Positions 1-64,000 of a stretch of DNA of 64,000 bases are shown piece by piece (position 1 is the first letter of the stretch; each line of letters starts with the position of its first letter). The position numbers and the translations under genes are program-made. This stretch comes from an uncultured Croceitalea sp. (GTDB lineage Bacteria; Bacteroidota; Bacteroidia; Flavobacteriales; Flavobacteriaceae), in NCBI GenBank assembly GCA_947503285.1, contig CANNDD010000001.1:124001-188000 (forward strand), read 5' to 3'. The notes beneath the pieces are model-generated. The model did not search any database and was not told where the DNA came from. It was given only the letters and a program-made list of their open reading frames with translations.

Positions 1-250
1 GGAGAGCAATGAAACCGTTGTTATTGAAAATAACCATTATTTTCCTGAAGAGAGTATTAAAAAAGAATATTTCAAAACGAGCGATACGCATAGTACGTGC
101 CCATGGAAAGGAGTTGCTTCTTATTACACTTTAGCGGTAGATGGAAAAGAAAATAAGGACGCAGCGTGGTTTTATCCTGAGACAAGTGAGTTGGCACGCA
201 GCATTAAAGGAAAGGTTGCCTTTTGGAAAGGGGTAACCATTGAGGAATAG
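1..250 (+). CDS. DUF427 domain protein, 3' part
   Basis: Open from the left edge in frame 2, ending with TAG at 248-250; about 82 residues are visible and the start lies outside the window. The residues CPWKGVASYYTL, then AAWFYPETSE and VAFWKGVTIEE near the end, are the conserved core of the DUF427 family (small single-domain beta-rich proteins of unknown biochemical function, common in bacteria and fungi). The family is about 90-120 residues long, so little of this copy is missing. No membrane segment is visible. It runs convergently toward the next gene, with 27 bp between the stop codons. The family assignment is firm; no function can be given. Confidence 0.8.
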   Translation, partial: ESNETVVIENNHYFPEESIKKEYFKTSDTHSTCPWKGVASYYTLAVDGKENKDAAWFYPETSELARSIKGKVAFWKGVTIEE

Positions 251-277
251 AAATTCCCCAATGGTCATTGTTTGTCA

Positions 278-574
278 TTATACCTCAAGAACGGCGTTCT
301 CAGCACCGGCATAATCATTCCACTGATAACGATCAGCTTCTGTTTCGTTCACGTAGTCGTTGTCAACCAAGTATCGGAACTCATAAACATTCTCTTTTGG
401 AAGCTCGATGGTGCCTTTGAAGGTTCCGTTCTTTAACTTTTTAAGGGTACTACCTTTTGGGTTCCAGTTATTGAAATCTCCAACGACAGCTACTTTTTTT
501 GCTTCTTCTGCTGGTACGGTAAAGGTAACTTTACAAACCGGCTTGCTTTTTAGGTATTGTTTTTTTATTGCCAT
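278..574 (-). CDS. Isoamylase early-set / CBM48-like (glycogen-binding) domain protein
   Basis: A 98-residue single-domain protein. Residues about 14-75 hold the pattern VTFTVPAEEAKKVAVVGDFNNWNP, then LKKLKNGTFKGTIELP and YEFRYLVDNDYVNE, which is the early-set (E-set) fold of AMPK-beta/CBM48 glycogen-recognition domains; the GDFNNWNP motif is the usual anchor. There is no signal peptide and no catalytic domain, so it probably acts in the cytoplasm as a stand-alone carbohydrate-binding or regulatory module. Such small proteins are common in Bacteroidota and their role is not established. It is separated from the upstream PLP enzyme by about 155 bp and is likely transcribed alone. Confidence 0.85.
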   Translation of the reverse strand: MAIKKQYLKSKPVCKVTFTVPAEEAKKVAVVGDFNNWNPKGSTLKKLKNGTFKGTIELPKENVYEFRYLVDNDYVNETEADRYQWNDYAGAENAVLEV

Positions 575-729
575 GGTAAATTAATTTTCACGTTAAAATT
601 CTCAGCAAAGCAATATATAAATGCATTAGCAGTCAATAGGTTATGTACGATTTATCATTTTGATAAAATACCGATGATAAAGTATGCACTTTGCTAAAAA
701 ATTAGTCGTAATTTCTGGCAAACTTTAAA

Positions 730-1815
730 TTAATTCTTTTTTTTAAGAATTTTTATGATAGCATCGATTTCTTCTAACGTGTTGTAAAAGTGAAAACTAA
801 GGCGAATTCCGTCGCCTCGTTGCGAGCAGACGACATTATTTTTCAAAAGAAGGTTATAAACGGCATCATTTGCCACGATATTGAAGATGGTACTGTGTTG
901 TTTTCTTGATACCACCTTATCCGTTAAAAGCCCTAGTTCAGCGAAACCTATTTTCGCCCTTTCTGACAATTCGTCAAGTTTGGCCTCCATAGTGCCCATC
1001 CCTAAACCCAGCAAATATTCAAGGGAAAACCGAAGGCTTCCGAAACTCAAAGAATCGAGGTGCCCGGGTTCTAAGTGCTTACAAAATGTTCGTTGCTGTT
1101 CGTATTCAATGGTGTTTCGCCCAGAACCGTATCCCTTGGCCAATAACTTAAAACGTTGTTGTGCATGTTCTTTTGTCAAAAGCAGTCCATTGCCATAGCC
1201 GGCCAATAACCACTTATAACCGCTTGCGCCAATAATGTCCAATGCCGAATTCGAAAAATCGAAGTTGGTAGTGCCCAGGTATTGTGTTCCGTCCGCAATG
1301 ATCAATAATTCTGGGAACTCAGCTTTTAATTGCTTTAAAAAGGATAAATCAATTCTCATTCCATCAAGCCATTGTACGATACTCAAAGCCAAAACGGTAC
1401 TATTATTTGCCTTAATAGCCTCATAAATACGTTCTTCAAGGTTCGAGGTTATTTCAACGACCGAGGTTTCAAAACCCCTACTTTCAAAAGGCCAGGTAAG
1501 TGAAGGGTAATCACCATCTAACACCAAAACCTTTTCCTTTTTATCCAAACCTTCTAAAAGTAGATTTAAACCAATGGTAAAATTGGGTACTAAGGCCACA
1601 TTATCCACCGGACAGTTAAAAAAGCCACCAATAACGGTTCTAGTCTTGGAATGCATTTTATTCGACTTCATCTTCATCGTACTGCCGCCTATCAAATAAT
1701 CCAAGTCATGTTCTTGACGCCACTCCAACAAATCTTCTGACAGAAGCCCCGTAGCGGCCGTATTGGCATAAACACATTGGCTGGTCAAAGGAAATCTTTT
1801 TCTTTCGTTTTGCAT
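730..1815 (-). CDS. PLP-dependent aminotransferase class V-fold enzyme
   Basis: 361 residues, a normal length for class V fold-type I PLP enzymes (cysteine desulfurase/isopenicillin-N epimerase-like). The cofactor aspartate is in ADGTQ at about residue 175 and the Schiff-base lysine in SGYKWLLAGYGNG at residue 201. The N-terminal part (YANTAATG) resembles the substrate-loop start of this superfamily. There is no catalytic cysteine loop typical of SufS/IscS, so a desulfurase role is unlikely; the substrate is unknown. It is predicted to be cytoplasmic. The gene is divergent from the 2TM-protein gene, and the short region between them holds a promoter box for the latter. Confidence 0.85.
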   Translation of the reverse strand: MQNERKRFPLTSQCVYANTAATGLLSEDLLEWRQEHDLDYLIGGSTMKMKSNKMHSKTRTVIGGFFNCPVDNVALVPNFTIGLNLLLEGLDKKEKVLVLDGDYPSLTWPFESRGFETSVVEITSNLEERIYEAIKANNSTVLALSIVQWLDGMRIDLSFLKQLKAEFPELLIIADGTQYLGTTNFDFSNSALDIIGASGYKWLLAGYGNGLLLTKEHAQQRFKLLAKGYGSGRNTIEYEQQRTFCKHLEPGHLDSLSFGSLRFSLEYLLGLGMGTMEAKLDELSERAKIGFAELGLLTDKVVSRKQHSTIFNIVANDAVYNLLLKNNVVCSQRGDGIRLSFHFYNTLEEIDAIIKILKKKN

Positions 1816-1839
1816 CTTAAGGTGTTCTTGGCAATCTCT

Positions 1840-1847
1840 TATCTTTG
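1840..1847 (+). promoter_or_regulatory. Promoter -7 box for the 2TM protein-folA pair
   Basis: TATCTTTG matches the Bacteroidota sigma-A -7 consensus TAnnTTTG. It lies 19 bp before the ATG at 1867, leaving a short leader. No TTTG -33 element sits at the usual spacing, so this is a partial match. Confidence 0.45.
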
Positions 1848-1866
1848 TTGTTAAAGATAACTACAA

Positions 1867-2256
1867 ATGTTCTTTAAGCGTAAAACAAAAAGTGATGTCG
1901 ACATAGAACAACATGAGCTTCTTGAAAATGCACAACAGCGCGTGCGACAGAAAAAGCGATTGTTTTCACACTTTGTGATTTTCTTGATAGGCAGTGTTTT
2001 TTTGGTGCTCATTAATAAAATCTTGAAATTCCAAGAACAATATGACTGGTTTATTTGGGCAATAACGGCTTGGGCCTTCTTTTTTGTAATCCATGTTTTC
2101 AATGTTTTTGTCACGCATCAATTTATGGGGAAGGAGTGGGAAAGAAAGCAACGTGAAAAATTGGTCGCCAAACAAAAACAACGAATTGCAGAAATACAAA
2201 AAGAGATAGCGACCGATTTTCCTATTTCAAAAATCAATAAAAAAAAAGTGGAGTGA
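1867..2256 (+). CDS. 2TM domain-containing protein
   Basis: 129 residues with two hydrophobic segments: about 36-53 (HFVIFLIGSVFLVLINKIL) and about 60-82 (WFIWAITAWAFFFVIHVFNVFVTHQ). These are flanked by charged regions, RQKKR before and a Lys/Arg/Gln-rich tail after. This is the 2TM architecture (small inner-membrane proteins of Bacteroidota, sometimes fused to LytTR sensor kinases or regulators). Function is unknown. Its TGA stop overlaps the GTG start of dihydrofolate reductase in the tetranucleotide GTGA, so the two are almost certainly co-transcribed and translationally coupled. The charged tail may be peripheral to the membrane. Confidence 0.85.
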   Translation: MFFKRKTKSDVDIEQHELLENAQQRVRQKKRLFSHFVIFLIGSVFLVLINKILKFQEQYDWFIWAITAWAFFFVIHVFNVFVTHQFMGKEWERKQREKLVAKQKQRIAEIQKEIATDFPISKINKKKVE

Positions 2257-2750
2257 CCGAACTTATCATTATAGCAGCCGCGGGTGAAAATAATGCTTTG
2301 GGTATCGATAATGATCTGCCCTGGCATTTACCAGATGACTTTAAACGATTCAAACAGTTGACTTCTGGGCACAAAATTATCATGGGTCGAAAAACCTTGG
2401 AAAGTTTTCCGAAGGCGCTACCAAATCGTGAACACATTGTAGTTACCCGTGACAAAAACTACAAAGCCAAGTTTGATTGTGTATTGAAACATTCTTTAAA
2501 GGATGCCATTGCCTATACCGAAAATGACAATGCAGCATTTATTATTGGTGGGGGCCAAATTTACGAACAAGCTATGTCGCTGGCTACCAAAATAGAATTA
2601 ACAAGGATACATGCAGAATTTGAGGCCGACACTTTTTTTCCAAAAATTGATTTGACGGTATGGGAGGTGGTCAGTGAAGAATACCACCCGCAAGATGAAC
2701 GCCATCAGTTTGATTTCTCTTACCTTACCTATAAACGTAAGGAAGTTTAA
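2253..2750 (+). CDS. folA: Dihydrofolate reductase
   Basis: 165 residues, the usual length for bacterial DHFR. It reduces 7,8-dihydrofolate to tetrahydrofolate with NADPH, supplying one-carbon carriers for thymidylate, purine and methionine synthesis. Hallmarks: IIIAAAGENNALGIDNDLPWHLPDDFKRFK at the N-terminus (Met20-loop equivalent, with the catalytic acid in LPDDF), KIIMGRKTLESFP (NADPH-binding), FIIGGGQIYEQA, and TYKRKE at the C-terminus. The start is GTG at 2253, inside the stop codon of the upstream 2TM gene; this start preserves the family N-terminus. The 3' end overlaps the end of convergent murI by 4 bp. Confidence 0.97.
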   Translation: MTELIIIAAAGENNALGIDNDLPWHLPDDFKRFKQLTSGHKIIMGRKTLESFPKALPNREHIVVTRDKNYKAKFDCVLKHSLKDAIAYTENDNAAFIIGGGQIYEQAMSLATKIELTRIHAEFEADTFFPKIDLTVWEVVSEEYHPQDERHQFDFSYLTYKRKEV

Positions 2751-3535
2751 AAGTCTAAACAAGCAATCTCGTGCCTGCCATCCCCCAGCAAAGATTTTAA
2801 AACGGTGCTATCGGTATTGGAATAAAACTGATTCTTACGTTTTAAACCTGTTTCCGTATTCTGAAGCTTATTTTTAAGAAGTATTGCTTTGGTCTGTCTC
2901 GCTACAGCTTCGCCTGAATCAATAATCTGCACCGTCTCGGGAAGAAGCCTGCGCAGTATGGGAATTAGATACGGATAATGGGTGCACCCCAACACCAAAC
3001 AGTCGATATCCGCCTTTAACATGGGTTTTACGTAATCATAAAGCAGGTCGCCCATTTCTTCAGATTCCAGTTTTCCTGCTTCAATCAACTCTACCAAACC
3101 AGTGCCTTCTTGTTCCACAATCTGGATTCCTTGAGCATGTAGTTTTGAGGTGTTATGAAAAAGCTGACTAGATAAGGTCCCTTTTGTCGCCAAGACACCT
3201 ATTCTTTTTGTTTTGGTATGGAGCGCAGCAGGTTTAATCGCGGGTTCAATACCTATAAATGGCACCTTATAGATTGACCTCAAATAATCAATAGCATTTG
3301 TAGTTGCCGTATTGCAGGCCACAACGATGATTTTACTGCCCTGCTCAAGTAAGAATTCCGTGTTTTTTATACACAATTGAAGAATCGCTTCTTTTGGCTT
3401 TTCCCCGTATGGGGCATTTTTACTGTCTGCCAAATAGATGGTCCGTTCATCGGGCAGCATTTGGTGTACTTCTTTCCAAATAGAGGTGCCCCCTACCCCA
3501 GAATCAAAAATGCCAATCGGACCGTTCATATTCAA
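2747..3535 (-). CDS. murI: Glutamate racemase
   Basis: 262 residues. The enzyme interconverts L- and D-glutamate, supplying D-Glu for peptidoglycan, through a two-cysteine acid-base mechanism. The N-terminus IGIFDSGVGG is diagnostic; the two catalytic cysteines are C74 in VACNTATTN and C184 in LGCTHYPYL, with the partner His at 186. It is cytoplasmic. It follows two ompH genes on the same strand but is separated from them by a hairpin terminator, so it may be partly uncoupled. The gene ends 4 bp inside the convergent folA. The position after ompH is a conserved Flavobacteriia arrangement. Confidence 0.97.
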   Translation of the reverse strand: MNMNGPIGIFDSGVGGTSIWKEVHQMLPDERTIYLADSKNAPYGEKPKEAILQLCIKNTEFLLEQGSKIIVVACNTATTNAIDYLRSIYKVPFIGIEPAIKPAALHTKTKRIGVLATKGTLSSQLFHNTSKLHAQGIQIVEQEGTGLVELIEAGKLESEEMGDLLYDYVKPMLKADIDCLVLGCTHYPYLIPILRRLLPETVQIIDSGEAVARQTKAILLKNKLQNTETGLKRKNQFYSNTDSTVLKSLLGDGRHEIACLDF

Positions 3536-3539
3536 CTAT

Positions 3540-3568
3540 AAAAAACCGCCCTGTGTTACGGGGCGGTC
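3540..3568 (-). terminator. Rho-independent terminator after ompH
   Basis: Stem ACCGCCC (3545-3551) pairs with GGGCGGT (3561-3567) around a 9-nt loop. On the minus strand it is followed by a run of T. It lies between the stop of the downstream ompH and the start of murI and would end or attenuate transcription from the bamA-ompH block. Confidence 0.75.
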
Positions 3569-3595
3569 TTTAATTACTTTATCGGTAATAAGGCT

Positions 3596-4105
3596 TTAGA
3601 AGCCTAGCTCTACTTTCACCTCTGGTAATAAATCTTTACCCTTAGAAACAATCAGCCCTCCGCCTTGTGAAGCATCAAGAACATAATCAAAGCCTTGTGC
3701 TGCTGCAACCTTTTCAATGGCAGCTTTGGCTTTTTCGGTGATCGGTGCAAAAAGCTCCGCTTGTTTTTTCTGCATTTCTTGCAATGCTGCTTGCTCTGCC
3801 CCTTCAATATTCTTTTGGATTTCTTGCAGTTCTAAAGCTCTCTTCTCATTTTCTTCCCTTGACTTTGCTGTAGATTCATTTTGATATTGCGTAGCCTTAT
3901 TTTGGAATTCGGTCATTGAACCTTGCAAATCGGCCCTATAGGTTTCTTGTAGTTTCTTCAATTCTGCCTGTGCTGTAATCATCTCTGGCATTTGTTGTAA
4001 AAGCTCCGTTACATTGATATGGGCAACTTTACTTTGCGCATTTACAAAACCGGTGGTTGCCGCAAAAAGCGCGATAGCTACAACAATCTTCTTAACATTT
4101 TTCAT
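3596..4105 (-). CDS. OmpH/Skp family periplasmic chaperone
   Basis: 169 residues. The N-terminus (MKNVKKIVVAIALFAATTGFVNAQS) is a signal peptide with a likely cleavage after NAQ. The mature part begins KVAHINVTELLQQMPE, the Skp/OmpH entry strand. A long charged helical stretch follows (about 40-130, rich in Glu/Lys/Gln), then ITEKAKAAIEKVAAAQGFDYVLDAS, the conserved C-terminal strand. Skp-type chaperones hold unfolded outer-membrane proteins in the periplasm and hand them to BamA. The adjacent longer ompH paralogue and bamA fit that role. Which paralogue serves which client cannot be told from sequence. Confidence 0.92.
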   Translation of the reverse strand: MKNVKKIVVAIALFAATTGFVNAQSKVAHINVTELLQQMPEMITAQAELKKLQETYRADLQGSMTEFQNKATQYQNESTAKSREENEKRALELQEIQKNIEGAEQAALQEMQKKQAELFAPITEKAKAAIEKVAAAQGFDYVLDASQGGGLIVSKGKDLLPEVKVELGF

Positions 4106-4156
4106 AATTCTAATTAACTTTTAATTTGAGTGTTAAATTTTAGTGTTTAGTTTTTA

Positions 4157-4993
4157 TTATTGATTTGTTGAATCCTTTACAGTTTCAGTTTCCTTTTTTC
4201 GTTGGTCTTGTTTGGCTTTTCTTTTGGCCTCCCGTTCTTCCAACAACTTTTTTCTACGTTCTTCATAAGCCTTTTTTCTTTCTTCACGCAAACGAAGCTG
4301 TTCGGCTTTTCTATCGGCTGCTGCTTTTGCCCTGACCTCTTTATCTGAACTTGCCTTCTCTTGCCGTTCTTTTAAGGCTTCACTTATTTCTTTGTTCTCT
4401 TCAGCTTCCTGCTCTTGAAAGTCTTTCAACTTATTGGCCAGTTTTCTATCCTTGTTTGATTTACTCACCTTTCTAGTTCGTGCTATCTCCCTTAAAATCA
4501 GGTCGCTGATATCATGCCTTTTTTCAGAGTACAACATTACGACATCTGCCGATCTATCGAAAATAAAATCATACTTTTTATTCTTTCCTATCTTTTGTAC
4601 CTCAACGAAAACCTGGTCTTGAATTGGCTGTACCAATAGTTTCTTTTGAAGTACCAGATCCCCTTGCGGGCCAAATCGGTCTTGTTGGTAATCAAAAACC
4701 TCTGTTTCTAAAATTTGGATCTCTTCTTGACGTTCCGCTATCAACTCATCGGTCAATAATACTTTCTCGGCCATCAAGTCTTTCTTCATTTGCTCGACGG
4801 TACTCAATTTAAGCTCGATCTCTTTTTTCCACTTCTCGGCTTTGGTATTCAATTGTGTCGTAGCGTCACGATACTCTTCTACATTTTCAAGAATATATTC
4901 CATATCAACATATCCTATTCTTACCCCTCTTTGGGCAAAACCATTTACACATACTAGCAAAACGATGCTTAATACTAGGCCTTTTGTCTTCAT
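4157..4993 (-). CDS. OmpH/Skp family periplasmic chaperone with long charged C-terminal tail
   Basis: I place the start at the ATG at 4993 (MKTKGLVLSIVLLVCVNGFAQ) because this begins directly with a signal peptide; an in-frame ATG at 5008 would add only five residues. The mature protein starts RGVRIGYVDMEYILENVEEY, the Skp/OmpH signature, followed by a coiled-coil-rich core and the family strand KYDFIFDRSADVVMLY. From about residue 185 to the end there is an extreme Lys/Arg/Glu-rich helical extension, roughly twice the normal Skp tail. It sits between bamA and the shorter ompH and is probably co-transcribed with both. Confidence 0.9.
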   Translation of the reverse strand: MKTKGLVLSIVLLVCVNGFAQRGVRIGYVDMEYILENVEEYRDATTQLNTKAEKWKKEIELKLSTVEQMKKDLMAEKVLLTDELIAERQEEIQILETEVFDYQQDRFGPQGDLVLQKKLLVQPIQDQVFVEVQKIGKNKKYDFIFDRSADVVMLYSEKRHDISDLILREIARTRKVSKSNKDRKLANKLKDFQEQEAEENKEISEALKERQEKASSDKEVRAKAAADRKAEQLRLREERKKAYEERRKKLLEEREAKRKAKQDQRKKETETVKDSTNQ

Positions 4994-5095
4994 TTCTAAA
5001 TCCGTCAATTACATCGAAAATATCGTGCCAAAATACATAAAAAACTTAAAATGAATAAGTTAGTTATTTAAAAATTGACAAATATTCCATTTTGA

Positions 5096-7771
5096 TTAAA
5101 ACTGTTGACCAATTATGAAGTGGGTTTGCCATCCGCTTGGGCCGGCACCTATTGATTGTGGTCTAAGGTCTTCGTCGAAGCCATAACCAAAATCAATTCC
5201 CAAAAGTCCAAAAGCTGGCATAAAAATACGTAGCCCCACTCCAGCTGATCTCTTTAACTGAAACGGATTAAAATCAGTAAAATTGTTAAACGCATTACCG
5301 GCCTCTAGAAAACTTTGCACATATATGGATGCTGAAGGTTTAAGGGTCAAGGGATATCTCAATTCCATCGAGAATTTATTATAAATAACGCCTCCATCTT
5401 GCTCTAGGTTACCAGAAATAGGATTGGCACTGAATGGGGTAAGCGAACTATTGTCATAACCCCGTAGCTGAATAATATCCCTACCATCAAGGGTGAAATT
5501 ACCAAGGCCATCACCACCAACAAAAAAGCGTTCGAAGGGCACATTTCCGATATCGTTGTTGTAATTACCTAGAAAACCAAACTCGGCGTTGGTTCTAAGC
5601 ACCAATTTATCGACTAACGTCGTATACCAGTCCCCCCTAAACTTGACTTTATAATATTCAAGCCATTTAAACCGTTCTTCCTCAAGTCTTTCAAGATCTC
5701 CTTGTAAGGTTTGAAACTCTTGCTGTTCTTCAACCGTAGTTGGATTTGCCCCAATCTCAAAGAGCCGCTCACTCACTTCGTCTATCTCATCACTTATCGC
5801 CCTAAAATCTTTTTTATTAAAGAAAGAGAATGGTGGTGTGAATTTTGCAGTAATTTCAAAGTTAGAACCTGACGTGGGATAAATTCTACTCGGACCTTGT
5901 GAGTTTCTTGAAATTCCCAAGGTATAGGTAAGGGAGTTTGAAGACCCATTTCCAAAATTGAACAGACCGGCATTAAAATTATTAAAATCATACAATTGAT
6001 AGCCCACAGCGTGTGAAATGGTAAAGAAATCATCTGGCCATTGCACCCTTTTGGCGATACCGGCGGTCACCCCGGTTATCGAGAACCCCTGATCTCTGTC
6101 GACATCTATCCTACCTTGATTATCAAACTGCGTTCTGAATTGTTGTGTTCTAGAGAACGATAAGTTCAATCTTACCGGTTTTTTACCTCCCAGCCATGGT
6201 TCTGAAAAATTTAGGCTGTACACCCTAAATGTCCTACTGGCCTGTAAGCGCAGTGCAAAAGTTTGACCATCGCCCATTGGCACCGGTTTATATGCCTCTC
6301 CCTTGAATATATTCTGTAGCGAAAAATTATTGAATGAGAGCCCCAGGGTGCCGATAAATCCGCCCCCTCCAAAGCCGCCTTGAAGTTCAATTTGGCTTGA
6401 ACCGGCTTCTACCAAACTGTACTTTATATCTACCGTACCTTCGTTTGGGTCCGGATTTTGAATGTCGGGTGTAATCTGTTCTGCGTCAAAAAAGCCCAAC
6501 TGGCCCAATTCACGAATACTCCTAACGATATTATCCTTGCTGTATTTTTGCCCAGGCTTGGTCCTTAATTCCCTAAAGATGACATGATCGTTCGTTTTGT
6601 CGTTACCTACTACCTCAACCCGGTTTAAGAACGTTTCCTTACCTTCAATAATCCGTATTTCAAAATCAATGGTATCATTGGCTGCGGCAATTTCAACAGG
6701 ATTGATATTGGAAAAAAGATATCCATTATTTTGATATAGGTTCGTAATGTCATTGGCATCGGGTTTACTATCGTCGGCGATACGTTCTTTCAATAATACC
6801 CCATTATAGGTATCGCCCTTTTTTATGCCTAAAACACGACTAAGTAATTGGTCGGTATATACTGAATTACCTACGAAATTGATGTCGCCAAAATAATACT
6901 TATTACCCTCTTCTAATTTCAGGGCCAGTTTGATATTGTTCTCATCTACCTTGACAAAGGTGTCAGAGAGAATACGTGCATCGCGATATCCCCTTTCGGC
7001 ATAAGCATCTATAAGGTTGGAAAGATCCTCTTTATAATCGTCTTCAATATATTTTGATTTCTTCCAAAAACGATAGAATTTTTTCTTCTTTGTATTTTTC
7101 AAGGCCTTTTTAAGCCTCTTGCTTGATAGCTTCTCGTTACCTTCAAAAACGATATCCTTAATCTTTACCTTATCGCCTTTTTTGACGTTGATGACCATGC
7201 TCTCGCTGTTGACACCAACGGTATCCTTAGCCGTTGCTATGGTTGCCTTCGCATTCAGATAGCCTTGCTTTCTATACTTGTTTTCGAGATATGCTTTTGT
7301 ATTCGCGATAAGGCTTTCCGTAATCTTCTTTCCTTTTTTAAGATCGGTATCGTTTAAAATAGCCTGAACCTTGCGCTTTTTAATACCATAAACGGTAACA
7401 TTCGTCAAAGTGGGCCGCTCAAGAATATTCAATTCAAGAAAAATCTTATCCCCTTCTATCTTGGTTTGATACATCGCTACATCAGTGAACAGTTCTAGAC
7501 TCCAAAGTTTTTTGATCACCGCGCTGATTTCCTCACCCGGAACGGTTATCGACTGCCCAATCCTTAATCCGGTGTAGGTCTTTACGGTTTGTTCATTGTA
7601 ACTCTGAAGACCCGTAACCTCTAAACCACCCAAAATATAATTTTCACCAGATTCAAGGGCAGTCTCTTGTGAGAAGGACACTTTGAAAATCGTTAAAAAT
7701 AAAAGTAGAAATAAATGGTATGAAGTAGTTGTTTTAAACCTCTTAACTGAGTTGTTCGCTAGTTTTTCCAA
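5096..7771 (-). CDS. bamA: Outer membrane protein assembly factor BamA
   Basis: 891 residues. BamA is the essential Omp85-type insertase for outer-membrane beta-barrels. The N-terminus carries a hydrophobic export segment (HLFLLLFLTIFKVSFSQ). POTRA-type repeats occupy about 45-445 (for example VKIKDIVFEGNEKLSSKRLKK and YYFGDINFVGNSVYTDQLL). The C-terminal half is a beta-barrel ending in HFIIGQQF, with a terminal phenylalanine as usual for outer-membrane barrels. The barrel contains FFVGGDGLGNFTLDGRDIIQLRGYD, the Omp85 barrel VRGY-like motif region. A charged insertion of about 40 residues (about 690-730) is helical and probably extracellular or periplasmic. The start overlaps the end of uppS by 29 bp; a later start is possible. 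Confidence 0.96.
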   Translation of the reverse strand: MEKLANNSVKRFKTTTSYHLFLLLFLTIFKVSFSQETALESGENYILGGLEVTGLQSYNEQTVKTYTGLRIGQSITVPGEEISAVIKKLWSLELFTDVAMYQTKIEGDKIFLELNILERPTLTNVTVYGIKKRKVQAILNDTDLKKGKKITESLIANTKAYLENKYRKQGYLNAKATIATAKDTVGVNSESMVINVKKGDKVKIKDIVFEGNEKLSSKRLKKALKNTKKKKFYRFWKKSKYIEDDYKEDLSNLIDAYAERGYRDARILSDTFVKVDENNIKLALKLEEGNKYYFGDINFVGNSVYTDQLLSRVLGIKKGDTYNGVLLKERIADDSKPDANDITNLYQNNGYLFSNINPVEIAAANDTIDFEIRIIEGKETFLNRVEVVGNDKTNDHVIFRELRTKPGQKYSKDNIVRSIRELGQLGFFDAEQITPDIQNPDPNEGTVDIKYSLVEAGSSQIELQGGFGGGGFIGTLGLSFNNFSLQNIFKGEAYKPVPMGDGQTFALRLQASRTFRVYSLNFSEPWLGGKKPVRLNLSFSRTQQFRTQFDNQGRIDVDRDQGFSITGVTAGIAKRVQWPDDFFTISHAVGYQLYDFNNFNAGLFNFGNGSSNSLTYTLGISRNSQGPSRIYPTSGSNFEITAKFTPPFSFFNKKDFRAISDEIDEVSERLFEIGANPTTVEEQQEFQTLQGDLERLEEERFKWLEYYKVKFRGDWYTTLVDKLVLRTNAEFGFLGNYNNDIGNVPFERFFVGGDGLGNFTLDGRDIIQLRGYDNSSLTPFSANPISGNLEQDGGVIYNKFSMELRYPLTLKPSASIYVQSFLEAGNAFNNFTDFNPFQLKRSAGVGLRIFMPAFGLLGIDFGYGFDEDLRPQSIGAGPSGWQTHFIIGQQF

Positions 7772-8483
7772 ATCGTCGTTCTCTATTCTGGTAATTGATA
7801 ATTGCCTCTACCAAATGTTGCTCACTAAAATCGGGCCAAAATACGTCAATAAAATATAATTCGGCATACGCTATTTGCCAAAGTAAAAAATTGCTTATCC
7901 TGTGCTCTCCACTAGTTCGAATGAGCAGGTCTACATCTGGCAGGTCATGCGTGTAAAGATGGGTATTAATAATCGTATCGTCAATATCTTCAGTTGAAAT
8001 TATATTATTTTTAACTTTGGTACTTATGGCCTGTATTGCCGTTCTGAGTTCTTCCCTAGAACCATAGCTCAAGGCCAAGGTAAGGGTCATACCGGTATTG
8101 TTTTGTGTTTTTTGCATGACCTCCATAAGCTCTTCGGCCGCTTTTCTGGGCAAGGCATTGATATTGCCTATTGCATTCAGTTTAATGTTGTTCTCTGTAA
8201 AAGTCTTGAGTTCTTTTCGCAATGAAGTGACCAAAATCTTCATTAAGGTCTGTATCTCTAATTTCGGTCTATTCCAATTTTCAGTGGAGAAAGCGTACAG
8301 GGTTAGGTAATCGATCTTGTGCTTCGCACAATTTTCAACGGTTCTTCTAACCGCGTCTACCCCATTTTGATGACCAAAAACCCTTAATTTACCACGTTGT
8401 TTGGCCCACCTACCGTTGCCATCCATAATTATGGCGATATGTCGCGGCATTCTTTCTTGATCAATGTCTGCTAGGTCGTTCAT
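7743..8483 (-). CDS. uppS: Isoprenyl transferase (undecaprenyl diphosphate synthase)
   Basis: 246 residues. It condenses isopentenyl diphosphate onto farnesyl diphosphate to make the C55 lipid carrier for peptidoglycan and O-antigen. The start of the catalytic domain, HIAIIMDGNGRWAKQRG, carries the catalytic Asp and the diphosphate-binding loop. YLTLYAFSTENWNRP and DLLIRTSGEHRISNFLLWQIAYAELYF are the other family signatures. It is cytoplasmic and membrane-associated. It is translationally coupled to bamA (overlap) and lies 3 bp after the DUF6089 gene, so the envelope genes form one transcription unit. Confidence 0.97.
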   Translation of the reverse strand: MNDLADIDQERMPRHIAIIMDGNGRWAKQRGKLRVFGHQNGVDAVRRTVENCAKHKIDYLTLYAFSTENWNRPKLEIQTLMKILVTSLRKELKTFTENNIKLNAIGNINALPRKAAEELMEVMQKTQNNTGMTLTLALSYGSREELRTAIQAISTKVKNNIISTEDIDDTIINTHLYTHDLPDVDLLIRTSGEHRISNFLLWQIAYAELYFIDVFWPDFSEQHLVEAIINYQNRERRFGKTSEQLS

Positions 8484-8486
8484 TTG

Positions 8487-9170
8487 TCATTCAAAACAAT
8501 CTTGGCACGGTTTACGGCCAAAGGTATATGTTAAGGTGATGCCTGAAAAAACATACCAGTCATCACTTAAGATATTACCAAATCTAAACGATTCAAAATT
8601 GGAACCTTCAGGATTACTAGCATCCAGATTATCAGTAAACGTATAGCGAGCACCTATCTCAGCACCCAAAATCAACACACGACTTAAACGATATTTGGCC
8701 CCAACCGTCATCGGAATCGCGAAACTACCATCTTTTTGGTTAATATCCTGAACTTGTTGTGCATCAATATAGTTAAAATCATATCTGAAATAGGTAACAC
8801 CGGTATATAAATAAGGTGTAAATGCCGGCCCGAGCTTGTGTAGGTTATACTCGACAAAATTAAATTCAAGGCCCAAAGAGTATTCCAACACGGAGTTTTC
8901 AACGACGTAACCCCTTTGCTGCCTAGAAGGCATGCTGCTCTTCGAATCATCGGCCGTAAAGTTGCCCTTGAATATACTTGCCCGCCAGGCATATCTTTTG
9001 CTTTTGTTCCATTTGAACAAAGCACCAAAGGCAGGCCCCGATGGCAAAATGAAATTTGTTCTGCCCACATCGCCGATATTGTTGGTTCCTCCGGCAAATA
9101 CACCAATTTCGTAAGTCTGTGCATTCAGACCATATATTGCGAACAAAAAGGCTACAATATATACTCTCAT
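8487..9170 (-). CDS. DUF6089 family outer-membrane beta-barrel protein
   Basis: I choose the ATG at 9170 (MRVYIVAFLFAIYGLNAQ), which starts a signal peptide; an in-frame ATG at 9185 gives MEHKQ in front of it. The mature protein is about 210 residues with alternating beta strands (TYEIGVFAGGTNNIGDVGR, YSLGLEFNFVEYN, FTPYLYTGVTYFRYDF, VYSGITLTYTFG-like end), which indicates a small outer-membrane barrel. A conserved CQDC pair sits near the C-terminus. The family almost always sits between nadK and uppS/bamA in Flavobacteriia, so a role in envelope biogenesis is inferred, but no activity is established. Confidence 0.85.
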   Translation of the reverse strand: MRVYIVAFLFAIYGLNAQTYEIGVFAGGTNNIGDVGRTNFILPSGPAFGALFKWNKSKRYAWRASIFKGNFTADDSKSSMPSRQQRGYVVENSVLEYSLGLEFNFVEYNLHKLGPAFTPYLYTGVTYFRYDFNYIDAQQVQDINQKDGSFAIPMTVGAKYRLSRVLILGAEIGARYTFTDNLDASNPEGSNFESFRFGNILSDDWYVFSGITLTYTFGRKPCQDCFE

Positions 9171-9365
9171 CTGTTTATGTTCCATTAGTTTCTATCGGTA
9201 CGGTGCGGGTTGTTATCTTTACTATTAGCTTACAGATTCTCGTCAAAGATCAGGTGACAAGATCTGGTTCGTAGTAATCGATAACAATTTGCCATACGGC
9301 AAACAGCATCATATTATGTTCTCTTTGTAAAACAGTATTTAGATTGATTTATTGTTTAGAAAAAG

Positions 9366-10241
9366 TCAATTGCGTTTGTCTTGACCCCATAACAATTTAT
9401 TACGTAGTGTTTTAAGAAAGCTTTCTGATTTATAGACGATCATTTTCACCGTGAAACTTGATTTTTGAATGACAATCTCTTTTTCATTGGGTATTACCGC
9501 TATTCGCGAATCAAGGGAAACCAGGTGATTTTCTTCACGCCCTGAGACTTTCAACCGAATTTTGGTATCGTCTGAAATCACAAAGGGACGCGCATTTAGA
9601 TTGTGGGGGGCTATAGGTGTCAATACCAATGACTTTGTAGTTGGGGCGATGACAGGCCCGCCACAACTCAGTGAATACCCTGTAGATCCTGTTGGGGTAG
9701 ACACGATTAAACCATCTGCCCAGTAAGAGGTCAGGTATTCTTCGTTTAAATAGGTTTCAACCGTAATCATGGAAGTAGTATCTTTTCTGCTTACGGTAAT
9801 TTCGTTGAGTGCGAAATTCATATCATCGATCTCACTAAAACCATTATCCAAACATATTTCAACCAAACTTCGCTCTTCAATATGGTACGCCCCTACCACA
9901 AACTCGGTTACCACTTTACGAACGTCTTCTTTTTTGAAAGTGGACAAAAAGCCCAATCGCCCGGTATTCACACCAACGATAGGAATCCCCAAATCTTTGA
10001 CATAGGTAACTGCCCTTAGCATGGTACCATCACCCCCGAAACTTACGAACATATCGAAAGAACCATCTAAACCATATGAGTTTGAAAAGGTTGGGTACAC
10101 CTTTTCCTTATCGGTCATGAATTCCATGAACGACTCCTCTAAGACCACTTCGGCCCCCACCTTTTCCAATTCATCCAAAAGCTCGTAAACACAAACAATA
10201 TCATGGTCTTGAAAAGATTGACCATAGACGGCAACTTTCAT
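9366..10241 (-). CDS. nadK: NAD kinase
   Basis: 291 residues. It phosphorylates NAD+ to NADP+. Family motifs: FGGDGTMLRAV (GGDG nucleotide loop with catalytic Asp), GVNTGRLGFLS, and ADGLIVSTPTGSTGYSLSCGGPVI. The C-terminal strand-rich domain follows (LNARPFVISDDTKIRLKV). Cytoplasmic. The gene stands between DUF6089 (180 bp downstream) and the CBS-domain gene on the same strand, in the arrangement normally seen in the family. No oddities. Confidence 0.96.
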   Translation of the reverse strand: MKVAVYGQSFQDHDIVCVYELLDELEKVGAEVVLEESFMEFMTDKEKVYPTFSNSYGLDGSFDMFVSFGGDGTMLRAVTYVKDLGIPIVGVNTGRLGFLSTFKKEDVRKVVTEFVVGAYHIEERSLVEICLDNGFSEIDDMNFALNEITVSRKDTTSMITVETYLNEEYLTSYWADGLIVSTPTGSTGYSLSCGGPVIAPTTKSLVLTPIAPHNLNARPFVISDDTKIRLKVSGREENHLVSLDSRIAVIPNEKEIVIQKSSFTVKMIVYKSESFLKTLRNKLLWGQDKRN

Positions 10242-10306
10242 TTGTTCCTATTTAATTTTAAACCAACAGAATTTTTGACACCAAGAAAAGGATTGTTTTA
10301 GAACCG

Positions 10307-10963
10307 CTAAACATTCAAATACTTTTTAAGGTAATCGGAGCGTTGCTTCAAGTCTTCTAAAAACTGATCATCGTTATTACCAAATAAAATCGTGTAATTG
10401 TACCTTCTAAAGGTCTGTATTACCTCATTTAAATTAGATGCATTTATTTTAAGGGTAACTTGTACGATATCATTAAAATTTTCGGTAATGAAAGCACCCA
10501 GTAATTTGTTGTTATTGCTCTCTACAATCTGGGCTATCTCGCTAAAGGAATAGTCCTTTATACCCTTTGAAACCACCAAAATACCGCCAGGTTCCGTAAA
10601 AAAAGGGGTTCCTATGAACACGGAAACGATATCATTGAGGTCATAATACCCCATGACCCTATTGGCGTCATCCAAAATGGGTAGGATGTTGGCCTCGTTT
10701 CGGGCAAATTTTTCCAACACGTCCAACCACGACGTTTCCGGAGTTACATGAAAAGATTCCAAATCATACCTAAACCCATCAATTTTCTTTTTTGCCTCAA
10801 AACAATCATGGTCATTCTCAGAGAGAAGTCCGATGAAAATACCATCTTCAACGACGGCGACATGGGAGAACGTGGTCTCTTCGAAAAATACCATGGGCTT
10901 TTTCAACGTCTCCTTGACTTCAAAAACCGGTAGTGTTTTTATGATTTGATTTTGAATCTGCAT
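10307..10963 (-). CDS. CBS domain-containing protein
   Basis: From the ATG at 10963 (MQIQNQIIKTLPVFEVKET) the protein has 218 residues; an upstream in-frame start at 11005 adds 14 residues of non-conserved sequence and is less likely. Two CBS-like modules span about 10-140: FSHVAVVEDGIFIGLLSENDHDCFE, and NEANILPILDDANRVMGYYDLNDIVSVFI. An ACT-like C-terminal part follows (GILVVSKGIKDYSFSEIAQIVESN and VTLKINASNLNEVIQTFRRYNY). CBS pairs bind adenine nucleotides and regulate partners. No catalytic domain is attached. It is divergent from pdxJ and upstream of nadK, so a nucleotide-sensing role is an inference only. Confidence 0.85.
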   Translation of the reverse strand: MQIQNQIIKTLPVFEVKETLKKPMVFFEETTFSHVAVVEDGIFIGLLSENDHDCFEAKKKIDGFRYDLESFHVTPETSWLDVLEKFARNEANILPILDDANRVMGYYDLNDIVSVFIGTPFFTEPGGILVVSKGIKDYSFSEIAQIVESNNNKLLGAFITENFNDIVQVTLKINASNLNEVIQTFRRYNYTILFGNNDDQFLEDLKQRSDYLKKYLNV

Positions 10964-11022
10964 AGTTCTGATATCTTGTGCAAAATACGAATTTATATAG
11001 AGCAAAAGGCGTGCCTAATTTG

Positions 11023-11030
11023 TATTTTTG
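11023..11030 (+). promoter_or_regulatory. Promoter -7 box for pdxJ
   Basis: TATTTTTG fits TAnnTTTG, 21 bp before the pdxJ ATG at 11052. No clear -33 TTTG is visible at 17-23 bp upstream. Confidence 0.5.
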
Positions 11031-11051
11031 GGCAATTAGCGTAAAAATACC

Positions 11052-11765
11052 ATGACAAAACTAAGCGTCAATATTAATAAACTGGCCACCTTACGGAACT
11101 CACGGGGTGGTAATGTACCCGACCTTATAAAAGCAACCAAGGATATTGAGGCTTTTGGCGCACAAGGAATAACGATTCATCCTAGGCCTGACGAACGACA
11201 TATCCGTTATCAAGATGCACGCGATTTGAAGGGCGTGGTAAGTACCGAATTCAATATCGAGGGAAATCCCATACCTAAATTTATCGATTTGGTACTTGAA
11301 GTTAAACCGACCCAGGTAACCCTGGTGCCCGATGCAGAAGATGCCATTACCTCAAACTCGGGATGGGATACGATAAAACATAAGGCCTTTCTGAAGGAAA
11401 CCATCCAAACTTTTAAATCGAACGGGATCCGCACCTCGATTTTTGTAGATCCAGATGTGGCAATGGTAGAGGGAGCGGCATATACCGGAACCGATAGGAT
11501 AGAGCTCTACACCGAAAGTTTTGCACAGCTTTATTTTGAGAAAAGGTCCGAAGCCATCCAACCCTTTATCACCGCAGCGAACAAAGCAAGGGAAATGGAT
11601 TTGGGCGTCAATGCGGGCCATGACCTAAGTCTTGACAATATCAAATATTTCAGTAATCGTATACCCGACCTTTTAGAGGTCTCCATAGGACACGCCCTGA
11701 TATGTGAATCACTCTATTTAGGACTCGAAAATGTTGTCAATATGTATTTACATCGTTTAGGTTAA
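11052..11765 (+). CDS. pdxJ: Pyridoxine 5'-phosphate synthase
   Basis: 237 residues. It closes the pyridine ring of vitamin B6 from 1-deoxyxylulose 5-phosphate and 3-amino-1-hydroxyacetone phosphate. Hallmarks are TKLSVNINKLATLRNSRGG at the N-terminus, ITIHPRPDERHI (active-site His and Arg), TLVPDAEDAITSNSGWD, RTSIFVDPD, and GVNAGHDLSLDN near the C-terminus. It is a cytoplasmic TIM barrel that works as an octamer in characterised homologues. Its TAA stop shares one base with the ATG of the following hydrolase, so the two genes form an operon. Confidence 0.97.
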   Translation: MTKLSVNINKLATLRNSRGGNVPDLIKATKDIEAFGAQGITIHPRPDERHIRYQDARDLKGVVSTEFNIEGNPIPKFIDLVLEVKPTQVTLVPDAEDAITSNSGWDTIKHKAFLKETIQTFKSNGIRTSIFVDPDVAMVEGAAYTGTDRIELYTESFAQLYFEKRSEAIQPFITAANKAREMDLGVNAGHDLSLDNIKYFSNRIPDLLEVSIGHALICESLYLGLENVVNMYLHRLG

Positions 11766-12535
11766 TGGAAGTACTGCATTCAAAAATTTTAGGACACGGT
11801 CGCCCACTACTCATTCTCCATGGGTTCCTTGGTATGTCCGATAATTGGAAAACACTAGGTAACCAATATACTGAAAAGGGGTATCAAGTACACCTGATCG
11901 ACCAACGCAACCATGGTAAGAGCTTTCATTCACCAGACTTTGATTATCAATTTCTGGCCGGGGACGTTAATACCTATATGACCTTCCACCAAATACCTGA
12001 AGCGGCTATCTTAGGGCACTCCATGGGCGGTAAGACGGCCATGCAATTCGCCTGTAGTTACCCCGATAAGGTATCAAAACTCATCATTGCCGATATCGCA
12101 CCGAAATTCTATCCCCCACACCATCAAGGGATTATCAATGCCCTCTTGAACCTTGATTTTGGAACCTTATCAAGCCGCAAGGAAACAGACGAACAATTGA
12201 GTAAGTATTTGACCGATTTTGGCATACGTCAGTTTCTATTGAAAAACCTGTATTGGAAAGAGAAAAACAAACTTGCCCTACGCTTCAACCTTGCCGTTTT
12301 AAAAGATAAAATGGAAGAAATCGGGGCTACTATCGATGCCATGGATTCTTATGAAGGAGACACCTTGTTTTTAAGGGGTAGTAGGTCAGAATACATACTT
12401 CTTAATGACTTTGGGCATATAAAAAGGCATTTCCCGAAAGCTTCCCTTGAAACAATCGCAAATGCCGGTCATTGGTTGCATGCCGAAAACCCAAAAGCTT
12501 TTTTCTCTAAAACAATGGAATTTTTGAATTCCTAA
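11765..12535 (+). CDS. Alpha/beta fold hydrolase (YbfF-like esterase)
   Basis: 256 residues, cytoplasmic (no signal peptide). LLILHGFLGMSDNWKTLG is the oxyanion-hole loop. The nucleophile elbow GHSMGGKTAMQFA places Ser at about residue 92, and NAGHWLHAENPKAF near the C-terminus supplies the catalytic His. The DQRNHGKS segment and overall length match the YbfF/esterase group of the superfamily. Substrate is unknown. It overlaps pdxJ by one base and is presumably co-transcribed with it, a common pairing in Flavobacteriia, but no link to B6 metabolism is established. A 16-bp palindrome followed by T residues lies just downstream. Confidence 0.88.
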   Translation: MEVLHSKILGHGRPLLILHGFLGMSDNWKTLGNQYTEKGYQVHLIDQRNHGKSFHSPDFDYQFLAGDVNTYMTFHQIPEAAILGHSMGGKTAMQFACSYPDKVSKLIIADIAPKFYPPHHQGIINALLNLDFGTLSSRKETDEQLSKYLTDFGIRQFLLKNLYWKEKNKLALRFNLAVLKDKMEEIGATIDAMDSYEGDTLFLRGSRSEYILLNDFGHIKRHFPKASLETIANAGHWLHAENPKAFFSKTMEFLNS

Positions 12536-12550
12536 ATTTCACCTCTATTT

Positions 12551-12572
12551 ATTATGCATGCATAATTTTTTT
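12551..12572 (+). terminator. Palindrome plus T-run after the pdxJ-hydrolase operon
   Basis: ATTATGCATGCATAAT (12551-12566) is a perfect palindrome followed directly by T residues. It is AT-rich, so it would be a weak intrinsic terminator; an operator for the downstream GDSL lipoprotein gene is the alternative. Confidence 0.4.
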
Positions 12573-12659
12573 GCCGCATTTATTGCTTGTATGGTAATTT
12601 TCTTCTAGTTTTGGCAATACCGTGTAGATGAAATTAAACTAACTCAAATTAATTTTAAT

Positions 12660-14243
12660 ATGAAAAAGTTCCTCGCCCTAACAGGCTTTTTAGGACTGTT
12701 TGTAGTCTCCTGTTCTGATGACGACCCCATCGTAGATGACGAAATGATGAACGAAGAGCCTGTAGTCTTCACCAGTGGTACCGCAGATTTTTCCAATTAT
12801 GTTTCCCTAGGCAACTCGCTAACTGCAGGGTTCTCAGACGCGGCCCTTTTTGTAGATGGCCAAACAGCCTCCTTTCCAAACATGTTGGCCTCTAATTTTG
12901 CACTTGCCGGCGGTGGTGAATTCAATATTCCTTTTATGGCCGATAATTTAGGTGGGGCTACCTTGGGCGGCCAGCAGATTTTGGGTAACCGTCTTATCCT
13001 ATCTTTTGCAAGCGGTTCACCGGCACCTGTTCCCGTACAAGGTCAGGGAACCACTGAAATCTCAAATGTACTTTCTGGTTCTTTCAATAATATGGGGGTT
13101 CCTGGGGCCAAAAGTTTTCATCTTCTTGCACCTGGCTATGGTAATGTTGCCGGTGTTGCGGCCGGACTGGCAAATCCATATTTTGCACGATTTGCCTCTA
13201 GTCCGAATACTACGATATTGGCCGATGCAGCTGCACAGAACCCAAGCTTTTTCACTTTATGGATTGGTAACAATGATATTCTTGGCTACGCCACTGCTGG
13301 TGGGGATGGCGTGAACCAATTGGGCAATCTAGACCCAAGCACCTACGGTGGTAGTGATATTTCCGATCCCAATGTGGTAGCTGGATCAATCCAGGCCATT
13401 TTACAGACATTGACGGCCAATGGCGCCAAAGGGGTGATTGCCAACATTCCTGATGTAAGTACAATACCATTTTTAACAACAGTGCCTTTTAATCCGCTAG
13501 ACCCGACAAATCCTGATTTTGGACCACAAATAGCAACATTAAATGCACAATTTGCTGGATTGAACCAAGTCTTCGACGCCCTTCAAGTACCAGAAAGACG
13601 GATTGAATTCGCTACGGACGCAGCAAGTGCAGTTATCATAAAGGATGAAAGCCTTGCCGATCTCTCAGTACAAATTACACAAACCCTACAAGCCGTTGGC
13701 ACCGATGCCGGCACAGCTGCCGTACTTGGCTTTCTTTACGGACAGGCCCGACAGGCAACAGCGGATGATTTGTTGGTTCTCACGAGTCAAACGGCAATTG
13801 CCCAACTGAATACCGATGCGTTCGCAACATTGCAACAACTTGGATTGCCCGCAGAACAAGCCGGACAGCTGGCGGTTAATGGAATTACTTTTCCTTTAGA
13901 GGACAGATGGGTGCTTACCCCTGCTGAACAGGCGGAGGTCAATGCTACCGTAATCGCTTACAACGAAGCAATTGCAGGACTTGCATCACAATTCGATATT
14001 GCGATCGTTGATGCCAATTCCCTTTTAATCGAATTAGGCGTGTCTGGATTCACCTTGGCTGATGGTAGTGTAGTTAATGCTGATTTCGGTACTGGAGGCG
14101 GTTTTTCCCTAGACGGTGTTCATCCATCACCAAGGGGTTACGCCATTTTGGCCAATGCCTTTGTAGAAGCCATCAACACGAAATACGGTTCTAACCTACC
14201 CGGTGTCAATCCACTTGAATTTACTGGATTATACCTTCAATAA
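12660..14243 (+). CDS. SGNH/GDSL-family lipolytic lipoprotein
   Basis: 527 residues. The N-terminus MKKFLALTGFLGLFVVSC has a lipobox with Cys at 18, and acidic residues follow it, so it is probably an outer-membrane or surface lipoprotein. Block I of the SGNH hydrolases is YVSLGNSLTAGF (nucleophile Ser53). WIGNNDILGYA is block III with the Asn, and LDGVHPSPRGYAILAN near residue 485 gives the catalytic Asp-x-x-His. A large, low-charge Ala/Gln-rich insert separates blocks III and V (about 250-450). Probably an esterase or lipase on the cell surface; substrate unknown. It is flanked by a palindrome upstream and a strong terminator downstream, so likely monocistronic. Confidence 0.9.
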   Translation: MKKFLALTGFLGLFVVSCSDDDPIVDDEMMNEEPVVFTSGTADFSNYVSLGNSLTAGFSDAALFVDGQTASFPNMLASNFALAGGGEFNIPFMADNLGGATLGGQQILGNRLILSFASGSPAPVPVQGQGTTEISNVLSGSFNNMGVPGAKSFHLLAPGYGNVAGVAAGLANPYFARFASSPNTTILADAAAQNPSFFTLWIGNNDILGYATAGGDGVNQLGNLDPSTYGGSDISDPNVVAGSIQAILQTLTANGAKGVIANIPDVSTIPFLTTVPFNPLDPTNPDFGPQIATLNAQFAGLNQVFDALQVPERRIEFATDAASAVIIKDESLADLSVQITQTLQAVGTDAGTAAVLGFLYGQARQATADDLLVLTSQTAIAQLNTDAFATLQQLGLPAEQAGQLAVNGITFPLEDRWVLTPAEQAEVNATVIAYNEAIAGLASQFDIAIVDANSLLIELGVSGFTLADGSVVNADFGTGGGFSLDGVHPSPRGYAILANAFVEAINTKYGSNLPGVNPLEFTGLYLQ

Positions 14244-14266
14244 GAAAAAATTAAAATTAGTATCTT

Positions 14267-14295
14267 AAAGGCATCGTTAAAACGATGCCTTTTTC
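14267..14295 (+). terminator. Rho-independent terminator after GDSL lipoprotein
   Basis: AAAGGCATCGTT (14267-14278) pairs with AACGATGCCTTT (14281-14292) in a near-perfect hairpin followed by T residues. It lies 24 bp after the GDSL stop and just before the holin-like gene. Confidence 0.85.
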
Positions 14296-14311
14296 TTTCA
14301 AAAAATAATTG

Positions 14312-14662
14312 ATGAAGTTCATTCTAAGAATTCTTTTAAGTGCATTGGCCGTAGTACTATTGGCAAAATTACTGCCTGGTATAGGGGTGGATTCTTATGT
14401 TACCGCAATCGTTGTCGCCTTGGTCTTAGGCCTTTTGAATTTTTTGGTCAAGCCAGTTTTGGTCATTCTAACTTTACCCGTAACCTTAGTGACTTTTGGG
14501 CTTTTTCTACTGGTTATCAATGCGATAATCATATTACTTGCAGACTGTTTTGTTACAGGTTTTGAGGTGCAAAGTGTATTGTGGGCCATTGTTTTCAGCC
14601 TACTATTGTCCTTTTTACAATCCATTTTATTTTCCATCTTAAAAGAAGATAAAAAGAAGTAA
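14312..14662 (+). CDS. Phage holin family (PF04020-like) membrane protein
   Basis: From the ATG at 14312 (a TTG three bases earlier is also in frame) the protein is 116 residues with four hydrophobic segments: ILLSALAVVLLAKLLPGIGV, YVTAIVVALVLGLLNFLVKPVL, LTLPVTLVTFGLFLLVINAIIILL, and LWAIVFSLLLSFLQSILFSIL. The pattern LNFLVKPVLVILTLPVTLVTFGLF is the signature of the family named phage holin family 4 / YvlD-like. Chromosomal copies in Bacteroidota are not associated with phage; function is unknown. The tail is KEDKKK. It is isolated between a terminator and the tig promoter. Confidence 0.88.
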   Translation: MKFILRILLSALAVVLLAKLLPGIGVDSYVTAIVVALVLGLLNFLVKPVLVILTLPVTLVTFGLFLLVINAIIILLADCFVTGFEVQSVLWAIVFSLLLSFLQSILFSILKEDKKK

Positions 14663-14693
14663 GTTTTTCAATTGATTTACAACTAATTAAAAA

Positions 14694-14725
14694 GTTGTCG
14701 AGCAATGGAAAATATAGTATTTTTG
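14694..14725 (+). promoter_or_regulatory. Promoter of tig
   Basis: GTTG (14694-14697, -33-like), 20 bp, then TATTTTTG (14718-14725, matching TAnnTTTG). The tig ATG is at 14760. Both elements and the spacing fit the Bacteroidota sigma-A promoter. Confidence 0.6.
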
Positions 14726-14759
14726 CCTCCCGTTTTTGAGCAAAGCAAATCAAGTATAG

Positions 14760-16082
14760 ATGAATATTACAAAAGAACAGATTGACGACCTTAATGCCGT
14801 TGTAAAAGTAGCCATCACCAAAGATGACTATAAAGAAAAGGTTGACACTATTTTAAAAGACTACAGAAAACAAGCTAACATACCAGGTTTTAGAAAAGGC
14901 CAAGTACCTATGGGCCTGATCAAAAAACAATATGGTAAAGCGGTATTGGTAGATGAGGTAAACAAATTGCTTCAAGACAATCTGAACAAATACCTTACCG
15001 AAGAAAAACTGGACGTTCTCGGAAATCCGCTACCAAAACAACAAGAAAGTTTTAATTGGGATGCCGATGAACTTGCCTTTGAATTTGAATTGGGATTGGC
15101 ACCCGCCTTCGATGTGCAGTTGAAAACGAAAAAGGCCATTACCCAATACAAAATCGTTGCAGACAAAAAGATGGTAGACGAGCAAGTTGAACGTATTCAA
15201 AAACAATACGGTAAAATCGTTTCGAAGACCGAAGTGGCAAAAAATTATGAAGTCAGTGGTACGTTTAAGAATGAAGGTGAGGAAATAGACCATAAGACGA
15301 CCGTAGAGCTCGACAAAATAAAAAGTAAAAAGGCCATAGACAGTCTGGTGGGCAAAAAAGTCGGTGAAACCGTTTCTTTAAAAACAAAAGGGCTTTTCAA
15401 AGAAGATTACCTGCTTTCTGCAGCTTTGGGCTTAGATAAGGAAAAAGCCGAGAAATTGAATATCGAAGTTGATTTCACTATCGAGGAAATCAATGAGCGG
15501 CAACCGGCCAAATTAGACCAAGAACTTTTTGACAAACTTTTTGGAAAAGATACCGTAACTTCTGAAAAAGAATTAAAGGATAAGATCAAGGAAGATTCAG
15601 AGAAGCAGTTTGAACAACAGGCCGATCAAAAATTACTCAATGATATTACCGAGAAATTGATCGCTGATACCAAGTTCGACCTGCCAACCGATTTTCTTCA
15701 AAAATGGATACAGGTCAGTGGGGAGAACCCGTTAAGTGAAGATGAGGCCAAAGAAGAGTTTGAAAAATCTGAAAAAGGATTGCGCTACCAACTTATTGAG
15801 GGAAAACTGATTAACGAAAATGATTTGCAAGTCCAATTTGATGAATTGAAGGAATTCGCCAAAGGTTTCATCAAATCACAAATGGCCCAATACGGTCATT
15901 TGGATCCCCAAGAGGAAGAGCTTGACAACATAGCGGCACGGGTGATGGGAAATCAAGATGAGGTAAAACGAATGTCTGAACAATTGATGAGCCAAAAACT
16001 GCTTAACCTCTATAAAGAGAAGGCAAATTTAAAGGTAAAGGAAATCAGTTATGAGAACTTTGTAAAAGAGGTTTACGGATAG
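14760..16082 (+). CDS. tig: Trigger factor
   Basis: 440 residues. Trigger factor is the ribosome-associated chaperone that meets nascent chains. The ribosome-docking loop ANIPGFRKGQVPMGLIKKQYG (GFRxGxxP type) is at about residues 40-60. The N-terminal domain is followed by a PPIase-like segment around 150-250 whose FKBP motifs are weak. The C-terminal arm (about 270-440) is helical and charged. Followed by a strong terminator, then clpP and clpX, the conserved tig-clpP-clpX chaperone/protease order. The terminator suggests that tig is mostly transcribed apart from clpP. Confidence 0.95.
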   Translation: MNITKEQIDDLNAVVKVAITKDDYKEKVDTILKDYRKQANIPGFRKGQVPMGLIKKQYGKAVLVDEVNKLLQDNLNKYLTEEKLDVLGNPLPKQQESFNWDADELAFEFELGLAPAFDVQLKTKKAITQYKIVADKKMVDEQVERIQKQYGKIVSKTEVAKNYEVSGTFKNEGEEIDHKTTVELDKIKSKKAIDSLVGKKVGETVSLKTKGLFKEDYLLSAALGLDKEKAEKLNIEVDFTIEEINERQPAKLDQELFDKLFGKDTVTSEKELKDKIKEDSEKQFEQQADQKLLNDITEKLIADTKFDLPTDFLQKWIQVSGENPLSEDEAKEEFEKSEKGLRYQLIEGKLINENDLQVQFDELKEFAKGFIKSQMAQYGHLDPQEEELDNIAARVMGNQDEVKRMSEQLMSQKLLNLYKEKANLKVKEISYENFVKEVYG

Positions 16083-16107
16083 CGTACCAAATAATATGTA
16101 TCTTTAC

Positions 16108-16140
16108 GGTTCTGGAATTTCGAATTCCAGAACCTTTTTT
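16108..16140 (+). terminator. Rho-independent terminator after tig
   Basis: A perfect 12-bp stem, GGTTCTGGAATT (16108-16119) with AATTCCAGAACC (16123-16134), a TCG loop and TTTTTT. It is 26 bp after the tig stop and is the cleanest terminator in the window. Confidence 0.92.
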
Positions 16141-16166
16141 GTTTAAAAAAACAGCTAAAAAATCCT

Positions 16167-16847
16167 ATGGATTACGGAAAAGAGTTTAAAAAATACGCCA
16201 CTCAGCATCAAGGTATCAATAGTATGTACTACGACCAAATCGTAAGTAGTATGTACCCTGTTAATTTGACCCCCAATATCATTGAAGAACGACAGATGAA
16301 CATCGCCGTGTTCGATGTGTTCTCTAGATTGATGATGGATCGCATCATTTTTTTAGGTACCGGTATCAATGATCAAGTAGCGAATATCGTGCAGGCCCAA
16401 TTGCTATTTTTAGAAAGTACCGATGCTTCAAAAGATATTTCAATCTACATCAATTCACCTGGTGGAAGTGTTTATGCAGGTTTGGGTATTTATGATACGA
16501 TGCAGTTCATTAAACCCGATGTTGCGACCATCTGTACAGGAATGGCGGCATCAATGGGTGCCGTGCTATTATGTGCCGGCCAAAAAGGCAAGCGAAGCGG
16601 TCTGACCCATTCACGGGTCATGATTCACCAGCCTATGGGGGGTGCGCAAGGACAAGCTAGCGATATTGAAATCACTGCTAAGGAAATTTTAAAACTGAAA
16701 GAAGAGCTTTATGCCATTATTGCCAATCATTCTGGACAGACTTTTGACAAAGTTCATGATGATAGTGATCGCGATTATTGGATGAAAGCCCAAGAAGCCA
16801 AAGAATACGGCATGATCGATGAAATCTTGGTAAGGGATCGCCCTTAG
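16167..16847 (+). CDS. clpP: ATP-dependent Clp protease proteolytic subunit
   Basis: 226 residues. ClpP forms the 14-mer chamber that degrades proteins unfolded by ClpX. The catalytic serine is S129 in [12 protein letters not shown] and the histidine H154 in [28 protein letters not shown] is the oxyanion-loop region. The N-terminus (about 1-40) is longer than the E. coli mature form and may include a propeptide. It lies 96 bp before clpX on the same strand, and the two are presumably co-transcribed. Confidence 0.97.
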
Positions 16848-16943
16848 CTACGTCTAACCAAGGGGAAGAAACGATAATCTTGTTGCTTTAAAAAGAAAAG
16901 TTCTTTTTTTCCGTTTGTATATTGAAGAAATTTAAAAGCTTTT

Positions 16944-18179
16944 ATGGCCAAAGAAAATTTAGAATGTTCCTTTTGCGGAAGAAAAAAGCCAGAGACCAAT
17001 CTTTTGATAGCGGGTTTGGATGCACATATTTGTGACCGTTGTATAGAACAGGCGCACAGCATCGTTGCCGAAGAATCGAAGCAATCAAAAAGTAACGATC
17101 TTTCTTCAGAATTGGTCTTGAAAAAACCATTGGAAATAAAAGATTTTCTGGATACGTTTATCATAGGTCAAGAGCGAACCAAGAAAGTACTCTCCGTAGC
17201 CGTCTATAACCATTACAAAAGGCTTTTGCAGGTTAAGGGCAAAGATGATGATATAGAGATCCAAAAAAGTAATATCATCATGGTCGGGCAGACCGGTACG
17301 GGAAAAACCTTGATGGCGAAAACCATCGCACGAATGCTCAACGTACCGTTGGCCATTGTCGATGCCACAGTATTGACTGAAGCCGGCTATGTAGGTGAAG
17401 ATGTGGAAAGTATTTTGACCAGATTACTTCAGGCCGCGGATTACAATCTTGAAAAAGCGGAAAGGGGTATCGTTTTTATAGATGAAATCGATAAGATAGC
17501 CCGCAAAAGTGACAACCCTTCCATTACAAGGGATGTTTCAGGAGAAGGGGTACAACAAGGGCTTTTAAAACTTTTGGAAGGCACGGTAGTCAACGTACCA
17601 CCGAAGGGGGGTAGAAAACATCCCGATCAAAAGTTCATAGAGGTCAATACCGAAAATATCCTTTTTGTGGCCGGTGGGGCCTTTGATGGTATTGAGAGGA
17701 TGATAACCAAAAGATTGAACATGCAAGCCGTGGGGTATAGTGCCTCAAAAGCTGAAGATCGCCTTGATAATGAAAATATCCTACAATACATCATCCCTAA
17801 GGATTTAAAAGAATTTGGTTTGATTCCTGAGATTATCGGTAGGCTTCCAGTGCTTACCCATATGAATCCGTTGGATAGAAAAACGCTTCGCGCCATTCTT
17901 ACCGAACCAAAAAATGCCATCATCAAACAATATGAAAAACTGTTTGCCATGGATGATATTACGTTCAGCATTACGGATCAGGCATTGAACTATATCGTGG
18001 ATAAAGCTGTCGAATACAAGCTTGGGGCCAGGGGGCTGCGATCTTTGTGTGAGGCCATCTTTACCGATGCCATGTTTACCTTACCAAGTAGTGAGGATAA
18101 AGAATTCAAGGTTTCTAAGGCATATGCAGAAGATAAATTATCTTATGAAACCATCAAAAAGTTAAAAGCGGTCTCGTAA
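16944..18179 (+). CDS. clpX: ATP-dependent Clp protease ATP-binding subunit ClpX
   Basis: 411 residues. ClpX is the AAA+ unfoldase that delivers substrates to ClpP. The N-terminal zinc-binding domain uses C8, C11, C30 and C33 (CSFCGRKK and HICDRC). The Walker A loop is GQTGTGKT, the Walker B is [10 protein letters not shown], the pore GYVG loop is [11 protein letters not shown], and the sensor-2 region is [13 protein letters not shown]. Length and domains are normal. It is followed by a hairpin that faces the convergent protease gene. Confidence 0.97.
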
Positions 18180-18233
18180 TAAAAATCGCTTTGTTTCCGT
18201 TCCAATATAGCACGATGGACGGTTATGATATAA

Positions 18234-18259
18234 GAAAGGGACCATTTCAGGTCCCTTTC
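18234..18259. terminator. Hairpin between convergent clpX and metalloprotease genes
   Basis: GAAAGGGACC (18234-18243) pairs with GGTCCCTTTC (18250-18259) around a 6-nt loop. No strong T-run follows on either strand, but the position between convergent genes suggests a bidirectional terminator. Confidence 0.55.
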
Positions 18260-18284
18260 CATTTCCTGAATTTATGACATTACC

Positions 18285-19130
18285 TTAATAAAGAAAGCGC
18301 AATGCCGTGATATCATTGTTGTTGAACTCGCCATTGACATTATTGTTAAAACAGGCCAGCATGATGGAATTCGGGTCAAAACCAGATGGCGTTCCAGGTA
18401 TTTGAATCGCACCCACACCCGCTGAACCTTCATTTACGTTATCACCACAGCTTTGACGACTGAAATAATCGGTATGACGGAAGCCTATGGAGTGCCCCAT
18501 CTCGTGGGTAATCACATGCTCGTTCACATTATTGGAGCTATTGGCCAAGCCATAAATTTGGATAAACTTATTCGGATTGCCGCCGGAGGGAAAACCAGCA
18601 GATCCTCCAGAACGACCTGGATTATTCACCGAATTATCATAAATGACCATATCGGCATTGGTCGATGCGGCAAAACGAAGACTGAATTGAATATCAAGGT
18701 TCAATCTATTGTAATTATTTATGGCCCACTGTAGACCTGTTCTACCCCTACTACTAAGGGCAAACTGACCACCGGTGTATCCTATAACACTAATGGTTCT
18801 TGGTTGGCTTACCAAATTATTGGTTCGGTATTGCTCACTCCAAATCTCAACATCTCCACCTTTAAGATCATCCATGGCCTGTATCTGCTCCGTGCTAAAA
18901 AACAAATCCTCAACCAAAATACCCTCTTGCGAACTACCATCAGGATATTGGTTTACAAAAGGTTCCGCAGCATCGGCATTTAGAAAAAACCCATCTAATT
19001 TTACCTTCAAATCATTGCTTACGGTCTCGGGGGTGGCCGTTTCCGTTGCCAAGTCCTCCGTTTCACACGAAGTGGCCAGAAGCAATGAGGAAACCGCAAA
19101 TAATTTCATAAAATTTCGTAAATTTTTCAT
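18285..19130 (-). CDS. Secreted zinc metalloprotease lipoprotein, M57/HEIGH type
   Basis: 281 residues. The signal peptide ends in a lipobox (LLLATSC, Cys22), so the product is a probable surface lipoprotein. The metzincin-like motif HEMGHSIGFRH (H209, E210, H213, H219) provides the three zinc histidines and the catalytic Glu. It fits the dual-action HEIGH/M57 peptidase group. The preceding segment (TGLQWAINNYNRLNLDIQFSL) matches the strand/helix block ahead of the motif. The tail FDPNSIMLACFNN contains the Met of the Met-turn (SIM). Divergent from a T9SS subtilase; the shared intergenic region suggests both secreted proteases may be regulated together, which is inferred, not shown. Confidence 0.88.
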   Translation of the reverse strand: MKNLRNFMKLFAVSSLLLATSCETEDLATETATPETVSNDLKVKLDGFFLNADAAEPFVNQYPDGSSQEGILVEDLFFSTEQIQAMDDLKGGDVEIWSEQYRTNNLVSQPRTISVIGYTGGQFALSSRGRTGLQWAINNYNRLNLDIQFSLRFAASTNADMVIYDNSVNNPGRSGGSAGFPSGGNPNKFIQIYGLANSSNNVNEHVITHEMGHSIGFRHTDYFSRQSCGDNVNEGSAGVGAIQIPGTPSGFDPNSIMLACFNNNVNGEFNNNDITALRFLY

Positions 19131-19579
19131 TCTTTTTTATTGTTTGTGTTAATTAATTAATAGTAATGGAATTTTGTGCACTAAATTTCATCATCGTTAA
19201 AGTATCAACTTTTACCGACAAAAAACACTATTGTAAGAAAAATTCGACGAAATGCACGCTTTTTTATATTTCAAAAAAAAAATAAAAAGAAGGTATTCAC
19301 TTAAAATTCCCACGAAAAAAATAAGTGTTTTTCGTCGAAAAAATGAGGAATACAATGGGGTTTCATTCGAAATAAAATACTTTTATGATAATGCATTTTA
19401 AATCAGTACAGTTCGATATTTCGAAAAAATACCATAACCCTTCTTTTTTATTGAAAATTTGGTGAGGTTTTTTTTGATGAACAAGAAGTAAGGGGTGGGC
19501 GATACATCCCTTCTTAAAAGGAACGGTTACCGATTAAATACCTTGAAATCAATACTATTCAAATAGAAGCCCTACTGCA
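19131..19579. other. AT-rich divergent intergenic region between two secreted protease genes
   Basis: 449 bp without a credible gene. It is rich in A/T tracts and repeated TTCGA/TCGAA elements. A dyad TTTTTCG-T-CGAAAAA occupies 19328-19342. No exact TAnnTTTG box stands out on either strand. It probably carries the promoters and control sites of both proteases. Confidence 0.5.
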
Positions 19580-22417
19580 ATGCGAAAGCCGTTGTCCTTT
19601 TTTTTTCTATTGTTCGCGCAGCTGCTCATCGCACAGGTGGAATTTGATAAAAAATGGGGTATTTATGCGCTGGCGAAATCAGGGGCGCATGACCAATTGC
19701 AAAAAAGGCCTGCCAATGAAGCCTTTCTGGTTCGTTTTGACCAACCTTTTAAACGTAGCGATCTACACAAAAAGAATATTGAATTACTTCGGCTATTGGA
19801 TGACCACCATGCCATCATAACCACTACGGTTTCGGCCATAGACACAGTTAGGAACATGAAAATGGTTCGGGCCAATGACCAGTGGAAACTCGCCGAAAAG
19901 CTATTGACCAACACGGTAAAGGAAAAATCGTCCTTCGCTGTACATTCGTCACATCCATCGCAAACACTTCAATTTCTGCAATCCCTACACGATGTAAAGA
20001 TTATCCGATCGGCGCAGAATACCATCTACTTTACGGGAGAATTTTCAAAATTTAAAAATCAATTGTTGGCTAGGGCTGAAGTGCGGTATTTAGGCCTTGA
20101 GGCAACGGTACCTGTGCAAGAAGGTGTCGTTCTTGACCTAAATCCGTCCATAAACACCGTCAATCCTATTTACACTGCGTATCCGGAACTTGATGGTACT
20201 GGCATTGCTATATCTGTCAAGGACAATAAATTTCGAGAAAGCGATATTGATTTATTGGGAAAGTTAATCGGTTCTCCGCTGCTGCCCAACATCGAGGACG
20301 ATCATGCAACCGATATGGCCACCATTATCGCCGGCCTCGGAAACTCCTCCATAAAGAGTAAGGGGATTGCTCCGGCAGCTCAGCTACAGAGTTCCGATTT
20401 TCTAAACTTATCCCCAGATGGTGCCTCAAATCTATCCGACCTACAAGTTTTCATCCAAAACCATTCTTACGGTACCATCAGTGAGAACTTTTACGGCACC
20501 CTCGCCGAGGCCTATGATGCGCAAATTGCCGACAATACCGAAGAGCTCCATATTTTTTCATCGGGCAATGCAGGTGAACAGACCCCGACAGATGGCCCCT
20601 ATGCCAATATTGCGACATACGGTAATCTTACGGGAAATTTCAAAATGGCCAAGAATACCTTGGTCGTTGGAGCTATGGATGAGGAAAAAAAGGTACAGGA
20701 ATTTTCCTCAAGAGGACCTACCTATGACGGAAGAATCAAACCAGAATTGATAGGATACAGCATTGTCGGCACCTCTAATGCAACGGCCCTAACTTCTGGC
20801 ATAGCCACCTTGCTGCTGCAGGCCTATCAAGAAACCTACAGAACCAATGCATCGGCAGCACTTTTAAAAGCACTTTTGATCAACACTGCAGACGATGTGT
20901 CCAGTAAAGGTCCCGATTATCGCTCAGGCTATGGATCCATCAATGCCCTTAAAGCCGTACAAAGTCTAAAAAATGGACAATTTCTAACCGATACTATCGC
21001 TCAAGGCCAGACCAAAACCTTTGAAATACCCCTTCCCCCTAATGTGAAAACATTTCAAGCAACCCTGGTATGGACCGATCCCCCGGCCGAAATCAATAGT
21101 AACAAAGCACTGGTAAACGACCTTGACCTTCAGGTAATCGATCCTGGAGGAAGCGAACATCTTCCTTGGGTCTTAGATACCACCCCGAACAGCACTGCCC
21201 TAGAAGCTCCAGCACAAAAAGGAATGGATCGCTTGAACAATGTCGAACAGGTCTTGGTCGAGAATCCTCCCGAGGGCATTTTGGTCTTACAGGTCGACGA
21301 TTTTGATCTTAGGTCCAACACCCAAGAATTTTCCATTGCCTACGATTGGCAGCTTACGGATAGTTTTCGTTGGAGCTATCCCCTCGCCAATGACAATTTT
21401 CCCTATGATGGGGAAACGGCAAGCTATTTTCGATGGGACAATAGTTTTGATCAAAATGAGGGAAGCCTTTCCATTAGCTATGACCTTGGCGATACTTGGC
21501 AGATCATTTCAGAAAATGTCGCGTTAAAAGATGGGTTTTATCTCTGGCCTGCACCAGAAGATGTCACGGGAACCGGAATCTTAAAAATGGATATCGCAGG
21601 AACCGCTTTTTTATCCGATCCCTTTGTCATCTCACAGACTACTGCCACGAAAACGTCGCTTGATTGTGAAGATACCATCGAACTAAATTGGAACCCACAA
21701 CCTGGGGTCTCAGCATATACGGTCTATAACTTAGAGGATACCAGTATGCAGCCGATAGCTATGGTAAGCGACACTACATATATCACCGATAAATCAGTGA
21801 TAACTTCCCCTTATTTTGCCGTAACGCCCTTATTGGATACGGGACGTGAAGGGGTTCGCGGGCAAACCATCGATTATAGGGCCTTTGAGGCTGGATGTTA
21901 TCAAACCGTGGTCATTGCCACACCTTCTGAAGATGGGGTGGGTGGACTGCTATCCATTTCCCTTTCGAGCCTTCATGACGTCGTTTCGGTAAATATAGAA
22001 CGAAAGACAGAAGGGGTATTTACCACGATCGATGAACTTACCGGAGTAACCACACTAACCCCGACCTTTTTGGATACCGAGCCCGAGCAGGGCCTTAATC
22101 AATATCGTGTGCGCGTGATGCTCCGTGATGGCCGTTCTTATGTTTCAGAAGAAACGGACCTTATATTTCTCACCTCTACCCCATTTATCACCCTGCCAAA
22201 CCCTATCGAAAATGGCATAACGGTGTATACGGGTGACTTTTCTAACCAAGAAGTGCAATTGGGGTTATATGGAATTGACGGCAAACTGATACTGCAAAGA
22301 ACGATTACGGAATCACAGCAGTTCGTTCCATTAGAGACCTTAAGGCCAGGCGTCTATATATTACAGCTTTTTGCCTCAGGAGGCGCCAACTTAAGTAAGT
22401 TGGTCTACAAAAGATAA
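19580..22417 (+). CDS. S8 (subtilisin-like) serine peptidase with T9SS C-terminal sorting domain
   Basis: 945 residues. The signal peptide is MRKPLSFFFLLFAQLLIAQ. An N-terminal propeptide-like part (about 20-185) precedes the peptidase domain. The triad is inferred as D215 (ISVKDNKF), H242 (DDHATDMATIIAG) and S399 (VGTSNATALTSGIATLLLQ), with the oxyanion Asn at 330 (SSGNAGEQ). The aspartate sits in a loop unlike the usual D(S/T)G, so that residue is the least certain. A P/beta-sandwich-like region follows (about 470-610), then further beta domains. The last about 75 residues (LRPGVYILQLFASGGANLSKLVYKR) match the type A T9SS sorting domain. Secreted or surface-bound protease. Confidence 0.9.
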   Translation: MRKPLSFFFLLFAQLLIAQVEFDKKWGIYALAKSGAHDQLQKRPANEAFLVRFDQPFKRSDLHKKNIELLRLLDDHHAIITTTVSAIDTVRNMKMVRANDQWKLAEKLLTNTVKEKSSFAVHSSHPSQTLQFLQSLHDVKIIRSAQNTIYFTGEFSKFKNQLLARAEVRYLGLEATVPVQEGVVLDLNPSINTVNPIYTAYPELDGTGIAISVKDNKFRESDIDLLGKLIGSPLLPNIEDDHATDMATIIAGLGNSSIKSKGIAPAAQLQSSDFLNLSPDGASNLSDLQVFIQNHSYGTISENFYGTLAEAYDAQIADNTEELHIFSSGNAGEQTPTDGPYANIATYGNLTGNFKMAKNTLVVGAMDEEKKVQEFSSRGPTYDGRIKPELIGYSIVGTSNATALTSGIATLLLQAYQETYRTNASAALLKALLINTADDVSSKGPDYRSGYGSINALKAVQSLKNGQFLTDTIAQGQTKTFEIPLPPNVKTFQATLVWTDPPAEINSNKALVNDLDLQVIDPGGSEHLPWVLDTTPNSTALEAPAQKGMDRLNNVEQVLVENPPEGILVLQVDDFDLRSNTQEFSIAYDWQLTDSFRWSYPLANDNFPYDGETASYFRWDNSFDQNEGSLSISYDLGDTWQIISENVALKDGFYLWPAPEDVTGTGILKMDIAGTAFLSDPFVISQTTATKTSLDCEDTIELNWNPQPGVSAYTVYNLEDTSMQPIAMVSDTTYITDKSVITSPYFAVTPLLDTGREGVRGQTIDYRAFEAGCYQTVVIATPSEDGVGGLLSISLSSLHDVVSVNIERKTEGVFTTIDELTGVTTLTPTFLDTEPEQGLNQYRVRVMLRDGRSYVSEETDLIFLTSTPFITLPNPIENGITVYTGDFSNQEVQLGLYGIDGKLILQRTITESQQFVPLETLRPGVYILQLFASGGANLSKLVYKR

Positions 22418-22527
22418 CTAGAATACAATTTCAATACCTAAATCATTTACCGTCTTGACACTTTTTTGAGCTCGTATCATCGGATTGGAGAATGATGATA
22501 TGCCATAAGGCACTGCTGATTAAATCA

Positions 22528-23067
22528 TCAAACGGCTTTTTTGATCACTTTGTTCAACAAGTTCATGCAAACTTCTGAGATTATCTTCTCGTCAGAATAG
22601 AGTTCATGCCCGAAATTCGGAATAACGTTTAAATAAGTACCAATCTGCTTGGCCCATTTCATCCCTGGTTTAAACTCATCGCATTCCCCATAAATCAAAT
22701 CAAGGGTACAATCTGGGCGTTCGGTCTCAAAACGTACCCGCGTTGCCGAAACTGCGGTAAGTGATTTCATTGGCAAGCCTTTCAAGCCCGCTTTCCAGGC
22801 AATGGTACCTCCCGTACTAAATGCCAATACGTGACAAGGTGCCGTTTCTTTCTTCAATAAATGTGCGACCGCGGTATCAATACCACCCTCAACAAAAGCC
22901 TTATGCAAATTTTCTTTGGTATTTACCAATTCATCAATGTTCCCCAACTGCTGACAGTCGTAGAATTGAATGTCGTAATACTGCTGTAAATATCCAAAAT
23001 ACGAGGTAATCCAAAGGCCTTTCTTTACGCCCCACATGTCTGAAATAACAAGTAGCTTTTCTGCCAT
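22528..23067 (-). CDS. Small alpha/beta hydrolase-like protein
   Basis: 179 residues with no signal peptide, shorter than a typical alpha/beta hydrolase. HVLAFSTGGTIAWKAG is a nucleophile-elbow-like element (Ser about 104). TLDLIYGECDEFKP could supply the acid and VIPNFGHELYSDEK the His. No cap domain is visible. Substrate unknown. The upstream intergenic region contains a 24-bp perfect palindrome about 130 bp before the start, so the gene may be controlled there. It is on the same strand as, and about 200 bp downstream of, the GH3-like gene. Confidence 0.7.
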   Translation of the reverse strand: MAEKLLVISDMWGVKKGLWITSYFGYLQQYYDIQFYDCQQLGNIDELVNTKENLHKAFVEGGIDTAVAHLLKKETAPCHVLAFSTGGTIAWKAGLKGLPMKSLTAVSATRVRFETERPDCTLDLIYGECDEFKPGMKWAKQIGTYLNVIPNFGHELYSDEKIISEVCMNLLNKVIKKAV

Positions 23068-23197
23068 AACTTCAATCGGTTAGGTATTTAATTATTTACT
23101 AAGAGTCGGGAACTATTTGAAACCAAACTTCTGTCTTTAACGGTAGAATTCATTATTTATTGGTTCAATTTTAGTTTTTGTTCGATGAGTGGTACAA

Positions 23198-23221
23198 ATT
23201 TACGAAAACGTTTTCGTAAAT
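23198..23221. repeat. 24-bp perfect palindrome
   Basis: Every base of the two 12-nt arms pairs; the core is ACGAAAACGTTTTCGT and the centre is CG (23209-23210). It sits 54 bp after the end of the GH3 gene and about 130 bp upstream of the alpha/beta hydrolase gene. The size and central CG resemble LacI-family operators. It has no T-run on either side, so a terminator is less likely. Confidence 0.8.
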
Positions 23222-23274
23222 CGAAGGAATTAGGCTCAACGACTATTTATGAAGTACTTGAAAAGGTTTGGATA

Positions 23275-24804
23275 TCATAATTGCTTTACCATAACGCCCA
23301 TGGCCAATAATTCTTCCAAATACCTTCTATCATTAGACAACCTTGGTATTTTGTGCTGACCCCCCAGTTTATTTTTTGTTTTCAACCAATCGTAGAAAAG
23401 GTTTTCACGTGCAACGTGAACTTGGGGCATGCGTAAGGTACTATTATTGTAGCGTTTGGCCTCATAATCTGAATTGAGCGCTTTTAAGGCATTGTCTAAA
23501 ACTTCGGTAAAATAGCCCAAATCTTGCGGGGGTTTTCGAAACTCGACAATCCATTCGTGCGCTCCCTTCTCGGCATCCTTCATAAATATGGGTGCCGCAG
23601 TATACTCTTTGATTTCAGCACCGGTCTTGATGCAGACCTGTTTTAGGGCCTCTTCGGCATTTTCGATGATAAGCTCTTCGCCGAAAGCATTGATATGGTG
23701 CTTGGTTCTACCGGTAATTCTGATACGGTAGGGGTTCAACGATGTAAACCGGACCGTATCCCCGATTTTATAACGCCATAATCCCGCGTTCGTGGTAATC
23801 ACTATGGCATAATTCACCCCTTTTTTCACCTCCCAAATGGGAAAGGCCTTTTCTGCCTCTGAACCATAGGCATCCATAGGAATGAACTCATAAAAAATTC
23901 CATAATCCAACATCAACAACAAATCTTCTGAGTTGTTCCTATCCTGAATGGCAAAAAAGCCCTCAGAAGCGTTGTAGGTCTCATAATAATTGAACCGTTT
24001 ACGGGGCAATAGCTTTTTATACTGTTCTCGATAAGGTGCAAAACTGACCCCACCATGGAAATAAACTTCAAGGTTTTCCCAAATTTCGAATAGATGGTTC
24101 TTTCCGCTTCTTTCCATGACGTTGTTCAATAATACCAACATCCATGAGGGCACCCCGGCCAAACTGGTCACATTTTCTTTTATGCTCTCTTCAATAATGG
24201 CTTCCAATTTAGATTCCCACTCACTCATTAAGGAAACCCGACTACTAGGGGTGCTGCTATATTCCGCCCACAAGGGCATGTTATCGATTAAGATTGCCGA
24301 CAGGTCACCAAAAAAGGTTCCGTTATCCTCATACAGTTCTTTGCTACCGCCCAAACGAAGGCTTTTTCCTGTAAAGAGCTGTGAATTTTCATTGTTGTTC
24401 AGATAAAGGCATAACAAATCTTTGCCCGATTTGTAATGACAGTCTTCCAAGGCTTCTGGGCTGACCGGTATGAACTTGCTTTTGGCATTGGTAGTACCAC
24501 TACTTTTGGCAAACCATTTGATATGTGTAGGCCAAAAAAGGTTCTGCCCTCCCTTTCTGGTCCGCTCTATCATAGGGGCAATGGTCTCATAATCGGTGAT
24601 GGGTACCTGATCTGCGAATGCCCTGTAGGTTCTTATGGTTTCGAAACCATGTTGTCTGCCCATATCGGTGCTGGCAGCAAAAGACACCAATTGCTGCAAC
24701 ACCTCTTCTTGGACATCTGAGGGGTACTTTAAAAACAATTCGATTTGATGATACCGTTTTTTCAGTAGCCAAGAAGCGATGGAATTGAATAATGGTATCG
24801 GCAT
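23275..24804 (-). CDS. GH3 auxin-responsive promoter family protein
   Basis: 509 residues, the normal size for bacterial GH3-like proteins, which are acyl-adenylate-forming enzymes related to plant amino-acid conjugases. Motif 1-like residues HIKWFAKSSGTTNAKSKFIPVS (SSGTT phosphate loop) lie near residue 100; FNYYETYNASEGFFAIQD is the central adenylate-binding strand, and LWRYKIGDTVRFTSLNPYRIRITGRTKHHINAFGEEL the hinge and C-terminal subdomain. It is cytoplasmic. The bacterial function is not established; plant homologues link amino acids to jasmonate, auxin or benzoates. Divergent from DUF2797. Confidence 0.93.
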   Translation of the reverse strand: MPIPLFNSIASWLLKKRYHQIELFLKYPSDVQEEVLQQLVSFAASTDMGRQHGFETIRTYRAFADQVPITDYETIAPMIERTRKGGQNLFWPTHIKWFAKSSGTTNAKSKFIPVSPEALEDCHYKSGKDLLCLYLNNNENSQLFTGKSLRLGGSKELYEDNGTFFGDLSAILIDNMPLWAEYSSTPSSRVSLMSEWESKLEAIIEESIKENVTSLAGVPSWMLVLLNNVMERSGKNHLFEIWENLEVYFHGGVSFAPYREQYKKLLPRKRFNYYETYNASEGFFAIQDRNNSEDLLLMLDYGIFYEFIPMDAYGSEAEKAFPIWEVKKGVNYAIVITTNAGLWRYKIGDTVRFTSLNPYRIRITGRTKHHINAFGEELIIENAEEALKQVCIKTGAEIKEYTAAPIFMKDAEKGAHEWIVEFRKPPQDLGYFTEVLDNALKALNSDYEAKRYNNSTLRMPQVHVARENLFYDWLKTKNKLGGQHKIPRLSNDRRYLEELLAMGVMVKQL

Positions 24805-24929
24805 TTTAGGTATATTTAATCTTTCGGATGGTATTTGGTTTTTGAGCTGGTAATTTTTTGATTACCGGCCTTAGGTTTAAAGACCAATCCATAGCTAAAA
24901 TACAAATTCATTATTTAGAAAATAAAACA

Positions 24930-25724
24930 ATGCTGTACGAAGGTGTCTTACGTAAAATGAAGACCGAAATGGGCGATCCCATTCAATACTTTTTGGTGTT
25001 CGAGAACGATTTTATCAATTTCAACCAAGCCCTGAACAAAAACTTGACCATTGAATTCATCAAATTCCAATGTTTGAATTGTGGTAAAGACCGTCCTATT
25101 TATCGTCAGGGTTTTTGTAAATCATGTTTTTTTGAAACCCCGATGGCCGGGGAATGGATTATGAAACCAGAGCTGAGTACGGCACACTTGGATCAAGAAG
25201 ACCGTGATCTGGTCTTTGAAAAGCAAATGCAATTACAGCCCCATATCGTGTATTTGGCCAATAGTAGTAATGTCAAGGTCGGGGTCACCCGAAAAGCACA
25301 GGTACCTACACGATGGATCGATCAAGGTGCCCATGAGGCCATCGAAATCGTTGAAGTACCCAACCGCTATTTGGCCGGTATCACCGAAGTTGCATTGAAG
25401 GCCCATGTCAGTGATAAGACCAGTTGGCAGAAAATGCTCAAGAATGACCTTGAAGATGTTGATCTGGTCGCATGGCGCGACAAGCTCAAGGCCCATATAC
25501 CAGAAGAAACTTTGGATTATTTCATTGCCTCCAACTCAGAGACACAATTGAAATTCCCGGTTTTGCAATATCCGGAAAAAGTACAGAGCTTAAATTTGGG
25601 CAAAACCCCATCTTATACTGGCGTACTAAAGGGCATCAAAGGGCAGTACCTTATTTTTGAAGACAACACGGTTTTTAACATTCGTGGCCACGAGGGATTT
25701 TATGTAGGGATAACTATAAGATAG
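24930..25724 (+). CDS. DUF2797 domain-containing protein
   Basis: I start at the ATG at 24930 (MLYEGVLRKMKTEMGDPIQY); an in-frame TTG at 24858 lies upstream but adds unconserved sequence. The protein is 264 residues. Cysteines C43-x-x-C46 (QCLNCGKDRPIYRQGFCKSCFFETP) and a second CxxC give a zinc-ribbon-like four-cysteine cluster. The middle part has VYLANSSNVKVGVTRKAQVPTRWIDQGA, the conserved DUF2797 core, which resembles a GIY-YIG nuclease fold (VKVGVTR, then an Arg). No experimental function is established. Divergent from GH3. It marks the boundary of the AT-rich islet. Confidence 0.87.
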   Translation: MLYEGVLRKMKTEMGDPIQYFLVFENDFINFNQALNKNLTIEFIKFQCLNCGKDRPIYRQGFCKSCFFETPMAGEWIMKPELSTAHLDQEDRDLVFEKQMQLQPHIVYLANSSNVKVGVTRKAQVPTRWIDQGAHEAIEIVEVPNRYLAGITEVALKAHVSDKTSWQKMLKNDLEDVDLVAWRDKLKAHIPEETLDYFIASNSETQLKFPVLQYPEKVQSLNLGKTPSYTGVLKGIKGQYLIFEDNTVFNIRGHEGFYVGITIR

Positions 25725-25748
25725 GTGTTGTAACTATATGAGTATTGA

Positions 25749-26285
25749 TTGTATACAATTGTTGTAAATATAGTTGAAGAACAAATCAAAGAAATATTAT
25801 CCTTCCTAAGCACAAATAAAGATGCTTTGACCATTATTCTAACTTCCATTGGTGGTATAATAGCTTTAACTACTTTAATTAAAGCAATTTTGGAGTACAG
25901 GATACAGGGAAAACAGAAAAGAGCTGAACTATTCGAAAAATATAAAGTAACCCTGAGAACTGAAAAAAGATTATCTCGAATTTCATCTCTTTTAGAAGGT
26001 GATAGTGAGGAATTATCTAGGATTCCTAAGGATGATAGATATTATTTTCTCGGATTTTATGAAAAAATTGCGATTGCAACCAACTCGAAATTAATCCGTA
26101 AAGAAATTTCTCATTATATGTTTTCATATTTCGCTATTGCTTGTTACGATAGCGAAAACTTTTGGAAAGGAATTAATAAAGAAAGTTACTACTGGAAAGT
26201 GTTTATAGACTATGCTGTTGAAATGAAAAAAATACAAAAAAATAGATTAAGAGGGCGAGGAGTAGATAGACAAATCAAATTTTAA
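25749..26285 (+). CDS. Hypothetical membrane protein in AT-rich islet
   Basis: 178 residues if started at the TTG at 25749; no in-frame ATG precedes the hydrophobic segment. A palindrome ATTGTATACAAT (25748-25759) overlaps the proposed start, so the real start may be downstream. A single transmembrane helix (ALTIILTSIGGIIALTTLIKAIL, about 26-48) is followed by a Lys/Arg-rich soluble part that ends in KNRLRGRGVDRQIKF. Base composition and codon use (AT-rich, AAA/ATA-heavy) differ from DUF2797 upstream and fit recent transfer. I do not recognise the family. It sits beside a ParDE pair. Confidence 0.55.
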   Translation: MYTIVVNIVEEQIKEILSFLSTNKDALTIILTSIGGIIALTTLIKAILEYRIQGKQKRAELFEKYKVTLRTEKRLSRISSLLEGDSEELSRIPKDDRYYFLGFYEKIAIATNSKLIRKEISHYMFSYFAIACYDSENFWKGINKESYYWKVFIDYAVEMKKIQKNRLRGRGVDRQIKF

Positions 26286-26452
26286 AAAACACTACTATTT
26301 ATAACAAAATATTTAAAAATCCGCCCATTTTTGACTGTATTTAGAAATTCCCCAACCTTAACTCGGCCGAAAGATTTCGCCCGTAAACACAGACGTACTT
26401 TTTATATACGGGACCATTGGCAACAATATTAGAAATTTGGAGTTGATTCGAT

Positions 26453-26474
26453 TTTGGTGTATTTTTACACCAAA
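26453..26474. promoter_or_regulatory. Inverted repeat, candidate ParD operator
   Basis: TTTGGTGTA (26453-26461), 4-nt spacer, TACACCAAA (26466-26474): perfect 9-bp arms. It ends 10 bp before the parD ATG at 26485, the usual place for autorepression by a ParD-ParE complex. Confidence 0.6.
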
Positions 26475-26484
26475 CAACTTTGCA

Positions 26485-26724
26485 ATGGCTAGACAAAGTA
26501 TTTCTTTCACCGAACCCAATGATGAGTGGTTGAAATCCCAAGTTGACAATCAAGAGTATTCCAGTAAAAGTGAGTTGGTCAATGACCTCGTGCGACAGGC
26601 AAGAAAACAGCAAGTCAAAATTGACTGGATAAGGACAAAATTGGAAAAAGCTGAAAAGAGCGGATTTACCAATGATGGAAAGGACGATATTTTGAAACAG
26701 TCCAAAGCATTGCTGAATGGCTGA
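26485..26724 (+). CDS. ParD-family antitoxin
   Basis: From the ATG at 26485 (MARQSISFTEPNDEWLKSQV) the antitoxin is 79 residues. An in-frame start at 26437 is possible but would run through the operator and adds a non-family segment. The ribbon-helix-helix N-terminus (RQSISFTEPNDEWLKSQVDNQEYSSKSELVNDLVR) is the ParD/CC2985 type. A charged C-terminal helix that should bind the toxin follows. The stop lies 8 bp inside the ParE gene, so the pair is translationally coupled. Expression is likely autoregulated at the upstream inverted repeat. Confidence 0.9.
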   Translation: MARQSISFTEPNDEWLKSQVDNQEYSSKSELVNDLVRQARKQQVKIDWIRTKLEKAEKSGFTNDGKDDILKQSKALLNG

Positions 26725-27004
26725 TTACAGGCTGAGCAACGAAGCTAAAAACGACTTGATTAGGATTCACCAATACGGAACAGCAAAATTTGGACTTGCC
26801 CAAGCGGACAAATACTTTGAAACCTTTTTTGAATATTTCGACATGATAGCCCAACGTCCATATTCATTTGAATCCGTTGACTATATCAAAAAAGACTACC
26901 GACGTTGTGTTTGTGGAGTGGACAGCATCTTCTACAGAATAAATGGGGAAGTTGTTGAGATTATGGCAATAATCGGGAGACAGGACTTGGAAAACGTCCT
27001 TTAA
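26717..27004 (+). CDS. ParE/RelE-superfamily toxin
   Basis: 95 residues. YRLSNEAKNDLIRIHQYGTAKFGLAQADKYFETFFEYFDMIAQRPYSFESVDYIKKDYRRCVCGVDSIFYRINGEVVEIMAIIGRQDLENVL has the ParE order: N-terminal strand-helix-helix, then RR...IFYRI...VEIMAIIGRQD at the end. ParE toxins poison DNA gyrase in characterised cases; RelE relatives cleave mRNA. The GRQD ending favours ParE. The gene starts inside parD (8-bp overlap). Together with the adjacent membrane protein it makes a small accessory module, probably a stabilisation element. Confidence 0.9.
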   Translation: MADYRLSNEAKNDLIRIHQYGTAKFGLAQADKYFETFFEYFDMIAQRPYSFESVDYIKKDYRRCVCGVDSIFYRINGEVVEIMAIIGRQDLENVL

Positions 27005-27478
27005 TCATAACGTAAGTAAAAATACTGATACCAACATGGTGTATAATTAATTGCAGACGGAATTTCGATATGGAAATTCTCCCAATCAATTATCTTTAAA
27101 GTCAGGCAGACATTTTCCGCAGGAAAAGTCCACAACTACTCATGCATATTACCGTTAGCGGTAATTGTGTAACGAGCTTTAATCGCTAAAACTACGTTGC
27201 AATGTATACTTGGCGCCAAAATCCATCCCAAGTTGGATATAGGATTCTCCATCAGATTTTGAAGTATCCTTCAACCATACCTTAAATCCCTAAAAAGATG
27301 CAACCCGAATCGGACCCTCCGGATAAAATCGCTTTGCAAGGAAGCAAAAGCGAACCATAACATCATTCCATCCACTATCAACGGACAATAAATACCAAAA
27401 AAAGAAAACCGAATGACCACTTTTACAAGGGGTCAAAGAAGTTAATCTTGTCTTAAAATTCCAATTTTATTTTTTTAG
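27005..27478. other. Intergenic region with a small hairpin, no credible gene
   Basis: Over 470 bp without an ORF of clear quality. It contains a palindromic hairpin ATTACCG-TTAG-CGGTAAT at 27148-27165 and AT-rich runs. It may be the remains of a transferred element linked to the ParDE islet. Nothing further is recognised. Confidence 0.5.
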
Positions 27479-27491
27479 TTAGGATTCCTTA
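27479..27491. promoter_or_regulatory. MarR-type operator site 1
   Basis: TTAGGATTCCTTA lies 2 bp upstream of the -7 box and shares 14 identical bases (TAGTTAGGATTCCT) with site 2. It is a near-palindrome (arms TTAGGA / TCCTTA, one mismatch). A bound repressor would block the promoter of the CxxC protein. Confidence 0.7.
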
Positions 27492-27492
27492 C

Positions 27493-27500
27493 TATATTTG
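27493..27500 (+). promoter_or_regulatory. Promoter -7 box for the CxxC protein
   Basis: TATATTTG matches TAnnTTTG exactly. The gene starts at 27540, giving a leader of about 33 nt. The operator site 1 abuts it. Confidence 0.7.
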
Positions 27501-27539
27501 TTTCGCAATAATGCATTATCACTTATAAAATTTAAAGAA

Positions 27540-27773
27540 ATGAGTAAATCAATCTTTTATCACGCAGGATGCCCAGTTTGTATCAGTGCCGAACACGACA
27601 TCGTAAATTTAATTGGAGCCGAACATGTTGAAATCGTACATCTTGGTGAAGATCAAGAACGAATAGCCGAAGCAGAAAAGGCTGGGGTTAATTCCGTACC
27701 GGCGTTGGTAACCCCAAATGGCAATACGTTACACCTTAATTTCGGAGCCTCCATGGCCGATGTAAAAGCCTAA
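27540..27773 (+). CDS. Mini-thioredoxin/glutaredoxin-like CxxC protein
   Basis: I choose the ATG at 27540 (MSKSIFYHAGCPVCISAEHD), giving a 77-residue protein. C11-P-V-C14 is the redox motif, directly after the first beta strand. VNSVPALVTPNGNTLHLN provides the cis-Pro strand of the thioredoxin fold. There is no signal peptide, so it is cytoplasmic. It is preceded by a TAnnTTTG promoter and an operator-like repeat shared with the next gene, so it likely answers to the MarR regulator encoded 1.3 kb downstream. Redox substrate unknown; a thiol stress or metal response is a reasonable guess. Confidence 0.8.
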   Translation: MSKSIFYHAGCPVCISAEHDIVNLIGAEHVEIVHLGEDQERIAEAEKAGVNSVPALVTPNGNTLHLNFGASMADVKA

Positions 27774-27792
27774 TTTTTTTTACACTATATAG

Positions 27793-27805
27793 TTAGGATT
27801 CCTAA
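27793..27805. promoter_or_regulatory. MarR-type operator site 2
   Basis: TTAGGATTCCTAA is a perfect dyad around a central T. It shares a 14-base identity with site 1 and lies 30 bp before the lipoprotein ATG at 27836. Confidence 0.7.
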
Positions 27806-27835
27806 TTTATTATGAACTACTAAAAACAACTTGTA

Positions 27836-28564
27836 ATGAAATTAAAATTAATAGTACTTACCACGACCATACTTTTGGGCAGCATTGTATCATGCGCCCA
27901 GCAAAGCGACTACGAAACTGACGACTTTAAGATTAATGGGGTCAGTGTCACCCACGAGGCGAATCTCGGAATCACTGTTTGGAAGATCAATGTCAACGGA
28001 ACAGCGGGAAACACCATACCTACAAAGGTCGGCCAGCTTGATGGCGCACCGGTTTTAGCATATGTATTCCCGACCAGTTTACAACCTACCGACGTAGGAT
28101 TCAATCAAACAGAGGGTATTGTCGCACTTGCGCTCACATCACATCCAGATTTCGATGACACCCCATTATGGGACGAAAATAATGACCAAATATTCGATAA
28201 CGATGGGGTCATTTGGCATCCCCATTGGGTCATTCTTCATGAGGACAAACGCGTTGCAGGTGGCCTTTCGGTCAAACAGTTCAAAAAGGCCGACAGTACC
28301 GTGGTGCTGCCCCCAACCAATCCGGGAATGCCCATGTATATGGACTCGCCAGGTTTTCCGGTCACCACCAAAGGCAATACCATAAAAGTCGTCGTGCCCG
28401 ATTACCGTATGAACCATAAGATAGACTTTAAGTATGACGGGGTAACGGCATTCATGAAAGTGAATACCAGTGATGATAACTTACCCTTACTCGGGGTTTA
28501 TGGGGTTTTTAGTGTGGCAAGTGGTAATTTATCATTACCGTACCAAGTAAAAAAGAACCCATGA
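27836..28564 (+). CDS. Hypothetical lipoprotein in the MarR-type regulon
   Basis: 242 residues. The signal peptide MKLKLIVLTTTILLGSIVSC has a lipobox ending in Cys20. The mature sequence is beta-rich (for example GVSVTHEANLGITVWKINVNG) and contains WDENNDQIFDNDGVIWHPHWVILHEDKR, a His/Trp-rich loop that might bind a metal. I do not recognise the family. The last codons overlap the next gene (ATGA), so the lipoprotein and DUF2024 are translationally coupled. An operator-like dyad precedes it. Probably located at the outer membrane or periplasm. Confidence 0.75.
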   Translation: MKLKLIVLTTTILLGSIVSCAQQSDYETDDFKINGVSVTHEANLGITVWKINVNGTAGNTIPTKVGQLDGAPVLAYVFPTSLQPTDVGFNQTEGIVALALTSHPDFDDTPLWDENNDQIFDNDGVIWHPHWVILHEDKRVAGGLSVKQFKKADSTVVLPPTNPGMPMYMDSPGFPVTTKGNTIKVVVPDYRMNHKIDFKYDGVTAFMKVNTSDDNLPLLGVYGVFSVASGNLSLPYQVKKNP

Positions 28565-28824
28565 AGGTAGCCGTTTGGGACACCTATGTTCAGAGAGCCG
28601 ATGGCAACTTGATGCATTTTGACATTCTAGTGCCGAGTCACGTTACCGATGAACGGACCATTTTTAATTTTGGCAAAGACTACCTTAAAAAAAAGTCCTT
28701 TCAAACTGGTCAATTGACCGCTAATGAATGTCATCCCTGCCACATTGAACAGGCCACCGAAGCTATGATCGCATCCATTGAAAAAATGGGGTATTTCATT
28801 ATAGAAATCGAAAACTGCGATTAA
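28561..28824 (+). CDS. DUF2024 family protein
   Basis: 87 residues, the usual DUF2024 size. The family pattern is visible: KVAVWDTYVQRADGNLMHFDILVPSHV, then FNFGKDYLK and ANECHPCHIEQATEAM. The CxxCH element could bind a metal or be redox active. Function is unknown in the family. The start ATG overlaps the TGA of the upstream lipoprotein. The gene ends just before a strong hairpin and the MarR promoter. It is likely the last gene of the operon. Confidence 0.82.
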   Translation: MKVAVWDTYVQRADGNLMHFDILVPSHVTDERTIFNFGKDYLKKKSFQTGQLTANECHPCHIEQATEAMIASIEKMGYFIIEIENCD

Positions 28825-28829
28825 TTTGA

Positions 28830-28842
28830 TTAGGATAACTAA
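28830..28842. promoter_or_regulatory. MarR-type operator site 3
   Basis: TTAGGATAACTAA repeats the TTAGGA half-site; the second arm is degenerate. It overlaps the -7 box of the regulator gene, so autorepression is likely. Confidence 0.55.
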
Positions 28843-28847
28843 CTTTG
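28840..28847 (+). promoter_or_regulatory. Promoter -7 box for the MarR regulator
   Basis: TAACTTTG fits TAnnTTTG. Transcription would begin about 28854, inside the left arm of the terminator hairpin. Confidence 0.6.
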
Positions 28848-28877
28848 CCTGTCGAATCATTTTCGACAGGCTTTTTT
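28847..28877 (+). terminator. Rho-independent terminator after DUF2024
   Basis: GCCTGTCGAA (28847-28856) pairs with TTCGACAGGC (28862-28871), then TTTTTT. It ends the operon and lies between the operator/promoter and the ATG of the MarR gene. Confidence 0.88.
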
Positions 28878-28882
28878 ATCAT

Positions 28883-29494
28883 ATGGAGAAAAGTACATTT
28901 AACCCAGCGCAGCAAGAAAAGGACATTTCAAGCAAAATCGTTGCAGGATTGGAACGTATTTCTGAAGTCTTTAAAATCCTACTATGGGATAAGGCCAAAT
29001 TGGTCGGTTTAAGTCCCATACAAATTCAAGTACTTATTTTCATAGCCTTTCACGAACAAAGCTTGTGCAACGTGAGCCACTTGGCCAAAGAATTCAACGT
29101 CACGAAACCAACCGTAAGTGATGCTGTTCGAATTCTAGACAGGAAGGACCTTATTATCAAAGAGCACTCCGCATCTGATAGCCGAAGGTATTCCATGGTA
29201 TTATCCGATTTAGGAAACGAAATCGTTTCCCAAACCCATGATTTCTCCGATCCCTTAAAACAGGTAATCGACGATTTTTCAAAAACCGAACTGGAAAGTT
29301 TGTTCGATATTTTGGGCCAATTGATCTTCAAATTGAATCGCAGGGGAATTTTAAGTATTCAAAGGACGTGTTACGGATGTAAATTCCATACCAAAAAAAA
29401 TGGAACGGATTATTGCAATTTGTTGCATACGACATTACTAAAAGAAGAGATTCGGTTAGACTGTGCTGAATATGAAGCAAAAGCCAGTTCTTGA
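28883..29494 (+). CDS. MarR-family transcriptional regulator with four-cysteine C-terminal tail
   Basis: I start at the ATG at 28883 (MEKSTFNPAQ), giving 203 residues; an earlier in-frame TTG lies in the promoter region. The winged-helix core is clear: VGLSPIQIQVLIFIAF, HLAKEFNVTKPTVSDAVRILDRKDLIIKEHSASDSRRYSMVLSDLG. A C-terminal extension of about 45 residues carries C163, C166, C178 and C194 (CYGC, then C and C), unlike ordinary MarR proteins of about 150 residues. This suggests a zinc, iron-sulfur or thiol switch. Operator-like repeats upstream of the CxxC protein, the lipoprotein and its own gene suggest it controls this local regulon. Confidence 0.88.
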   Translation: MEKSTFNPAQQEKDISSKIVAGLERISEVFKILLWDKAKLVGLSPIQIQVLIFIAFHEQSLCNVSHLAKEFNVTKPTVSDAVRILDRKDLIIKEHSASDSRRYSMVLSDLGNEIVSQTHDFSDPLKQVIDDFSKTELESLFDILGQLIFKLNRRGILSIQRTCYGCKFHTKKNGTDYCNLLHTTLLKEEIRLDCAEYEAKASS

Positions 29495-29574
29495 AAAGGG
29501 ATGGGCTAATTTTCACTTTAGTACGCCCAAAGATCTTCCAGCCAACTTAAGAGCTACACCATTGACTGTTTTCA

Positions 29575-32271
29575 TCAATTCACCGTATCTTTTTTCTTCT
29601 TTTTCCTTCCCAACAATCCTCCTAAAACACTTTTTGCAGCTTCTTTGACCGCATCTTTATTTTCTGTGGAATCCATACTTATGGAATCTTTCTTTTTCTT
29701 TCCCAAAAGGCCACCTATAAGTGTGGAAGCATTACTTTTTGACGAATCGGATGTTGTGGTATCCTTTTGATTATTTCCCAACAGGCCACCTATCAAATCG
29801 TTCGCTTTGTCCTTACCCTTATTCAATAATTTTTGCTTTTGGATCTCCACCAATTTTTTGGTCAAATTGGAAACCCCCGAAGTGAGGTCGGTACTGACGG
29901 TCGGGCTATTGTAGGCCCCACCGATATTCGCGGTCACCGGTATGGTCAAATTCTCCATGTTTTGGTCATCTATTTTAGCAATTAGGCCGGTTACCTCATC
30001 CCCTAAATATTCGGCCGGTACGTCAAGGGTCGCCTGATATTGCAATTGCCTGTCGAAAGAATGGCTTCCTGAGACATTGATACCGATATCCTTGTATTTC
30101 AAATCAAAGGGTTTTACCTGAACTTTTCCGTTGTCGAAGGACAGCACCGTTTTCAGGTTTTTTAAATCGAGGGCGTTCAGGTCAATAAACTGCAAGTTGT
30201 TATTCAATGCGTTCAACACGGGCGCTTGTTCCGTATTGACTTTTGTCGCCAATAACTCACCTACCAGATTTCCGGTCAAAGTGGCCAAGTTGGGTGTCAT
30301 GTCATTTTTTAAGTTTCCCGATAGTTTGACATCTGAATTCAATGTACCCTGCAAAGCGTTGGCAACGGGGGCCAAGACTTTGAACAATTCCAATGCTTGA
30401 AAAGACTCGGCTATTTTAAAATCTTGCATGCCCAAAGCCATATCAAAGGTGGAGATCTCACTTTTGGTCGATACCGCGCCGTTCAAACGCAGCTTGCCAT
30501 CAAACACCTCTGAACTTAAATTTTCAAGGGTAGCCGTTTCATCTTGTATCTTTAAGCGCCCCGTAACATTTTTTAAATTGAGGTTATCATAGACGACCGT
30601 ATTGCCCTTGGCGTCAATGATACAATCTAAAAACGAGGGTATTTTTATACGTTCGGCATTTGATATCCCTTCATTTGCATTACCTTCTTCATTCATTTCC
30701 CCAACCATGAAATCGTTCAACACGAAAGTATCGGAATTCAATTGAAAGTTACCTTCCACTTTTTCATCGTTGAATAAAAAGCCCAATAAATTGTTGATTT
30801 TTCCAGAGGCCTTAAAATCCGTTTGTCCCGTCTTGCCATCAAAAGTATTCAATTGCACGGTGCTGGGATCAAAACTGACCTTTGCGTCGTTGACCATCAC
30901 CGGATTTTTAAGCTCTTCAGATTGGTATTTAAAATTGGAAAGGCTTAGTTTTCCGCTGGTTTTCGTCTTTTCGTATTGCTGCCGCTCTACAGAAGCCATA
31001 TCAAAAGTCGTAGTTACGTCCGCACTCAGCATTCCAGATAAATCCAAGCCTGCTGGCACCGGATAGGCTTTTGCGATATTGGCCAAGTTCATGCTTCCAT
31101 CGGCATGGGCGTTCACTTTGGTGTTGCCCATTAATTCGCGAATCTTGGCATTGATATTAAAACGGTCTTCATCAATCTGAAAAGACAATTTATCGATATT
31201 CACATAGGTGTCTTCGGTGATACCCGTATCATTATTGATTTCAGTATCGATAAAAACGTTTTTAACCGTTTTGGGCAAATCAGGATATTTGAACGATGCG
31301 TTCTCCGATCTTATTTTTATGTTGAAGGTAGGTATATGGGTTTCATCCACCACACCCTTGAACTGACCATTGACCTCAAAATTTCCGGTGGTCGTTACCG
31401 TTTCAATATTCTTTGAATACGCTTCAGGTATCACGGCCAAAAAATTCTTGAAATCAGAAGACGGTGTTTTAAAACTGATGTCCACTTCTTGATCAGTCTC
31501 ATTCACTTTTACGAAACCATCAAAAACCAATGGTAGTTGATTGACCAAGGCCTTATTTTCTAAAAATGAATATTTATTCTCATTTAAATCAATACCGATA
31601 AGCGCATCCAAAGCCACTTTGTTCTTGTTCAGGTATTGGGTGCTGTCCAACTCAAATGAGACAAGCGCATCGGTCTTTGTCTGCAGTTCAGAATCCATCA
31701 ATGAGAGATCTCCGGTTCCGGAATGGTTCATTTCAGCCACCACTAAATGCATTCCTGTGGCAAAATCATCATAAATGACCTCAGCATTATTGATTTCGTA
31801 TGATTTCAAGTCAAACGTAAAATTCGAATCAGAAGCCGTGTTCCCAGACGAGGTAGCTGCATCGTCCTCCTTGGCGATATCATAATTGGCATTCTCATTT
31901 TCATCCACCATAATATGAAGTTTGGTGTCATTTAGAACCAAACTTTTAACCACAATGGGTTCGTCAGCGCCTTTGAACAATTCCTTGATGGACATTTCCA
32001 AGGCCAAATCGCCCGAAGAAAATAAGGTATCGCCTTCAAACGGGGCGTTGGTCACCAAAGAAATCCCTTTTAAATCGACATAAGCATCCGGGAAACTGTT
32101 TAGCAAACTCAGATTTGCCTCTTTAAAATCAAGGGTAGCATTGATATTTTGATTGACTTTATTCTTGATGATCTTGGCAATCTTACCCTCTAAAAACAAG
32201 GGTATCGCGACCAATACACCTATCAAGAGTAAAATGACGATTCCCGATATTTTAACTATTTTCTTTTTCAT
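29575..32271 (-). CDS. AsmA-like protein with triple GGLLG C-terminal tail
   Basis: 898 residues. The N-terminus carries one membrane segment (VIKI-type MKKKIVKISGIVILLLIGVLVAIP) as in AsmA. The body is a long array of short beta-strand modules (DALIGIDLNENKYSFLENKALVNQLPLVFDGFVKV), as in the repeating beta-groove AsmA/TamB family, and the final core TATLDVPAEYLGDEVTGLIAK matches the AsmA C-terminal region. In characterised relatives these carry phospholipids between membranes. After about residue 830 three copies of a GGLLG(N/K/R) motif occur with Lys-rich ends. No obvious operon partners. Confidence 0.88.
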   Translation of the reverse strand: MKKKIVKISGIVILLLIGVLVAIPLFLEGKIAKIIKNKVNQNINATLDFKEANLSLLNSFPDAYVDLKGISLVTNAPFEGDTLFSSGDLALEMSIKELFKGADEPIVVKSLVLNDTKLHIMVDENENANYDIAKEDDAATSSGNTASDSNFTFDLKSYEINNAEVIYDDFATGMHLVVAEMNHSGTGDLSLMDSELQTKTDALVSFELDSTQYLNKNKVALDALIGIDLNENKYSFLENKALVNQLPLVFDGFVKVNETDQEVDISFKTPSSDFKNFLAVIPEAYSKNIETVTTTGNFEVNGQFKGVVDETHIPTFNIKIRSENASFKYPDLPKTVKNVFIDTEINNDTGITEDTYVNIDKLSFQIDEDRFNINAKIRELMGNTKVNAHADGSMNLANIAKAYPVPAGLDLSGMLSADVTTTFDMASVERQQYEKTKTSGKLSLSNFKYQSEELKNPVMVNDAKVSFDPSTVQLNTFDGKTGQTDFKASGKINNLLGFLFNDEKVEGNFQLNSDTFVLNDFMVGEMNEEGNANEGISNAERIKIPSFLDCIIDAKGNTVVYDNLNLKNVTGRLKIQDETATLENLSSEVFDGKLRLNGAVSTKSEISTFDMALGMQDFKIAESFQALELFKVLAPVANALQGTLNSDVKLSGNLKNDMTPNLATLTGNLVGELLATKVNTEQAPVLNALNNNLQFIDLNALDLKNLKTVLSFDNGKVQVKPFDLKYKDIGINVSGSHSFDRQLQYQATLDVPAEYLGDEVTGLIAKIDDQNMENLTIPVTANIGGAYNSPTVSTDLTSGVSNLTKKLVEIQKQKLLNKGKDKANDLIGGLLGNNQKDTTTSDSSKSNASTLIGGLLGKKKKDSISMDSTENKDAVKEAAKSVLGGLLGRKKKKKDTVN

Positions 32272-32300
32272 ATATTTTTTCTAAATAGAATTACTTCATC

Positions 32301-32315
32301 GTCTTCTTAGAAGAC
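32301..32315. repeat. 15-bp dyad upstream of the AsmA-like gene
   Basis: GTCTTCT-T-AGAAGAC is a perfect dyad, 30 bp before the AsmA-like start. It may be an operator or a short hairpin; no T-run of note. Confidence 0.4.
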
Positions 32316-32462
32316 TTTCGACACGTTTTAATCTAGGGCCATTATAATCGTTTAAACACAAAAAACTTTGCTCATTACCGATACAGTTTAGTTCGTTTCA
32401 TCTAAAATTTTGATACGACGGAACGACCATGGGCTTATACGCCCCTAAAAAACGAAAAACCC

Positions 32463-33170
32463 TTAATCTAGGTGTATTTCTTCTCCTATTTTTAAGTTAA
32501 ATCTTCTTCGCAATAGATATACGAAAAGATAGAGCAAAGGGGTGTCGAGCAGTGCGATAAAAATTTTAAAAAGAAATCCGCTGACGACCAAACCATAGAA
32601 TAGGCTCCATGGTATTTCCCCAAAAGAGCACAGTAAGAGTACTACGGTGAAGGTGTCAATAAACTGTGAGGAGAAAGTAGAAAAATTGTTCCGTAACCAA
32701 AGGTATTTACCATTGGTCAAACGTTTCCAAAAATGATAAATCTGAATATCAACGAATTGTGCCAATAGATATGCCATCATTGAGGCGAATACGGCCACGA
32801 TGGTATTACCAAAGACTTCTGAAAACATCGTATTCGTAACCGGTGACCAATCAGTGGCGGGCACTGCTGCAGCGGTGTAGACAATAGCCAATGAAAAGAA
32901 TGAGGCAAAAATACCGGCAATGACCACTTGGTTTGCCTTCTTTTTCCCAAAAATCTCAGAGATAAGATCGGTAATCAAAAAGGTAATGGGGTACGGCAAG
33001 ATGCCTACCGAAATCTCAAACAGGTCCGCACCAAAAACGGTTACCTCCCCAAAAGGCCTCCAATGGAAAAACTTCTGAAAGATCAGGTTTGACACCACTA
33101 ATGAGGTGATGAATAAGGCCCCTAGATAGAGGTACAGTTGAAATGCGAATCTTTTATCTTTTTGAGTCAT
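32463..33170 (-). CDS. Queuosine precursor transporter (YhhQ family)
   Basis: 235 residues, with about six hydrophobic segments (YLGALFITSLVVSNLIFQKF, ISVGILPYPITFLITDLISEIFGKK, VVIAGIFASFFSLAIVYTAAA and others). TFLITDLISEIFGKKKANQVV is the family motif. The family imports queuine or preQ0/preQ1 for tRNA wobble modification. It is an inner-membrane protein. It stands alone on the minus strand, 50 bp downstream of sppA, with no riboswitch-like structure evident. Confidence 0.92.
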   Translation of the reverse strand: MTQKDKRFAFQLYLYLGALFITSLVVSNLIFQKFFHWRPFGEVTVFGADLFEISVGILPYPITFLITDLISEIFGKKKANQVVIAGIFASFFSLAIVYTAAAVPATDWSPVTNTMFSEVFGNTIVAVFASMMAYLLAQFVDIQIYHFWKRLTNGKYLWLRNNFSTFSSQFIDTFTVVLLLCSFGEIPWSLFYGLVVSGFLFKIFIALLDTPLLYLFVYLLRRRFNLKIGEEIHLD

Positions 33171-33220
33171 GCAAGCAGAGGCAAAACCACTAAGATCCTA
33201 TTCGAAATAGGTTCTTAAAA

Positions 33221-34981
33221 TTATTTTATGTTCAACGTATAGGGCATTCTAGTTTGAATACCTTTTTTCTTAGTCAACTGTTTGACTTCCTTAAAGGTGT
33301 TATAGACCTCTTCGCCCAGTTCTTCTTTGATAAAAGATGCTCCAATCTTGGCTTTAGCACCTCCCAAATCATCCATTAACTGCTCGAAATCAGACTTGTA
33401 TTTTGGGTATTTTCGAATGCCATAATCATCCATCTCAGCTAATTCGGCAGCTGCAGCTATGGCATCATCCAAATTACCAAGTTCATCTACCAAACCCAAA
33501 CGTTGCGCATCTACCCCACTCCAAACACGACCTTGGGCAATTTCATTTACCGCTTCCACGGTCATATTCCTGCCTGAGGCAACACGTTCTAAAAAAGTAT
33601 CATAGGTACTTTCAATACCTTCTAAAACCTGATTTCGAAACGTATCCGTCATGGGCTCAAACAACGAATAGTCCACAGAATTTTTATTGGTCCCTACCTG
33701 TTCGGCATTAATCCCTATGTCACCGGCAAGTTGGTTGATATTGGGTATGGTACCGAAAACACCGATAGACCCGGTAATCGTAGTAGGCTCTGCAAAAATC
33801 TTGTCCGCTCCCGCTGCAATATAGTACCCGCCTGACGCAGCGACGTTTCCAAAGGAGACCACTACCGGTTTCAGTTGTTTGGTCAGTTCTATTTCGCGCC
33901 AGATGATATCAGAGACCAGGGCACTTCCGCCAGGGGAGTCAACGCGCAGTACAATGGCTTTGACATTATCGTTATCCCGAGCTTTTTTCAGTGCCCTATT
34001 GATAAGACCTTGACCTATGTATTCTTTGTTACCCTCACCATATAATATTTCACCCTGCGCAAAGATTACGGCAACCTTTTCGGTACCGGATTTGAGGTTT
34101 TTTTTACTGGCGACCGTCGCATAATCGGTCAAGGAAACATAATTGATCTTGACATCGGTTTCCAATTGCATTTTTTCACGCAAAACAGCTTCGTATTCAT
34201 CGAAATACAGATTACCATCCACCAGACCGGATTGCATTGCATATTTTGGCATACGCCCACCAAGAGTATCGGCGATAAGGTTCAATCTTGCCACATCAAT
34301 ATTTCTTGTATTTGAGATATCCTCGAGCATACTGGTCCATATCGAGGTGATCAGTTCTTTTATTTGAGAACGATTCTCATCACTCATGGTATCTGACAAA
34401 AAAGGTTCTACGGCACTTTTATACTTACCATGACGAATCACTTCTATCTTCACCCCAGATTTTTCTTGTAGCTCTTTATAGTACAAAACCTCAGAGGCAA
34501 GTCCCTTAAAATCCATACCGCCCTGCGGATTCAAATAGAGCTCATCGGCCACACTGGCCAAATAATAGTCTTTTTGGGTATAAAAATCAGAGTAGGAATA
34601 CACGAATTTGCCCGCCTCTTTAAAAGATTGTAACGCCCTTCTCAGTTCTTGGGCCTGGGCCATGCCTGCCAACAAAAAACTGGTTTTTATACTGATGCCC
34701 TTAATTTTTGAATCGTTCTTGGCCACTTCGATGGCATGTAAAATTTCATCAAGCCCTTGGCCCTCTTCGAAGAGTGCCGCAAAAGGGTCTGAATCATCCT
34801 TGCCCAAATAGTCGCTTATGGGTTCTGAAAAGCTTAACTCCAATACCGAATTTGGTTTGACACGAACCCCATCATCAGCGCTACCGACCAAAGCGGCAAA
34901 TATGAAAAACATGGCGAACACGATTCCAAAAGCGATTAAACAGCCAAGAATTGCGGCCAATAGATTTCGTAAAAACTTCAT
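33221..34981 (-). CDS. sppA: Signal peptide peptidase SppA, 67K type
   Basis: The start is the ATG at 34981 (MKFLRNLLAAILG), which begins the membrane anchor; an in-frame start at 35005 adds 8 residues. This gives 586 residues, the two-domain SppA form. The N-terminal anchor is a hydrophobic helix (LAAILGCLIAFGIVFAMFFIFAAL). The N-terminal S49 domain carries the general-base Lys (VIRHGKYKSAVEPF) and the C-terminal one the nucleophile Ser in SFGNVAASGGYYIAA. It removes leftover signal peptides from the inner membrane. The promoter on the minus strand is at 35003. Confidence 0.93.
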   Translation of the reverse strand: MKFLRNLLAAILGCLIAFGIVFAMFFIFAALVGSADDGVRVKPNSVLELSFSEPISDYLGKDDSDPFAALFEEGQGLDEILHAIEVAKNDSKIKGISIKTSFLLAGMAQAQELRRALQSFKEAGKFVYSYSDFYTQKDYYLASVADELYLNPQGGMDFKGLASEVLYYKELQEKSGVKIEVIRHGKYKSAVEPFLSDTMSDENRSQIKELITSIWTSMLEDISNTRNIDVARLNLIADTLGGRMPKYAMQSGLVDGNLYFDEYEAVLREKMQLETDVKINYVSLTDYATVASKKNLKSGTEKVAVIFAQGEILYGEGNKEYIGQGLINRALKKARDNDNVKAIVLRVDSPGGSALVSDIIWREIELTKQLKPVVVSFGNVAASGGYYIAAGADKIFAEPTTITGSIGVFGTIPNINQLAGDIGINAEQVGTNKNSVDYSLFEPMTDTFRNQVLEGIESTYDTFLERVASGRNMTVEAVNEIAQGRVWSGVDAQRLGLVDELGNLDDAIAAAAELAEMDDYGIRKYPKYKSDFEQLMDDLGGAKAKIGASFIKEELGEEVYNTFKEVKQLTKKKGIQTRMPYTLNIK

Positions 34982-35002
34982 CGAATTAATTTTATAAAGC
35001 TG

Positions 35003-35010
35003 CAAAGATA
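35003..35010 (-). promoter_or_regulatory. Promoter -7 box for sppA
   Basis: On the minus strand this reads TATCTTTG, an exact TAnnTTTG match. It lies 22 bp ahead of the ATG at 34981. No -33 box is clear. Confidence 0.5.
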
Positions 35011-35050
35011 ACCATTGTCACTTTGTTTTACTTACTTTGTTCCCCCAATC

Positions 35051-36193
35051 ATGGTTAAAGAAAATACAACATACCTATCGATAGGAAGCAATCTCGGCAA
35101 TCGTTTTCTAACTATTCAAAAAGCGATTTTTCAACTTCACAGAAGTGGCTGTCCCGTTCAAAAAGTGTCCACTGTCTATGAGAATCCGGCCGTGGGATTT
35201 GATGGCGCGGATTTTTTAAATGCCTGTTTTTCCATAAAGACGGCATTGTCGCCAGAAGCACTATTGAACCTTATTGCTACATTGGAAAAAGATTTCGGTC
35301 GGGAAAGGACCCAAGAAGGGTATGCCTCAAGAAGTATCGATCTGGATATTTTGTATTATGGTGACGAGGTCGTACAGACCGATAGCCTTACCATTCCGCA
35401 CCCTCGGATGACGGAACGTAATTTTGTACTGAAACCTCTGGCCGATATTGCCCCGCAACATTATCATCCGGTTTTAAAAAAAGACACCCGAAACCTATTA
35501 CAAGAATGTCAAGATAAAAATGTTTTAAAAAAAACCCACCATAGACTTTACCCTTCACGTGAGGCCCTATTCGGAAAACTGCAATTTCTGTCGATTGAGG
35601 GTAATATCGGGGCAGGAAAAAGCACCCTGACCAAAATGATAGCTGCGGATTATAATGCCAAACTAGTTTTAGAACGCTTTGCCGACAATCCATTCCTGCC
35701 TAAATTTTATGACGACCGTGTACGTTACGCTTTTCCATTGGAAATGTCATTTCTCGCCGATCGCTACCAACAATTTACCGACGACACTTCTCAATTTGAT
35801 CTGTTCAAGAAATTCATGGTCAGTGATTATGACATTTTTAAATCGCTCATCTTTGCAAAGATCACCTTGCAAAAAGAAGAATTCGAACTCTATAGAAAAG
35901 TATTTGGCTTCATGTACAAAGAAGTGAAAAAGCCTGATATCTATGTGTATCTATACCAAAATACGGAACGTCTTTTGAGCAATATCAAAAAACGGGGGCG
36001 TGACTATGAACAGAATATCAGCGCAGACTATTTAGACAAAATAAATAGGGGTTACCTCGATTTCATTAAGGGTCACCCACAACAAACCACCCTACTGATC
36101 AGTCTAGAAACGCTTGATTTTGTAGCGAGAAAAGAAGATTATGAGGCTATTCTCGACCGTATCGAAACTAAACTTATCGAAATACTTCATTAA
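35051..36193 (+). CDS. folK: HPPK-deoxynucleoside kinase fusion (folK-dNK)
   Basis: 380 residues from the ATG at 35051 (MVKENTTYLSIGSNLGNR). Residues about 1-150 are 6-hydroxymethyl-7,8-dihydropterin pyrophosphokinase (TYLSIGSNLGNR, then TQEGYASRSIDLDILYYGDEVV and IPHPRMTERNFVLKPL), which makes the pyrophosphate donor for dihydropteroate. Residues about 175-380 are a deoxynucleoside kinase: P-loop GNIGAGKS at about 184-191, LERFADNPFLPKFYDD, and RDYEQNISADYLDKINRGYLDF. The same fusion is known in Bacteroidota; it joins folate synthesis and nucleotide salvage. Divergent from sppA. Confidence 0.93.
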   Translation: MVKENTTYLSIGSNLGNRFLTIQKAIFQLHRSGCPVQKVSTVYENPAVGFDGADFLNACFSIKTALSPEALLNLIATLEKDFGRERTQEGYASRSIDLDILYYGDEVVQTDSLTIPHPRMTERNFVLKPLADIAPQHYHPVLKKDTRNLLQECQDKNVLKKTHHRLYPSREALFGKLQFLSIEGNIGAGKSTLTKMIAADYNAKLVLERFADNPFLPKFYDDRVRYAFPLEMSFLADRYQQFTDDTSQFDLFKKFMVSDYDIFKSLIFAKITLQKEEFELYRKVFGFMYKEVKKPDIYVYLYQNTERLLSNIKKRGRDYEQNISADYLDKINRGYLDFIKGHPQQTTLLISLETLDFVARKEDYEAILDRIETKLIEILH

Positions 36194-36287
36194 GATAATT
36201 TTTAGAAAATATTTGGATATCACAAATGGTTTTTATTTATTAGCACCCTGCTAACACAGAAACTAACTAACTCAAACTATATGTTAT

Positions 36288-36316
36288 GCCCTAGACTACA
36301 AGTCTGGGGCTTTTTT
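36288..36316 (+). terminator. Rho-independent terminator after folK-dNK
   Basis: GCCCTAGACT (36288-36297) pairs with AGTCTGGGGC (36301-36310), one G-T pair, followed by TTTTTT. Confidence 0.8.
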
Positions 36317-36380
36317 GTGACACCAATTTAGAGACAGTTTGAAAATAGGTCATTAGCCTCAAAACCTCGGGGATTATCGC

Positions 36381-36926
36381 CTATTTTCGATGAAGTTTCG
36401 ACCAAAAATCCCACAGTACCACACCGGCGCTTACCGAAATGTTCAACGAGTGTTTTGTACCAAATTGGGGAATTTCGATTACTCCGTCACTGGCAGAGAC
36501 CACTTCTTGGGATACTCCTTTCACCTCATTACCAAAAACCACGGCATAGGTATCATGCGACGCAACTTGCACATCATGCAGCATTATGGCATTTTTTGCC
36601 TGTTCCACCGAAAACACCTTCACTCCGCCAATCTGTAATTCTTTTACCACGTCCATCGTATTTTCACGATATTCCCAGGTAACGCTATCCGTGGCCCCCA
36701 GGGCCGTCTTCTGAATATCTTTATGTGGGGGTTTGGCCGTGATACCGCACAGGTATATTTTCGAAATCAGAAAGGCATCGGCGGTTCTGAATACCGACCC
36801 AATGTTGTTCAGGCTCCTAATATTGTCTAAAACAACCGTTACCGGTGTCTTTTTGGCCTTTTTAAAGCCCTCGATATCCAAGCGTTCCAATTCACTATTC
36901 GCAAGTTTGCGCATATATTTATCCAC
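36381..36926 (-). CDS. TrmH/SpoU-family RNA 2'-O-methyltransferase
   Basis: 181 residues. The three SpoU motifs are visible: LDNIRSLNNIGSVFRTADAFLI (motif 1), TYAVVFGNEVKGVSQEVVSASDGVIEIPQFGTKHSLNISVSAG (motifs 2 and 3). These form the SAM-binding knot. It methylates tRNA or rRNA ribose; the target cannot be told from sequence. The start could be the ATG giving MDKYMRKLANSELE or a later one four residues in. Single gene, between a terminator and mutS, divergent from mutS. Confidence 0.9.
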   Translation of the reverse strand: MDKYMRKLANSELERLDIEGFKKAKKTPVTVVLDNIRSLNNIGSVFRTADAFLISKIYLCGITAKPPHKDIQKTALGATDSVTWEYRENTMDVVKELQIGGVKVFSVEQAKNAIMLHDVQVASHDTYAVVFGNEVKGVSQEVVSASDGVIEIPQFGTKHSLNISVSAGVVLWDFWSKLHRK

Positions 36927-37004
36927 TTTTGACCTTGAAATATCAACAATACTTCAAGAACTTTAGGTTACTTCCTATTTTCGGTAAAATTAAACTTTCT
37001 CGAC

Positions 37005-39626
37005 TTGGCCAGTTCATCAAAAATAAAAAAGGTAACCCCTTTAATGAAACAATACAATACCATCAAGACCAAACATCCTGATGCGTTGTTACTATTTCGT
37101 GTAGGGGATTTTTACGAGACATTTGGGGAAGATGCCATTAAGGCCGCCGAGATTCTTGGTATTGTTTTGACCCACCGAAACAATGGTGGTGACAAAACGG
37201 AACTTGCCGGCTTTCCGCATCATTCGTTGAACACCTATTTACCCAAATTGGTAAAGGCGGGGCAACGGGTCGCCATATGCGACCAATTGGAAGACCCCAA
37301 GCAGACCAAAAGTATCGTTAAGCGCGGTGTTACGGAACTGGTGACCCCTGGTGTGGCACTTAATGACGATATTTTGAATGCGAAGACCAATAACTTTTTG
37401 GCGGCGGTCCATTTTGGCCGAAAAAAACTGGGTATCGCTTTCTTGGATATTTCCACTGGGGAATTCTTTACTTCTGAAGGTTCTTCAGAGCAAATGGATA
37501 AACTTTTACAAAATTTCGCACCTAACGAAGTATTGGTCTCCAAGATCCATAAAAAGGAGTTTTTAGATTTTTTTGGAACACAACTTCATGGCTTTTTTCT
37601 TGAGGATTGGATTTTTCAAGAAGACTATGCCCATGAGAGTCTGACCAATCATTTCAAAACGAATACGTTACAAGGTTTTGGCGTGCAACAATTGCAGTAT
37701 GGAATTGTTGCCTCTGGTGCGGTGCTGCACTACTTGTCAGAAACCCAACATCGCCAATTGCAACACATCAATAGGTTGCAACGTATTGCTGAGGAAGAAT
37801 ACATTTGGATGGACCGCTTTACCATTCGAAATTTAGAATTGTACCAATCAAACAATTTGAATGCGGTCACCCTGCTTCAGATCATTGACAAGACCATTTC
37901 GCCTATGGGTGGTCGATTGTTGAAACGTTGGTTGGCCCTTCCGCTCAAAAACAAGGAAAAAATAGAACAGCGCCATCAGGTGGTCGCTTATTTGAACCAA
38001 GAAGAATCCATTTTACAAAAGGTTCAGCACTGGATCAAGCAAATGGGCGATTTGGAGCGTTTGATCTCTAAAGTGGCCACGGGCAAGATCAATCCTAGAG
38101 AGGTCGTCCAGCTCAAAAACTCCTTGGAAGCCGTGGTACCCATCAAACAATTGGCAATGGAAAGTGCAGATGCTTCCCTACAAAAAATTGGCCATGAACT
38201 GCATGCTTGCGATACGTTGCGCGACAAGATCAAGCAGATGATCAATGAAGAGGCTCCCGTAAATATCGCCAAAGGCAGTACGATTGCGGACGGTTATTCC
38301 ACGGAATTGGATGACCTACGCCATCTTGCTTTTTCCGGTAAGGATTACCTGGACAAGATGCTGCAGCGTGAGACCGAGGCAACGGGCATCACTTCACTAA
38401 AAATAGCCTCCAACAACGTTTTCGGTTATTATATTGAAGTACGCAACACCCATAAGGACAAAGTACCCGAAACTTGGATCCGTAAACAGACCTTGGTAAG
38501 TGCCGAGCGCTACATCACCGAAGAACTTAAAGAGTATGAGGCCAAAATACTCGGTGCCGAAGAGCGTATCTTTAATTTGGAACAACAATTGTTCGAGCAA
38601 TTATTGGTCTGGATGCAGGCGCATATCACCGAGGTACAGCAAAATGCACAATTGATTGCACAGTTAGACTGCCTTTGTGGTTTTGCCCAACTGGCCAAAG
38701 ACCATAATTACGTATTGCCGGAAATGAATGAGGGCACCCATCTCGAAATCAAAGATGGGCGACACCCTGTTATTGAAAAACAATTGCCCCTGGGCGAAAG
38801 CTATATTGCCAATGATGTGCTTCTGGATCGTGAAGGCCAACAGATCATTATGATCACTGGGCCCAATATGAGTGGTAAGTCTGCCATATTGCGACAGACC
38901 GCTTTAATCGTATTACTGGCACAGATGGGAAGTTTTGTTCCGGCAGGTTCGGCTAAAATTGGGGTAGTCGATAAGATATTCACCCGCGTTGGTGCCAGTG
39001 ACAATATTTCTATGGGCGAATCAACCTTTATGGTAGAAATGAACGAAACGGCATCTATTTTAAATAACCTCTCAGAGCGCAGCCTGGTCTTATTAGATGA
39101 AATTGGGCGAGGTACCAGCACGTATGACGGTATTTCAATCGCTTGGGCGATAGCTGAATACTTACACGAACATCCCGCTAAGGCGAAAACCTTGTTTGCC
39201 ACCCATTATCATGAACTCAATGAAATGACCAATACCTTTGGCCGTATCAAAAACTACAATGTCTCGGTCAAAGAACTGAAAGACAATGTATTGTTTTTAA
39301 GAAAGTTGGTCGCTGGCGGAAGCGAGCACAGTTTCGGTATCCATGTCGCCAAAATGGCAGGAATGCCAAATCAAGTGGTACAAAAGGCCAGTAGAATGCT
39401 TAAAAAGCTCGAGAAATCACATTCCAGTGAAGAGCTGACCGATACATTACAGGTCGCCCAGAATGAAATGCAATTGAGTTTTTTCAATTTGGACGACCCC
39501 TTATTGGAAGAAATCAAAGAGGAAATACTGCATTTGGATATCGACACATTGACCCCGGTGGAAGCATTGATGAAATTAAATGAAATTAAACGGTTATTGA
39601 CCAAAAAGAAGAAGGCCAGTTCGTAG
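37005..39626 (+). CDS. mutS: DNA mismatch repair protein MutS
   Basis: 873 residues starting with TTG at 37005. The upstream codons then read [17 protein letters not shown], the normal family N-terminus; the next ATG would delete these residues. The mismatch-binding FYETFG motif is at about residues 36-41. The Walker A loop GPNMSGKS is near residue 620, the Walker B segment [13 protein letters not shown] follows, and the signature [10 protein letters not shown] is present. It recognises mismatches and recruits MutL. No neighbouring mutL. Confidence 0.96.
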
Positions 39627-39714
39627 CTAAAAGCTCTTAAAGGCACACGTTACCCCAAGTAGGAAAAACAAAATCTTTTCGCTTAAAAATTCTTTTAGAT
39701 TTCAAGAAATGTTT

Positions 39715-39722
39715 TAAATTTG
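39715..39722 (+). promoter_or_regulatory. Promoter -7 box for the tRNA genes
   Basis: TAAATTTG fits TAnnTTTG. It lies 40 bp upstream of tRNA-Gly. No -33 box is evident. Confidence 0.55.
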
Positions 39723-39761
39723 CATCCGCATCAGCGAAAACTGATGTACGTTCCTTAAAAT

Positions 39762-39834
39762 GCGAAAATAGCTCAGTTGGTAGAGCATCACCTTGCCAAG
39801 GTGGAGGTCGCGGGTTCGAATCCCGTTTTTCGCT
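39762..39834 (+). tRNA. tRNA-Gly (anticodon GCC)
   Basis: 73 nt. The acceptor stem GCGAAAA pairs with TTTTCGC, the D arm is GCTCAGTTGGTAGAGC, the anticodon loop TTGCCAA carries GCC, and the T arm is CGGGTTCGAATCCCG. CCA is not encoded. A degenerate copy of its 3' end follows at 39876. Confidence 0.95.
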
Positions 39835-39875
39835 CAGAAAGCGCAAAACTGCAACGGTCACATTTTAAAATATGT

Positions 39876-39916
39876 GGTCGAGGGTTCCCCAGAAGCGTCG
39901 GGGCCGTTTTTCGCTC
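39876..39916 (+). repeat. Degenerate copy of the tRNA-Gly 3' end
   Basis: GGTCG-GGGTTC (39876-39887) copies the T arm of tRNA-Gly, and CCGTTTTTCGCTC (39904-39916) is identical to bases 39823-39835. Between them the T loop is replaced by an unrelated insert. The rest of the tRNA is absent, so it is a remnant or attachment-site duplicate. Confidence 0.7.
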
Positions 39917-39978
39917 GACTTTGACTCCGCTCAGTCACCAAGAGTGGGGTTTTTTTTTGAAATTATGTAAGTCCGAAT

Positions 39979-40065
39979 GCTCGAGTGGTGGAATTGGTAG
40001 ACACGCCGGACTTAAAATCCTGTGGGCATTTGCCCGTGCGGGTTCAAGTCCCGCCTCGAGTACCA
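39979..40065 (+). tRNA. tRNA-Leu (anticodon UAA)
   Basis: 84 nt plus encoded CCA. The acceptor GCTCGAG pairs with CTCGAGT. The D arm (TGGTGGAATTGGTAGACAC), a long variable arm (TGTGGGCATTTGCCCGT) and the T arm (GCGGGTTCAAGTCCCGC) are clear. The anticodon loop in CGGACTTAAAATCC contains TAA. Confidence 0.94.
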
Positions 40066-40072
40066 ATGAAAG

Positions 40073-40101
40073 AAAAACCAAGACAATGTCTTGGTTTTTT
40101 T
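40073..40101 (+). terminator. Terminator after tRNA-Leu
   Basis: AAAAACCAAGAC (40073-40084) pairs with GTCTTGGTTTTT (40088-40099) around AAT, followed by T residues. It ends the tRNA operon. Confidence 0.88.
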
Positions 40102-40190
40102 GTTTTGAAAACAGCACCAACCTTGGTTACGTGATAGTGTACAAAACAAAAAATTATCCTGCAAAGATTGATTTTTCATTCTCAAAATGT

Positions 40191-40233
40191 TCGAACTGGG
40201 ACTCAGCGAAGCTAATTCCCGCCTCGGGTACGA
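40191..40233 (+). repeat. Degenerate copy of the tRNA-Leu 3' end
   Basis: TTCCCGCCTCGGGTACGA (40216-40233) matches the 3' end of tRNA-Leu (40047-40065) with a few changes, and GTTCGAAC (about 40191) resembles a T loop. A hairpin-like stretch with T residues follows at about 40240-40268. It parallels the tRNA-Gly remnant. Confidence 0.65.
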
Positions 40234-40582
40234 ATAGAGAAGCTCTTACGAAGTTAGGGCATTTTTTATGGAACAAAGTGAACCAAACCCTTTTGGCCGC
40301 GACTTTTATATAGTACCAGAAAACTACACAGCGCTATCTATAGAAAGTTTAAAGAACATACTATTATTGGAAAGTCGCTTCATTCTAATGAAAAATCATT
40401 TACACTTCGCATAACCCAAAATCAACAATGGAACATCCAACCTCATCAAGTTTATAGCAAAAAATGAAATGTTATAGTGTGCAAACCTCATTACATTTTT
40501 TTGTTAAAGGGATTTCGCTATATTTCCTTGAAAATAGAAACACTACAATAAGTACTGAATTTAGCTGCGGAAGGAATAAGCT
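40234..40582. other. Gene-poor, AT-rich stretch after the tRNA remnants
   Basis: No confident gene. A 48-codon open frame (40268-40414) lacks recognisable motifs. The sequence before the AraC gene contains TATATTTC (about 40524-40531), an imperfect promoter-like box. Confidence 0.45.
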
Positions 40583-41434
40583 ATGATAATACTACCGAGG
40601 GAATTACTCACACCTAAAGATGCTCACAGAAGTATAGGTTTTCAGGGTTGCACAATAATTGAGAGTTGCTTCTATGAAAATATACTTAAAGATGTGGCAT
40701 ATTTATCAGAACATGAGCTCATCTACATAATTTCGGGGCAGATTATTTTAAAAAACGAAAACAAAGAAATCCACTTGAAACGTGGAGAATCCGTATTGAT
40801 TAAAAAAGGAGCGTTTTTTGAATTTAAAAAGCTGGGGAAAATAATTGGCGAAGATTATGAAAGCCTTCTTTTCTTCATAAACAGCGAATTCATTAAAGAG
40901 TTTATTCAAATCTATGGTCTTCAAAACCAGTCACATCAGGCCACTAAGGCTTCGATGATTAAGCTAGATAAATCTGCTATATTAGATGGCTTTATGGTTT
41001 CACTTTTTCCTTATTTTAACGAGCTTAATAAAAAGGAAGAAGAAGTATTAAGGTTAAAAACTTTTGAGCTACTATTTCACTTATCCAATACCAATCGACA
41101 TATATTTGACTTCTTTTTTCAGCTCACGGATAATTCAAACCTCAGTTTGGTCAGAACAATGGAGACCTTTTACACAAAAAATATGATGCTTGAAGAATTT
41201 GCTGAACTGTCTGGTAGAAGTTTGGCTACTTTCAAAAGAGAATTCAAAAAAGTATTCCATGATACCCCTGGAAAATGGTTAAAAAAAAAACGTTTGGAAT
41301 ATGCCCGAGAGCTACTTCTAACCACAGGGAAAAAACCTACATCGATTTATTTAGAATCAGGATTTGAAGATTATGCCCACTTTTCAAAATCATATAAACA
41401 ACACTTTGGATACAATCCTTCAGAAACAATTTGA
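40583..41434 (+). CDS. AraC-family transcriptional regulator
   Basis: 283 residues. The N-terminal half is cupin-like (LIYIISGQIILKNENKEIHLKRGESVLIKKGAFFEF). The C-terminal double helix-turn-helix is MMLEEFAELSGRSLATFKREFKKVFHDTPGKWLKKKRLEYARELLLTTGKKPTSIYLESGFEDYAHFSKSYKQHFGYNPSE. The sequence is AT-rich compared with neighbours, which fits acquisition next to the tRNA genes. It precedes a secreted beta-propeller protein that may be its target, an inference. Confidence 0.92.
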   Translation: MIILPRELLTPKDAHRSIGFQGCTIIESCFYENILKDVAYLSEHELIYIISGQIILKNENKEIHLKRGESVLIKKGAFFEFKKLGKIIGEDYESLLFFINSEFIKEFIQIYGLQNQSHQATKASMIKLDKSAILDGFMVSLFPYFNELNKKEEEVLRLKTFELLFHLSNTNRHIFDFFFQLTDNSNLSLVRTMETFYTKNMMLEEFAELSGRSLATFKREFKKVFHDTPGKWLKKKRLEYARELLLTTGKKPTSIYLESGFEDYAHFSKSYKQHFGYNPSETI

Positions 41435-41513
41435 GCTTCTAAGACATATCTTTTGAACTAGAAAGACAAATCTACAATAGTATAACATGATAATTTTGAT
41501 TAAAAAGATTATC

Positions 41514-42842
41514 ATGATTAAATATTCATTATCAGTTGTTTTATTAATTACTTTTATCACAAATTCCCATTCACAACAAACACCTCCTGAATGGGATTTT
41601 GGAGGAAGCTATTTGGTAGCTATTTCCGATGCCGACATGTTACCATCGGCCTATGAAAATGGGGAATTGGGCCCCATATATGGAAAAGATGAACTTTCAG
41701 TTATCCCATTAAACGTCAAACCCAATAACTACCAAAAGTTTAATATAAACGTGAGTAATTCCGTCGCTGGCCCACCATCTGTCGTAGATGTCACTCCAGA
41801 CGGTAGGTATGCTTTTGTAATAGAGACATTTACTGCACGGCCTGGTAAAACAAGTAAAGAGACTTTTGCCGATCTTAAACTTGGCAATATACTGACCATC
41901 ATTGATTTAAACTTACCGGAACAACCAAAAATATTAGATACTATTCAAATACCAGAACGTCCTCTATCAATAAGCGTAAATCGTGACGGAACTTTATTAG
42001 CAATCAGCTATCACCCTTCCGGAGGGGGAAAGCAAACACCTATTAGCCTACATCGAATAAATGATGGCAAAATCACCAACACCTATTTCCCAAAAATTCC
42101 AAATTGGCCGCTAAAAGATGAATTAACAGATGTACTCTGGCATCCCAAAGAAAACATCATTTCGCTTATTAACAATACCAATGCTACAGTTCAGTTTGCT
42201 GAAGTCATCGATAACAAAAAAGAATTGCAGTTAGCGCAATGGGGTAATGTAGTTAGCGTTGGAAAATTCCCATTCATCGGAAGATTTACGAAAGATGGTA
42301 AGCATTTTTTAACCAACAACCTGTTTTGGGGGTCAGATGTGTCTGGAACTTGGACCGAAGCTCCAAAAGGAACTATTGTAAATATAAGCCTAAATCATTT
42401 CCAAAAAAATGGAAAACCAATACATGCCCTTACCTCACAAGTTTTAGTGGGAGCTTCTCCAGAAGGATTTGCGGTTTCCCCGGATGGTAAATATGTAGTC
42501 GCTGTCAATATGGAACGGAGCTGGCTCCCCTATGAAGATGAAAGACAAAGTTGGTTTAGTTCTATAAGCCTCATAAAACGAAACCCGCGAACAGGTGCCA
42601 TGAAACATTTGAATACAGTACCTTATTACGCCATATTGCCCGAGATGGCCGTTTTTGATTCATCAAGCAAATACCTGGCGGTAGTCAGCTCAGACCAATA
42701 TGACCATTCTTTTTCTGGTGGCGCGTTGGATTTCTTTAAAATAGTCAAAGACCCATTGGACATCGAAAGAGAAACTATTGTACAAACAAGATATTCTGTT
42801 CCCCTACAACACGGAGCACATGATCTAATATTGATAGATTAG
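41514..42842 (+). CDS. Secreted beta-propeller (WD40/YVTN-like) protein
   Basis: The ATG at 41514 (MIKYSLSVVLLITFITNSHSQ) begins a signal peptide; an in-frame ATG at 41487 also exists. 442 residues from that start. Repeated strand motifs SVTPDGRYAFVIE, ISVNRDGTLLAISYHP, EGFAVSPDGKYVVAVNME and FDSSSKYLAVVSSDQYD are characteristic of lactonase-type propellers. No catalytic residues are recognisable. It is exported and may bind a small molecule or polymer. It lies 79 bp after the AraC gene on the same strand. Confidence 0.75.
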   Translation: MIKYSLSVVLLITFITNSHSQQTPPEWDFGGSYLVAISDADMLPSAYENGELGPIYGKDELSVIPLNVKPNNYQKFNINVSNSVAGPPSVVDVTPDGRYAFVIETFTARPGKTSKETFADLKLGNILTIIDLNLPEQPKILDTIQIPERPLSISVNRDGTLLAISYHPSGGGKQTPISLHRINDGKITNTYFPKIPNWPLKDELTDVLWHPKENIISLINNTNATVQFAEVIDNKKELQLAQWGNVVSVGKFPFIGRFTKDGKHFLTNNLFWGSDVSGTWTEAPKGTIVNISLNHFQKNGKPIHALTSQVLVGASPEGFAVSPDGKYVVAVNMERSWLPYEDERQSWFSSISLIKRNPRTGAMKHLNTVPYYAILPEMAVFDSSSKYLAVVSSDQYDHSFSGGALDFFKIVKDPLDIERETIVQTRYSVPLQHGAHDLILID

Positions 42843-43241
42843 GATTGAATGGGTAGTTTTATTTAGAACGGCCAACAGGATGTATCGTCAATTGCTTCAC
42901 TGGAAATGTCATAGGATATTTCTTAACTAATCCTACCGATGTGATGACCTCTAATAATTTAATTCTTTAATAAGCGGATAGTTGCTTAAAGTTAAATAGC
43001 TATCCATCTTTCTTGCTGTACGTTTAAACTATCCGTTTTATTGGAATGAGGTTATGTCTAATTGACTGAAACAAAAAATGGGTCTACCGCAATTTATATA
43101 CTTATGTCAGGTTGGGCGCAGTCGAAACCCCTTTGAATATACATTTTTTCAAGCCTTCGACTGCGCTCAGGGTGACAACTGTCTATTTTTGTTAACATTT
43201 GTTCTCTTTTGAACCGATTGTTACGTCGAACTGACGTTATA
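42843..43241. other. Intergenic region containing REP-like repeat
   Basis: About 400 bp without a gene. It has a 9-bp inverted repeat CGGATAGTT (42975-42983) / AACTATCCG (43027-43035) and the REP-like element described separately at 43105-43177. Confidence 0.55.
43105..43177. repeat. REP-like imperfect inverted repeat
   Basis: The left arm (43105-43126) has GCGCAGTCGAA and the right arm (43156-43177) TTCGACTGCGC. Over 22 positions 18 pair, and 29 nt lie between. The same TTCGACTGCGCTCAGG core is common as an interspersed repeat in Bacteroidota. Confidence 0.75.
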
Positions 43242-43442
43242 TTAATCCCCACTTTCCAACTCAAAAATTTCGTTGACATGAACCTCAAAAACCTTTGACA
43301 GCTTAAGTGCCAACAAAGTTGAAGGCACATATCGGTTCTTTTCGATGGAGTTAATGGTCTGGCGGGAAACCCCCAATAATTTGGCCAAATCTTCTTGGGT
43401 CAAGTCCTTTATCGCACGGTGTACTTTTAAGCGGTTCTTCAT
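43242..43442 (-). CDS. XRE-family helix-turn-helix regulator
   Basis: 66 residues, a single Cro/C1-type HTH: LKVHRAIKDLTQEDLAKLLGVSRQTINSIEKNRYVPSTLLALKLSKVFEVHVNEIF. VSRQTINSIEKNRYVPS is the recognition-helix region. The gene follows a four-helix membrane protein with only 2 bp between, a pairing found widely in Bacteroidota and Firmicutes. It likely represses its own operon; two repeats lie in the promoter region. Confidence 0.93.
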   Translation of the reverse strand: MKNRLKVHRAIKDLTQEDLAKLLGVSRQTINSIEKNRYVPSTLLALKLSKVFEVHVNEIFELESGD

Positions 43443-43444
43443 AA

Positions 43445-43882
43445 TTATTTATACGACCTTTTAAGTACGTTGAAAAACAATATCTGCACCAATAAAATAT
43501 ATAACAATACCTGAAAATAACCATCATCTACCTTAGCACTATCAGGGTCCAACAACAGTTCAACGGCATAGGTTACATAAGGTTGCACCAAGGCATACAA
43601 CACCCCGATAACAATCGCCAAACGATACGATATGGCACGTAAACTGGCCACGAATTCGTCTTCAATTTTTTCGCGCGATATAGAGACCATTAAAAAACCC
43701 AAAATCATGATGTTTCTTAATAAAGGTTTTACCCAACTAGGCTCATCGACAAATTTTTTAGCGATCATCAATAGAAAGGTACCAATGATAATCGCCCAAC
43801 CAATTTTCAGGAATCGGTTTGGGAGTTGAAAGTTGCTCCAACGTTTTAAAAGCCTGGTCTCTGATTCACAGAAATTTCCCAT
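43445..43882 (-). CDS. Four-helix membrane protein paired with XRE regulator
   Basis: 145 residues with about four hydrophobic segments (IGWAIIIGTFLLMIAKK, LLRNIMILGFLMVSI, LAIVIGVLYALVQPYVTYAV, VLLYILLVQILFFNVL). The IGWAIIIGTFLLMIAKKFVDE opening is the most conserved in appearance. It is followed by the XRE gene with 2 bp between. Function unknown. The promoter on the minus strand is at 43930-43937. Confidence 0.8.
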   Translation of the reverse strand: MGNFCESETRLLKRWSNFQLPNRFLKIGWAIIIGTFLLMIAKKFVDEPSWVKPLLRNIMILGFLMVSISREKIEDEFVASLRAISYRLAIVIGVLYALVQPYVTYAVELLLDPDSAKVDDGYFQVLLYILLVQILFFNVLKRSYK

Positions 43883-43891
43883 AATGTAAAC

Positions 43892-43926
43892 TATTTTTTG
43901 CTAAATGTATATTATTTTTTACTAAA
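43892..43926. repeat. Two 14-bp direct repeats before the membrane protein-XRE operon
   Basis: TATTTTTTGCTAAA (43892-43905) and TATTTTTTACTAAA (43913-43926), period 21 bp, differ at one base. They lie between the promoter and the first gene. The spacing of two helical turns suits a dimeric repressor. Confidence 0.65.
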
Positions 43927-43929
43927 AGA

Positions 43930-43937
43930 CAAATATA
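43930..43937 (-). promoter_or_regulatory. Promoter -7 box for the membrane protein-XRE operon
   Basis: Read on the minus strand: TATATTTG, an exact TAnnTTTG match. The gene starts at 43882. The direct repeats lie downstream. Confidence 0.6.
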
Positions 43938-44060
43938 CTTTACATTTCTGATTGTAAATCTGATCGCTTTTCCTTTAGGCCAATATGCTTTTATTCCGTT
44001 TGAGGCCCTTAAATTTTACAATTTTGAGTACATTCAACCTACTGTAGCACTCGAAAACAA

Positions 44061-44705
44061 GTGATGACCCATACCAAAGAACATATTGTCGCACAAATGA
44101 AACGAATCAGGTTGGTACCCGTTTACCATACCGATGATATTACTGAAGCCAAAACGGTAGTGGATTCTTGCTACGGGGCAGGTATACGGGTGTTTGAATT
44201 TGTCAACCGTTCTGAAAATGCCTTACGTACGTTCGCAGCATTACAGGAACATTGCCAACAATATGATGATTTTATTTTGGGTGTTGGCACCATTTTCAAT
44301 GTTGAGGATGCCGAACGGTTCTACGATATTGGAGCACAATTTATCGTATCACCGGCGTTGGTAAAACCTGTTGCCCATTTTGCCAACCAAAACGACTTAT
44401 TATGGATACCGGGCTGCGGCACAATCACCGAAGTTCATGAGGCCAAAGTGCTCAATACCGATTTTATCAAAGTGTTTCCGGCAAATGTACTGGGTACTGC
44501 GTTTGTAAAAGCCGTCAAGTCGGTACTGCCAAAGGTGAATATCATGCCTACCGGTGGTATATCTCCCAAAAAAGAGGTATTGGACCAATGGTTCGATGCT
44601 GGTGCCGATTGTGTAGGCATTGGTTCCAAACTTTTTAAAAACCTTGAAGATGAAGGTAGCGATGCCCTAGGCAAGATGCTACGCCATATCCAAAAAATGG
44701 ATTGA
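44061..44705 (+). CDS. eda: KDPG/KHG aldolase
   Basis: 214 residues. It cleaves 2-keto-3-deoxy-6-phosphogluconate (or 4-hydroxy-2-oxoglutarate) into pyruvate and glyceraldehyde 3-phosphate (or glyoxylate). The Schiff-base Lys is K137 in FIKVFPANVLG; the acid Glu is E46 in RVFEFVNRS. GVGTIFNVEDAERF and IPGCGTITEVHEA are family blocks. It lies immediately before the GntR regulator and opposite the sugar operon, so it probably belongs to the same pathway, as the last step of an acid sugar route. No partner dehydratase (Edd-like) is present in this window. Confidence 0.93.
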   Translation: MMTHTKEHIVAQMKRIRLVPVYHTDDITEAKTVVDSCYGAGIRVFEFVNRSENALRTFAALQEHCQQYDDFILGVGTIFNVEDAERFYDIGAQFIVSPALVKPVAHFANQNDLLWIPGCGTITEVHEAKVLNTDFIKVFPANVLGTAFVKAVKSVLPKVNIMPTGGISPKKEVLDQWFDAGADCVGIGSKLFKNLEDEGSDALGKMLRHIQKMD

Positions 44706-44738
44706 ATCCGAATACCAAAACAAGTTTAAAAACCTGCT

Positions 44739-45440
44739 ATAAAAAAGTATCAGAACATACAGCACTACTTTGCCAAAAAGATTCAGAAAGGGCAGCTGCC
44801 CATCGGAAGTTATCTGCCCTCTGAGCATGAAATTTGCGAGCAATTCGGCACTACAAGAACAACAGTAAGGCGAGCGTTGGACGAACTGCTCAAAGCTGGT
44901 TTTATAGAAAAAGAGAAGGGCCGCGGAAGCAGGATCGTAGAATGGCGAAAATCATTGGGTTTATTGACCGTTAAAGGCTTCTCTGAAAGCTTGAACCAAC
45001 GAAAAAAAACTGTGGTACTTCAAGAACCTATAGTGAGTTCGTGGAATGAAGAAAGTCCTTTTCCATTTACCAAAAAAGAACAGCTTGCCAAAGCAGCCTA
45101 TTTTCAACGCCTGCGCTTCGTAAATGACAAAGCCATAATGTTAGAGCACAACTGGTATTCTTTAGATCAACTGCCCATTCTAAAAACCAAGGATTTTGTG
45201 GACGGCTCTTTTTTCAAAACTTTAAGTCAACGCTTCCTTATCGAAATTAAAGGTACCGAACAAGAACTTCGTGCGGAAAAGGCTTCCCCAACAGTGGCCA
45301 AACATCTTAATATTTCGGAGGGTTCGCCCATTTTGCATATTTCGTTGCGTTTTACCACAAGCCGACCTGGTTTGCACCTGTACAGTGAAGTGTATTGCAA
45401 CACCAATAAATATCCCATTACAAATCGCTATTTTCTTTAG
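44739..45440 (+). CDS. GntR-family regulator with UTRA effector domain
   Basis: The wHTH begins KKYQNIQHYFAKKIQKGQLPIGSYLPSEHEICEQFGTTRTTVRRALDELLKAGFIEKEKGRGSRI, and the UTRA part (about 75-233) ends FTTSRPGLHLYSEVYCNTNKYPITNRYF. No ATG, GTG or TTG occurs in frame before the wing, so the start is inferred as ATA at 44739 (MKKYQNIQ), a rare codon; the next in-frame TTG (44877) would cut off the DNA-binding domain. The C-terminal stop overlaps the convergent lactonase gene by 4 bp. It is a plausible regulator of the sugar operon. Confidence 0.8.
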   Translation: MKKYQNIQHYFAKKIQKGQLPIGSYLPSEHEICEQFGTTRTTVRRALDELLKAGFIEKEKGRGSRIVEWRKSLGLLTVKGFSESLNQRKKTVVLQEPIVSSWNEESPFPFTKKEQLAKAAYFQRLRFVNDKAIMLEHNWYSLDQLPILKTKDFVDGSFFKTLSQRFLIEIKGTEQELRAEKASPTVAKHLNISEGSPILHISLRFTTSRPGLHLYSEVYCNTNKYPITNRYFL

Positions 45441-46402
45441 TTGTTAGGTAGTGCAAAGGTGTATAGTTCCCTAGGATTTTGGATGAAAATAGCATCCAGG
45501 TGATGCCCCAGTCCTTTTTTGTTTAAAAAAGCTGGAATAGTGTCTATTAAATAATTTAAACCTGGGCCACCCCCGTAACTTTTCCAATACTTGTTTTTGG
45601 CCATATCCATACCCAAGGTAATTTGATCGGGATAATCAGGAAGTAGCGCTTCCAATAATCGCAGCGTCCAATTTGGGCTATCGGCGGGCCATCTAAAGGC
45701 ACTGTCATATTCTACCTTGACCCCAACATCGAGTACCGCGCGATTGTAATCCACTTCTTTGGCCCGATCCACGTGGGATAATACCACATGATTCAATCGT
45801 GCCCCTAGTTTTTCAAACAACAATGCCTGTTCCAATGCCTGCCTACCGAAATTCGTGTGGGTCAAAATAGGGACACCGGTTTCTAAATGGGTATTTACTA
45901 CGGCACGGAAAATCTTTTCTTGGTGTTTGCTAATGGGTTCGTCTCCCGTTGCCAATTTGATGAGTCCCGCTTTATGCGTCGTTCTTTGTACAATGGGGCC
46001 TCCGTAGTCGAATTTATCAATCCCGAACTGGACATCTTGAATAAATAGATCTGTCAATTGCGCTTCGGTATAGGTATAACGCCAGTGATTTTCAGGATAA
46101 TATTGTTCTAGATGAATACCGGTGGGTGCAATAATATGAACCTTGCTTTTTTGACTGACCTCAGCCAATTTCAATACATTTCTTCCACAATTTGCGGGCA
46201 TGGTATCTACTACCGTTCGGCCACCTGCTTTATAAAAGCCTAGCAACTCTTCAGCCACTTTTTCAATATCATTCAACGAAAACTCTGGGTGGCCAGCGGT
46301 CACATAACTATCTTCAATAATGATATGCTCATGTGAATAGGTAAAACCCATTTCATCTGCTGGCCTATCGCCTAAAACCGTACGAAAAAAAGGGTTGTTC
46401 AT
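45437..46402 (-). CDS. Phosphotriesterase-like lactonase (PTE family)
   Basis: 321 residues, the amidohydrolase PTE family size. Metal ligands: H24 and H26 (SHEHIII), carboxylated K149 (GLIKLATGDE), H182 (LTHTNFGR), H210 (VVLSHVDR), D266 (GMDMAKNKYW). In known relatives these enzymes hydrolyse sugar lactones, phosphorylated lactones or N-acyl compounds rather than organophosphates. The gene is the last of the operon, and overlaps the FAD oxidoreductase gene by 4 bp. Its substrate is probably a lactone made by the upstream oxidases. Confidence 0.9.
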   Translation of the reverse strand: MNNPFFRTVLGDRPADEMGFTYSHEHIIIEDSYVTAGHPEFSLNDIEKVAEELLGFYKAGGRTVVDTMPANCGRNVLKLAEVSQKSKVHIIAPTGIHLEQYYPENHWRYTYTEAQLTDLFIQDVQFGIDKFDYGGPIVQRTTHKAGLIKLATGDEPISKHQEKIFRAVVNTHLETGVPILTHTNFGRQALEQALLFEKLGARLNHVVLSHVDRAKEVDYNRAVLDVGVKVEYDSAFRWPADSPNWTLRLLEALLPDYPDQITLGMDMAKNKYWKSYGGGPGLNYLIDTIPAFLNKKGLGHHLDAIFIQNPRELYTFALPNN

Positions 46403-47766
46403 AAGGTATTATTTAACCATCCATTTCTTGAGGTGTCGGCAATGTTATCCGGAAATTCCAAAATAGCCCCTTTTGACAACAAGGTATTTTGTAGGTAGGC
46501 CACGTCCAATCCTTTTGCACCGGTATCAGCATCCAATGATTGCACGGCGGCAAAACCGGCAGCTTGCCCCATAGACATGGTTTGGGCCATTGACCGGCAA
46601 GAAGCATGTGCATCATGGGTCGCCGAAAAGCAACGCCCTACCACCCAGGTATTTTCACTTTTTTGAGGTACCAAAGTGCGATAAGGCACCCCATAGACCT
46701 TTCCATTAGGCACATATTGCCAAAACGTCTCTGAACCGGAACCACTGGCCTTTCGATGGTCTTCAATAGGGGCACCACATAAAAAAACTTGGTCTTCAAA
46801 CTGTTTTGCGGTCATACAATCTTCTTTGGTCAATCGGTATTCACCATAAACCCGACGTGTTTCACGTACCCCAATCTGTGTAGACAGTCCTATAATCTTT
46901 GCATTTTCATACCCTGGTATCTCTGCCCTAAAAAAATCTTCAAAAATAAAGGCCTGCCTTCTGCCCTCTTGTTCTGCTTCGGTTATACCGTTGGGTGTCA
47001 ATGGATCTTTATCGACTACTTTCACGGCAACTGTAGAAATACAACTGGGTTGGCACATTTCGTGCGCGGAACCTTCTTTTCTTGGTAGCGGGTGACTACC
47101 GCTCTTATAGGCCATTTTCATTTTTTCTTTCAGGAGTTTTTTCCCCCCGCTTTTCTCAAACCGGTCTAAATCTACGTTTGCCATTCGAAAGGTCGTGGTC
47201 ATGCTTTGGGCCGCCTCTTTCTCACCAGCTAGTTCGTAGGGAATTTCGGCCCAATGACAATAATCGGCATCGCCGGAAGCATCTATGATTCGTTTGGCAT
47301 GTATCCGGAAGAAGCCCAATCCCTTATGAAAACAAATACAACTGGATGCTTCCCCTGTTTTTTCAACAGCTACCAGAGTCGTATGAAAGAAAGTGTCTAT
47401 GCCATTTCCGATTAAAAATCGATCCCATAGTTCTTTTAATTTTTCAGGATTATAATTGACCCCTGTTCCCGCACCGTAGGTATTCGGTCGCAAAAAAATA
47501 TCCCCGGTTTTACAGAGTTCGTTGACAACCTGATCGGGAATGCCCCCTACAATTTTTCTTGGGGTATCTGAGGGGGTAAAAAATCCGTAGAACGTATCCA
47601 GCATTTGGGTCGATGTTCCCCCTGCAAAACCGTAACGTTCAATGAGGGTCACTTTGTAGTTCCCCTGACCAGCAGCAATCGCCGCTGCGCAGCCTGCACT
47701 ACCACTACCGATAATCAAGATATCGGTCGTATAGGATTTTTGAATTTTTGTTGAAAAATGTTCCAT
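46399..47766 (-). CDS. FAD-dependent oxidoreductase
   Basis: 455 residues. ILIIGSGSAGCAAAIAAGQGNYKVTLIERYGFAGG is the Rossmann dinucleotide-binding segment at the N-terminus, and AKRIIDASGDADYCHWAEIPYE is a second FAD contact. The FAD_oxidored family often accompanies polysaccharide and sugar loci. WVVGRCFSATHDAHASCRSMAQTMSMGQAAGFAAVQS near the C-terminus is conserved. The natural substrate is unknown. Genes are close-packed: 1 bp to the SIS gene, 4-bp overlap with the lactonase. Confidence 0.88.
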   Translation of the reverse strand: MEHFSTKIQKSYTTDILIIGSGSAGCAAAIAAGQGNYKVTLIERYGFAGGTSTQMLDTFYGFFTPSDTPRKIVGGIPDQVVNELCKTGDIFLRPNTYGAGTGVNYNPEKLKELWDRFLIGNGIDTFFHTTLVAVEKTGEASSCICFHKGLGFFRIHAKRIIDASGDADYCHWAEIPYELAGEKEAAQSMTTTFRMANVDLDRFEKSGGKKLLKEKMKMAYKSGSHPLPRKEGSAHEMCQPSCISTVAVKVVDKDPLTPNGITEAEQEGRRQAFIFEDFFRAEIPGYENAKIIGLSTQIGVRETRRVYGEYRLTKEDCMTAKQFEDQVFLCGAPIEDHRKASGSGSETFWQYVPNGKVYGVPYRTLVPQKSENTWVVGRCFSATHDAHASCRSMAQTMSMGQAAGFAAVQSLDADTGAKGLDVAYLQNTLLSKGAILEFPDNIADTSRNGWLNNTL

Positions 47767-47767
47767 A

Positions 47768-48553
47768 CTACTGCTTTACACCAACATTTTCAAAAAGTTT
47801 CGCCATTCTATGGGCGTGTTCGTCATAGGCGGATTCAAAAAGGGCAGCGGCACGTTCTTCACCTACCACCTTGCCACTGCTCAATACTTTGGGTGTTTTG
47901 CCATTTTGATGCAAAATAGCCGCAATTTCGGCTTTTAAGGTATTAATCAATAAAACGCCCCCTAATGTTGACCCTGGCGCCACCGGAGTGTCCATGCCCT
48001 CAATAGGTATCATGGCATCACCCAGTGGTGCACCGGTATCCAACACAAAATCGGCAAAATCAATCAATTTCTTACCATCTTCACGTTTCGAAGTGCTACC
48101 CTCTAAATGTTGACTGCTCACTAATGCTGCGACCTTCACCTTTTTTTTCTGGAACTCCTCGGCCATTTCAATGGGCACTACATTACAGCCACTTGACGAA
48201 ATGATCAATGCAGTGTCCTCTTCAGTGATATCAAAGTTTCTTAAAATCTTAGCGGCAAGACCGGAGACATTTTCAATGAACATGGCCTGTCGTTGTCCGT
48301 TGGCGCCCACCACTAAATTATGAAAGGAAAGCGATAGCTCTACGATAGGATTGAACCCTGGAAAGGAACCATACCTGGGCCACATTTCTTCGACCATCAT
48401 ACGGCTATGGCCCGATCCAAAAAGATGCACCATCCTACCCTTTAAAATAGCATCGGCAAAAATCTTGGCTACCCTCTGTATTTGGGCTTCCTGTTTTTCA
48501 ATAACGCCGATAATCGCTTTACCTTTTTCTAAATACTGTTTCGTATAACTCAT
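47768..48553 (-). CDS. SIS-domain sugar isomerase-like protein
   Basis: 261 residues. The SIS fold contains GRMVHLFGSGHSRMMVEEMWPRYG and DTALIISSSGCNVVPIEMAEEFQKKKVKVAALVS. SIS proteins isomerise phosphosugars or bind them as regulators; this one belongs to the SIS_2-type, about the length of UPF0309 proteins. KKLIDFADFVLDTGAPLGDAM is the third block. It lies between the ROK kinase and FAD oxidoreductase, so isomerising a phosphorylated sugar made by ROK is likely. Confidence 0.85.
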   Translation of the reverse strand: MSYTKQYLEKGKAIIGVIEKQEAQIQRVAKIFADAILKGRMVHLFGSGHSRMMVEEMWPRYGSFPGFNPIVELSLSFHNLVVGANGQRQAMFIENVSGLAAKILRNFDITEEDTALIISSSGCNVVPIEMAEEFQKKKVKVAALVSSQHLEGSTSKREDGKKLIDFADFVLDTGAPLGDAMIPIEGMDTPVAPGSTLGGVLLINTLKAEIAAILHQNGKTPKVLSSGKVVGEERAAALFESAYDEHAHRMAKLFENVGVKQ

Positions 48554-48556
48554 AGT

Positions 48557-49459
48557 TTATTTTTCTCTTGATTTTGCGAACAATGCCGCTCCCATTGCCC
48601 CTGCATATTGCCCATATTTGGCGATTTCAATTTTTGTCTTTGAACTGTCAGGCCGCCATTCGTACAATGCCATAAATTCTTTTAATGGCCCTAAAAGTGC
48701 CTCCTTGGCCCCATGGGCGATTCCACCACCCAAAACAATCAATTCGGGTGAAAAGGCATTGATCAACGATCCCATACCCACGGCTAGTTTGCGCACGGAA
48801 TCCAACCACCAATGTGCCGCCAAAACAGCTCCATTTTGGTAAGCTGCCACCAAGGCTTTGGTGCTTTCAAATTTTTGATGGGTTCGTTGGCGTACTGAAA
48901 AATTGCCTATGGCGTATTCCAAGCTACCTACCATATTGGTCATTGTTGATACACCGTCATGGTCAACGGTAATATGCCCAAAATGCCCCGCGCGATTCAG
49001 GTTTCCTTGGTAGAGTTCACCATTGATGATTACGCCTCCCCCAACACCAGTACCCAAAGTCAACAATAGAAAGTTCTGTATTCCCTTTTTTTGATATTCC
49101 GCGTGGTATTCTGCCAAACAGGCGGAATGACCATCGTTGATTACCGAAACATCTAAATCAATGGCTTTGGACCAGTCAAAATTTTCGATACCCCTTAAAC
49201 GTTCCGGCATATGGAGGATTTTTCTATTTGCAGCATCCGTAAGTCCCGGAGCCGATATGCCCACTTTCAACTTCTCTTTTTGTGTTCCTCCCATTGTGGT
49301 TTTTTGCGTTTCGATAATTTCTAAAATACGTGCCTTCCAGTCCGATTCCCCATCATCGGAATACGTCGCTATCTCTTCTTTCTGAAGGATTTTGGCATTC
49401 TTATCCAACAACATCCATTTGATGCGCGTCCCTCCAATATCAACACCTAAATAGTTCAT
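48557..49459 (-). CDS. ROK-family sugar kinase
   Basis: 300 residues. The ATP-binding element GVDIGGTRIKWMLLDK, IND (VINDGHSACLAEYH), and GTGVGGGVIINGELYQG are present. The typical ROK zinc motif CxCGxxGC is absent after GHFGH; only the following GSLEY remains. ROK enzymes phosphorylate glucose, N-acetylmannosamine, fructose and related sugars, or act as repressors; there is no HTH here, so it is a kinase. Presumably produces the substrate of the SIS isomerase. Confidence 0.88.
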   Translation of the reverse strand: MNYLGVDIGGTRIKWMLLDKNAKILQKEEIATYSDDGESDWKARILEIIETQKTTMGGTQKEKLKVGISAPGLTDAANRKILHMPERLRGIENFDWSKAIDLDVSVINDGHSACLAEYHAEYQKKGIQNFLLLTLGTGVGGGVIINGELYQGNLNRAGHFGHITVDHDGVSTMTNMVGSLEYAIGNFSVRQRTHQKFESTKALVAAYQNGAVLAAHWWLDSVRKLAVGMGSLINAFSPELIVLGGGIAHGAKEALLGPLKEFMALYEWRPDSSKTKIEIAKYGQYAGAMGAALFAKSREK

Positions 49460-49465
49460 ATGCTA

Positions 49466-50251
49466 TTATTCATATTGTCCCTCACTAAGTGCCCAACCAC
49501 CGTCCACACTTAATACTTGACCTGTGATAAAAGTGGAATCCGGCGCCAGAAATAGCAGTACGGCATTTTTGATATCGTCAGGTTTTCCGGGGCGACCACC
49601 ATCTAATGGTTGTTTGGTCTTTACAAAAGATAGAATGGTCTCATCTTGAATCGCCCTTTGCGCCATGGGGGTTTCAAAGAGACTTGGGGCTATAACGTTT
49701 ACCCTAATACTTTTATCGGCATAATAGGCCGCAATGGACTTTGAAAATCCAATAATCGCGGCTTTGGCCGTGGCATAGGCATGGGTCACAAAGTATTTTG
49801 GCGAGGGTGAATACGCCAAAACGGAGCCCATATTCAAAATCGTTCCTGCCCGTCCACTCTCTAAAAAATAATTGACCATCGCCTTGTTGGACAGCATCAA
49901 GGCAGTCAGGTTCAAATCAAGGGTCTTGTTCCAACCTTCTAAACTCATTTCGTGCAAAGGTCCATCCCCATACTTTCTGCCGCTACCGCCCGCTACATGA
50001 AAAAGCCCGGTAATCTGACCAAACACCGATTTTGCCAAGGAAATCGCTTTTAGTATGGTCTCTGGTTCAATGGCATCTCCACTAAAAATTATGGGCTGCT
50101 CCCCAATAATTGTTCTTGCCGATTGACAACTTTCTTCATCTTTACCCACCAACACCAAATCGGCACCATGTTCATTGAGGGCCACGGCCGCAGCCAAACC
50201 CATGCCCGATGTGCCACCCATGATGATATAGCAGGTTCCTTTAAAGTTCAC
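49466..50251 (-). CDS. SDR-family oxidoreductase
   Basis: 261 residues, classical short-chain dehydrogenase. The nucleotide motif is GGTSGMGLA (residues 12-20). The catalytic triad is S143 (MGSVLAYS), Y159 and K163 (AYATAK). LDLNLTALMLSNKAM and RVNVIAPSLFETPM are conserved. NAD(P)-linked oxidation of a sugar alcohol or reduction of a keto sugar is the likely chemistry. It is adjacent to ROK (6 bp) and to the gluconate dehydrogenase subunit 3 gene. Confidence 0.92.
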   Translation of the reverse strand: MNFKGTCYIIMGGTSGMGLAAAVALNEHGADLVLVGKDEESCQSARTIIGEQPIIFSGDAIEPETILKAISLAKSVFGQITGLFHVAGGSGRKYGDGPLHEMSLEGWNKTLDLNLTALMLSNKAMVNYFLESGRAGTILNMGSVLAYSPSPKYFVTHAYATAKAAIIGFSKSIAAYYADKSIRVNVIAPSLFETPMAQRAIQDETILSFVKTKQPLDGGRPGKPDDIKNAVLLFLAPDSTFITGQVLSVDGGWALSEGQYE

Positions 50252-50260
50252 TACACTCGA

Positions 50261-50836
50261 TTAAATGGCCCAAGGATTGCTGGTCTGTTCATCATAATCG
50301 ATACACCCCAAGTACTTTTGGGGAATAGGAAGATAGGTTCTTGCTTGGGTCATTCCAATTTTAGAGGTAAAGTAGCCCGATACCGCGAGGTCTTTCAGTA
50401 TGAAAAAATAGTGTATTACAGGTGGCTCCGCATTTTCATTGGCTTCTGCAAAATCTATCGCCTCTGCCTGTATGTCCTCTAACAATCCCAATTTCGCAGT
50501 ATCCTCCAATTTTTCAAATGGCTTGCCATGTCGTTCTACACATAAGGCTTCTATTGAGGTAAGCCCTGTTAAAAAAACATCTTGGTCCTCGGGTGCCAAA
50601 CAGTCTTGAACCATGGTCACCATATACTTACCTACCTCAGCAGCTTTGGCTCCGGGTAGGTCAGGTGTTGCTGGAATTATGGTCTCGGCCAACTCATCTA
50701 AAAATGCCACATCGTTTGCGGTCAGGTCGCTCCAAACCCTAGGTTCATACTCACAAGATTGTAATAAGGTGGTAGGCAATACCAAGGTACAGCCACCGAT
50801 AACCCCCATATTTTTTAAAAAACTTTTTCTATCCAT
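50261..50836 (-). CDS. Gluconate 2-dehydrogenase subunit 3 family protein
   Basis: 191 residues. The N-terminus MDRKSFLKNMGVIGGCTLVLPTTLLQSC is an export signal with a lipobox-like end. The conserved core is LDELAETIIPATPDLPGAKAAEVGKYMVTMVQDCLAPEDQDVFLTGL. In other systems this subunit accompanies a GMC oxidoreductase that has no signal of its own and moves it across the membrane. It is followed 31 bp away by the GMC gene upstream in the operon. Confidence 0.9.
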   Translation of the reverse strand: MDRKSFLKNMGVIGGCTLVLPTTLLQSCEYEPRVWSDLTANDVAFLDELAETIIPATPDLPGAKAAEVGKYMVTMVQDCLAPEDQDVFLTGLTSIEALCVERHGKPFEKLEDTAKLGLLEDIQAEAIDFAEANENAEPPVIHYFFILKDLAVSGYFTSKIGMTQARTYLPIPQKYLGCIDYDEQTSNPWAI

Positions 50837-50867
50837 GATATTGGTCGTTTTTGTCTTAAGTTGAACT

Positions 50868-52598
50868 TTAAAGATTTCTACGTTTTAATTCGGCTACCGC
50901 ATAATCTGCGGCCCGGGCCGTTAATGCCATATAGGTCAAAGAAGGGTTCTGGCAGGCACTTGAAGTCATGCAAGACCCATCGGTCACAAACACGTTTTCA
51001 GCGCCCCAAACTTGGTTGTTGGCATTGAGCACTGATGTTTTCGGACTTTTACCCATTCTGGCGGTTCCCATTTCATGAATGTTCAAGCCCATCGTTCTAT
51101 TTTCGGGAACAATTTCAATATCGTAGAATTTCGCCTTGTCCAACATTTCAACCGCAGACCCAATCATATCTTTGGTCATGTTGGTTTCGTTGGTTCCAAA
51201 TTCCGCATCAATTTCCAATAAGGGAATACCCCAATCATCGGTCTTGTCTTTACTCAAGGTTATTTTGTTATTATGATAGGGAAGGCATTCGCCCATGCCC
51301 ATCAATGATATTTCCCATGGCCCTAGACGGGTCAAATCTTCTTTTAAGGGCGCTCCAATCGCTGTCTCGCTGACCTCACTTGCCGAGGGACGCATTCCTG
51401 CAACGGAATAGGCAAATCCCCTAGTGAAATCGGTCTGCTTGTCATCACCGAAATTTCGGAACCTTGCCAAATACGTTCCGGTTGGCCTTCGGCCTTCATA
51501 ATATTTATCCTTAAACTGGTCTGACTTTGCCTTTACCCTGGCATTGTAGTTATGGTCCATCAGGTTATGGCCCAATTCGCCACTGTCGTTACCCATTCCC
51601 TCAGGGAAACGCGATGAAGTGGAATTCATCAAAATCAAGGTGGAGTTTAAGGTAGCCGCATTGACAAAGACAATTTTTGCGTAAAACTCCATGGATTCTT
51701 TGGTATTGGTATCGATTACCCGAACCCCTTTTGCTTTTTGCGTTTGCTCATCGTAAATAATGGAATGCACCACTGAAAACGGTCGAATCGTCAAATTACC
51801 TGTTTTTTCAGCAGCAGGCAATGTTGCGGAGTTGCTACTAAAATACCCCCCAAATGGGCAACCGCGATAACACATATCCCGGTACTGACATGGTCCACGG
51901 CCCAGATGTGGTTGCGACAGGTTGGCCGTTCTAGAAATGACCAAGTGCCGGTCATTGTAATTTGTTTTTAAAGTGTCTTTAAAATAAGTTTCCATGCAAT
52001 TCATCTGCATTGGAGGTAAAAACTCCCCATCGGGAATTTGGGGCAGGCCATCACGATTACCACTGATACCCGCAAATTTTTCAGCATAACTGTACCAAGG
52101 GGCAATATCTTTATAACGGATGGGCCAATCAACGGCAACCCCTTCTTTGGCATTGGCCTCAAAATCAAGATCACTCCAACGTTGGGTCCATCTTGCCCAT
52201 AACAACGACTTTCCGCCTACTTGATATCCCTTGATCCAATCGAAAGGCTTTTTTTGAACGTAGGGATGCTCATCATCCTTCACAAAAAAATGTTCCGTAG
52301 CTTCTTCGTACGCATAGCATTTGCTCAAAATAGGATTTTCGCTCTTCATTTTATGGGTCACCTTGTTGCGGTGCGGAAACTCCCAAATATGTTTACTCGC
52401 GGTTGGATAGTCTTTGATATGTTCGACCATTCGCCCCCGTTCAAGCACTAATGTCTTCAATCCTTTTTCACACAATTCTTTGGCTGCCCATCCACCACTG
52501 ATTCCAGATCCGATAACGATGGCATCATAGGTGTGCTTTTCTTGGGCTTTGGCATTAATGTTCACGGAAGCAAATGCCCCATTTTTTGATTCATTCAT
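50868..52598 (-). CDS. GMC-family oxidoreductase
   Basis: 576 residues. The FAD-binding motif YDAIVIGSGISGGWAAKELCEKGLKTLVLERG begins near residue 24. GGKSLLWARWTQRW and NIHEMGTARMGKSPKTSVLN, and DGSCMTSSACQNPSLTYMALTARAADY (active-site His/Asn region) are present. There is no signal peptide. With the subunit-3 protein it is likely a periplasmic glycoside or sugar dehydrogenase (glucoside 3-dehydrogenase type), possibly feeding electrons to a cytochrome c. Confidence 0.92.
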   Translation of the reverse strand: MNESKNGAFASVNINAKAQEKHTYDAIVIGSGISGGWAAKELCEKGLKTLVLERGRMVEHIKDYPTASKHIWEFPHRNKVTHKMKSENPILSKCYAYEEATEHFFVKDDEHPYVQKKPFDWIKGYQVGGKSLLWARWTQRWSDLDFEANAKEGVAVDWPIRYKDIAPWYSYAEKFAGISGNRDGLPQIPDGEFLPPMQMNCMETYFKDTLKTNYNDRHLVISRTANLSQPHLGRGPCQYRDMCYRGCPFGGYFSSNSATLPAAEKTGNLTIRPFSVVHSIIYDEQTQKAKGVRVIDTNTKESMEFYAKIVFVNAATLNSTLILMNSTSSRFPEGMGNDSGELGHNLMDHNYNARVKAKSDQFKDKYYEGRRPTGTYLARFRNFGDDKQTDFTRGFAYSVAGMRPSASEVSETAIGAPLKEDLTRLGPWEISLMGMGECLPYHNNKITLSKDKTDDWGIPLLEIDAEFGTNETNMTKDMIGSAVEMLDKAKFYDIEIVPENRTMGLNIHEMGTARMGKSPKTSVLNANNQVWGAENVFVTDGSCMTSSACQNPSLTYMALTARAADYAVAELKRRNL

Positions 52599-52608
52599 CT
52601 AAAACAAT

Positions 52609-53799
52609 TTAAGATTTGATTTTTTGGACGATGTCACCCGTAGTTTTATGTTTGAGTATGTATTTGATATCGCCATTGGGCAATATCTCTTCTTTGATCA
52701 AATTGTAATTTTCGTCGAACGAGACCGCTGTTTTTGAAACTTCTTCCACATCCGCCCCACGCCAATCCTCTAAAATGACCGGCTCCCACATTTTGGTCTC
52801 AGCCGACTTAAAGGCTGCATCCAAAACCGCATTTACGACATAACCATCATAAAAAGTCTCCCTAGGTTGCCGATTGGTCTCCATAGCTTCGAACATGTCG
52901 GTAAACATATTGGGGTACCCCAAATCATGGGCCTCGTCCCCTACTGGAAATAACCAACCTTTATCAACCTCGGCTTTTTCCGCTACGTAGTTATCCCTAT
53001 CACCTGTTGTGAACATTTCAAATCCGGTTCTCAAAAAATTATTGATCCAAATCGTACCTTCAGTCCCCATTACCTCATCGCGAAGGTCCATACCGCCCCT
53101 GAATGCCCAACTAACCTCAAATTGGCCTATGGCCCCATTGGCGTACTTCACCAAGGCAATGGCATGATCTTCGGCATCAATAGGATGTACTTGCGTATCT
53201 GCCCAACACATTACTTCTAAGGGCCGCACTTCTTTGCCAATATAATTGCGGCTTATTTCAACACAATGGCATGCCAAATCGATGATGGCACCGCCTCCTG
53301 ATTTTTCCTTGTCCCAAAACCAATCGCTATGCGGACCAGGGTGTGTTTCCCGCGATTTTGCCCAAAGCACTTTACCTATAGCACCATTCTTAACGCTCTC
53401 CAATGATTTTAAAAACTTGGGGGTATAACAGAGATCTTCTAAATACCCGGCAAAAATTTGTGCTTCCTCGACCATATCCAGCATTTCTTTGGCCTCTTTC
53501 GCCGTTCTGCCCAATGGTTTTGTACAAAGTACTCCTTTTTTGGCCTTGGCACAAGCCTCAACAGCTGCTTTGTGCAAATGGTTGGGCAAAGAAATGAGCA
53601 CCACATCAACTTCTGGATGTTCAATAGCTTCAAGCATATCATCGGTAAAATGGTCCAAACCGTAATCTTTGGCGAACCGCCCCGCATTTTCCTTATTTCT
53701 GGAATAAACACTCACAACTTGGTCTTTTCTACGCTGATCATGTAATGAGGTGGCATAAAACCTCGCGATAAAGCCCGAGCCCAACATGGCAATTTTCAT
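52609..53799 (-). CDS. Gfo/Idh/MocA-family oxidoreductase
   Basis: 396 residues. The Rossmann start MKIAMLGSGFIARFYATSLHDQ and DVVLISLPNHLHKAAVEACAKAKKGVLCTKPLGR (EKP-type catalytic element written TKP here) are present. A C-terminal alpha/beta domain follows (WAKSRETHPGPHSDWFWDKEKSGGGAIIDLACHCVEISR). No export signal. Many relatives oxidise a sugar at C3 or C2 with NAD. It is 10 bp from the GMC gene. Confidence 0.92.
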   Translation of the reverse strand: MKIAMLGSGFIARFYATSLHDQRRKDQVVSVYSRNKENAGRFAKDYGLDHFTDDMLEAIEHPEVDVVLISLPNHLHKAAVEACAKAKKGVLCTKPLGRTAKEAKEMLDMVEEAQIFAGYLEDLCYTPKFLKSLESVKNGAIGKVLWAKSRETHPGPHSDWFWDKEKSGGGAIIDLACHCVEISRNYIGKEVRPLEVMCWADTQVHPIDAEDHAIALVKYANGAIGQFEVSWAFRGGMDLRDEVMGTEGTIWINNFLRTGFEMFTTGDRDNYVAEKAEVDKGWLFPVGDEAHDLGYPNMFTDMFEAMETNRQPRETFYDGYVVNAVLDAAFKSAETKMWEPVILEDWRGADVEEVSKTAVSFDENYNLIKEEILPNGDIKYILKHKTTGDIVQKIKS

Positions 53800-53880
53800 C
53801 TTATTTGATTGTTTTTTTGATAAGTTAGCTATATTTCGTTAGATGTTCCGCGCACCATATTAAGCTTTAGTTTGATGGTG

Positions 53881-54813
53881 TTACCAACCAAAGGTTTCTT
53901 GCACGAACACTCTACTTTTCTTCCAATCTTCTTTCAGCGCATTCTTAGGTTCAAAACCATCTGGAAAGGCCAATTCTATGGCGGCTTTGCCCTTAAAATC
54001 AGCGGCCTGGAGTGCTTCACTTATGGCCTTAAAGTCAGTAGCTCCTTGCCCGACATATTCCGTCCATGTGCCATCGGCATACTGATCACGGATATGAAGG
54101 TACACCAATTGGGAGCCATAGGTATTGATAAAATCCACAGGGTCAACACCCGCCCTGATCAACCAATTCAGATCGGGGCCTAGATTGGCATTGGGTATGC
54201 GTTGTAGCGTACCTTTTAGGTCATGAAGGTCATTCTCTACCTCATAGGTATGGTTATGCAGGTTGGGCTGAATGCCGTTGTCTTCACAAATAGTAAAAAT
54301 GCGTTTCAGCAATTCTGCTTGTGCATCCAGTTCGCTTTCGGTTTTCATCCTTCCTACATGACCGACCGATATGCCAAAAGTTTCTGCGTTCAAGGCGGCA
54401 AGCCTGGGCACCACCAGTTGAATGTCTTCCCATATTTTTTGATGCTGTGCCTTATCAGCCATTTGAAAACCTACCCCATAGGAAGAGCCTGAAACCTTGA
54501 TTCCGTACGTATCACTAAGTGCAGCGATGCGTTTCACCGCATCATCACGACGTAGCACGACTTCCATCAATTCCACACCATATAAACCCGCGTACGCCAT
54601 ATCGGCAAAAACCTGTTCTAAATTCGGGGTACAATCCCAGTTTGGGGGAAATTTACTGGCATACACCCAAAGGTGGCCACAGATGGCAACATTAGCTACT
54701 AAATCATTGTTGCTATCTATTTTAGAAGAAAACATACTAGGCAGTACTATGCCGCCCAAAGATGCCTTTGCTGTGTTTTTAATAAACTTTCTACGATTAT
54801 ATTCTGATTTCAT
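53881..54813 (-). CDS. Tat-exported sugar phosphate isomerase/epimerase-family TIM barrel
   Basis: 310 residues. The N-terminus MKSEYNRRKFIKNTAKASLGG has the twin-arginine motif RRKFIK followed by a hydrophobic stretch (ASLGGIVLPSMFSS). The TIM-barrel part contains GVELMEVVLRRDDAVKRIAAL, IQPNLHNHTYEVENDL, GPDLNWLIRAGVDPVDFI and LVYLHIRDQYADGTWTEYVGQGATDFKAISEAL, the AP-endonuclease-2/xylose-isomerase-like family. The export signal places it in the periplasm, with the GMC dehydrogenase. Relatives act on 3-keto sugars. Confidence 0.9.
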   Translation of the reverse strand: MKSEYNRRKFIKNTAKASLGGIVLPSMFSSKIDSNNDLVANVAICGHLWVYASKFPPNWDCTPNLEQVFADMAYAGLYGVELMEVVLRRDDAVKRIAALSDTYGIKVSGSSYGVGFQMADKAQHQKIWEDIQLVVPRLAALNAETFGISVGHVGRMKTESELDAQAELLKRIFTICEDNGIQPNLHNHTYEVENDLHDLKGTLQRIPNANLGPDLNWLIRAGVDPVDFINTYGSQLVYLHIRDQYADGTWTEYVGQGATDFKAISEALQAADFKGKAAIELAFPDGFEPKNALKEDWKKSRVFVQETFGW

Positions 54814-54870
54814 GGTTGCTCATCTATGTGGTTAGGAATAAGCTTAGGTGTTCCCTAAAAATACGAAATA

Positions 54871-54888
54871 AACTTGTACGTACAAGTT
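54871..54888. promoter_or_regulatory. 18-bp perfect palindrome, candidate operator
   Basis: AACTTGTACGTACAAGTT lies 58 bp upstream of the isomerase/epimerase gene, inside the operon between it and the transporter. The TTGTAC-GTACAA core resembles HutC-type GntR operators. It could be the site of the GntR/UTRA protein encoded at 44739. Confidence 0.6.
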
Positions 54889-55019
54889 GTTTTTCAATAA
54901 AGGCCGATAACCTTAAAACAGGGTTGCCTAAAGTAGTGTTCTTTAAAACCAGGTACCTTTGTGTTCTAAAGGTGTTGCGCTTTCTATTCTATCATAAAAA
55001 AGAAAGAAACCTTTAAGAC

Positions 55020-56678
55020 CTAAAAGATTAAGTAAGTACTTAATACCAATAACGCTATTAGACCGCCTACGATCCACGCATATTTCCATGGGGTAGTATC
55101 TATGACATCGGTGACTTTAGGTATATATACGTCCGTCTTAGGTTTAACCAAGCCTACGACGAGCATGATAACGATATTGACGACAAACAGAATTCCCATA
55201 ATATGTAAAAAGTGAGGGTAAGCCTCTGCCTTTATAACGGCCAGCTGCGCCGTATCGGTAATTCCGTTTGCTTCGGCTTTTTCCAATGCTTTTCCGACCA
55301 TACTAGGCCCAATGAACAATAAGCTGATAAGATACATGAGCACCCCACCTATCAAAACTATCTTTGCTCCAATTGCAGGAACTTTTTTTGTAAGGATTCC
55401 GATAAGGACAACAGCTAAAATAGGCACACTTAAACTCCCTAATGCTTGTTGAATATAAGAGAACAAGCCGTCTGGTGCATACCTGATAAACGGTGCTATG
55501 GTCATTGAAATAACGGCAAGGGCCAGTCCAAAACGCTTACCTGATTTCACCGTTTGAAGCTCAGAAGCCTCTTTGTTAAAGAATTTTTTATACAAATCGA
55601 AACCAAATAGCGTTGCACTACTATTAAGCAGGCTATTGAATGAACTTAAAATAGCCCCAAATAAAACAGCTGCGAAGAACCCTAACAGGCTGCCTGGTAA
55701 AACCCTTCGAACCAATTCAGGGTAAGAAGCATCTGCATCCGTGAGCTCCGCGCCAAACATGTTGTAAGCTATAATACCCGGTAAAACTACTATAACCGGG
55801 ATTAAAAACTTAACAAAAGCTGCCAACAGCACCCCTTTTTGGCCTTCTTTTAAACTTTTTGCCCCAAATACACGCTGCAATATGGATTGATTGGTGCCCC
55901 AATAGTACATTTGTGCAATCATCATTCCCGTAAAAATAGTTCCGACGGGGATGGAAGAAGTTACATCCCCGGTAACATCAAACTTATCTTGGTTTTCCGA
56001 CCATAGTTTAGCTATTCCTCCCGAAATACTACCATCATCACTTATCATGGTCAATCCAAAGTAAGGAATCAACAAACCGCCTATCAATAAACCTATTGCG
56101 TTCACTAAATCTGAAACCGCAACGGCTTTTAAACCTCCATAGATTGCATAAACAATACCTATTAAACCTATACTCCAAACACATATCCAATAACATATGG
56201 TCTCAGATACACCCAAGACCTCGGGCAACTGAAACATTGTAATAAAAGCTTTTGACCCTGCATAGAGTATCGTAGGCAATAGCACTATCCCAAAGGCAAT
56301 CAAGAATAAAACCGATAAAATCGCTTTTGTGTTTTCATCAAAACGCCCTTGTATAAATTCGGGAATCGTTGTAATGCCTTTTTTCATGTACTTAGGCAAA
56401 AACCAGACAGCGGTTATGACCATGGCAATAGCTGCGAGGGTCTCCCATGCCATTACCAGAATACCTTCGGTAAATGCCTGACCGTTTAAACCCACTATCT
56501 GTTCAGCAGAAAGATTGGTCAAAAGCAAGGAACCGGCAATGGTAAGCGCTCCTAAACTTCTACCCCCTAAATAGAACCCGTCCGCAGACTTTTCGTTAGT
56601 ACCTCGTGTAGCATACCAGGCTATGCCTGCTACCAATAATGTAAAACCCAAAAAAGAAATAATGGATAAGGTTCCCAT
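55020..56678 (-). CDS. Sodium/solute symporter (SSS family) for sugars
   Basis: 552 residues with about 14 membrane segments. MGTLSIISFLGFTLLVAGIAWYATRGTNEKSADGFYLGGRSLG at the N-terminus, then LLLTNLSAEQIVGLNGQAF, is typical of the SGLT-like SSS family. SILQRVFGAKSLKEGQKG and SGKRFGLALAVISMTIAPFI are conserved loops. It takes up a sugar or sugar acid with Na+. It begins the long minus-strand operon, and the upstream region has a 13-bp dyad at 56757. Confidence 0.93.
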   Translation of the reverse strand: MGTLSIISFLGFTLLVAGIAWYATRGTNEKSADGFYLGGRSLGALTIAGSLLLTNLSAEQIVGLNGQAFTEGILVMAWETLAAIAMVITAVWFLPKYMKKGITTIPEFIQGRFDENTKAILSVLFLIAFGIVLLPTILYAGSKAFITMFQLPEVLGVSETICYWICVWSIGLIGIVYAIYGGLKAVAVSDLVNAIGLLIGGLLIPYFGLTMISDDGSISGGIAKLWSENQDKFDVTGDVTSSIPVGTIFTGMMIAQMYYWGTNQSILQRVFGAKSLKEGQKGVLLAAFVKFLIPVIVVLPGIIAYNMFGAELTDADASYPELVRRVLPGSLLGFFAAVLFGAILSSFNSLLNSSATLFGFDLYKKFFNKEASELQTVKSGKRFGLALAVISMTIAPFIRYAPDGLFSYIQQALGSLSVPILAVVLIGILTKKVPAIGAKIVLIGGVLMYLISLLFIGPSMVGKALEKAEANGITDTAQLAVIKAEAYPHFLHIMGILFVVNIVIMLVVGLVKPKTDVYIPKVTDVIDTTPWKYAWIVGGLIALLVLSTYLIF

Positions 56679-56756
56679 AAAGAGTTGGTTTTAGTTTGGT
56701 TATTATAAATTATGATATACTTTTTTACATACCTGTCACCAAAGTGGTGCACTTAG

Positions 56757-56769
56757 TACGAATTTCGTA
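56757..56769. promoter_or_regulatory. 13-bp dyad upstream of the transporter gene
   Basis: TACGAA-T-TTCGTA is a perfect dyad with a 1-nt centre, 79 bp before the SSS gene. Candidate operator. Confidence 0.45.
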
Positions 56770-56900
56770 AAACGGTTGAAGATAATTTATTCAAATTCAA
56801 TTTACAATTTTTGTTAGGCTAAAAATTACGAAAAAGGCAGTGCATCAATGATGGGAATACCTTTTTGAAACCCAATATCCGCTTTTGGGGGAACACTGTA

Positions 56901-57923
56901 TTACTTTTCACTTTGTGAAACCGGATATATTCCCAATACGTCTTCGATAAATCGATTGGTTTCTTTTTGAACGGACTGTAAATCTTTTGAAGAGACGTGG
57001 GAGGTCATCACATGATCGCCCACTTCAGTAAAGGCAATCTTTCTTTTTTTGCGGGTCGGGGTTCCCAGCGCATCAAACATTCTTAACATCGCGGGTACGG
57101 AAACCACCTTATCTTTAATGGAATCATTTTTATGGAAATATCCCAAAAATGTTGGCTGCCCAACCTTCTCGAAAGTTTCAGGAACCATGGTATAGTCTAC
57201 CATGGCCTGCAAATGTGTTAATGCCTCAAGTCGGTATTTGGTGGTCCAATATCGATTTTTCAAATCGATATCCGTATCAAATTCATGATAGTCGCCGCCT
57301 TTCACCAACCGGGCCAATTGAAGGCCCCAAGGTTTTGTCAGTAACTTTGCATTAGAATCATAAATTTCAATATTTGGGGAGTATAGCAACAGTCCGGCTA
57401 TGTCAACATCACCACCGGCCAAATGTAATGCCAATGTCCCTCCGGTTGAGGTCCCCATTACAATCACTTTTTCACCCAAACGTTTGGCCACGGCGATGGC
57501 TTCTTTTGCAGAATCAATAACCGCATCAGCTGTCAAGTCAAGCATAGGCTCTTCTTCACTCAGTCCATGCCCCGCCAGCCTTGGCAGGTATAGATTACAT
57601 CCATAACGTTTTGCCGTTTCAAGATGGATGGGGTCACCTTCTTCTTGACTAGCCGACCATCCATGAAGATAGACGATACTATATGCTGTTTTTTTGGGAA
57701 TACTATCGAACCAAATGATTCTTGCCTCATTATCGGGCCTAATATTTTTTAATTGCTTCTCCCGCGTTTTAATCTGGTTTTCTAAAGCATGTATATCAGC
57801 AGTTACCTCTGGTAGTGTCTTATCCAATTCAGGGGCTTCCACTTTTGGCCCTAAAAAATAGGTTACTACCAAAATTGCAACAACGATGAGAAGGCCTTTT
57901 ACGATTTTGAAAACTATTCCCAT
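56901..57923 (-). CDS. Membrane-anchored alpha/beta hydrolase
   Basis: 340 residues. A hydrophobic N-terminus (IVKGLLIVVAILVVTYFLG) is probably an anchor. The hydrolase fold: IVYLHGWSASQEEGDPIHLETAKRYGCNLYLPRLAGHGLS, GTSTGGTLALHLAG (nucleophile Ser in GTSTGG), and EVGDHVMTSHVSSKD with the His near the C-terminus. Function unknown; it probably cleaves an ester in the periplasm. It is 9 bp downstream of the LRR lipoprotein gene, and presumably co-transcribed. Confidence 0.87.
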   Translation of the reverse strand: MGIVFKIVKGLLIVVAILVVTYFLGPKVEAPELDKTLPEVTADIHALENQIKTREKQLKNIRPDNEARIIWFDSIPKKTAYSIVYLHGWSASQEEGDPIHLETAKRYGCNLYLPRLAGHGLSEEEPMLDLTADAVIDSAKEAIAVAKRLGEKVIVMGTSTGGTLALHLAGGDVDIAGLLLYSPNIEIYDSNAKLLTKPWGLQLARLVKGGDYHEFDTDIDLKNRYWTTKYRLEALTHLQAMVDYTMVPETFEKVGQPTFLGYFHKNDSIKDKVVSVPAMLRMFDALGTPTRKKRKIAFTEVGDHVMTSHVSSKDLQSVQKETNRFIEDVLGIYPVSQSEK

Positions 57924-57932
57924 TTACCTTCT

Positions 57933-58595
57933 TTAGTTACAATCAATTGCGTAAGTATCATTTTCATCCTTAGTCCAATCCGTTGGGGGGTTCTCAAGTT
58001 GCTCTTGGTTGACCTGAATACAGCTCAAAGGGTTATCACCGATAATAAAATCCGTCAATGCCAGATTTACCGATACATCGATGGCACTGAGCTTATTGTC
58101 GGAAAGCGATAATAATTGTAGTGCGGTATTGTCAGAGACATCGATTAAGGTTAATTCGTTACGATCCGCGCCAACTTTTTCTAAGATTGAGATGCCGTCA
58201 AGGGTAAGCTCTTCGAGCATATTATCTTCAGCCCATAGAAATTTAAGGCTTCTATTTCTAGAAACATCCAAAGACGTCAGTTCATTTCCCCTAACGTTTA
58301 AATTTTCCAATGCATCAAAACTACCGATACCACTAAGGTCCGTTATCCCTTTATCGTCAATGATCAAGTTCGTTACCGATTTGATACGGCTATCCAATAC
58401 CCGGCCATCTAGAGCGTCATCTAAGTTTGCATCTATCAAAGCCTGTTCAAAAGCGGAATCCGCTATTGCCGTTACGGCAGGTACCGGGGGTGTGTTGGTT
58501 TGTTCCTGTTCTTCCCCAGTATCGGTGGCATCAGAGGAGCAAGAGAGCAATACCATACACGTTAAGAAATGATAGTAGAATTTATTCTTTTTCAT
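57933..58595 (-). CDS. Leucine-rich-repeat-like lipoprotein
   Basis: 220 residues. A lipobox signal (LTCMVLLSC) is followed by an acidic Thr/Glu linker. Residues about 45-210 hold irregular LRR units such as ITDLSGIGSFDALENLNVRGNELTSLDVSRNRSLKFLWAEDNMLEELTLDG. These form a curved binding surface. It is probably at the outer membrane or surface, binding other proteins. Starts 8 bp after a strong promoter. Confidence 0.85.
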   Translation of the reverse strand: MKKNKFYYHFLTCMVLLSCSSDATDTGEEQEQTNTPPVPAVTAIADSAFEQALIDANLDDALDGRVLDSRIKSVTNLIIDDKGITDLSGIGSFDALENLNVRGNELTSLDVSRNRSLKFLWAEDNMLEELTLDGISILEKVGADRNELTLIDVSDNTALQLLSLSDNKLSAIDVSVNLALTDFIIGDNPLSCIQVNQEQLENPPTDWTKDENDTYAIDCN

Positions 58596-58602
58596 AGCAT
58601 TT

Positions 58603-58631
58603 CAAAAATACAATTTTTCAGGTGAATCAAA
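58603..58631 (-). promoter_or_regulatory. Promoter of the LRR lipoprotein gene
   Basis: Read on the minus strand: TTTG (58631-58628), 17 bp, TATTTTTG (58610-58603). Both boxes and the spacing match the Bacteroidota consensus. The resulting leader is very short. Confidence 0.7.
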
Positions 58632-58660
58632 TTAATGGTAAATTCAGGCGCAAATTAATT

Positions 58661-59905
58661 ATGAAAAAGCTCTTACAAATAGTAGGTCCGGGACTCTTGT
58701 TCGCCAGCATGGCGATCGGGACCTCACATTTGGTACTATCGACAAAAGCTGGCGCCCAATACGGCTGGGTAATGATCATCCCTATCGTTTTGGCCAACAT
58801 TTTGAAATATCCCTTTTTTGAGTTTGGGGTACGCTATACCCATGTTACAGAGAAAACACTTATCGAGGGATATCAAAATCTAGGCAGAAAATACCTTTGG
58901 TTATATGCGTTCATTACCGTCGTAAGCGTTTTCACCATATTGGCCGCGCTTTACGTCGTTACCGCGGGGCTCTTTATGAATCTTTTCAAAGTATCAAATG
59001 TGGGTATCAATACTGTGACATTGGCCCTATTCGCATTTATAAGCTTGCTCTTGATCATTGGGCGTTATCGATTTTTAGAGGTTTCATTGAAATTCGTGGT
59101 CAGCATACTCTTTTTGGCCTTGATTACTACCACAATAGTTGTTATTCATAAGGGGCAGGTCATCCCTATCGCAGATTTCGAAGCCCCTAAAATATTCAAT
59201 GAGGTCGGTGTACTATTCCTTATCGGTCTCGTTGGATGGATGCCCACGGCTGTTGAAGCCTCTGGCTGGGTCAGTATGTGGAGCATGGAAAAACTGAAAT
59301 CCTTATCAGAAAAACCTTCTTTAACGGCCACATTGAATGAATTTAACCTCGGTTATTTTTTGACGGCATTATTGGCCGTATTCTTTTTGATTATAGGATG
59401 GATGACCCTATATGGCACTGGAACCGAACTTAGTGGAAATGCGGTGCTTTTTGCCGACCAAGTAGTTAGCATGTTTACCTTGCATATAGGCAGCTGGGCT
59501 TATATTTTGATTGCGGTTGCAGCCTTTGCTACGATGTTTAGTACTTGTATGACCGCTCATGATGCGGTTTCAAGGGTAAGCCTTGATGTTTTGGCAAAAC
59601 TCTATCCGACTTACAAAGGCTTTACCATAAAGTCAGCATTTGCCATAACGGTTGTACTGTTAGCGGCTATAAATTGGATGGTCATTGCTTTATTTAGCGG
59701 AAATATGGCAAATCTAGTAGCCTTGGCCACCTTTGTCTCATTCGTAATGGCACCCTTAATAGGTTGGATGAATTTAAGGACCGTTACCAGTGATGATGTT
59801 CAAGCCCGATACAAACCTTCATCTGCGCTTAGGATTCTAGCTTATGTCGGAATGATCTTTCTCGCTGCATTCGCCCTTTACTATTGTTGGATAATACTCA
59901 TATGA
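58661..59905 (+). CDS. Divergent Nramp-family transporter
   Basis: 414 residues from the ATG at 58661 (MKKLLQIVGPGLLFASMAIG), with an in-frame GTG at 58622 as alternative. About 11 membrane segments. GPGLLFASMAIGTSH is the place of the Nramp TM1 motif (normally DPGN); here it is GTSH. TM6 reads GWMPTAVEASGW, where the usual MPH is MPT. The QYGW element and overall fold fit. Substrate may not be a divalent metal, since the metal-coordinating residues are absent. Divergent from the LRR lipoprotein. Confidence 0.85.
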   Translation: MKKLLQIVGPGLLFASMAIGTSHLVLSTKAGAQYGWVMIIPIVLANILKYPFFEFGVRYTHVTEKTLIEGYQNLGRKYLWLYAFITVVSVFTILAALYVVTAGLFMNLFKVSNVGINTVTLALFAFISLLLIIGRYRFLEVSLKFVVSILFLALITTTIVVIHKGQVIPIADFEAPKIFNEVGVLFLIGLVGWMPTAVEASGWVSMWSMEKLKSLSEKPSLTATLNEFNLGYFLTALLAVFFLIIGWMTLYGTGTELSGNAVLFADQVVSMFTLHIGSWAYILIAVAAFATMFSTCMTAHDAVSRVSLDVLAKLYPTYKGFTIKSAFAITVVLLAAINWMVIALFSGNMANLVALATFVSFVMAPLIGWMNLRTVTSDDVQARYKPSSALRILAYVGMIFLAAFALYYCWIILI

Positions 59906-59938
59906 TACGCTATCATAGACCCCAGGGACCTGAAGTAG

Positions 59939-61870
59939 TTATTTGAATAGCAAATTATCGTTCAATACCACGAATAAGGAACGTTGGTTCTTTTTGTGCA
60001 ACACCTCGATACAATACACCCCATTTTTACAATTGTTGAGTATTTTATCTTCCCCATACCCTACGGAATAGAGAATGTTTGAGTTCGAAACGCCCATATC
60101 GATCAAGTATTTTTTGATGGCGTCAGACCGAAGTTGTGTCAATCTAAAGTTTGTGGCGCTACCCCCACGGCTATCGGTGTGTGTTTCTATCCTTAATTGT
60201 ATTTCTGGAAATAGTTTTATCGCCTCGACCACTTTATCCAATTCTATGGCAATCTCTGGGGTTATGGTCGCTTTATTTCTAGAAAAGTAGAACTGTCTCA
60301 GCTTTATCACTTTTTGCCCCTCACGATCCTCAACGATATCTTCGTAGGCGACCAACCCCACATTGGCCTCCAAATCCTTCAATTCATCCAGTGCTTCACC
60401 ACCATAGTTTTGCTTAAACAGGGAATGTTTTTCTTTGGTAACCTCAAGGGTTGCTTCTTCTTGCCAAGGCACTTCGATACGATACGTACCGTCATCGGCA
60501 GTCAACACTTCTTTGAGCACGCTTTTATCACTATCTTTTAAGGTCACCTTGGCGCCCGTAAGTACGGTGGATTGATTTTTGTTGACGACCTTTCCCTTCA
60601 CGACCAGTGTCTTTATTCCTGGTTTCTCATCTACCATAAAGCCATAGACATCATCTGAACCCTTGCCGCCTTTTCTATTGGAGGAAAAATACCCCAAAAG
60701 CCCAGATCCCGCATCGCGCATTACAAAGCCAAAATCATCTTCCGCCGAATTAATGGATTCCCCTAAGTTTACCGGAATACTAAAATCACCATTTACATCA
60801 ATCTTTGTTTGATAGATATCCATACCCCCAAGCCCATAAAACACATCTGAGGAGAAATACATGCCGTTCTCAAAAATAAAAGGGGCAATCTCATTACCTG
60901 GGGAATTGACCCTTGGCCCTAGATTAATCGGTGCGGACATTATACTACCGCGATTGGTATTGACATAATAAATATCGGTGCCTCCATAACCGTTTTCGAA
61001 GTTAGCTGCAAAATACAACCTTTCCGTCTCGGAGTCATAGAAGGGATAGTAAAATGAAGTACTTAGGTCACGCCATAAAAACCTAAAATCACCATCTATT
61101 TTCTGTACTCCAATGGCTAGTGCATTTTTCCCATTTTCATCAAATTCAAGTTTGCCCTCGGTAGTATTGGAAAGCACATAGAAAACACTGTTCAACGCCT
61201 CAGAAAAGTACGGGGTCGCTTTATGATAGTCAGATGCCTTAATATTGCCAAAGGGCTTAATGCCCGTCAACTGACCTTCAGCGTTGATTTGCCCATTGAA
61301 AATATCAAGATACGATTCGCCCGTCGGGCCATAGCTTGTTTTCTTACCATTGGGCCTACTACTTGAAAACAAGAGATTGGATTTGTAGAAAGTTGGGGAA
61401 AAATCGGCTTGGGGACTATTTATGTCTAAATTGAATATTTTAAAGTCAAGTGCCACGGTTTCGCTATCTGAACCCAAAATAGTTCTATTGAACGCTATAT
61501 TTTCTAAAAACTCTTTGTCCGTTGCCGTTTCCCTCTTTTGAAGTACATCGTCAATGCGTTTATCGTTCCCGATTTTCGTCAACCCATGAAGATATCTATT
61601 TAAACGAAAATTATCGACAACGGAATCGTTTGAAAAGTACTGGGAGTACATATCGGTTGCCTTTTCATAGTTCTCGATTTGAAAATAGGAATCGGCCAAA
61701 TTCAGATATTGCCCTGGTGTAAGTAAGATACCCTTGTCTTTATCACTTTCATAGGCGGTAATCGCTTTTTGATAAGCATATTCGAAGAAATAACCATCTC
61801 CCTTTGACTTTTTATTTTGTGAGAATACCGTCGTTATGGTAAGAATGAAAATCAATAAACTGTATCTCAT
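59939..61870 (-). CDS. OmpA-family protein with TPR and PD40 repeats (T9SS PorE-like)
   Basis: 643 residues with a signal peptide (MRYSLLIFILTITTVFSQ). TPR-like helices (about 20-150; YLNLADSYFQIENYEKATDMYSQYF) precede WD40-like PD40 repeats (ADFSPTFYKSNLLFSSSRPNG, LYFAANFENGYGGTDIYYVN, GMYFSSDVFYGLGGMDIYQ). A carboxypeptidase-regulatory-like domain follows (VVKGKVVNKNQSTVLTGAKVTLKD), and then an OmpA peptidoglycan-binding end (IRIETHTDSRGG, LTQLRSDAIKKYLIDMGVSNSNI). This is the architecture of PorE-like anchors. It lies after porP/sprF in a gliding/T9SS triad. Confidence 0.92.
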   Translation of the reverse strand: MRYSLLIFILTITTVFSQNKKSKGDGYFFEYAYQKAITAYESDKDKGILLTPGQYLNLADSYFQIENYEKATDMYSQYFSNDSVVDNFRLNRYLHGLTKIGNDKRIDDVLQKRETATDKEFLENIAFNRTILGSDSETVALDFKIFNLDINSPQADFSPTFYKSNLLFSSSRPNGKKTSYGPTGESYLDIFNGQINAEGQLTGIKPFGNIKASDYHKATPYFSEALNSVFYVLSNTTEGKLEFDENGKNALAIGVQKIDGDFRFLWRDLSTSFYYPFYDSETERLYFAANFENGYGGTDIYYVNTNRGSIMSAPINLGPRVNSPGNEIAPFIFENGMYFSSDVFYGLGGMDIYQTKIDVNGDFSIPVNLGESINSAEDDFGFVMRDAGSGLLGYFSSNRKGGKGSDDVYGFMVDEKPGIKTLVVKGKVVNKNQSTVLTGAKVTLKDSDKSVLKEVLTADDGTYRIEVPWQEEATLEVTKEKHSLFKQNYGGEALDELKDLEANVGLVAYEDIVEDREGQKVIKLRQFYFSRNKATITPEIAIELDKVVEAIKLFPEIQLRIETHTDSRGGSATNFRLTQLRSDAIKKYLIDMGVSNSNILYSVGYGEDKILNNCKNGVYCIEVLHKKNQRSLFVVLNDNLLFK

Positions 61871-61880
61871 GGCTTTGCTG

Positions 61881-62858
61881 TTAGAAAAATCTTGGTGAAT
61901 CTATCTGCTTTGGTTTTCCCTTAAGGCTTTTATTTTTATTTCTGGACTTGCTGGAATCACCCCCACGTCCTAAATAGAACTTTAGTATTACCTCATGTGA
62001 TCCATTATTGAACTCCCCTAAGATATTGGTATTGTAATCATAGGCATATCCTAAAAAAGTACCCGGAGTAATTTGAAAGCCAGCAAGGCCACTTACCGCA
62101 TTGTCAAATCGATAAGACGCACCAAGGGTCAAGGCATCTAAAAACAAAAAATTAGCCGATAAATTTATCGTCGTACCCGCACCTTGCAGATAATTGATCA
62201 AAAAAGCAGGTTTGAATTTAGACCTATCGGAAAGCTCAAAAACATAACCCCCGATAAAATTGTATTGAATCTTATCTTCAACCAAAGTGGCTACTTCATT
62301 ATTGTAAATGCCATTCGTCAAAAAGTTAGGTATGGACGCGCCTAAGTACCATTCGTCTGAATACATGAACAATCCTGCTCCGACGGTAGGATAAAAATTG
62401 TTGATCTCTTCGCCAAACAAAAGTGGCTCCCCAGGATTTTGAAAATTACCTTCTGAATAATCCACGCTTAATAATGATCCCCCTGCATCAACACCAAAAG
62501 ACAATTGTGTGCTTTCTGAGAGGTTGATTTCATAAGAGTAGGCAACATCAATATAGGTCTGTGCCACTGGCCCCAACTCATCATTGATAACATTGAAACC
62601 CAAGCCCATTTTTTCGTTGCCCAAGGGCACATTGGCACCAAAGCGTATGGTTCTTGGTGCGCCGGGCACATCAATCCATTGTGCACGATATAGCCCTAAA
62701 ACCTCAGGTGATTCGACAGAACCTACATAGGCAGGGTTGAAACTACCGATGTTATACATATACTGGGTATATTGAGGTTCTTTTTGTGCGATACATGTGC
62801 CCATAGCAAACAAAAAGACTAATACGATAATTGACCTGGACGTTATGTTCATCTTCAT
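61881..62858 (-). CDS. PorP/SprF-family type IX secretion membrane protein
   Basis: 325 residues with a signal peptide. PQYTQYMYNIGSFNPAYVGS is the family signature at the mature N-terminus. GLGFNVINDELGPVAQTYIDVAYSYEI and EWYLGASIPNFLTNGIYNN are the other family blocks; the alternating pattern is that of an outer-membrane beta-barrel. The protein helps attach adhesins such as SprB to the gliding machinery. It sits between a gliding-motility C-terminal-domain protein and the OmpA-PD40 protein. Confidence 0.94.
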   Translation of the reverse strand: MKMNITSRSIIVLVFLFAMGTCIAQKEPQYTQYMYNIGSFNPAYVGSVESPEVLGLYRAQWIDVPGAPRTIRFGANVPLGNEKMGLGFNVINDELGPVAQTYIDVAYSYEINLSESTQLSFGVDAGGSLLSVDYSEGNFQNPGEPLLFGEEINNFYPTVGAGLFMYSDEWYLGASIPNFLTNGIYNNEVATLVEDKIQYNFIGGYVFELSDRSKFKPAFLINYLQGAGTTINLSANFLFLDALTLGASYRFDNAVSGLAGFQITPGTFLGYAYDYNTNILGEFNNGSHEVILKFYLGRGGDSSKSRNKNKSLKGKPKQIDSPRFF

Positions 62859-62873
62859 TCTTACCGTTTCGTA

Positions 62874-64000
62874 TTATCTAATAATTTGAATCCAACCTTT
62901 GGTCACCTCTGACCCATCACCTAAGTCAAGGATATAAAAATAAGTCCCCCTCGGTAAATCACCATCATCGCCAGTACCCTTCCAGGTATTGTCATAAGCC
63001 GTTTGTTCAAAGACCATATTGCCATATCTGTCAAAAACGCTCAATCTACTATTCGGAAAGTTTTGATAACCGACCAAAATAAGATTATCATTCACCCCGT
63101 CACCATTTGGCGAGAACAAATTGCAAATCGTACCAATGTCGGTGCATTCACTGCGACTTACCGTCAAGTCAACCCTCGAACTATTATTATCACTTTCAAT
63201 ATCAGAGGGCAGGGAGTCAACCAAGGTCGCTACGTTGGTCAAGGTGCCCACTGTTCTAATGGTAACGCTGATATTCAATGTAATCGATTCTTCAGGCAAC
63301 AATTCATCTATTGACCACAAACCCGTACCACTATCATAAATACCTTTTGATGTTGTACTCGATATGAATTCAAATCCCATGTCGGCGGTTATGATGTCCT
63401 CAACCAGAACATTTATGGCCCGAGACATACTGAGATTGGTTACGGTAATCGTAAAGGTAACCTCTGTATTCAGCAATGGTGCGATAATATCCACTGTTTT
63501 TTCGACTTGAATATCAACCGGATCAGGATTACAATCCGGCGTCAAGAAAGGGTCACAAGCATCTAAGGGATCGGTTGCTTCTTCTGGTATGGCGTCTGTG
63601 GCAGGATCATCTTCAACAAGAACCTCTTCACCATCGGTAAGACCGTCACCATCGGTATCGGAATTGTTGGGGTCGGTACCTAAATCGTTTTCTTCAGCCG
63701 TTGTAAGTCCATCATTATCACAATCACTATCTGCAAGTGGTGTTCCCCCCACGGAATCACAATCATCTAAAGGATCGGTGCCATCGCTGACTTCTTGGCC
63801 ATCTTCAACACCATCACCATCGGTATCGGGGTTATTTGGATCTGTACCTATTTCTTCTTCTATATCATCATTAAGACCGTCAGAATCGGCATCAAGCAAG
63901 CAATTGACGACCATAATGGTTACATCAATCGATTGATCTGTACATGGTGAAATCGCACCGGTCGTCGTAAAGGTAAATTCATATGCCCCTTCGGGTAGTC
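62874..64000 (-). CDS. Surface protein with gliding-motility C-terminal domain, 5' part outside window
   Basis: The frame stays open to the right edge (the ATG at 63914 is internal), so the N-terminus lies outside. Order of domains toward the C-terminus: calcium-binding thrombospondin type 3-like repeats (DADSDGLNDD, DTDGDGVEDG, DSDCDNDGLT, DTDGDGLTDG), a DUF11-like beta-sandwich (VDIQVEKTVDII to VDLTVS), then the type B T9SS sorting domain (FSPNGDGVNDNL, LSVFDRYGNMVFE, GTYFYILDLGDG and WIQIIR). A secreted adhesin. Part of the triad with PorP/SprF. Confidence 0.93.
   Translation of the reverse strand, partial: LPEGAYEFTFTTTGAISPCTDQSIDVTIMVVNCLLDADSDGLNDDIEEEIGTDPNNPDTDGDGVEDGQEVSDGTDPLDDCDSVGGTPLADSDCDNDGLTTAEENDLGTDPNNSDTDGDGLTDGEEVLVEDDPATDAIPEEATDPLDACDPFLTPDCNPDPVDIQVEKTVDIIAPLLNTEVTFTITVTNLSMSRAINVLVEDIITADMGFEFISSTTSKGIYDSGTGLWSIDELLPEESITLNISVTIRTVGTLTNVATLVDSLPSDIESDNNSSRVDLTVSRSECTDIGTICNLFSPNGDGVNDNLILVGYQNFPNSRLSVFDRYGNMVFEQTAYDNTWKGTGDDGDLPRGTYFYILDLGDGSEVTKGWIQIIR

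Follow-up and report, generated by a model that had tools for sequence, protein, structure and literature searches.

A conserved palindrome as the very probable operator of a GntR/UTRA regulator facing a nine-gene sugar operon in Flavobacteriaceae

The 64,000-nucleotide stretch of DNA analysed here (the window) contains a perfect 18-bp palindrome, AACTTGTACGTACAAGTT, at 54871–54888. It sits in a 206-bp gap (54814–55019) between the genes for a TIM-barrel protein (53881–54813) and an SSS transporter (55020–56678), both on the reverse strand. Does this palindrome serve as an operator and, if so, for which regulator and which genes? The original prediction took it for a likely operator bound by a GntR/UTRA regulator encoded elsewhere in the window, and our check confirmed both its sequence and its place between transporter and isomerase. 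By conservation and co-occurrence, operator function and the choice of binder now both appear very likely. We consider it highly probable, from comparative sequence evidence, that the palindrome is the operator of this regulator and that the regulator represses a nine-gene operon.

The palindrome, the operon and the regulator gene

The palindrome stands alone in its surroundings. No further match to AACTTGTACGTACAAGTT with up to three mismatches was found in the window (shuffle mean 0.03), and a matrix scan of the window scored the palindrome at 32.4 and the next best position at −1.8; the best scores in six Markov shuffles of the window ranged from −3.2 to 12.9. The same scan gave no second operator near the window's gntR gene or ahead of the transporter, in agreement with what had been noted earlier. 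The exact 14-bp core is unique in the 4.34-Mb genome, where the 18-mer with 3 mismatches occurs at three other places, the same number as for a reversed control pattern. Taken alone, an 18-bp palindrome is only mildly unusual: base composition predicts 0.32 perfect 18-mer palindromes in the window, and two are present. The weight of the palindrome therefore comes from its conservation in relatives and not from its symmetry. A second perfect palindrome, of 20 bp (TTACGAAAACGTTTTCGTAA, 23200–23219), lies between the open reading frames 22528–23067 and 23275–24804, and its centre is reminiscent of LacI-type operators.

See Table 1 for the features of the locus; open reading frames were predicted mechanically and have at least 120 amino acids. 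Judging by its gene families, the operon would serve to oxidise, phosphorylate and isomerise a sugar or a sugar acid. The regulator gene is at the far end of the cluster, convergent with the last operon gene and overlapping it by 4 bp; its end is about 9.4 kb from the palindrome, close to the 10 kb first given.

Table 1. Coordinates of the predicted features around the palindrome
Feature	Position	Strand	Remarks
Very probable operator, perfect 18-bp palindrome AACTTGTACGTACAAGTT	54871..54888	.	sequence; core in 47/50 regulator loci
Putative -33 TTG inside palindrome	54883..54885	-	19 nt before -7 box
Putative -7 box TATTTTTA, TAnnTTTG type	54856..54863	-	7 nt after 18-bp palindrome
First operon gene, xylose-isomerase-like TIM barrel (PF01261)	53881..54813	-	
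Gfo/Idh/MocA dehydrogenase	52609..53799	-	
GMC oxidoreductase	50868..52598	-	
Gluconate 2-dehydrogenase subunit 3-like protein	50261..50836	-	
Short-chain dehydrogenase (SDR)	49466..50251	-	
ROK-family protein, probably sugar kinase	48557..49459	-	
SIS-domain sugar isomerase	47768..48553	-	NF002805, above cut-off
FAD-dependent oxidoreductase (PF12831)	46399..47766	-	
Phosphotriesterase / phospho-furanose lactonase-like protein, last operon gene	45437..46402	-	below named families' cut-offs
GntR/UTRA (HutC-subfamily) regulator, predicted palindrome binder	44739..45440	+	convergent with operon

The regulator combines an N-terminal GntR winged helix-turn-helix (HTH; PF00392, 56.4 bits, cut-off 27) with a C-terminal UTRA domain (PF07702, 67.3 bits, cut-off 23.8). 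Upstream of the HTH, its reading frame in the window offers no ATG, GTG or TTG as a start codon, whereas such a start is present in all 50 close homologs described below. The likeliest reading is that the ATA at 44739 is the best start candidate, or that the start is altered; lacking a standard start codon, the gene is of uncertain translation in this genome. Directly 5′ of gntR, at 44061–44705, is an aldolase-like gene, presumably of the KDPG type. At E 1e-20 none of the 50 regulator loci shows a neighbour resembling it, and one locus (L025) has a weak match (25 %).

Co-occurrence of the core with the regulator

Seven aligned regulator sequences, used to scan a collection of 84,980 species genomes, yielded 53 loci. 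Fifty of these hold close regulator homologs (42–63 % identity, with homologs and orthologs assigned by similarity), and three weak partial matches (L080–L082) were excluded. Whether loci that keep the regulator also keep the palindrome was the point on which the original prediction was to be judged: the 16-bp core is exact in 34 of the 50 loci, present with at most one mismatch in 46 and with at most two in 47. Thirty permuted palindromes, drawn from 100 made and counted over all 53 loci, gave a mean of 0 at up to one mismatch and a mean of 0.2 (maximum 1) at up to two. Leaving out five genomes already covered by the family scan below, the core is present in 42 of 45 loci.

Three loci lack the motif. 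L050 is cut off by its contig end 0.8 kb beyond gntR, in the direction in which the site is found in its Arenibacter relatives. L078 carries a TA-centred variant, GCTTGTATATACAAGT, 5′ of the regulator, at three mismatches from the core. In L058 the 113 bp of sequence that precede the gntR match, where most relatives would have a site, contain none; a site might lie further upstream there, as it does in L053 and L076.

A separate scan of 299 genomes of the family gave the same picture. The exact central 16-mer occurs at nine sites in eight genomes, and its reversed control nowhere. In each of the seven genomes other than our own, a gene homologous to the window's GntR/UTRA regulator lies at most about 10 kb from a site (52–67 % identity, three of the matches being cut by the end of the stretch). 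Thus, the exact core is present in 8 of 11 genomes with the regulator and in 0 of 288 without it. At up to one mismatch, 17 genomes have the site. Ten of them are among the 11 regulator genomes; the other seven, out of 288 genomes without the regulator, are background, the reversed pattern being found in nine genomes. With our own genome left out, the core is exact in 7 of 10 regulator genomes and within one mismatch in 9 of 10. In the eleventh regulator genome (G212) the gene is at a contig end. A diverged paralog of the regulator in G217 (C9:693630; L089:9131–9823; 218 bits) served as a specificity control: the 20 kb around it contain no palindrome, the best match having four mismatches, and this paralog possibly uses another operator. 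In G189, two extra sites with one mismatch (L083:4108 and L084:4956) are on contigs other than the regulator's, far from it, and are possible further members of the regulon.

Next, we asked whether the site follows the regulator or the target genes. The Gfo/Idh enzyme of the operon (at least 67 % identity) is found in 17 of the 299 family genomes. The nine of these that encode the regulator, our own included, all have the site, which in eight lies 5′ of the operon; in the remaining one (G222) the operon has no site, and the single one present lies 5′ of gntR. None of the eight genomes without the regulator has the site, the best match in the 18–19 kb around the enzyme gene having four to five mismatches. 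Two of these eight keep five (L090) and six (L093) of the nine operon genes, and the others share little besides the Gfo/Idh gene.

These eight genomes also bear on a second candidate binder, a 337-amino-acid protein encoded at C1:22569. It joins a GntR HTH to a Peripla_BP_3 domain, which is the architecture of AraR, and the core fits the published consensus of AraR, which binds the same core in Bacillus. The site, however, tracks the UTRA regulator: six of the eight siteless genomes carry other GntR proteins, in each case including one with an open frame of 343–380 amino acids. Furthermore, the HTH of the C1:22569 protein, aligned by eye, differs at contact positions, with LPSI for LPSE and a V in place of the recognition helix's second Arg. 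We therefore regard binding by this protein as very unlikely.

The neighbourhood of the regulator gene can be quite different. A DeoC aldolase is encoded in 21 of the 50 regulator loci, 20 of which have no SIS or Gfo/Idh homolog. The site is nonetheless present in 20 of these 21, at 39–68 bp before the gntR match in 19. Because the palindrome goes with the same regulator gene in many related bacteria though the neighbouring metabolic genes differ, a repressor very probably docks at it. The operator appears to have been kept while the target genes changed.

Promoter layout and proposed repression

The sigma-A −7 box of a flavobacterium is TAnnTTTG, located at −12 to −5 (PMC9723704, as given in the part of that text available to us). 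A putative box of this type, TATTTTTA, follows the palindrome in the window, with A as its last base and not the G of the consensus. Its position predicts a +1 near 54851. The TTG at 54883–54885 we take to be the −33 element. The box recurs in relatives: TAnnTTT begins 6–10 nt after the 16-mer, on one side or the other and mostly at 8 or 9 nt, at 45 of the 53 sites identified in the 50 loci; with shuffled flanks, the mean over 1000 trials was 5.1 sites and the highest count 14. The other eight sites have no such box. A scan for E. coli-type promoters found nothing at the palindrome, as expected for Bacteroidota. At L023:12286 the palindrome has TTATTTTCTATTTTT on either flank, an arrangement resembling two divergent promoters placed symmetrically about a single operator.

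Of the 53 sites, 52 are within 170 bp of the start of an open reading frame of at least 120 amino acids, and none is found deep within such a frame. In 29 loci a site precedes the gntR match by no more than 300 bp, which suggests autoregulation there; 23 loci have a site elsewhere, and five have both.

The palindrome is 3′ of the transporter gene, and with two such palindromes in the window where 0.32 are expected, it could in principle be due to chance, or the transporter transcript could fold there into a hairpin or terminator. However, it is the letters that recur in relatives and not symmetry alone, as permuted palindromes do not recur, and the proximity of the sites to gene starts also speaks against this. 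A terminator search over 54700–57000 placed none at the palindrome and three elsewhere, and Rfam at gathering score returned no family over 43000–58700. This explanation is largely refuted, and we give it almost no credence.

The palindrome had initially been assigned to an internal promoter of a sugar operon that included the transporter. The comparison with relatives does not bear this out. No transporter homolog was found in seven 20-kb stretches around other sites at E 1e-5, and among the 50 regulator loci a search at E 1e-20 found one in a single locus, several loci ending soon after the operon start. Since the operon of the relatives begins right after the site and a transporter homolog is almost absent, the palindrome probably marks the first promoter of the nine-gene operon.

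We propose the following mechanism for the GntR/UTRA regulator. A regulator dimer would bind the palindrome symmetrically, with one winged helix-turn-helix per half site. Lying over the −33 region of the putative promoter whose −7 box is at 54863–54856, the bound protein would keep RNA polymerase off the operon. Repression would then extend over the TIM-barrel, Gfo/Idh, GMC, gluconate 2-dehydrogenase subunit 3-like, SDR, ROK, SIS, FAD oxidoreductase and phosphotriesterase genes, in this order, from 54813 to 45437. The repressor may be released when its UTRA domain binds a metabolite, perhaps a phosphorylated pathway sugar; a sugar phosphate is suggested by UTRA relatives such as NagR. We infer operon transcription, binding, repression and effector alike, and the preference for repression over activation rests on geometry. 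As some sites lie between divergent genes, the regulator might bind the palindrome as an activator or in a dual role. The position of the site over the −33 region and the near-fixed spacing to the −7 box at 45 of 53 sites fit the steric repression of GntR-family repressors, and we judge an activating or dual role to be unlikely. Repression remains our preferred reading.

Contacts of the helix-turn-helix and comparison with known systems

In NagR, Arg38 reads G-5 and Arg48 reads G-4, and AraR keeps only the second of these arginines (PMC4333415, in the part available). The position of Arg38 is occupied by N in 40, H in 8 and S in 2 of the 50 homologs, with H in the window's protein; the position of Arg48 is R in all 50 and in the window. 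T occupies −5 in 105 of 106 half sites and G occupies −4 in 106 of 106, an invariance that is partly due to selection, because resemblance to the motif was how the sites were chosen. A survey of GntR-family motifs links HTH position 39 to the central operator bases (PMC4494728, in the part available). By our reading of the Pfam alignment, this position is residue 41 here. It is T in 49 of 50 homologs, and the one V, a single case, belongs to L078, the locus with the TA-centred site.

Taken together, we see an even chance that these proteins form a widespread HutC-subfamily regulator family of Bacteroidota, not described in the papers searched. One operator, convergent with the AraR box of Firmicutes, would have been kept while the targets were replaced wholesale, with a DeoC-aldolase set in many loci, mostly of Bacteroidales and other Bacteroidota, and the nine-gene sugar-oxidation operon in Flavobacteriaceae; two HTH positions (NagR Arg38 and Met49) would set the operator type. 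The survey mentioned above includes 389 HutC-subfamily proteins, one of them from Bacteroidota, according to the part of it available (PMC4494728). Among titles and the starts of abstracts, in literature outside subscription journals, preprints and RegPrecise, we found no description of the operator in Bacteroidota. A constant operator with exchanged target genes makes a clean case for studying regulon rewiring, and the locus offers, for Bacteroidota, a regulator-operator pair and a promoter layout that can be put to the test. Additionally, the site marks genes to be tested together in the search for the operon's sugar.

NagR/YvoA and DasR, of the HutC subfamily, share the GntR HTH and the UTRA domain with our regulator; its best match among solved structures is YvoA (E 1.9e-13). 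Most HutC-subfamily sites have 4 nt between GT and AC (PMC4494728, in part), as has the predicted site (GT-ACGT-AC). However, where NagR has Arg38 to read G-5, the homologs have His, Asn or Ser, and their operator carries T-5. As far as the available part of PMC4333415 describes them, the natural sites of NagR fall short of perfect palindromes, in contrast to the exact palindromic core of 34 of the 50 loci. HutC itself gives the best NCBIfam score for the window's protein (TIGR02018) and has the same domain order, but the score of 104 bits is below the equivalog cut-off of 220, and the operon genes are of other families. FucR and ManR of Bacteroides thetaiotaomicron are also GntR-family sugar regulators of Bacteroidota, a likeness drawn from their description in the accessible part of PMC3878776.

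By its letters, the core is nearer to AraR boxes than to NagR-type HutC sites. The AraR consensus is At(T/A)tGTaCGTAcaa(A/T)T, and the CG-centred core TTGTACGTACAA fits this ara box of Bacillus subtilis (PMC4218819, both from the part available). The core had been called HutC-type at the outset; this holds for the UTRA sensor, which is of HutC type, whereas TTGTACGTACAA itself matches the AraR consensus. Neither the 14-mer nor the 16-mer core occurs in the literature searched. The 12-mer core was found in PMC5289569 only, on AraR of Geobacillus, and the 10-mer in eight papers including PMC4218819, within the parts of these texts available; ATTGTACGTACAA is given for Geobacillus araD too (PMC5289569, likewise in part). 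The likeness extends to the protein, as the two specificity positions of the AraR HTH are Asn and Arg, N and R being found in the regulator homologs as well, and Arg41 of AraR reads the guanine equivalent to G-4 (PMC4333415, in part). The sensors, however, are different: that of AraR is LacI-type (PMC4494728, in part), and our regulator, with its UTRA domain, falls outside the AraR subfamily by domain content.
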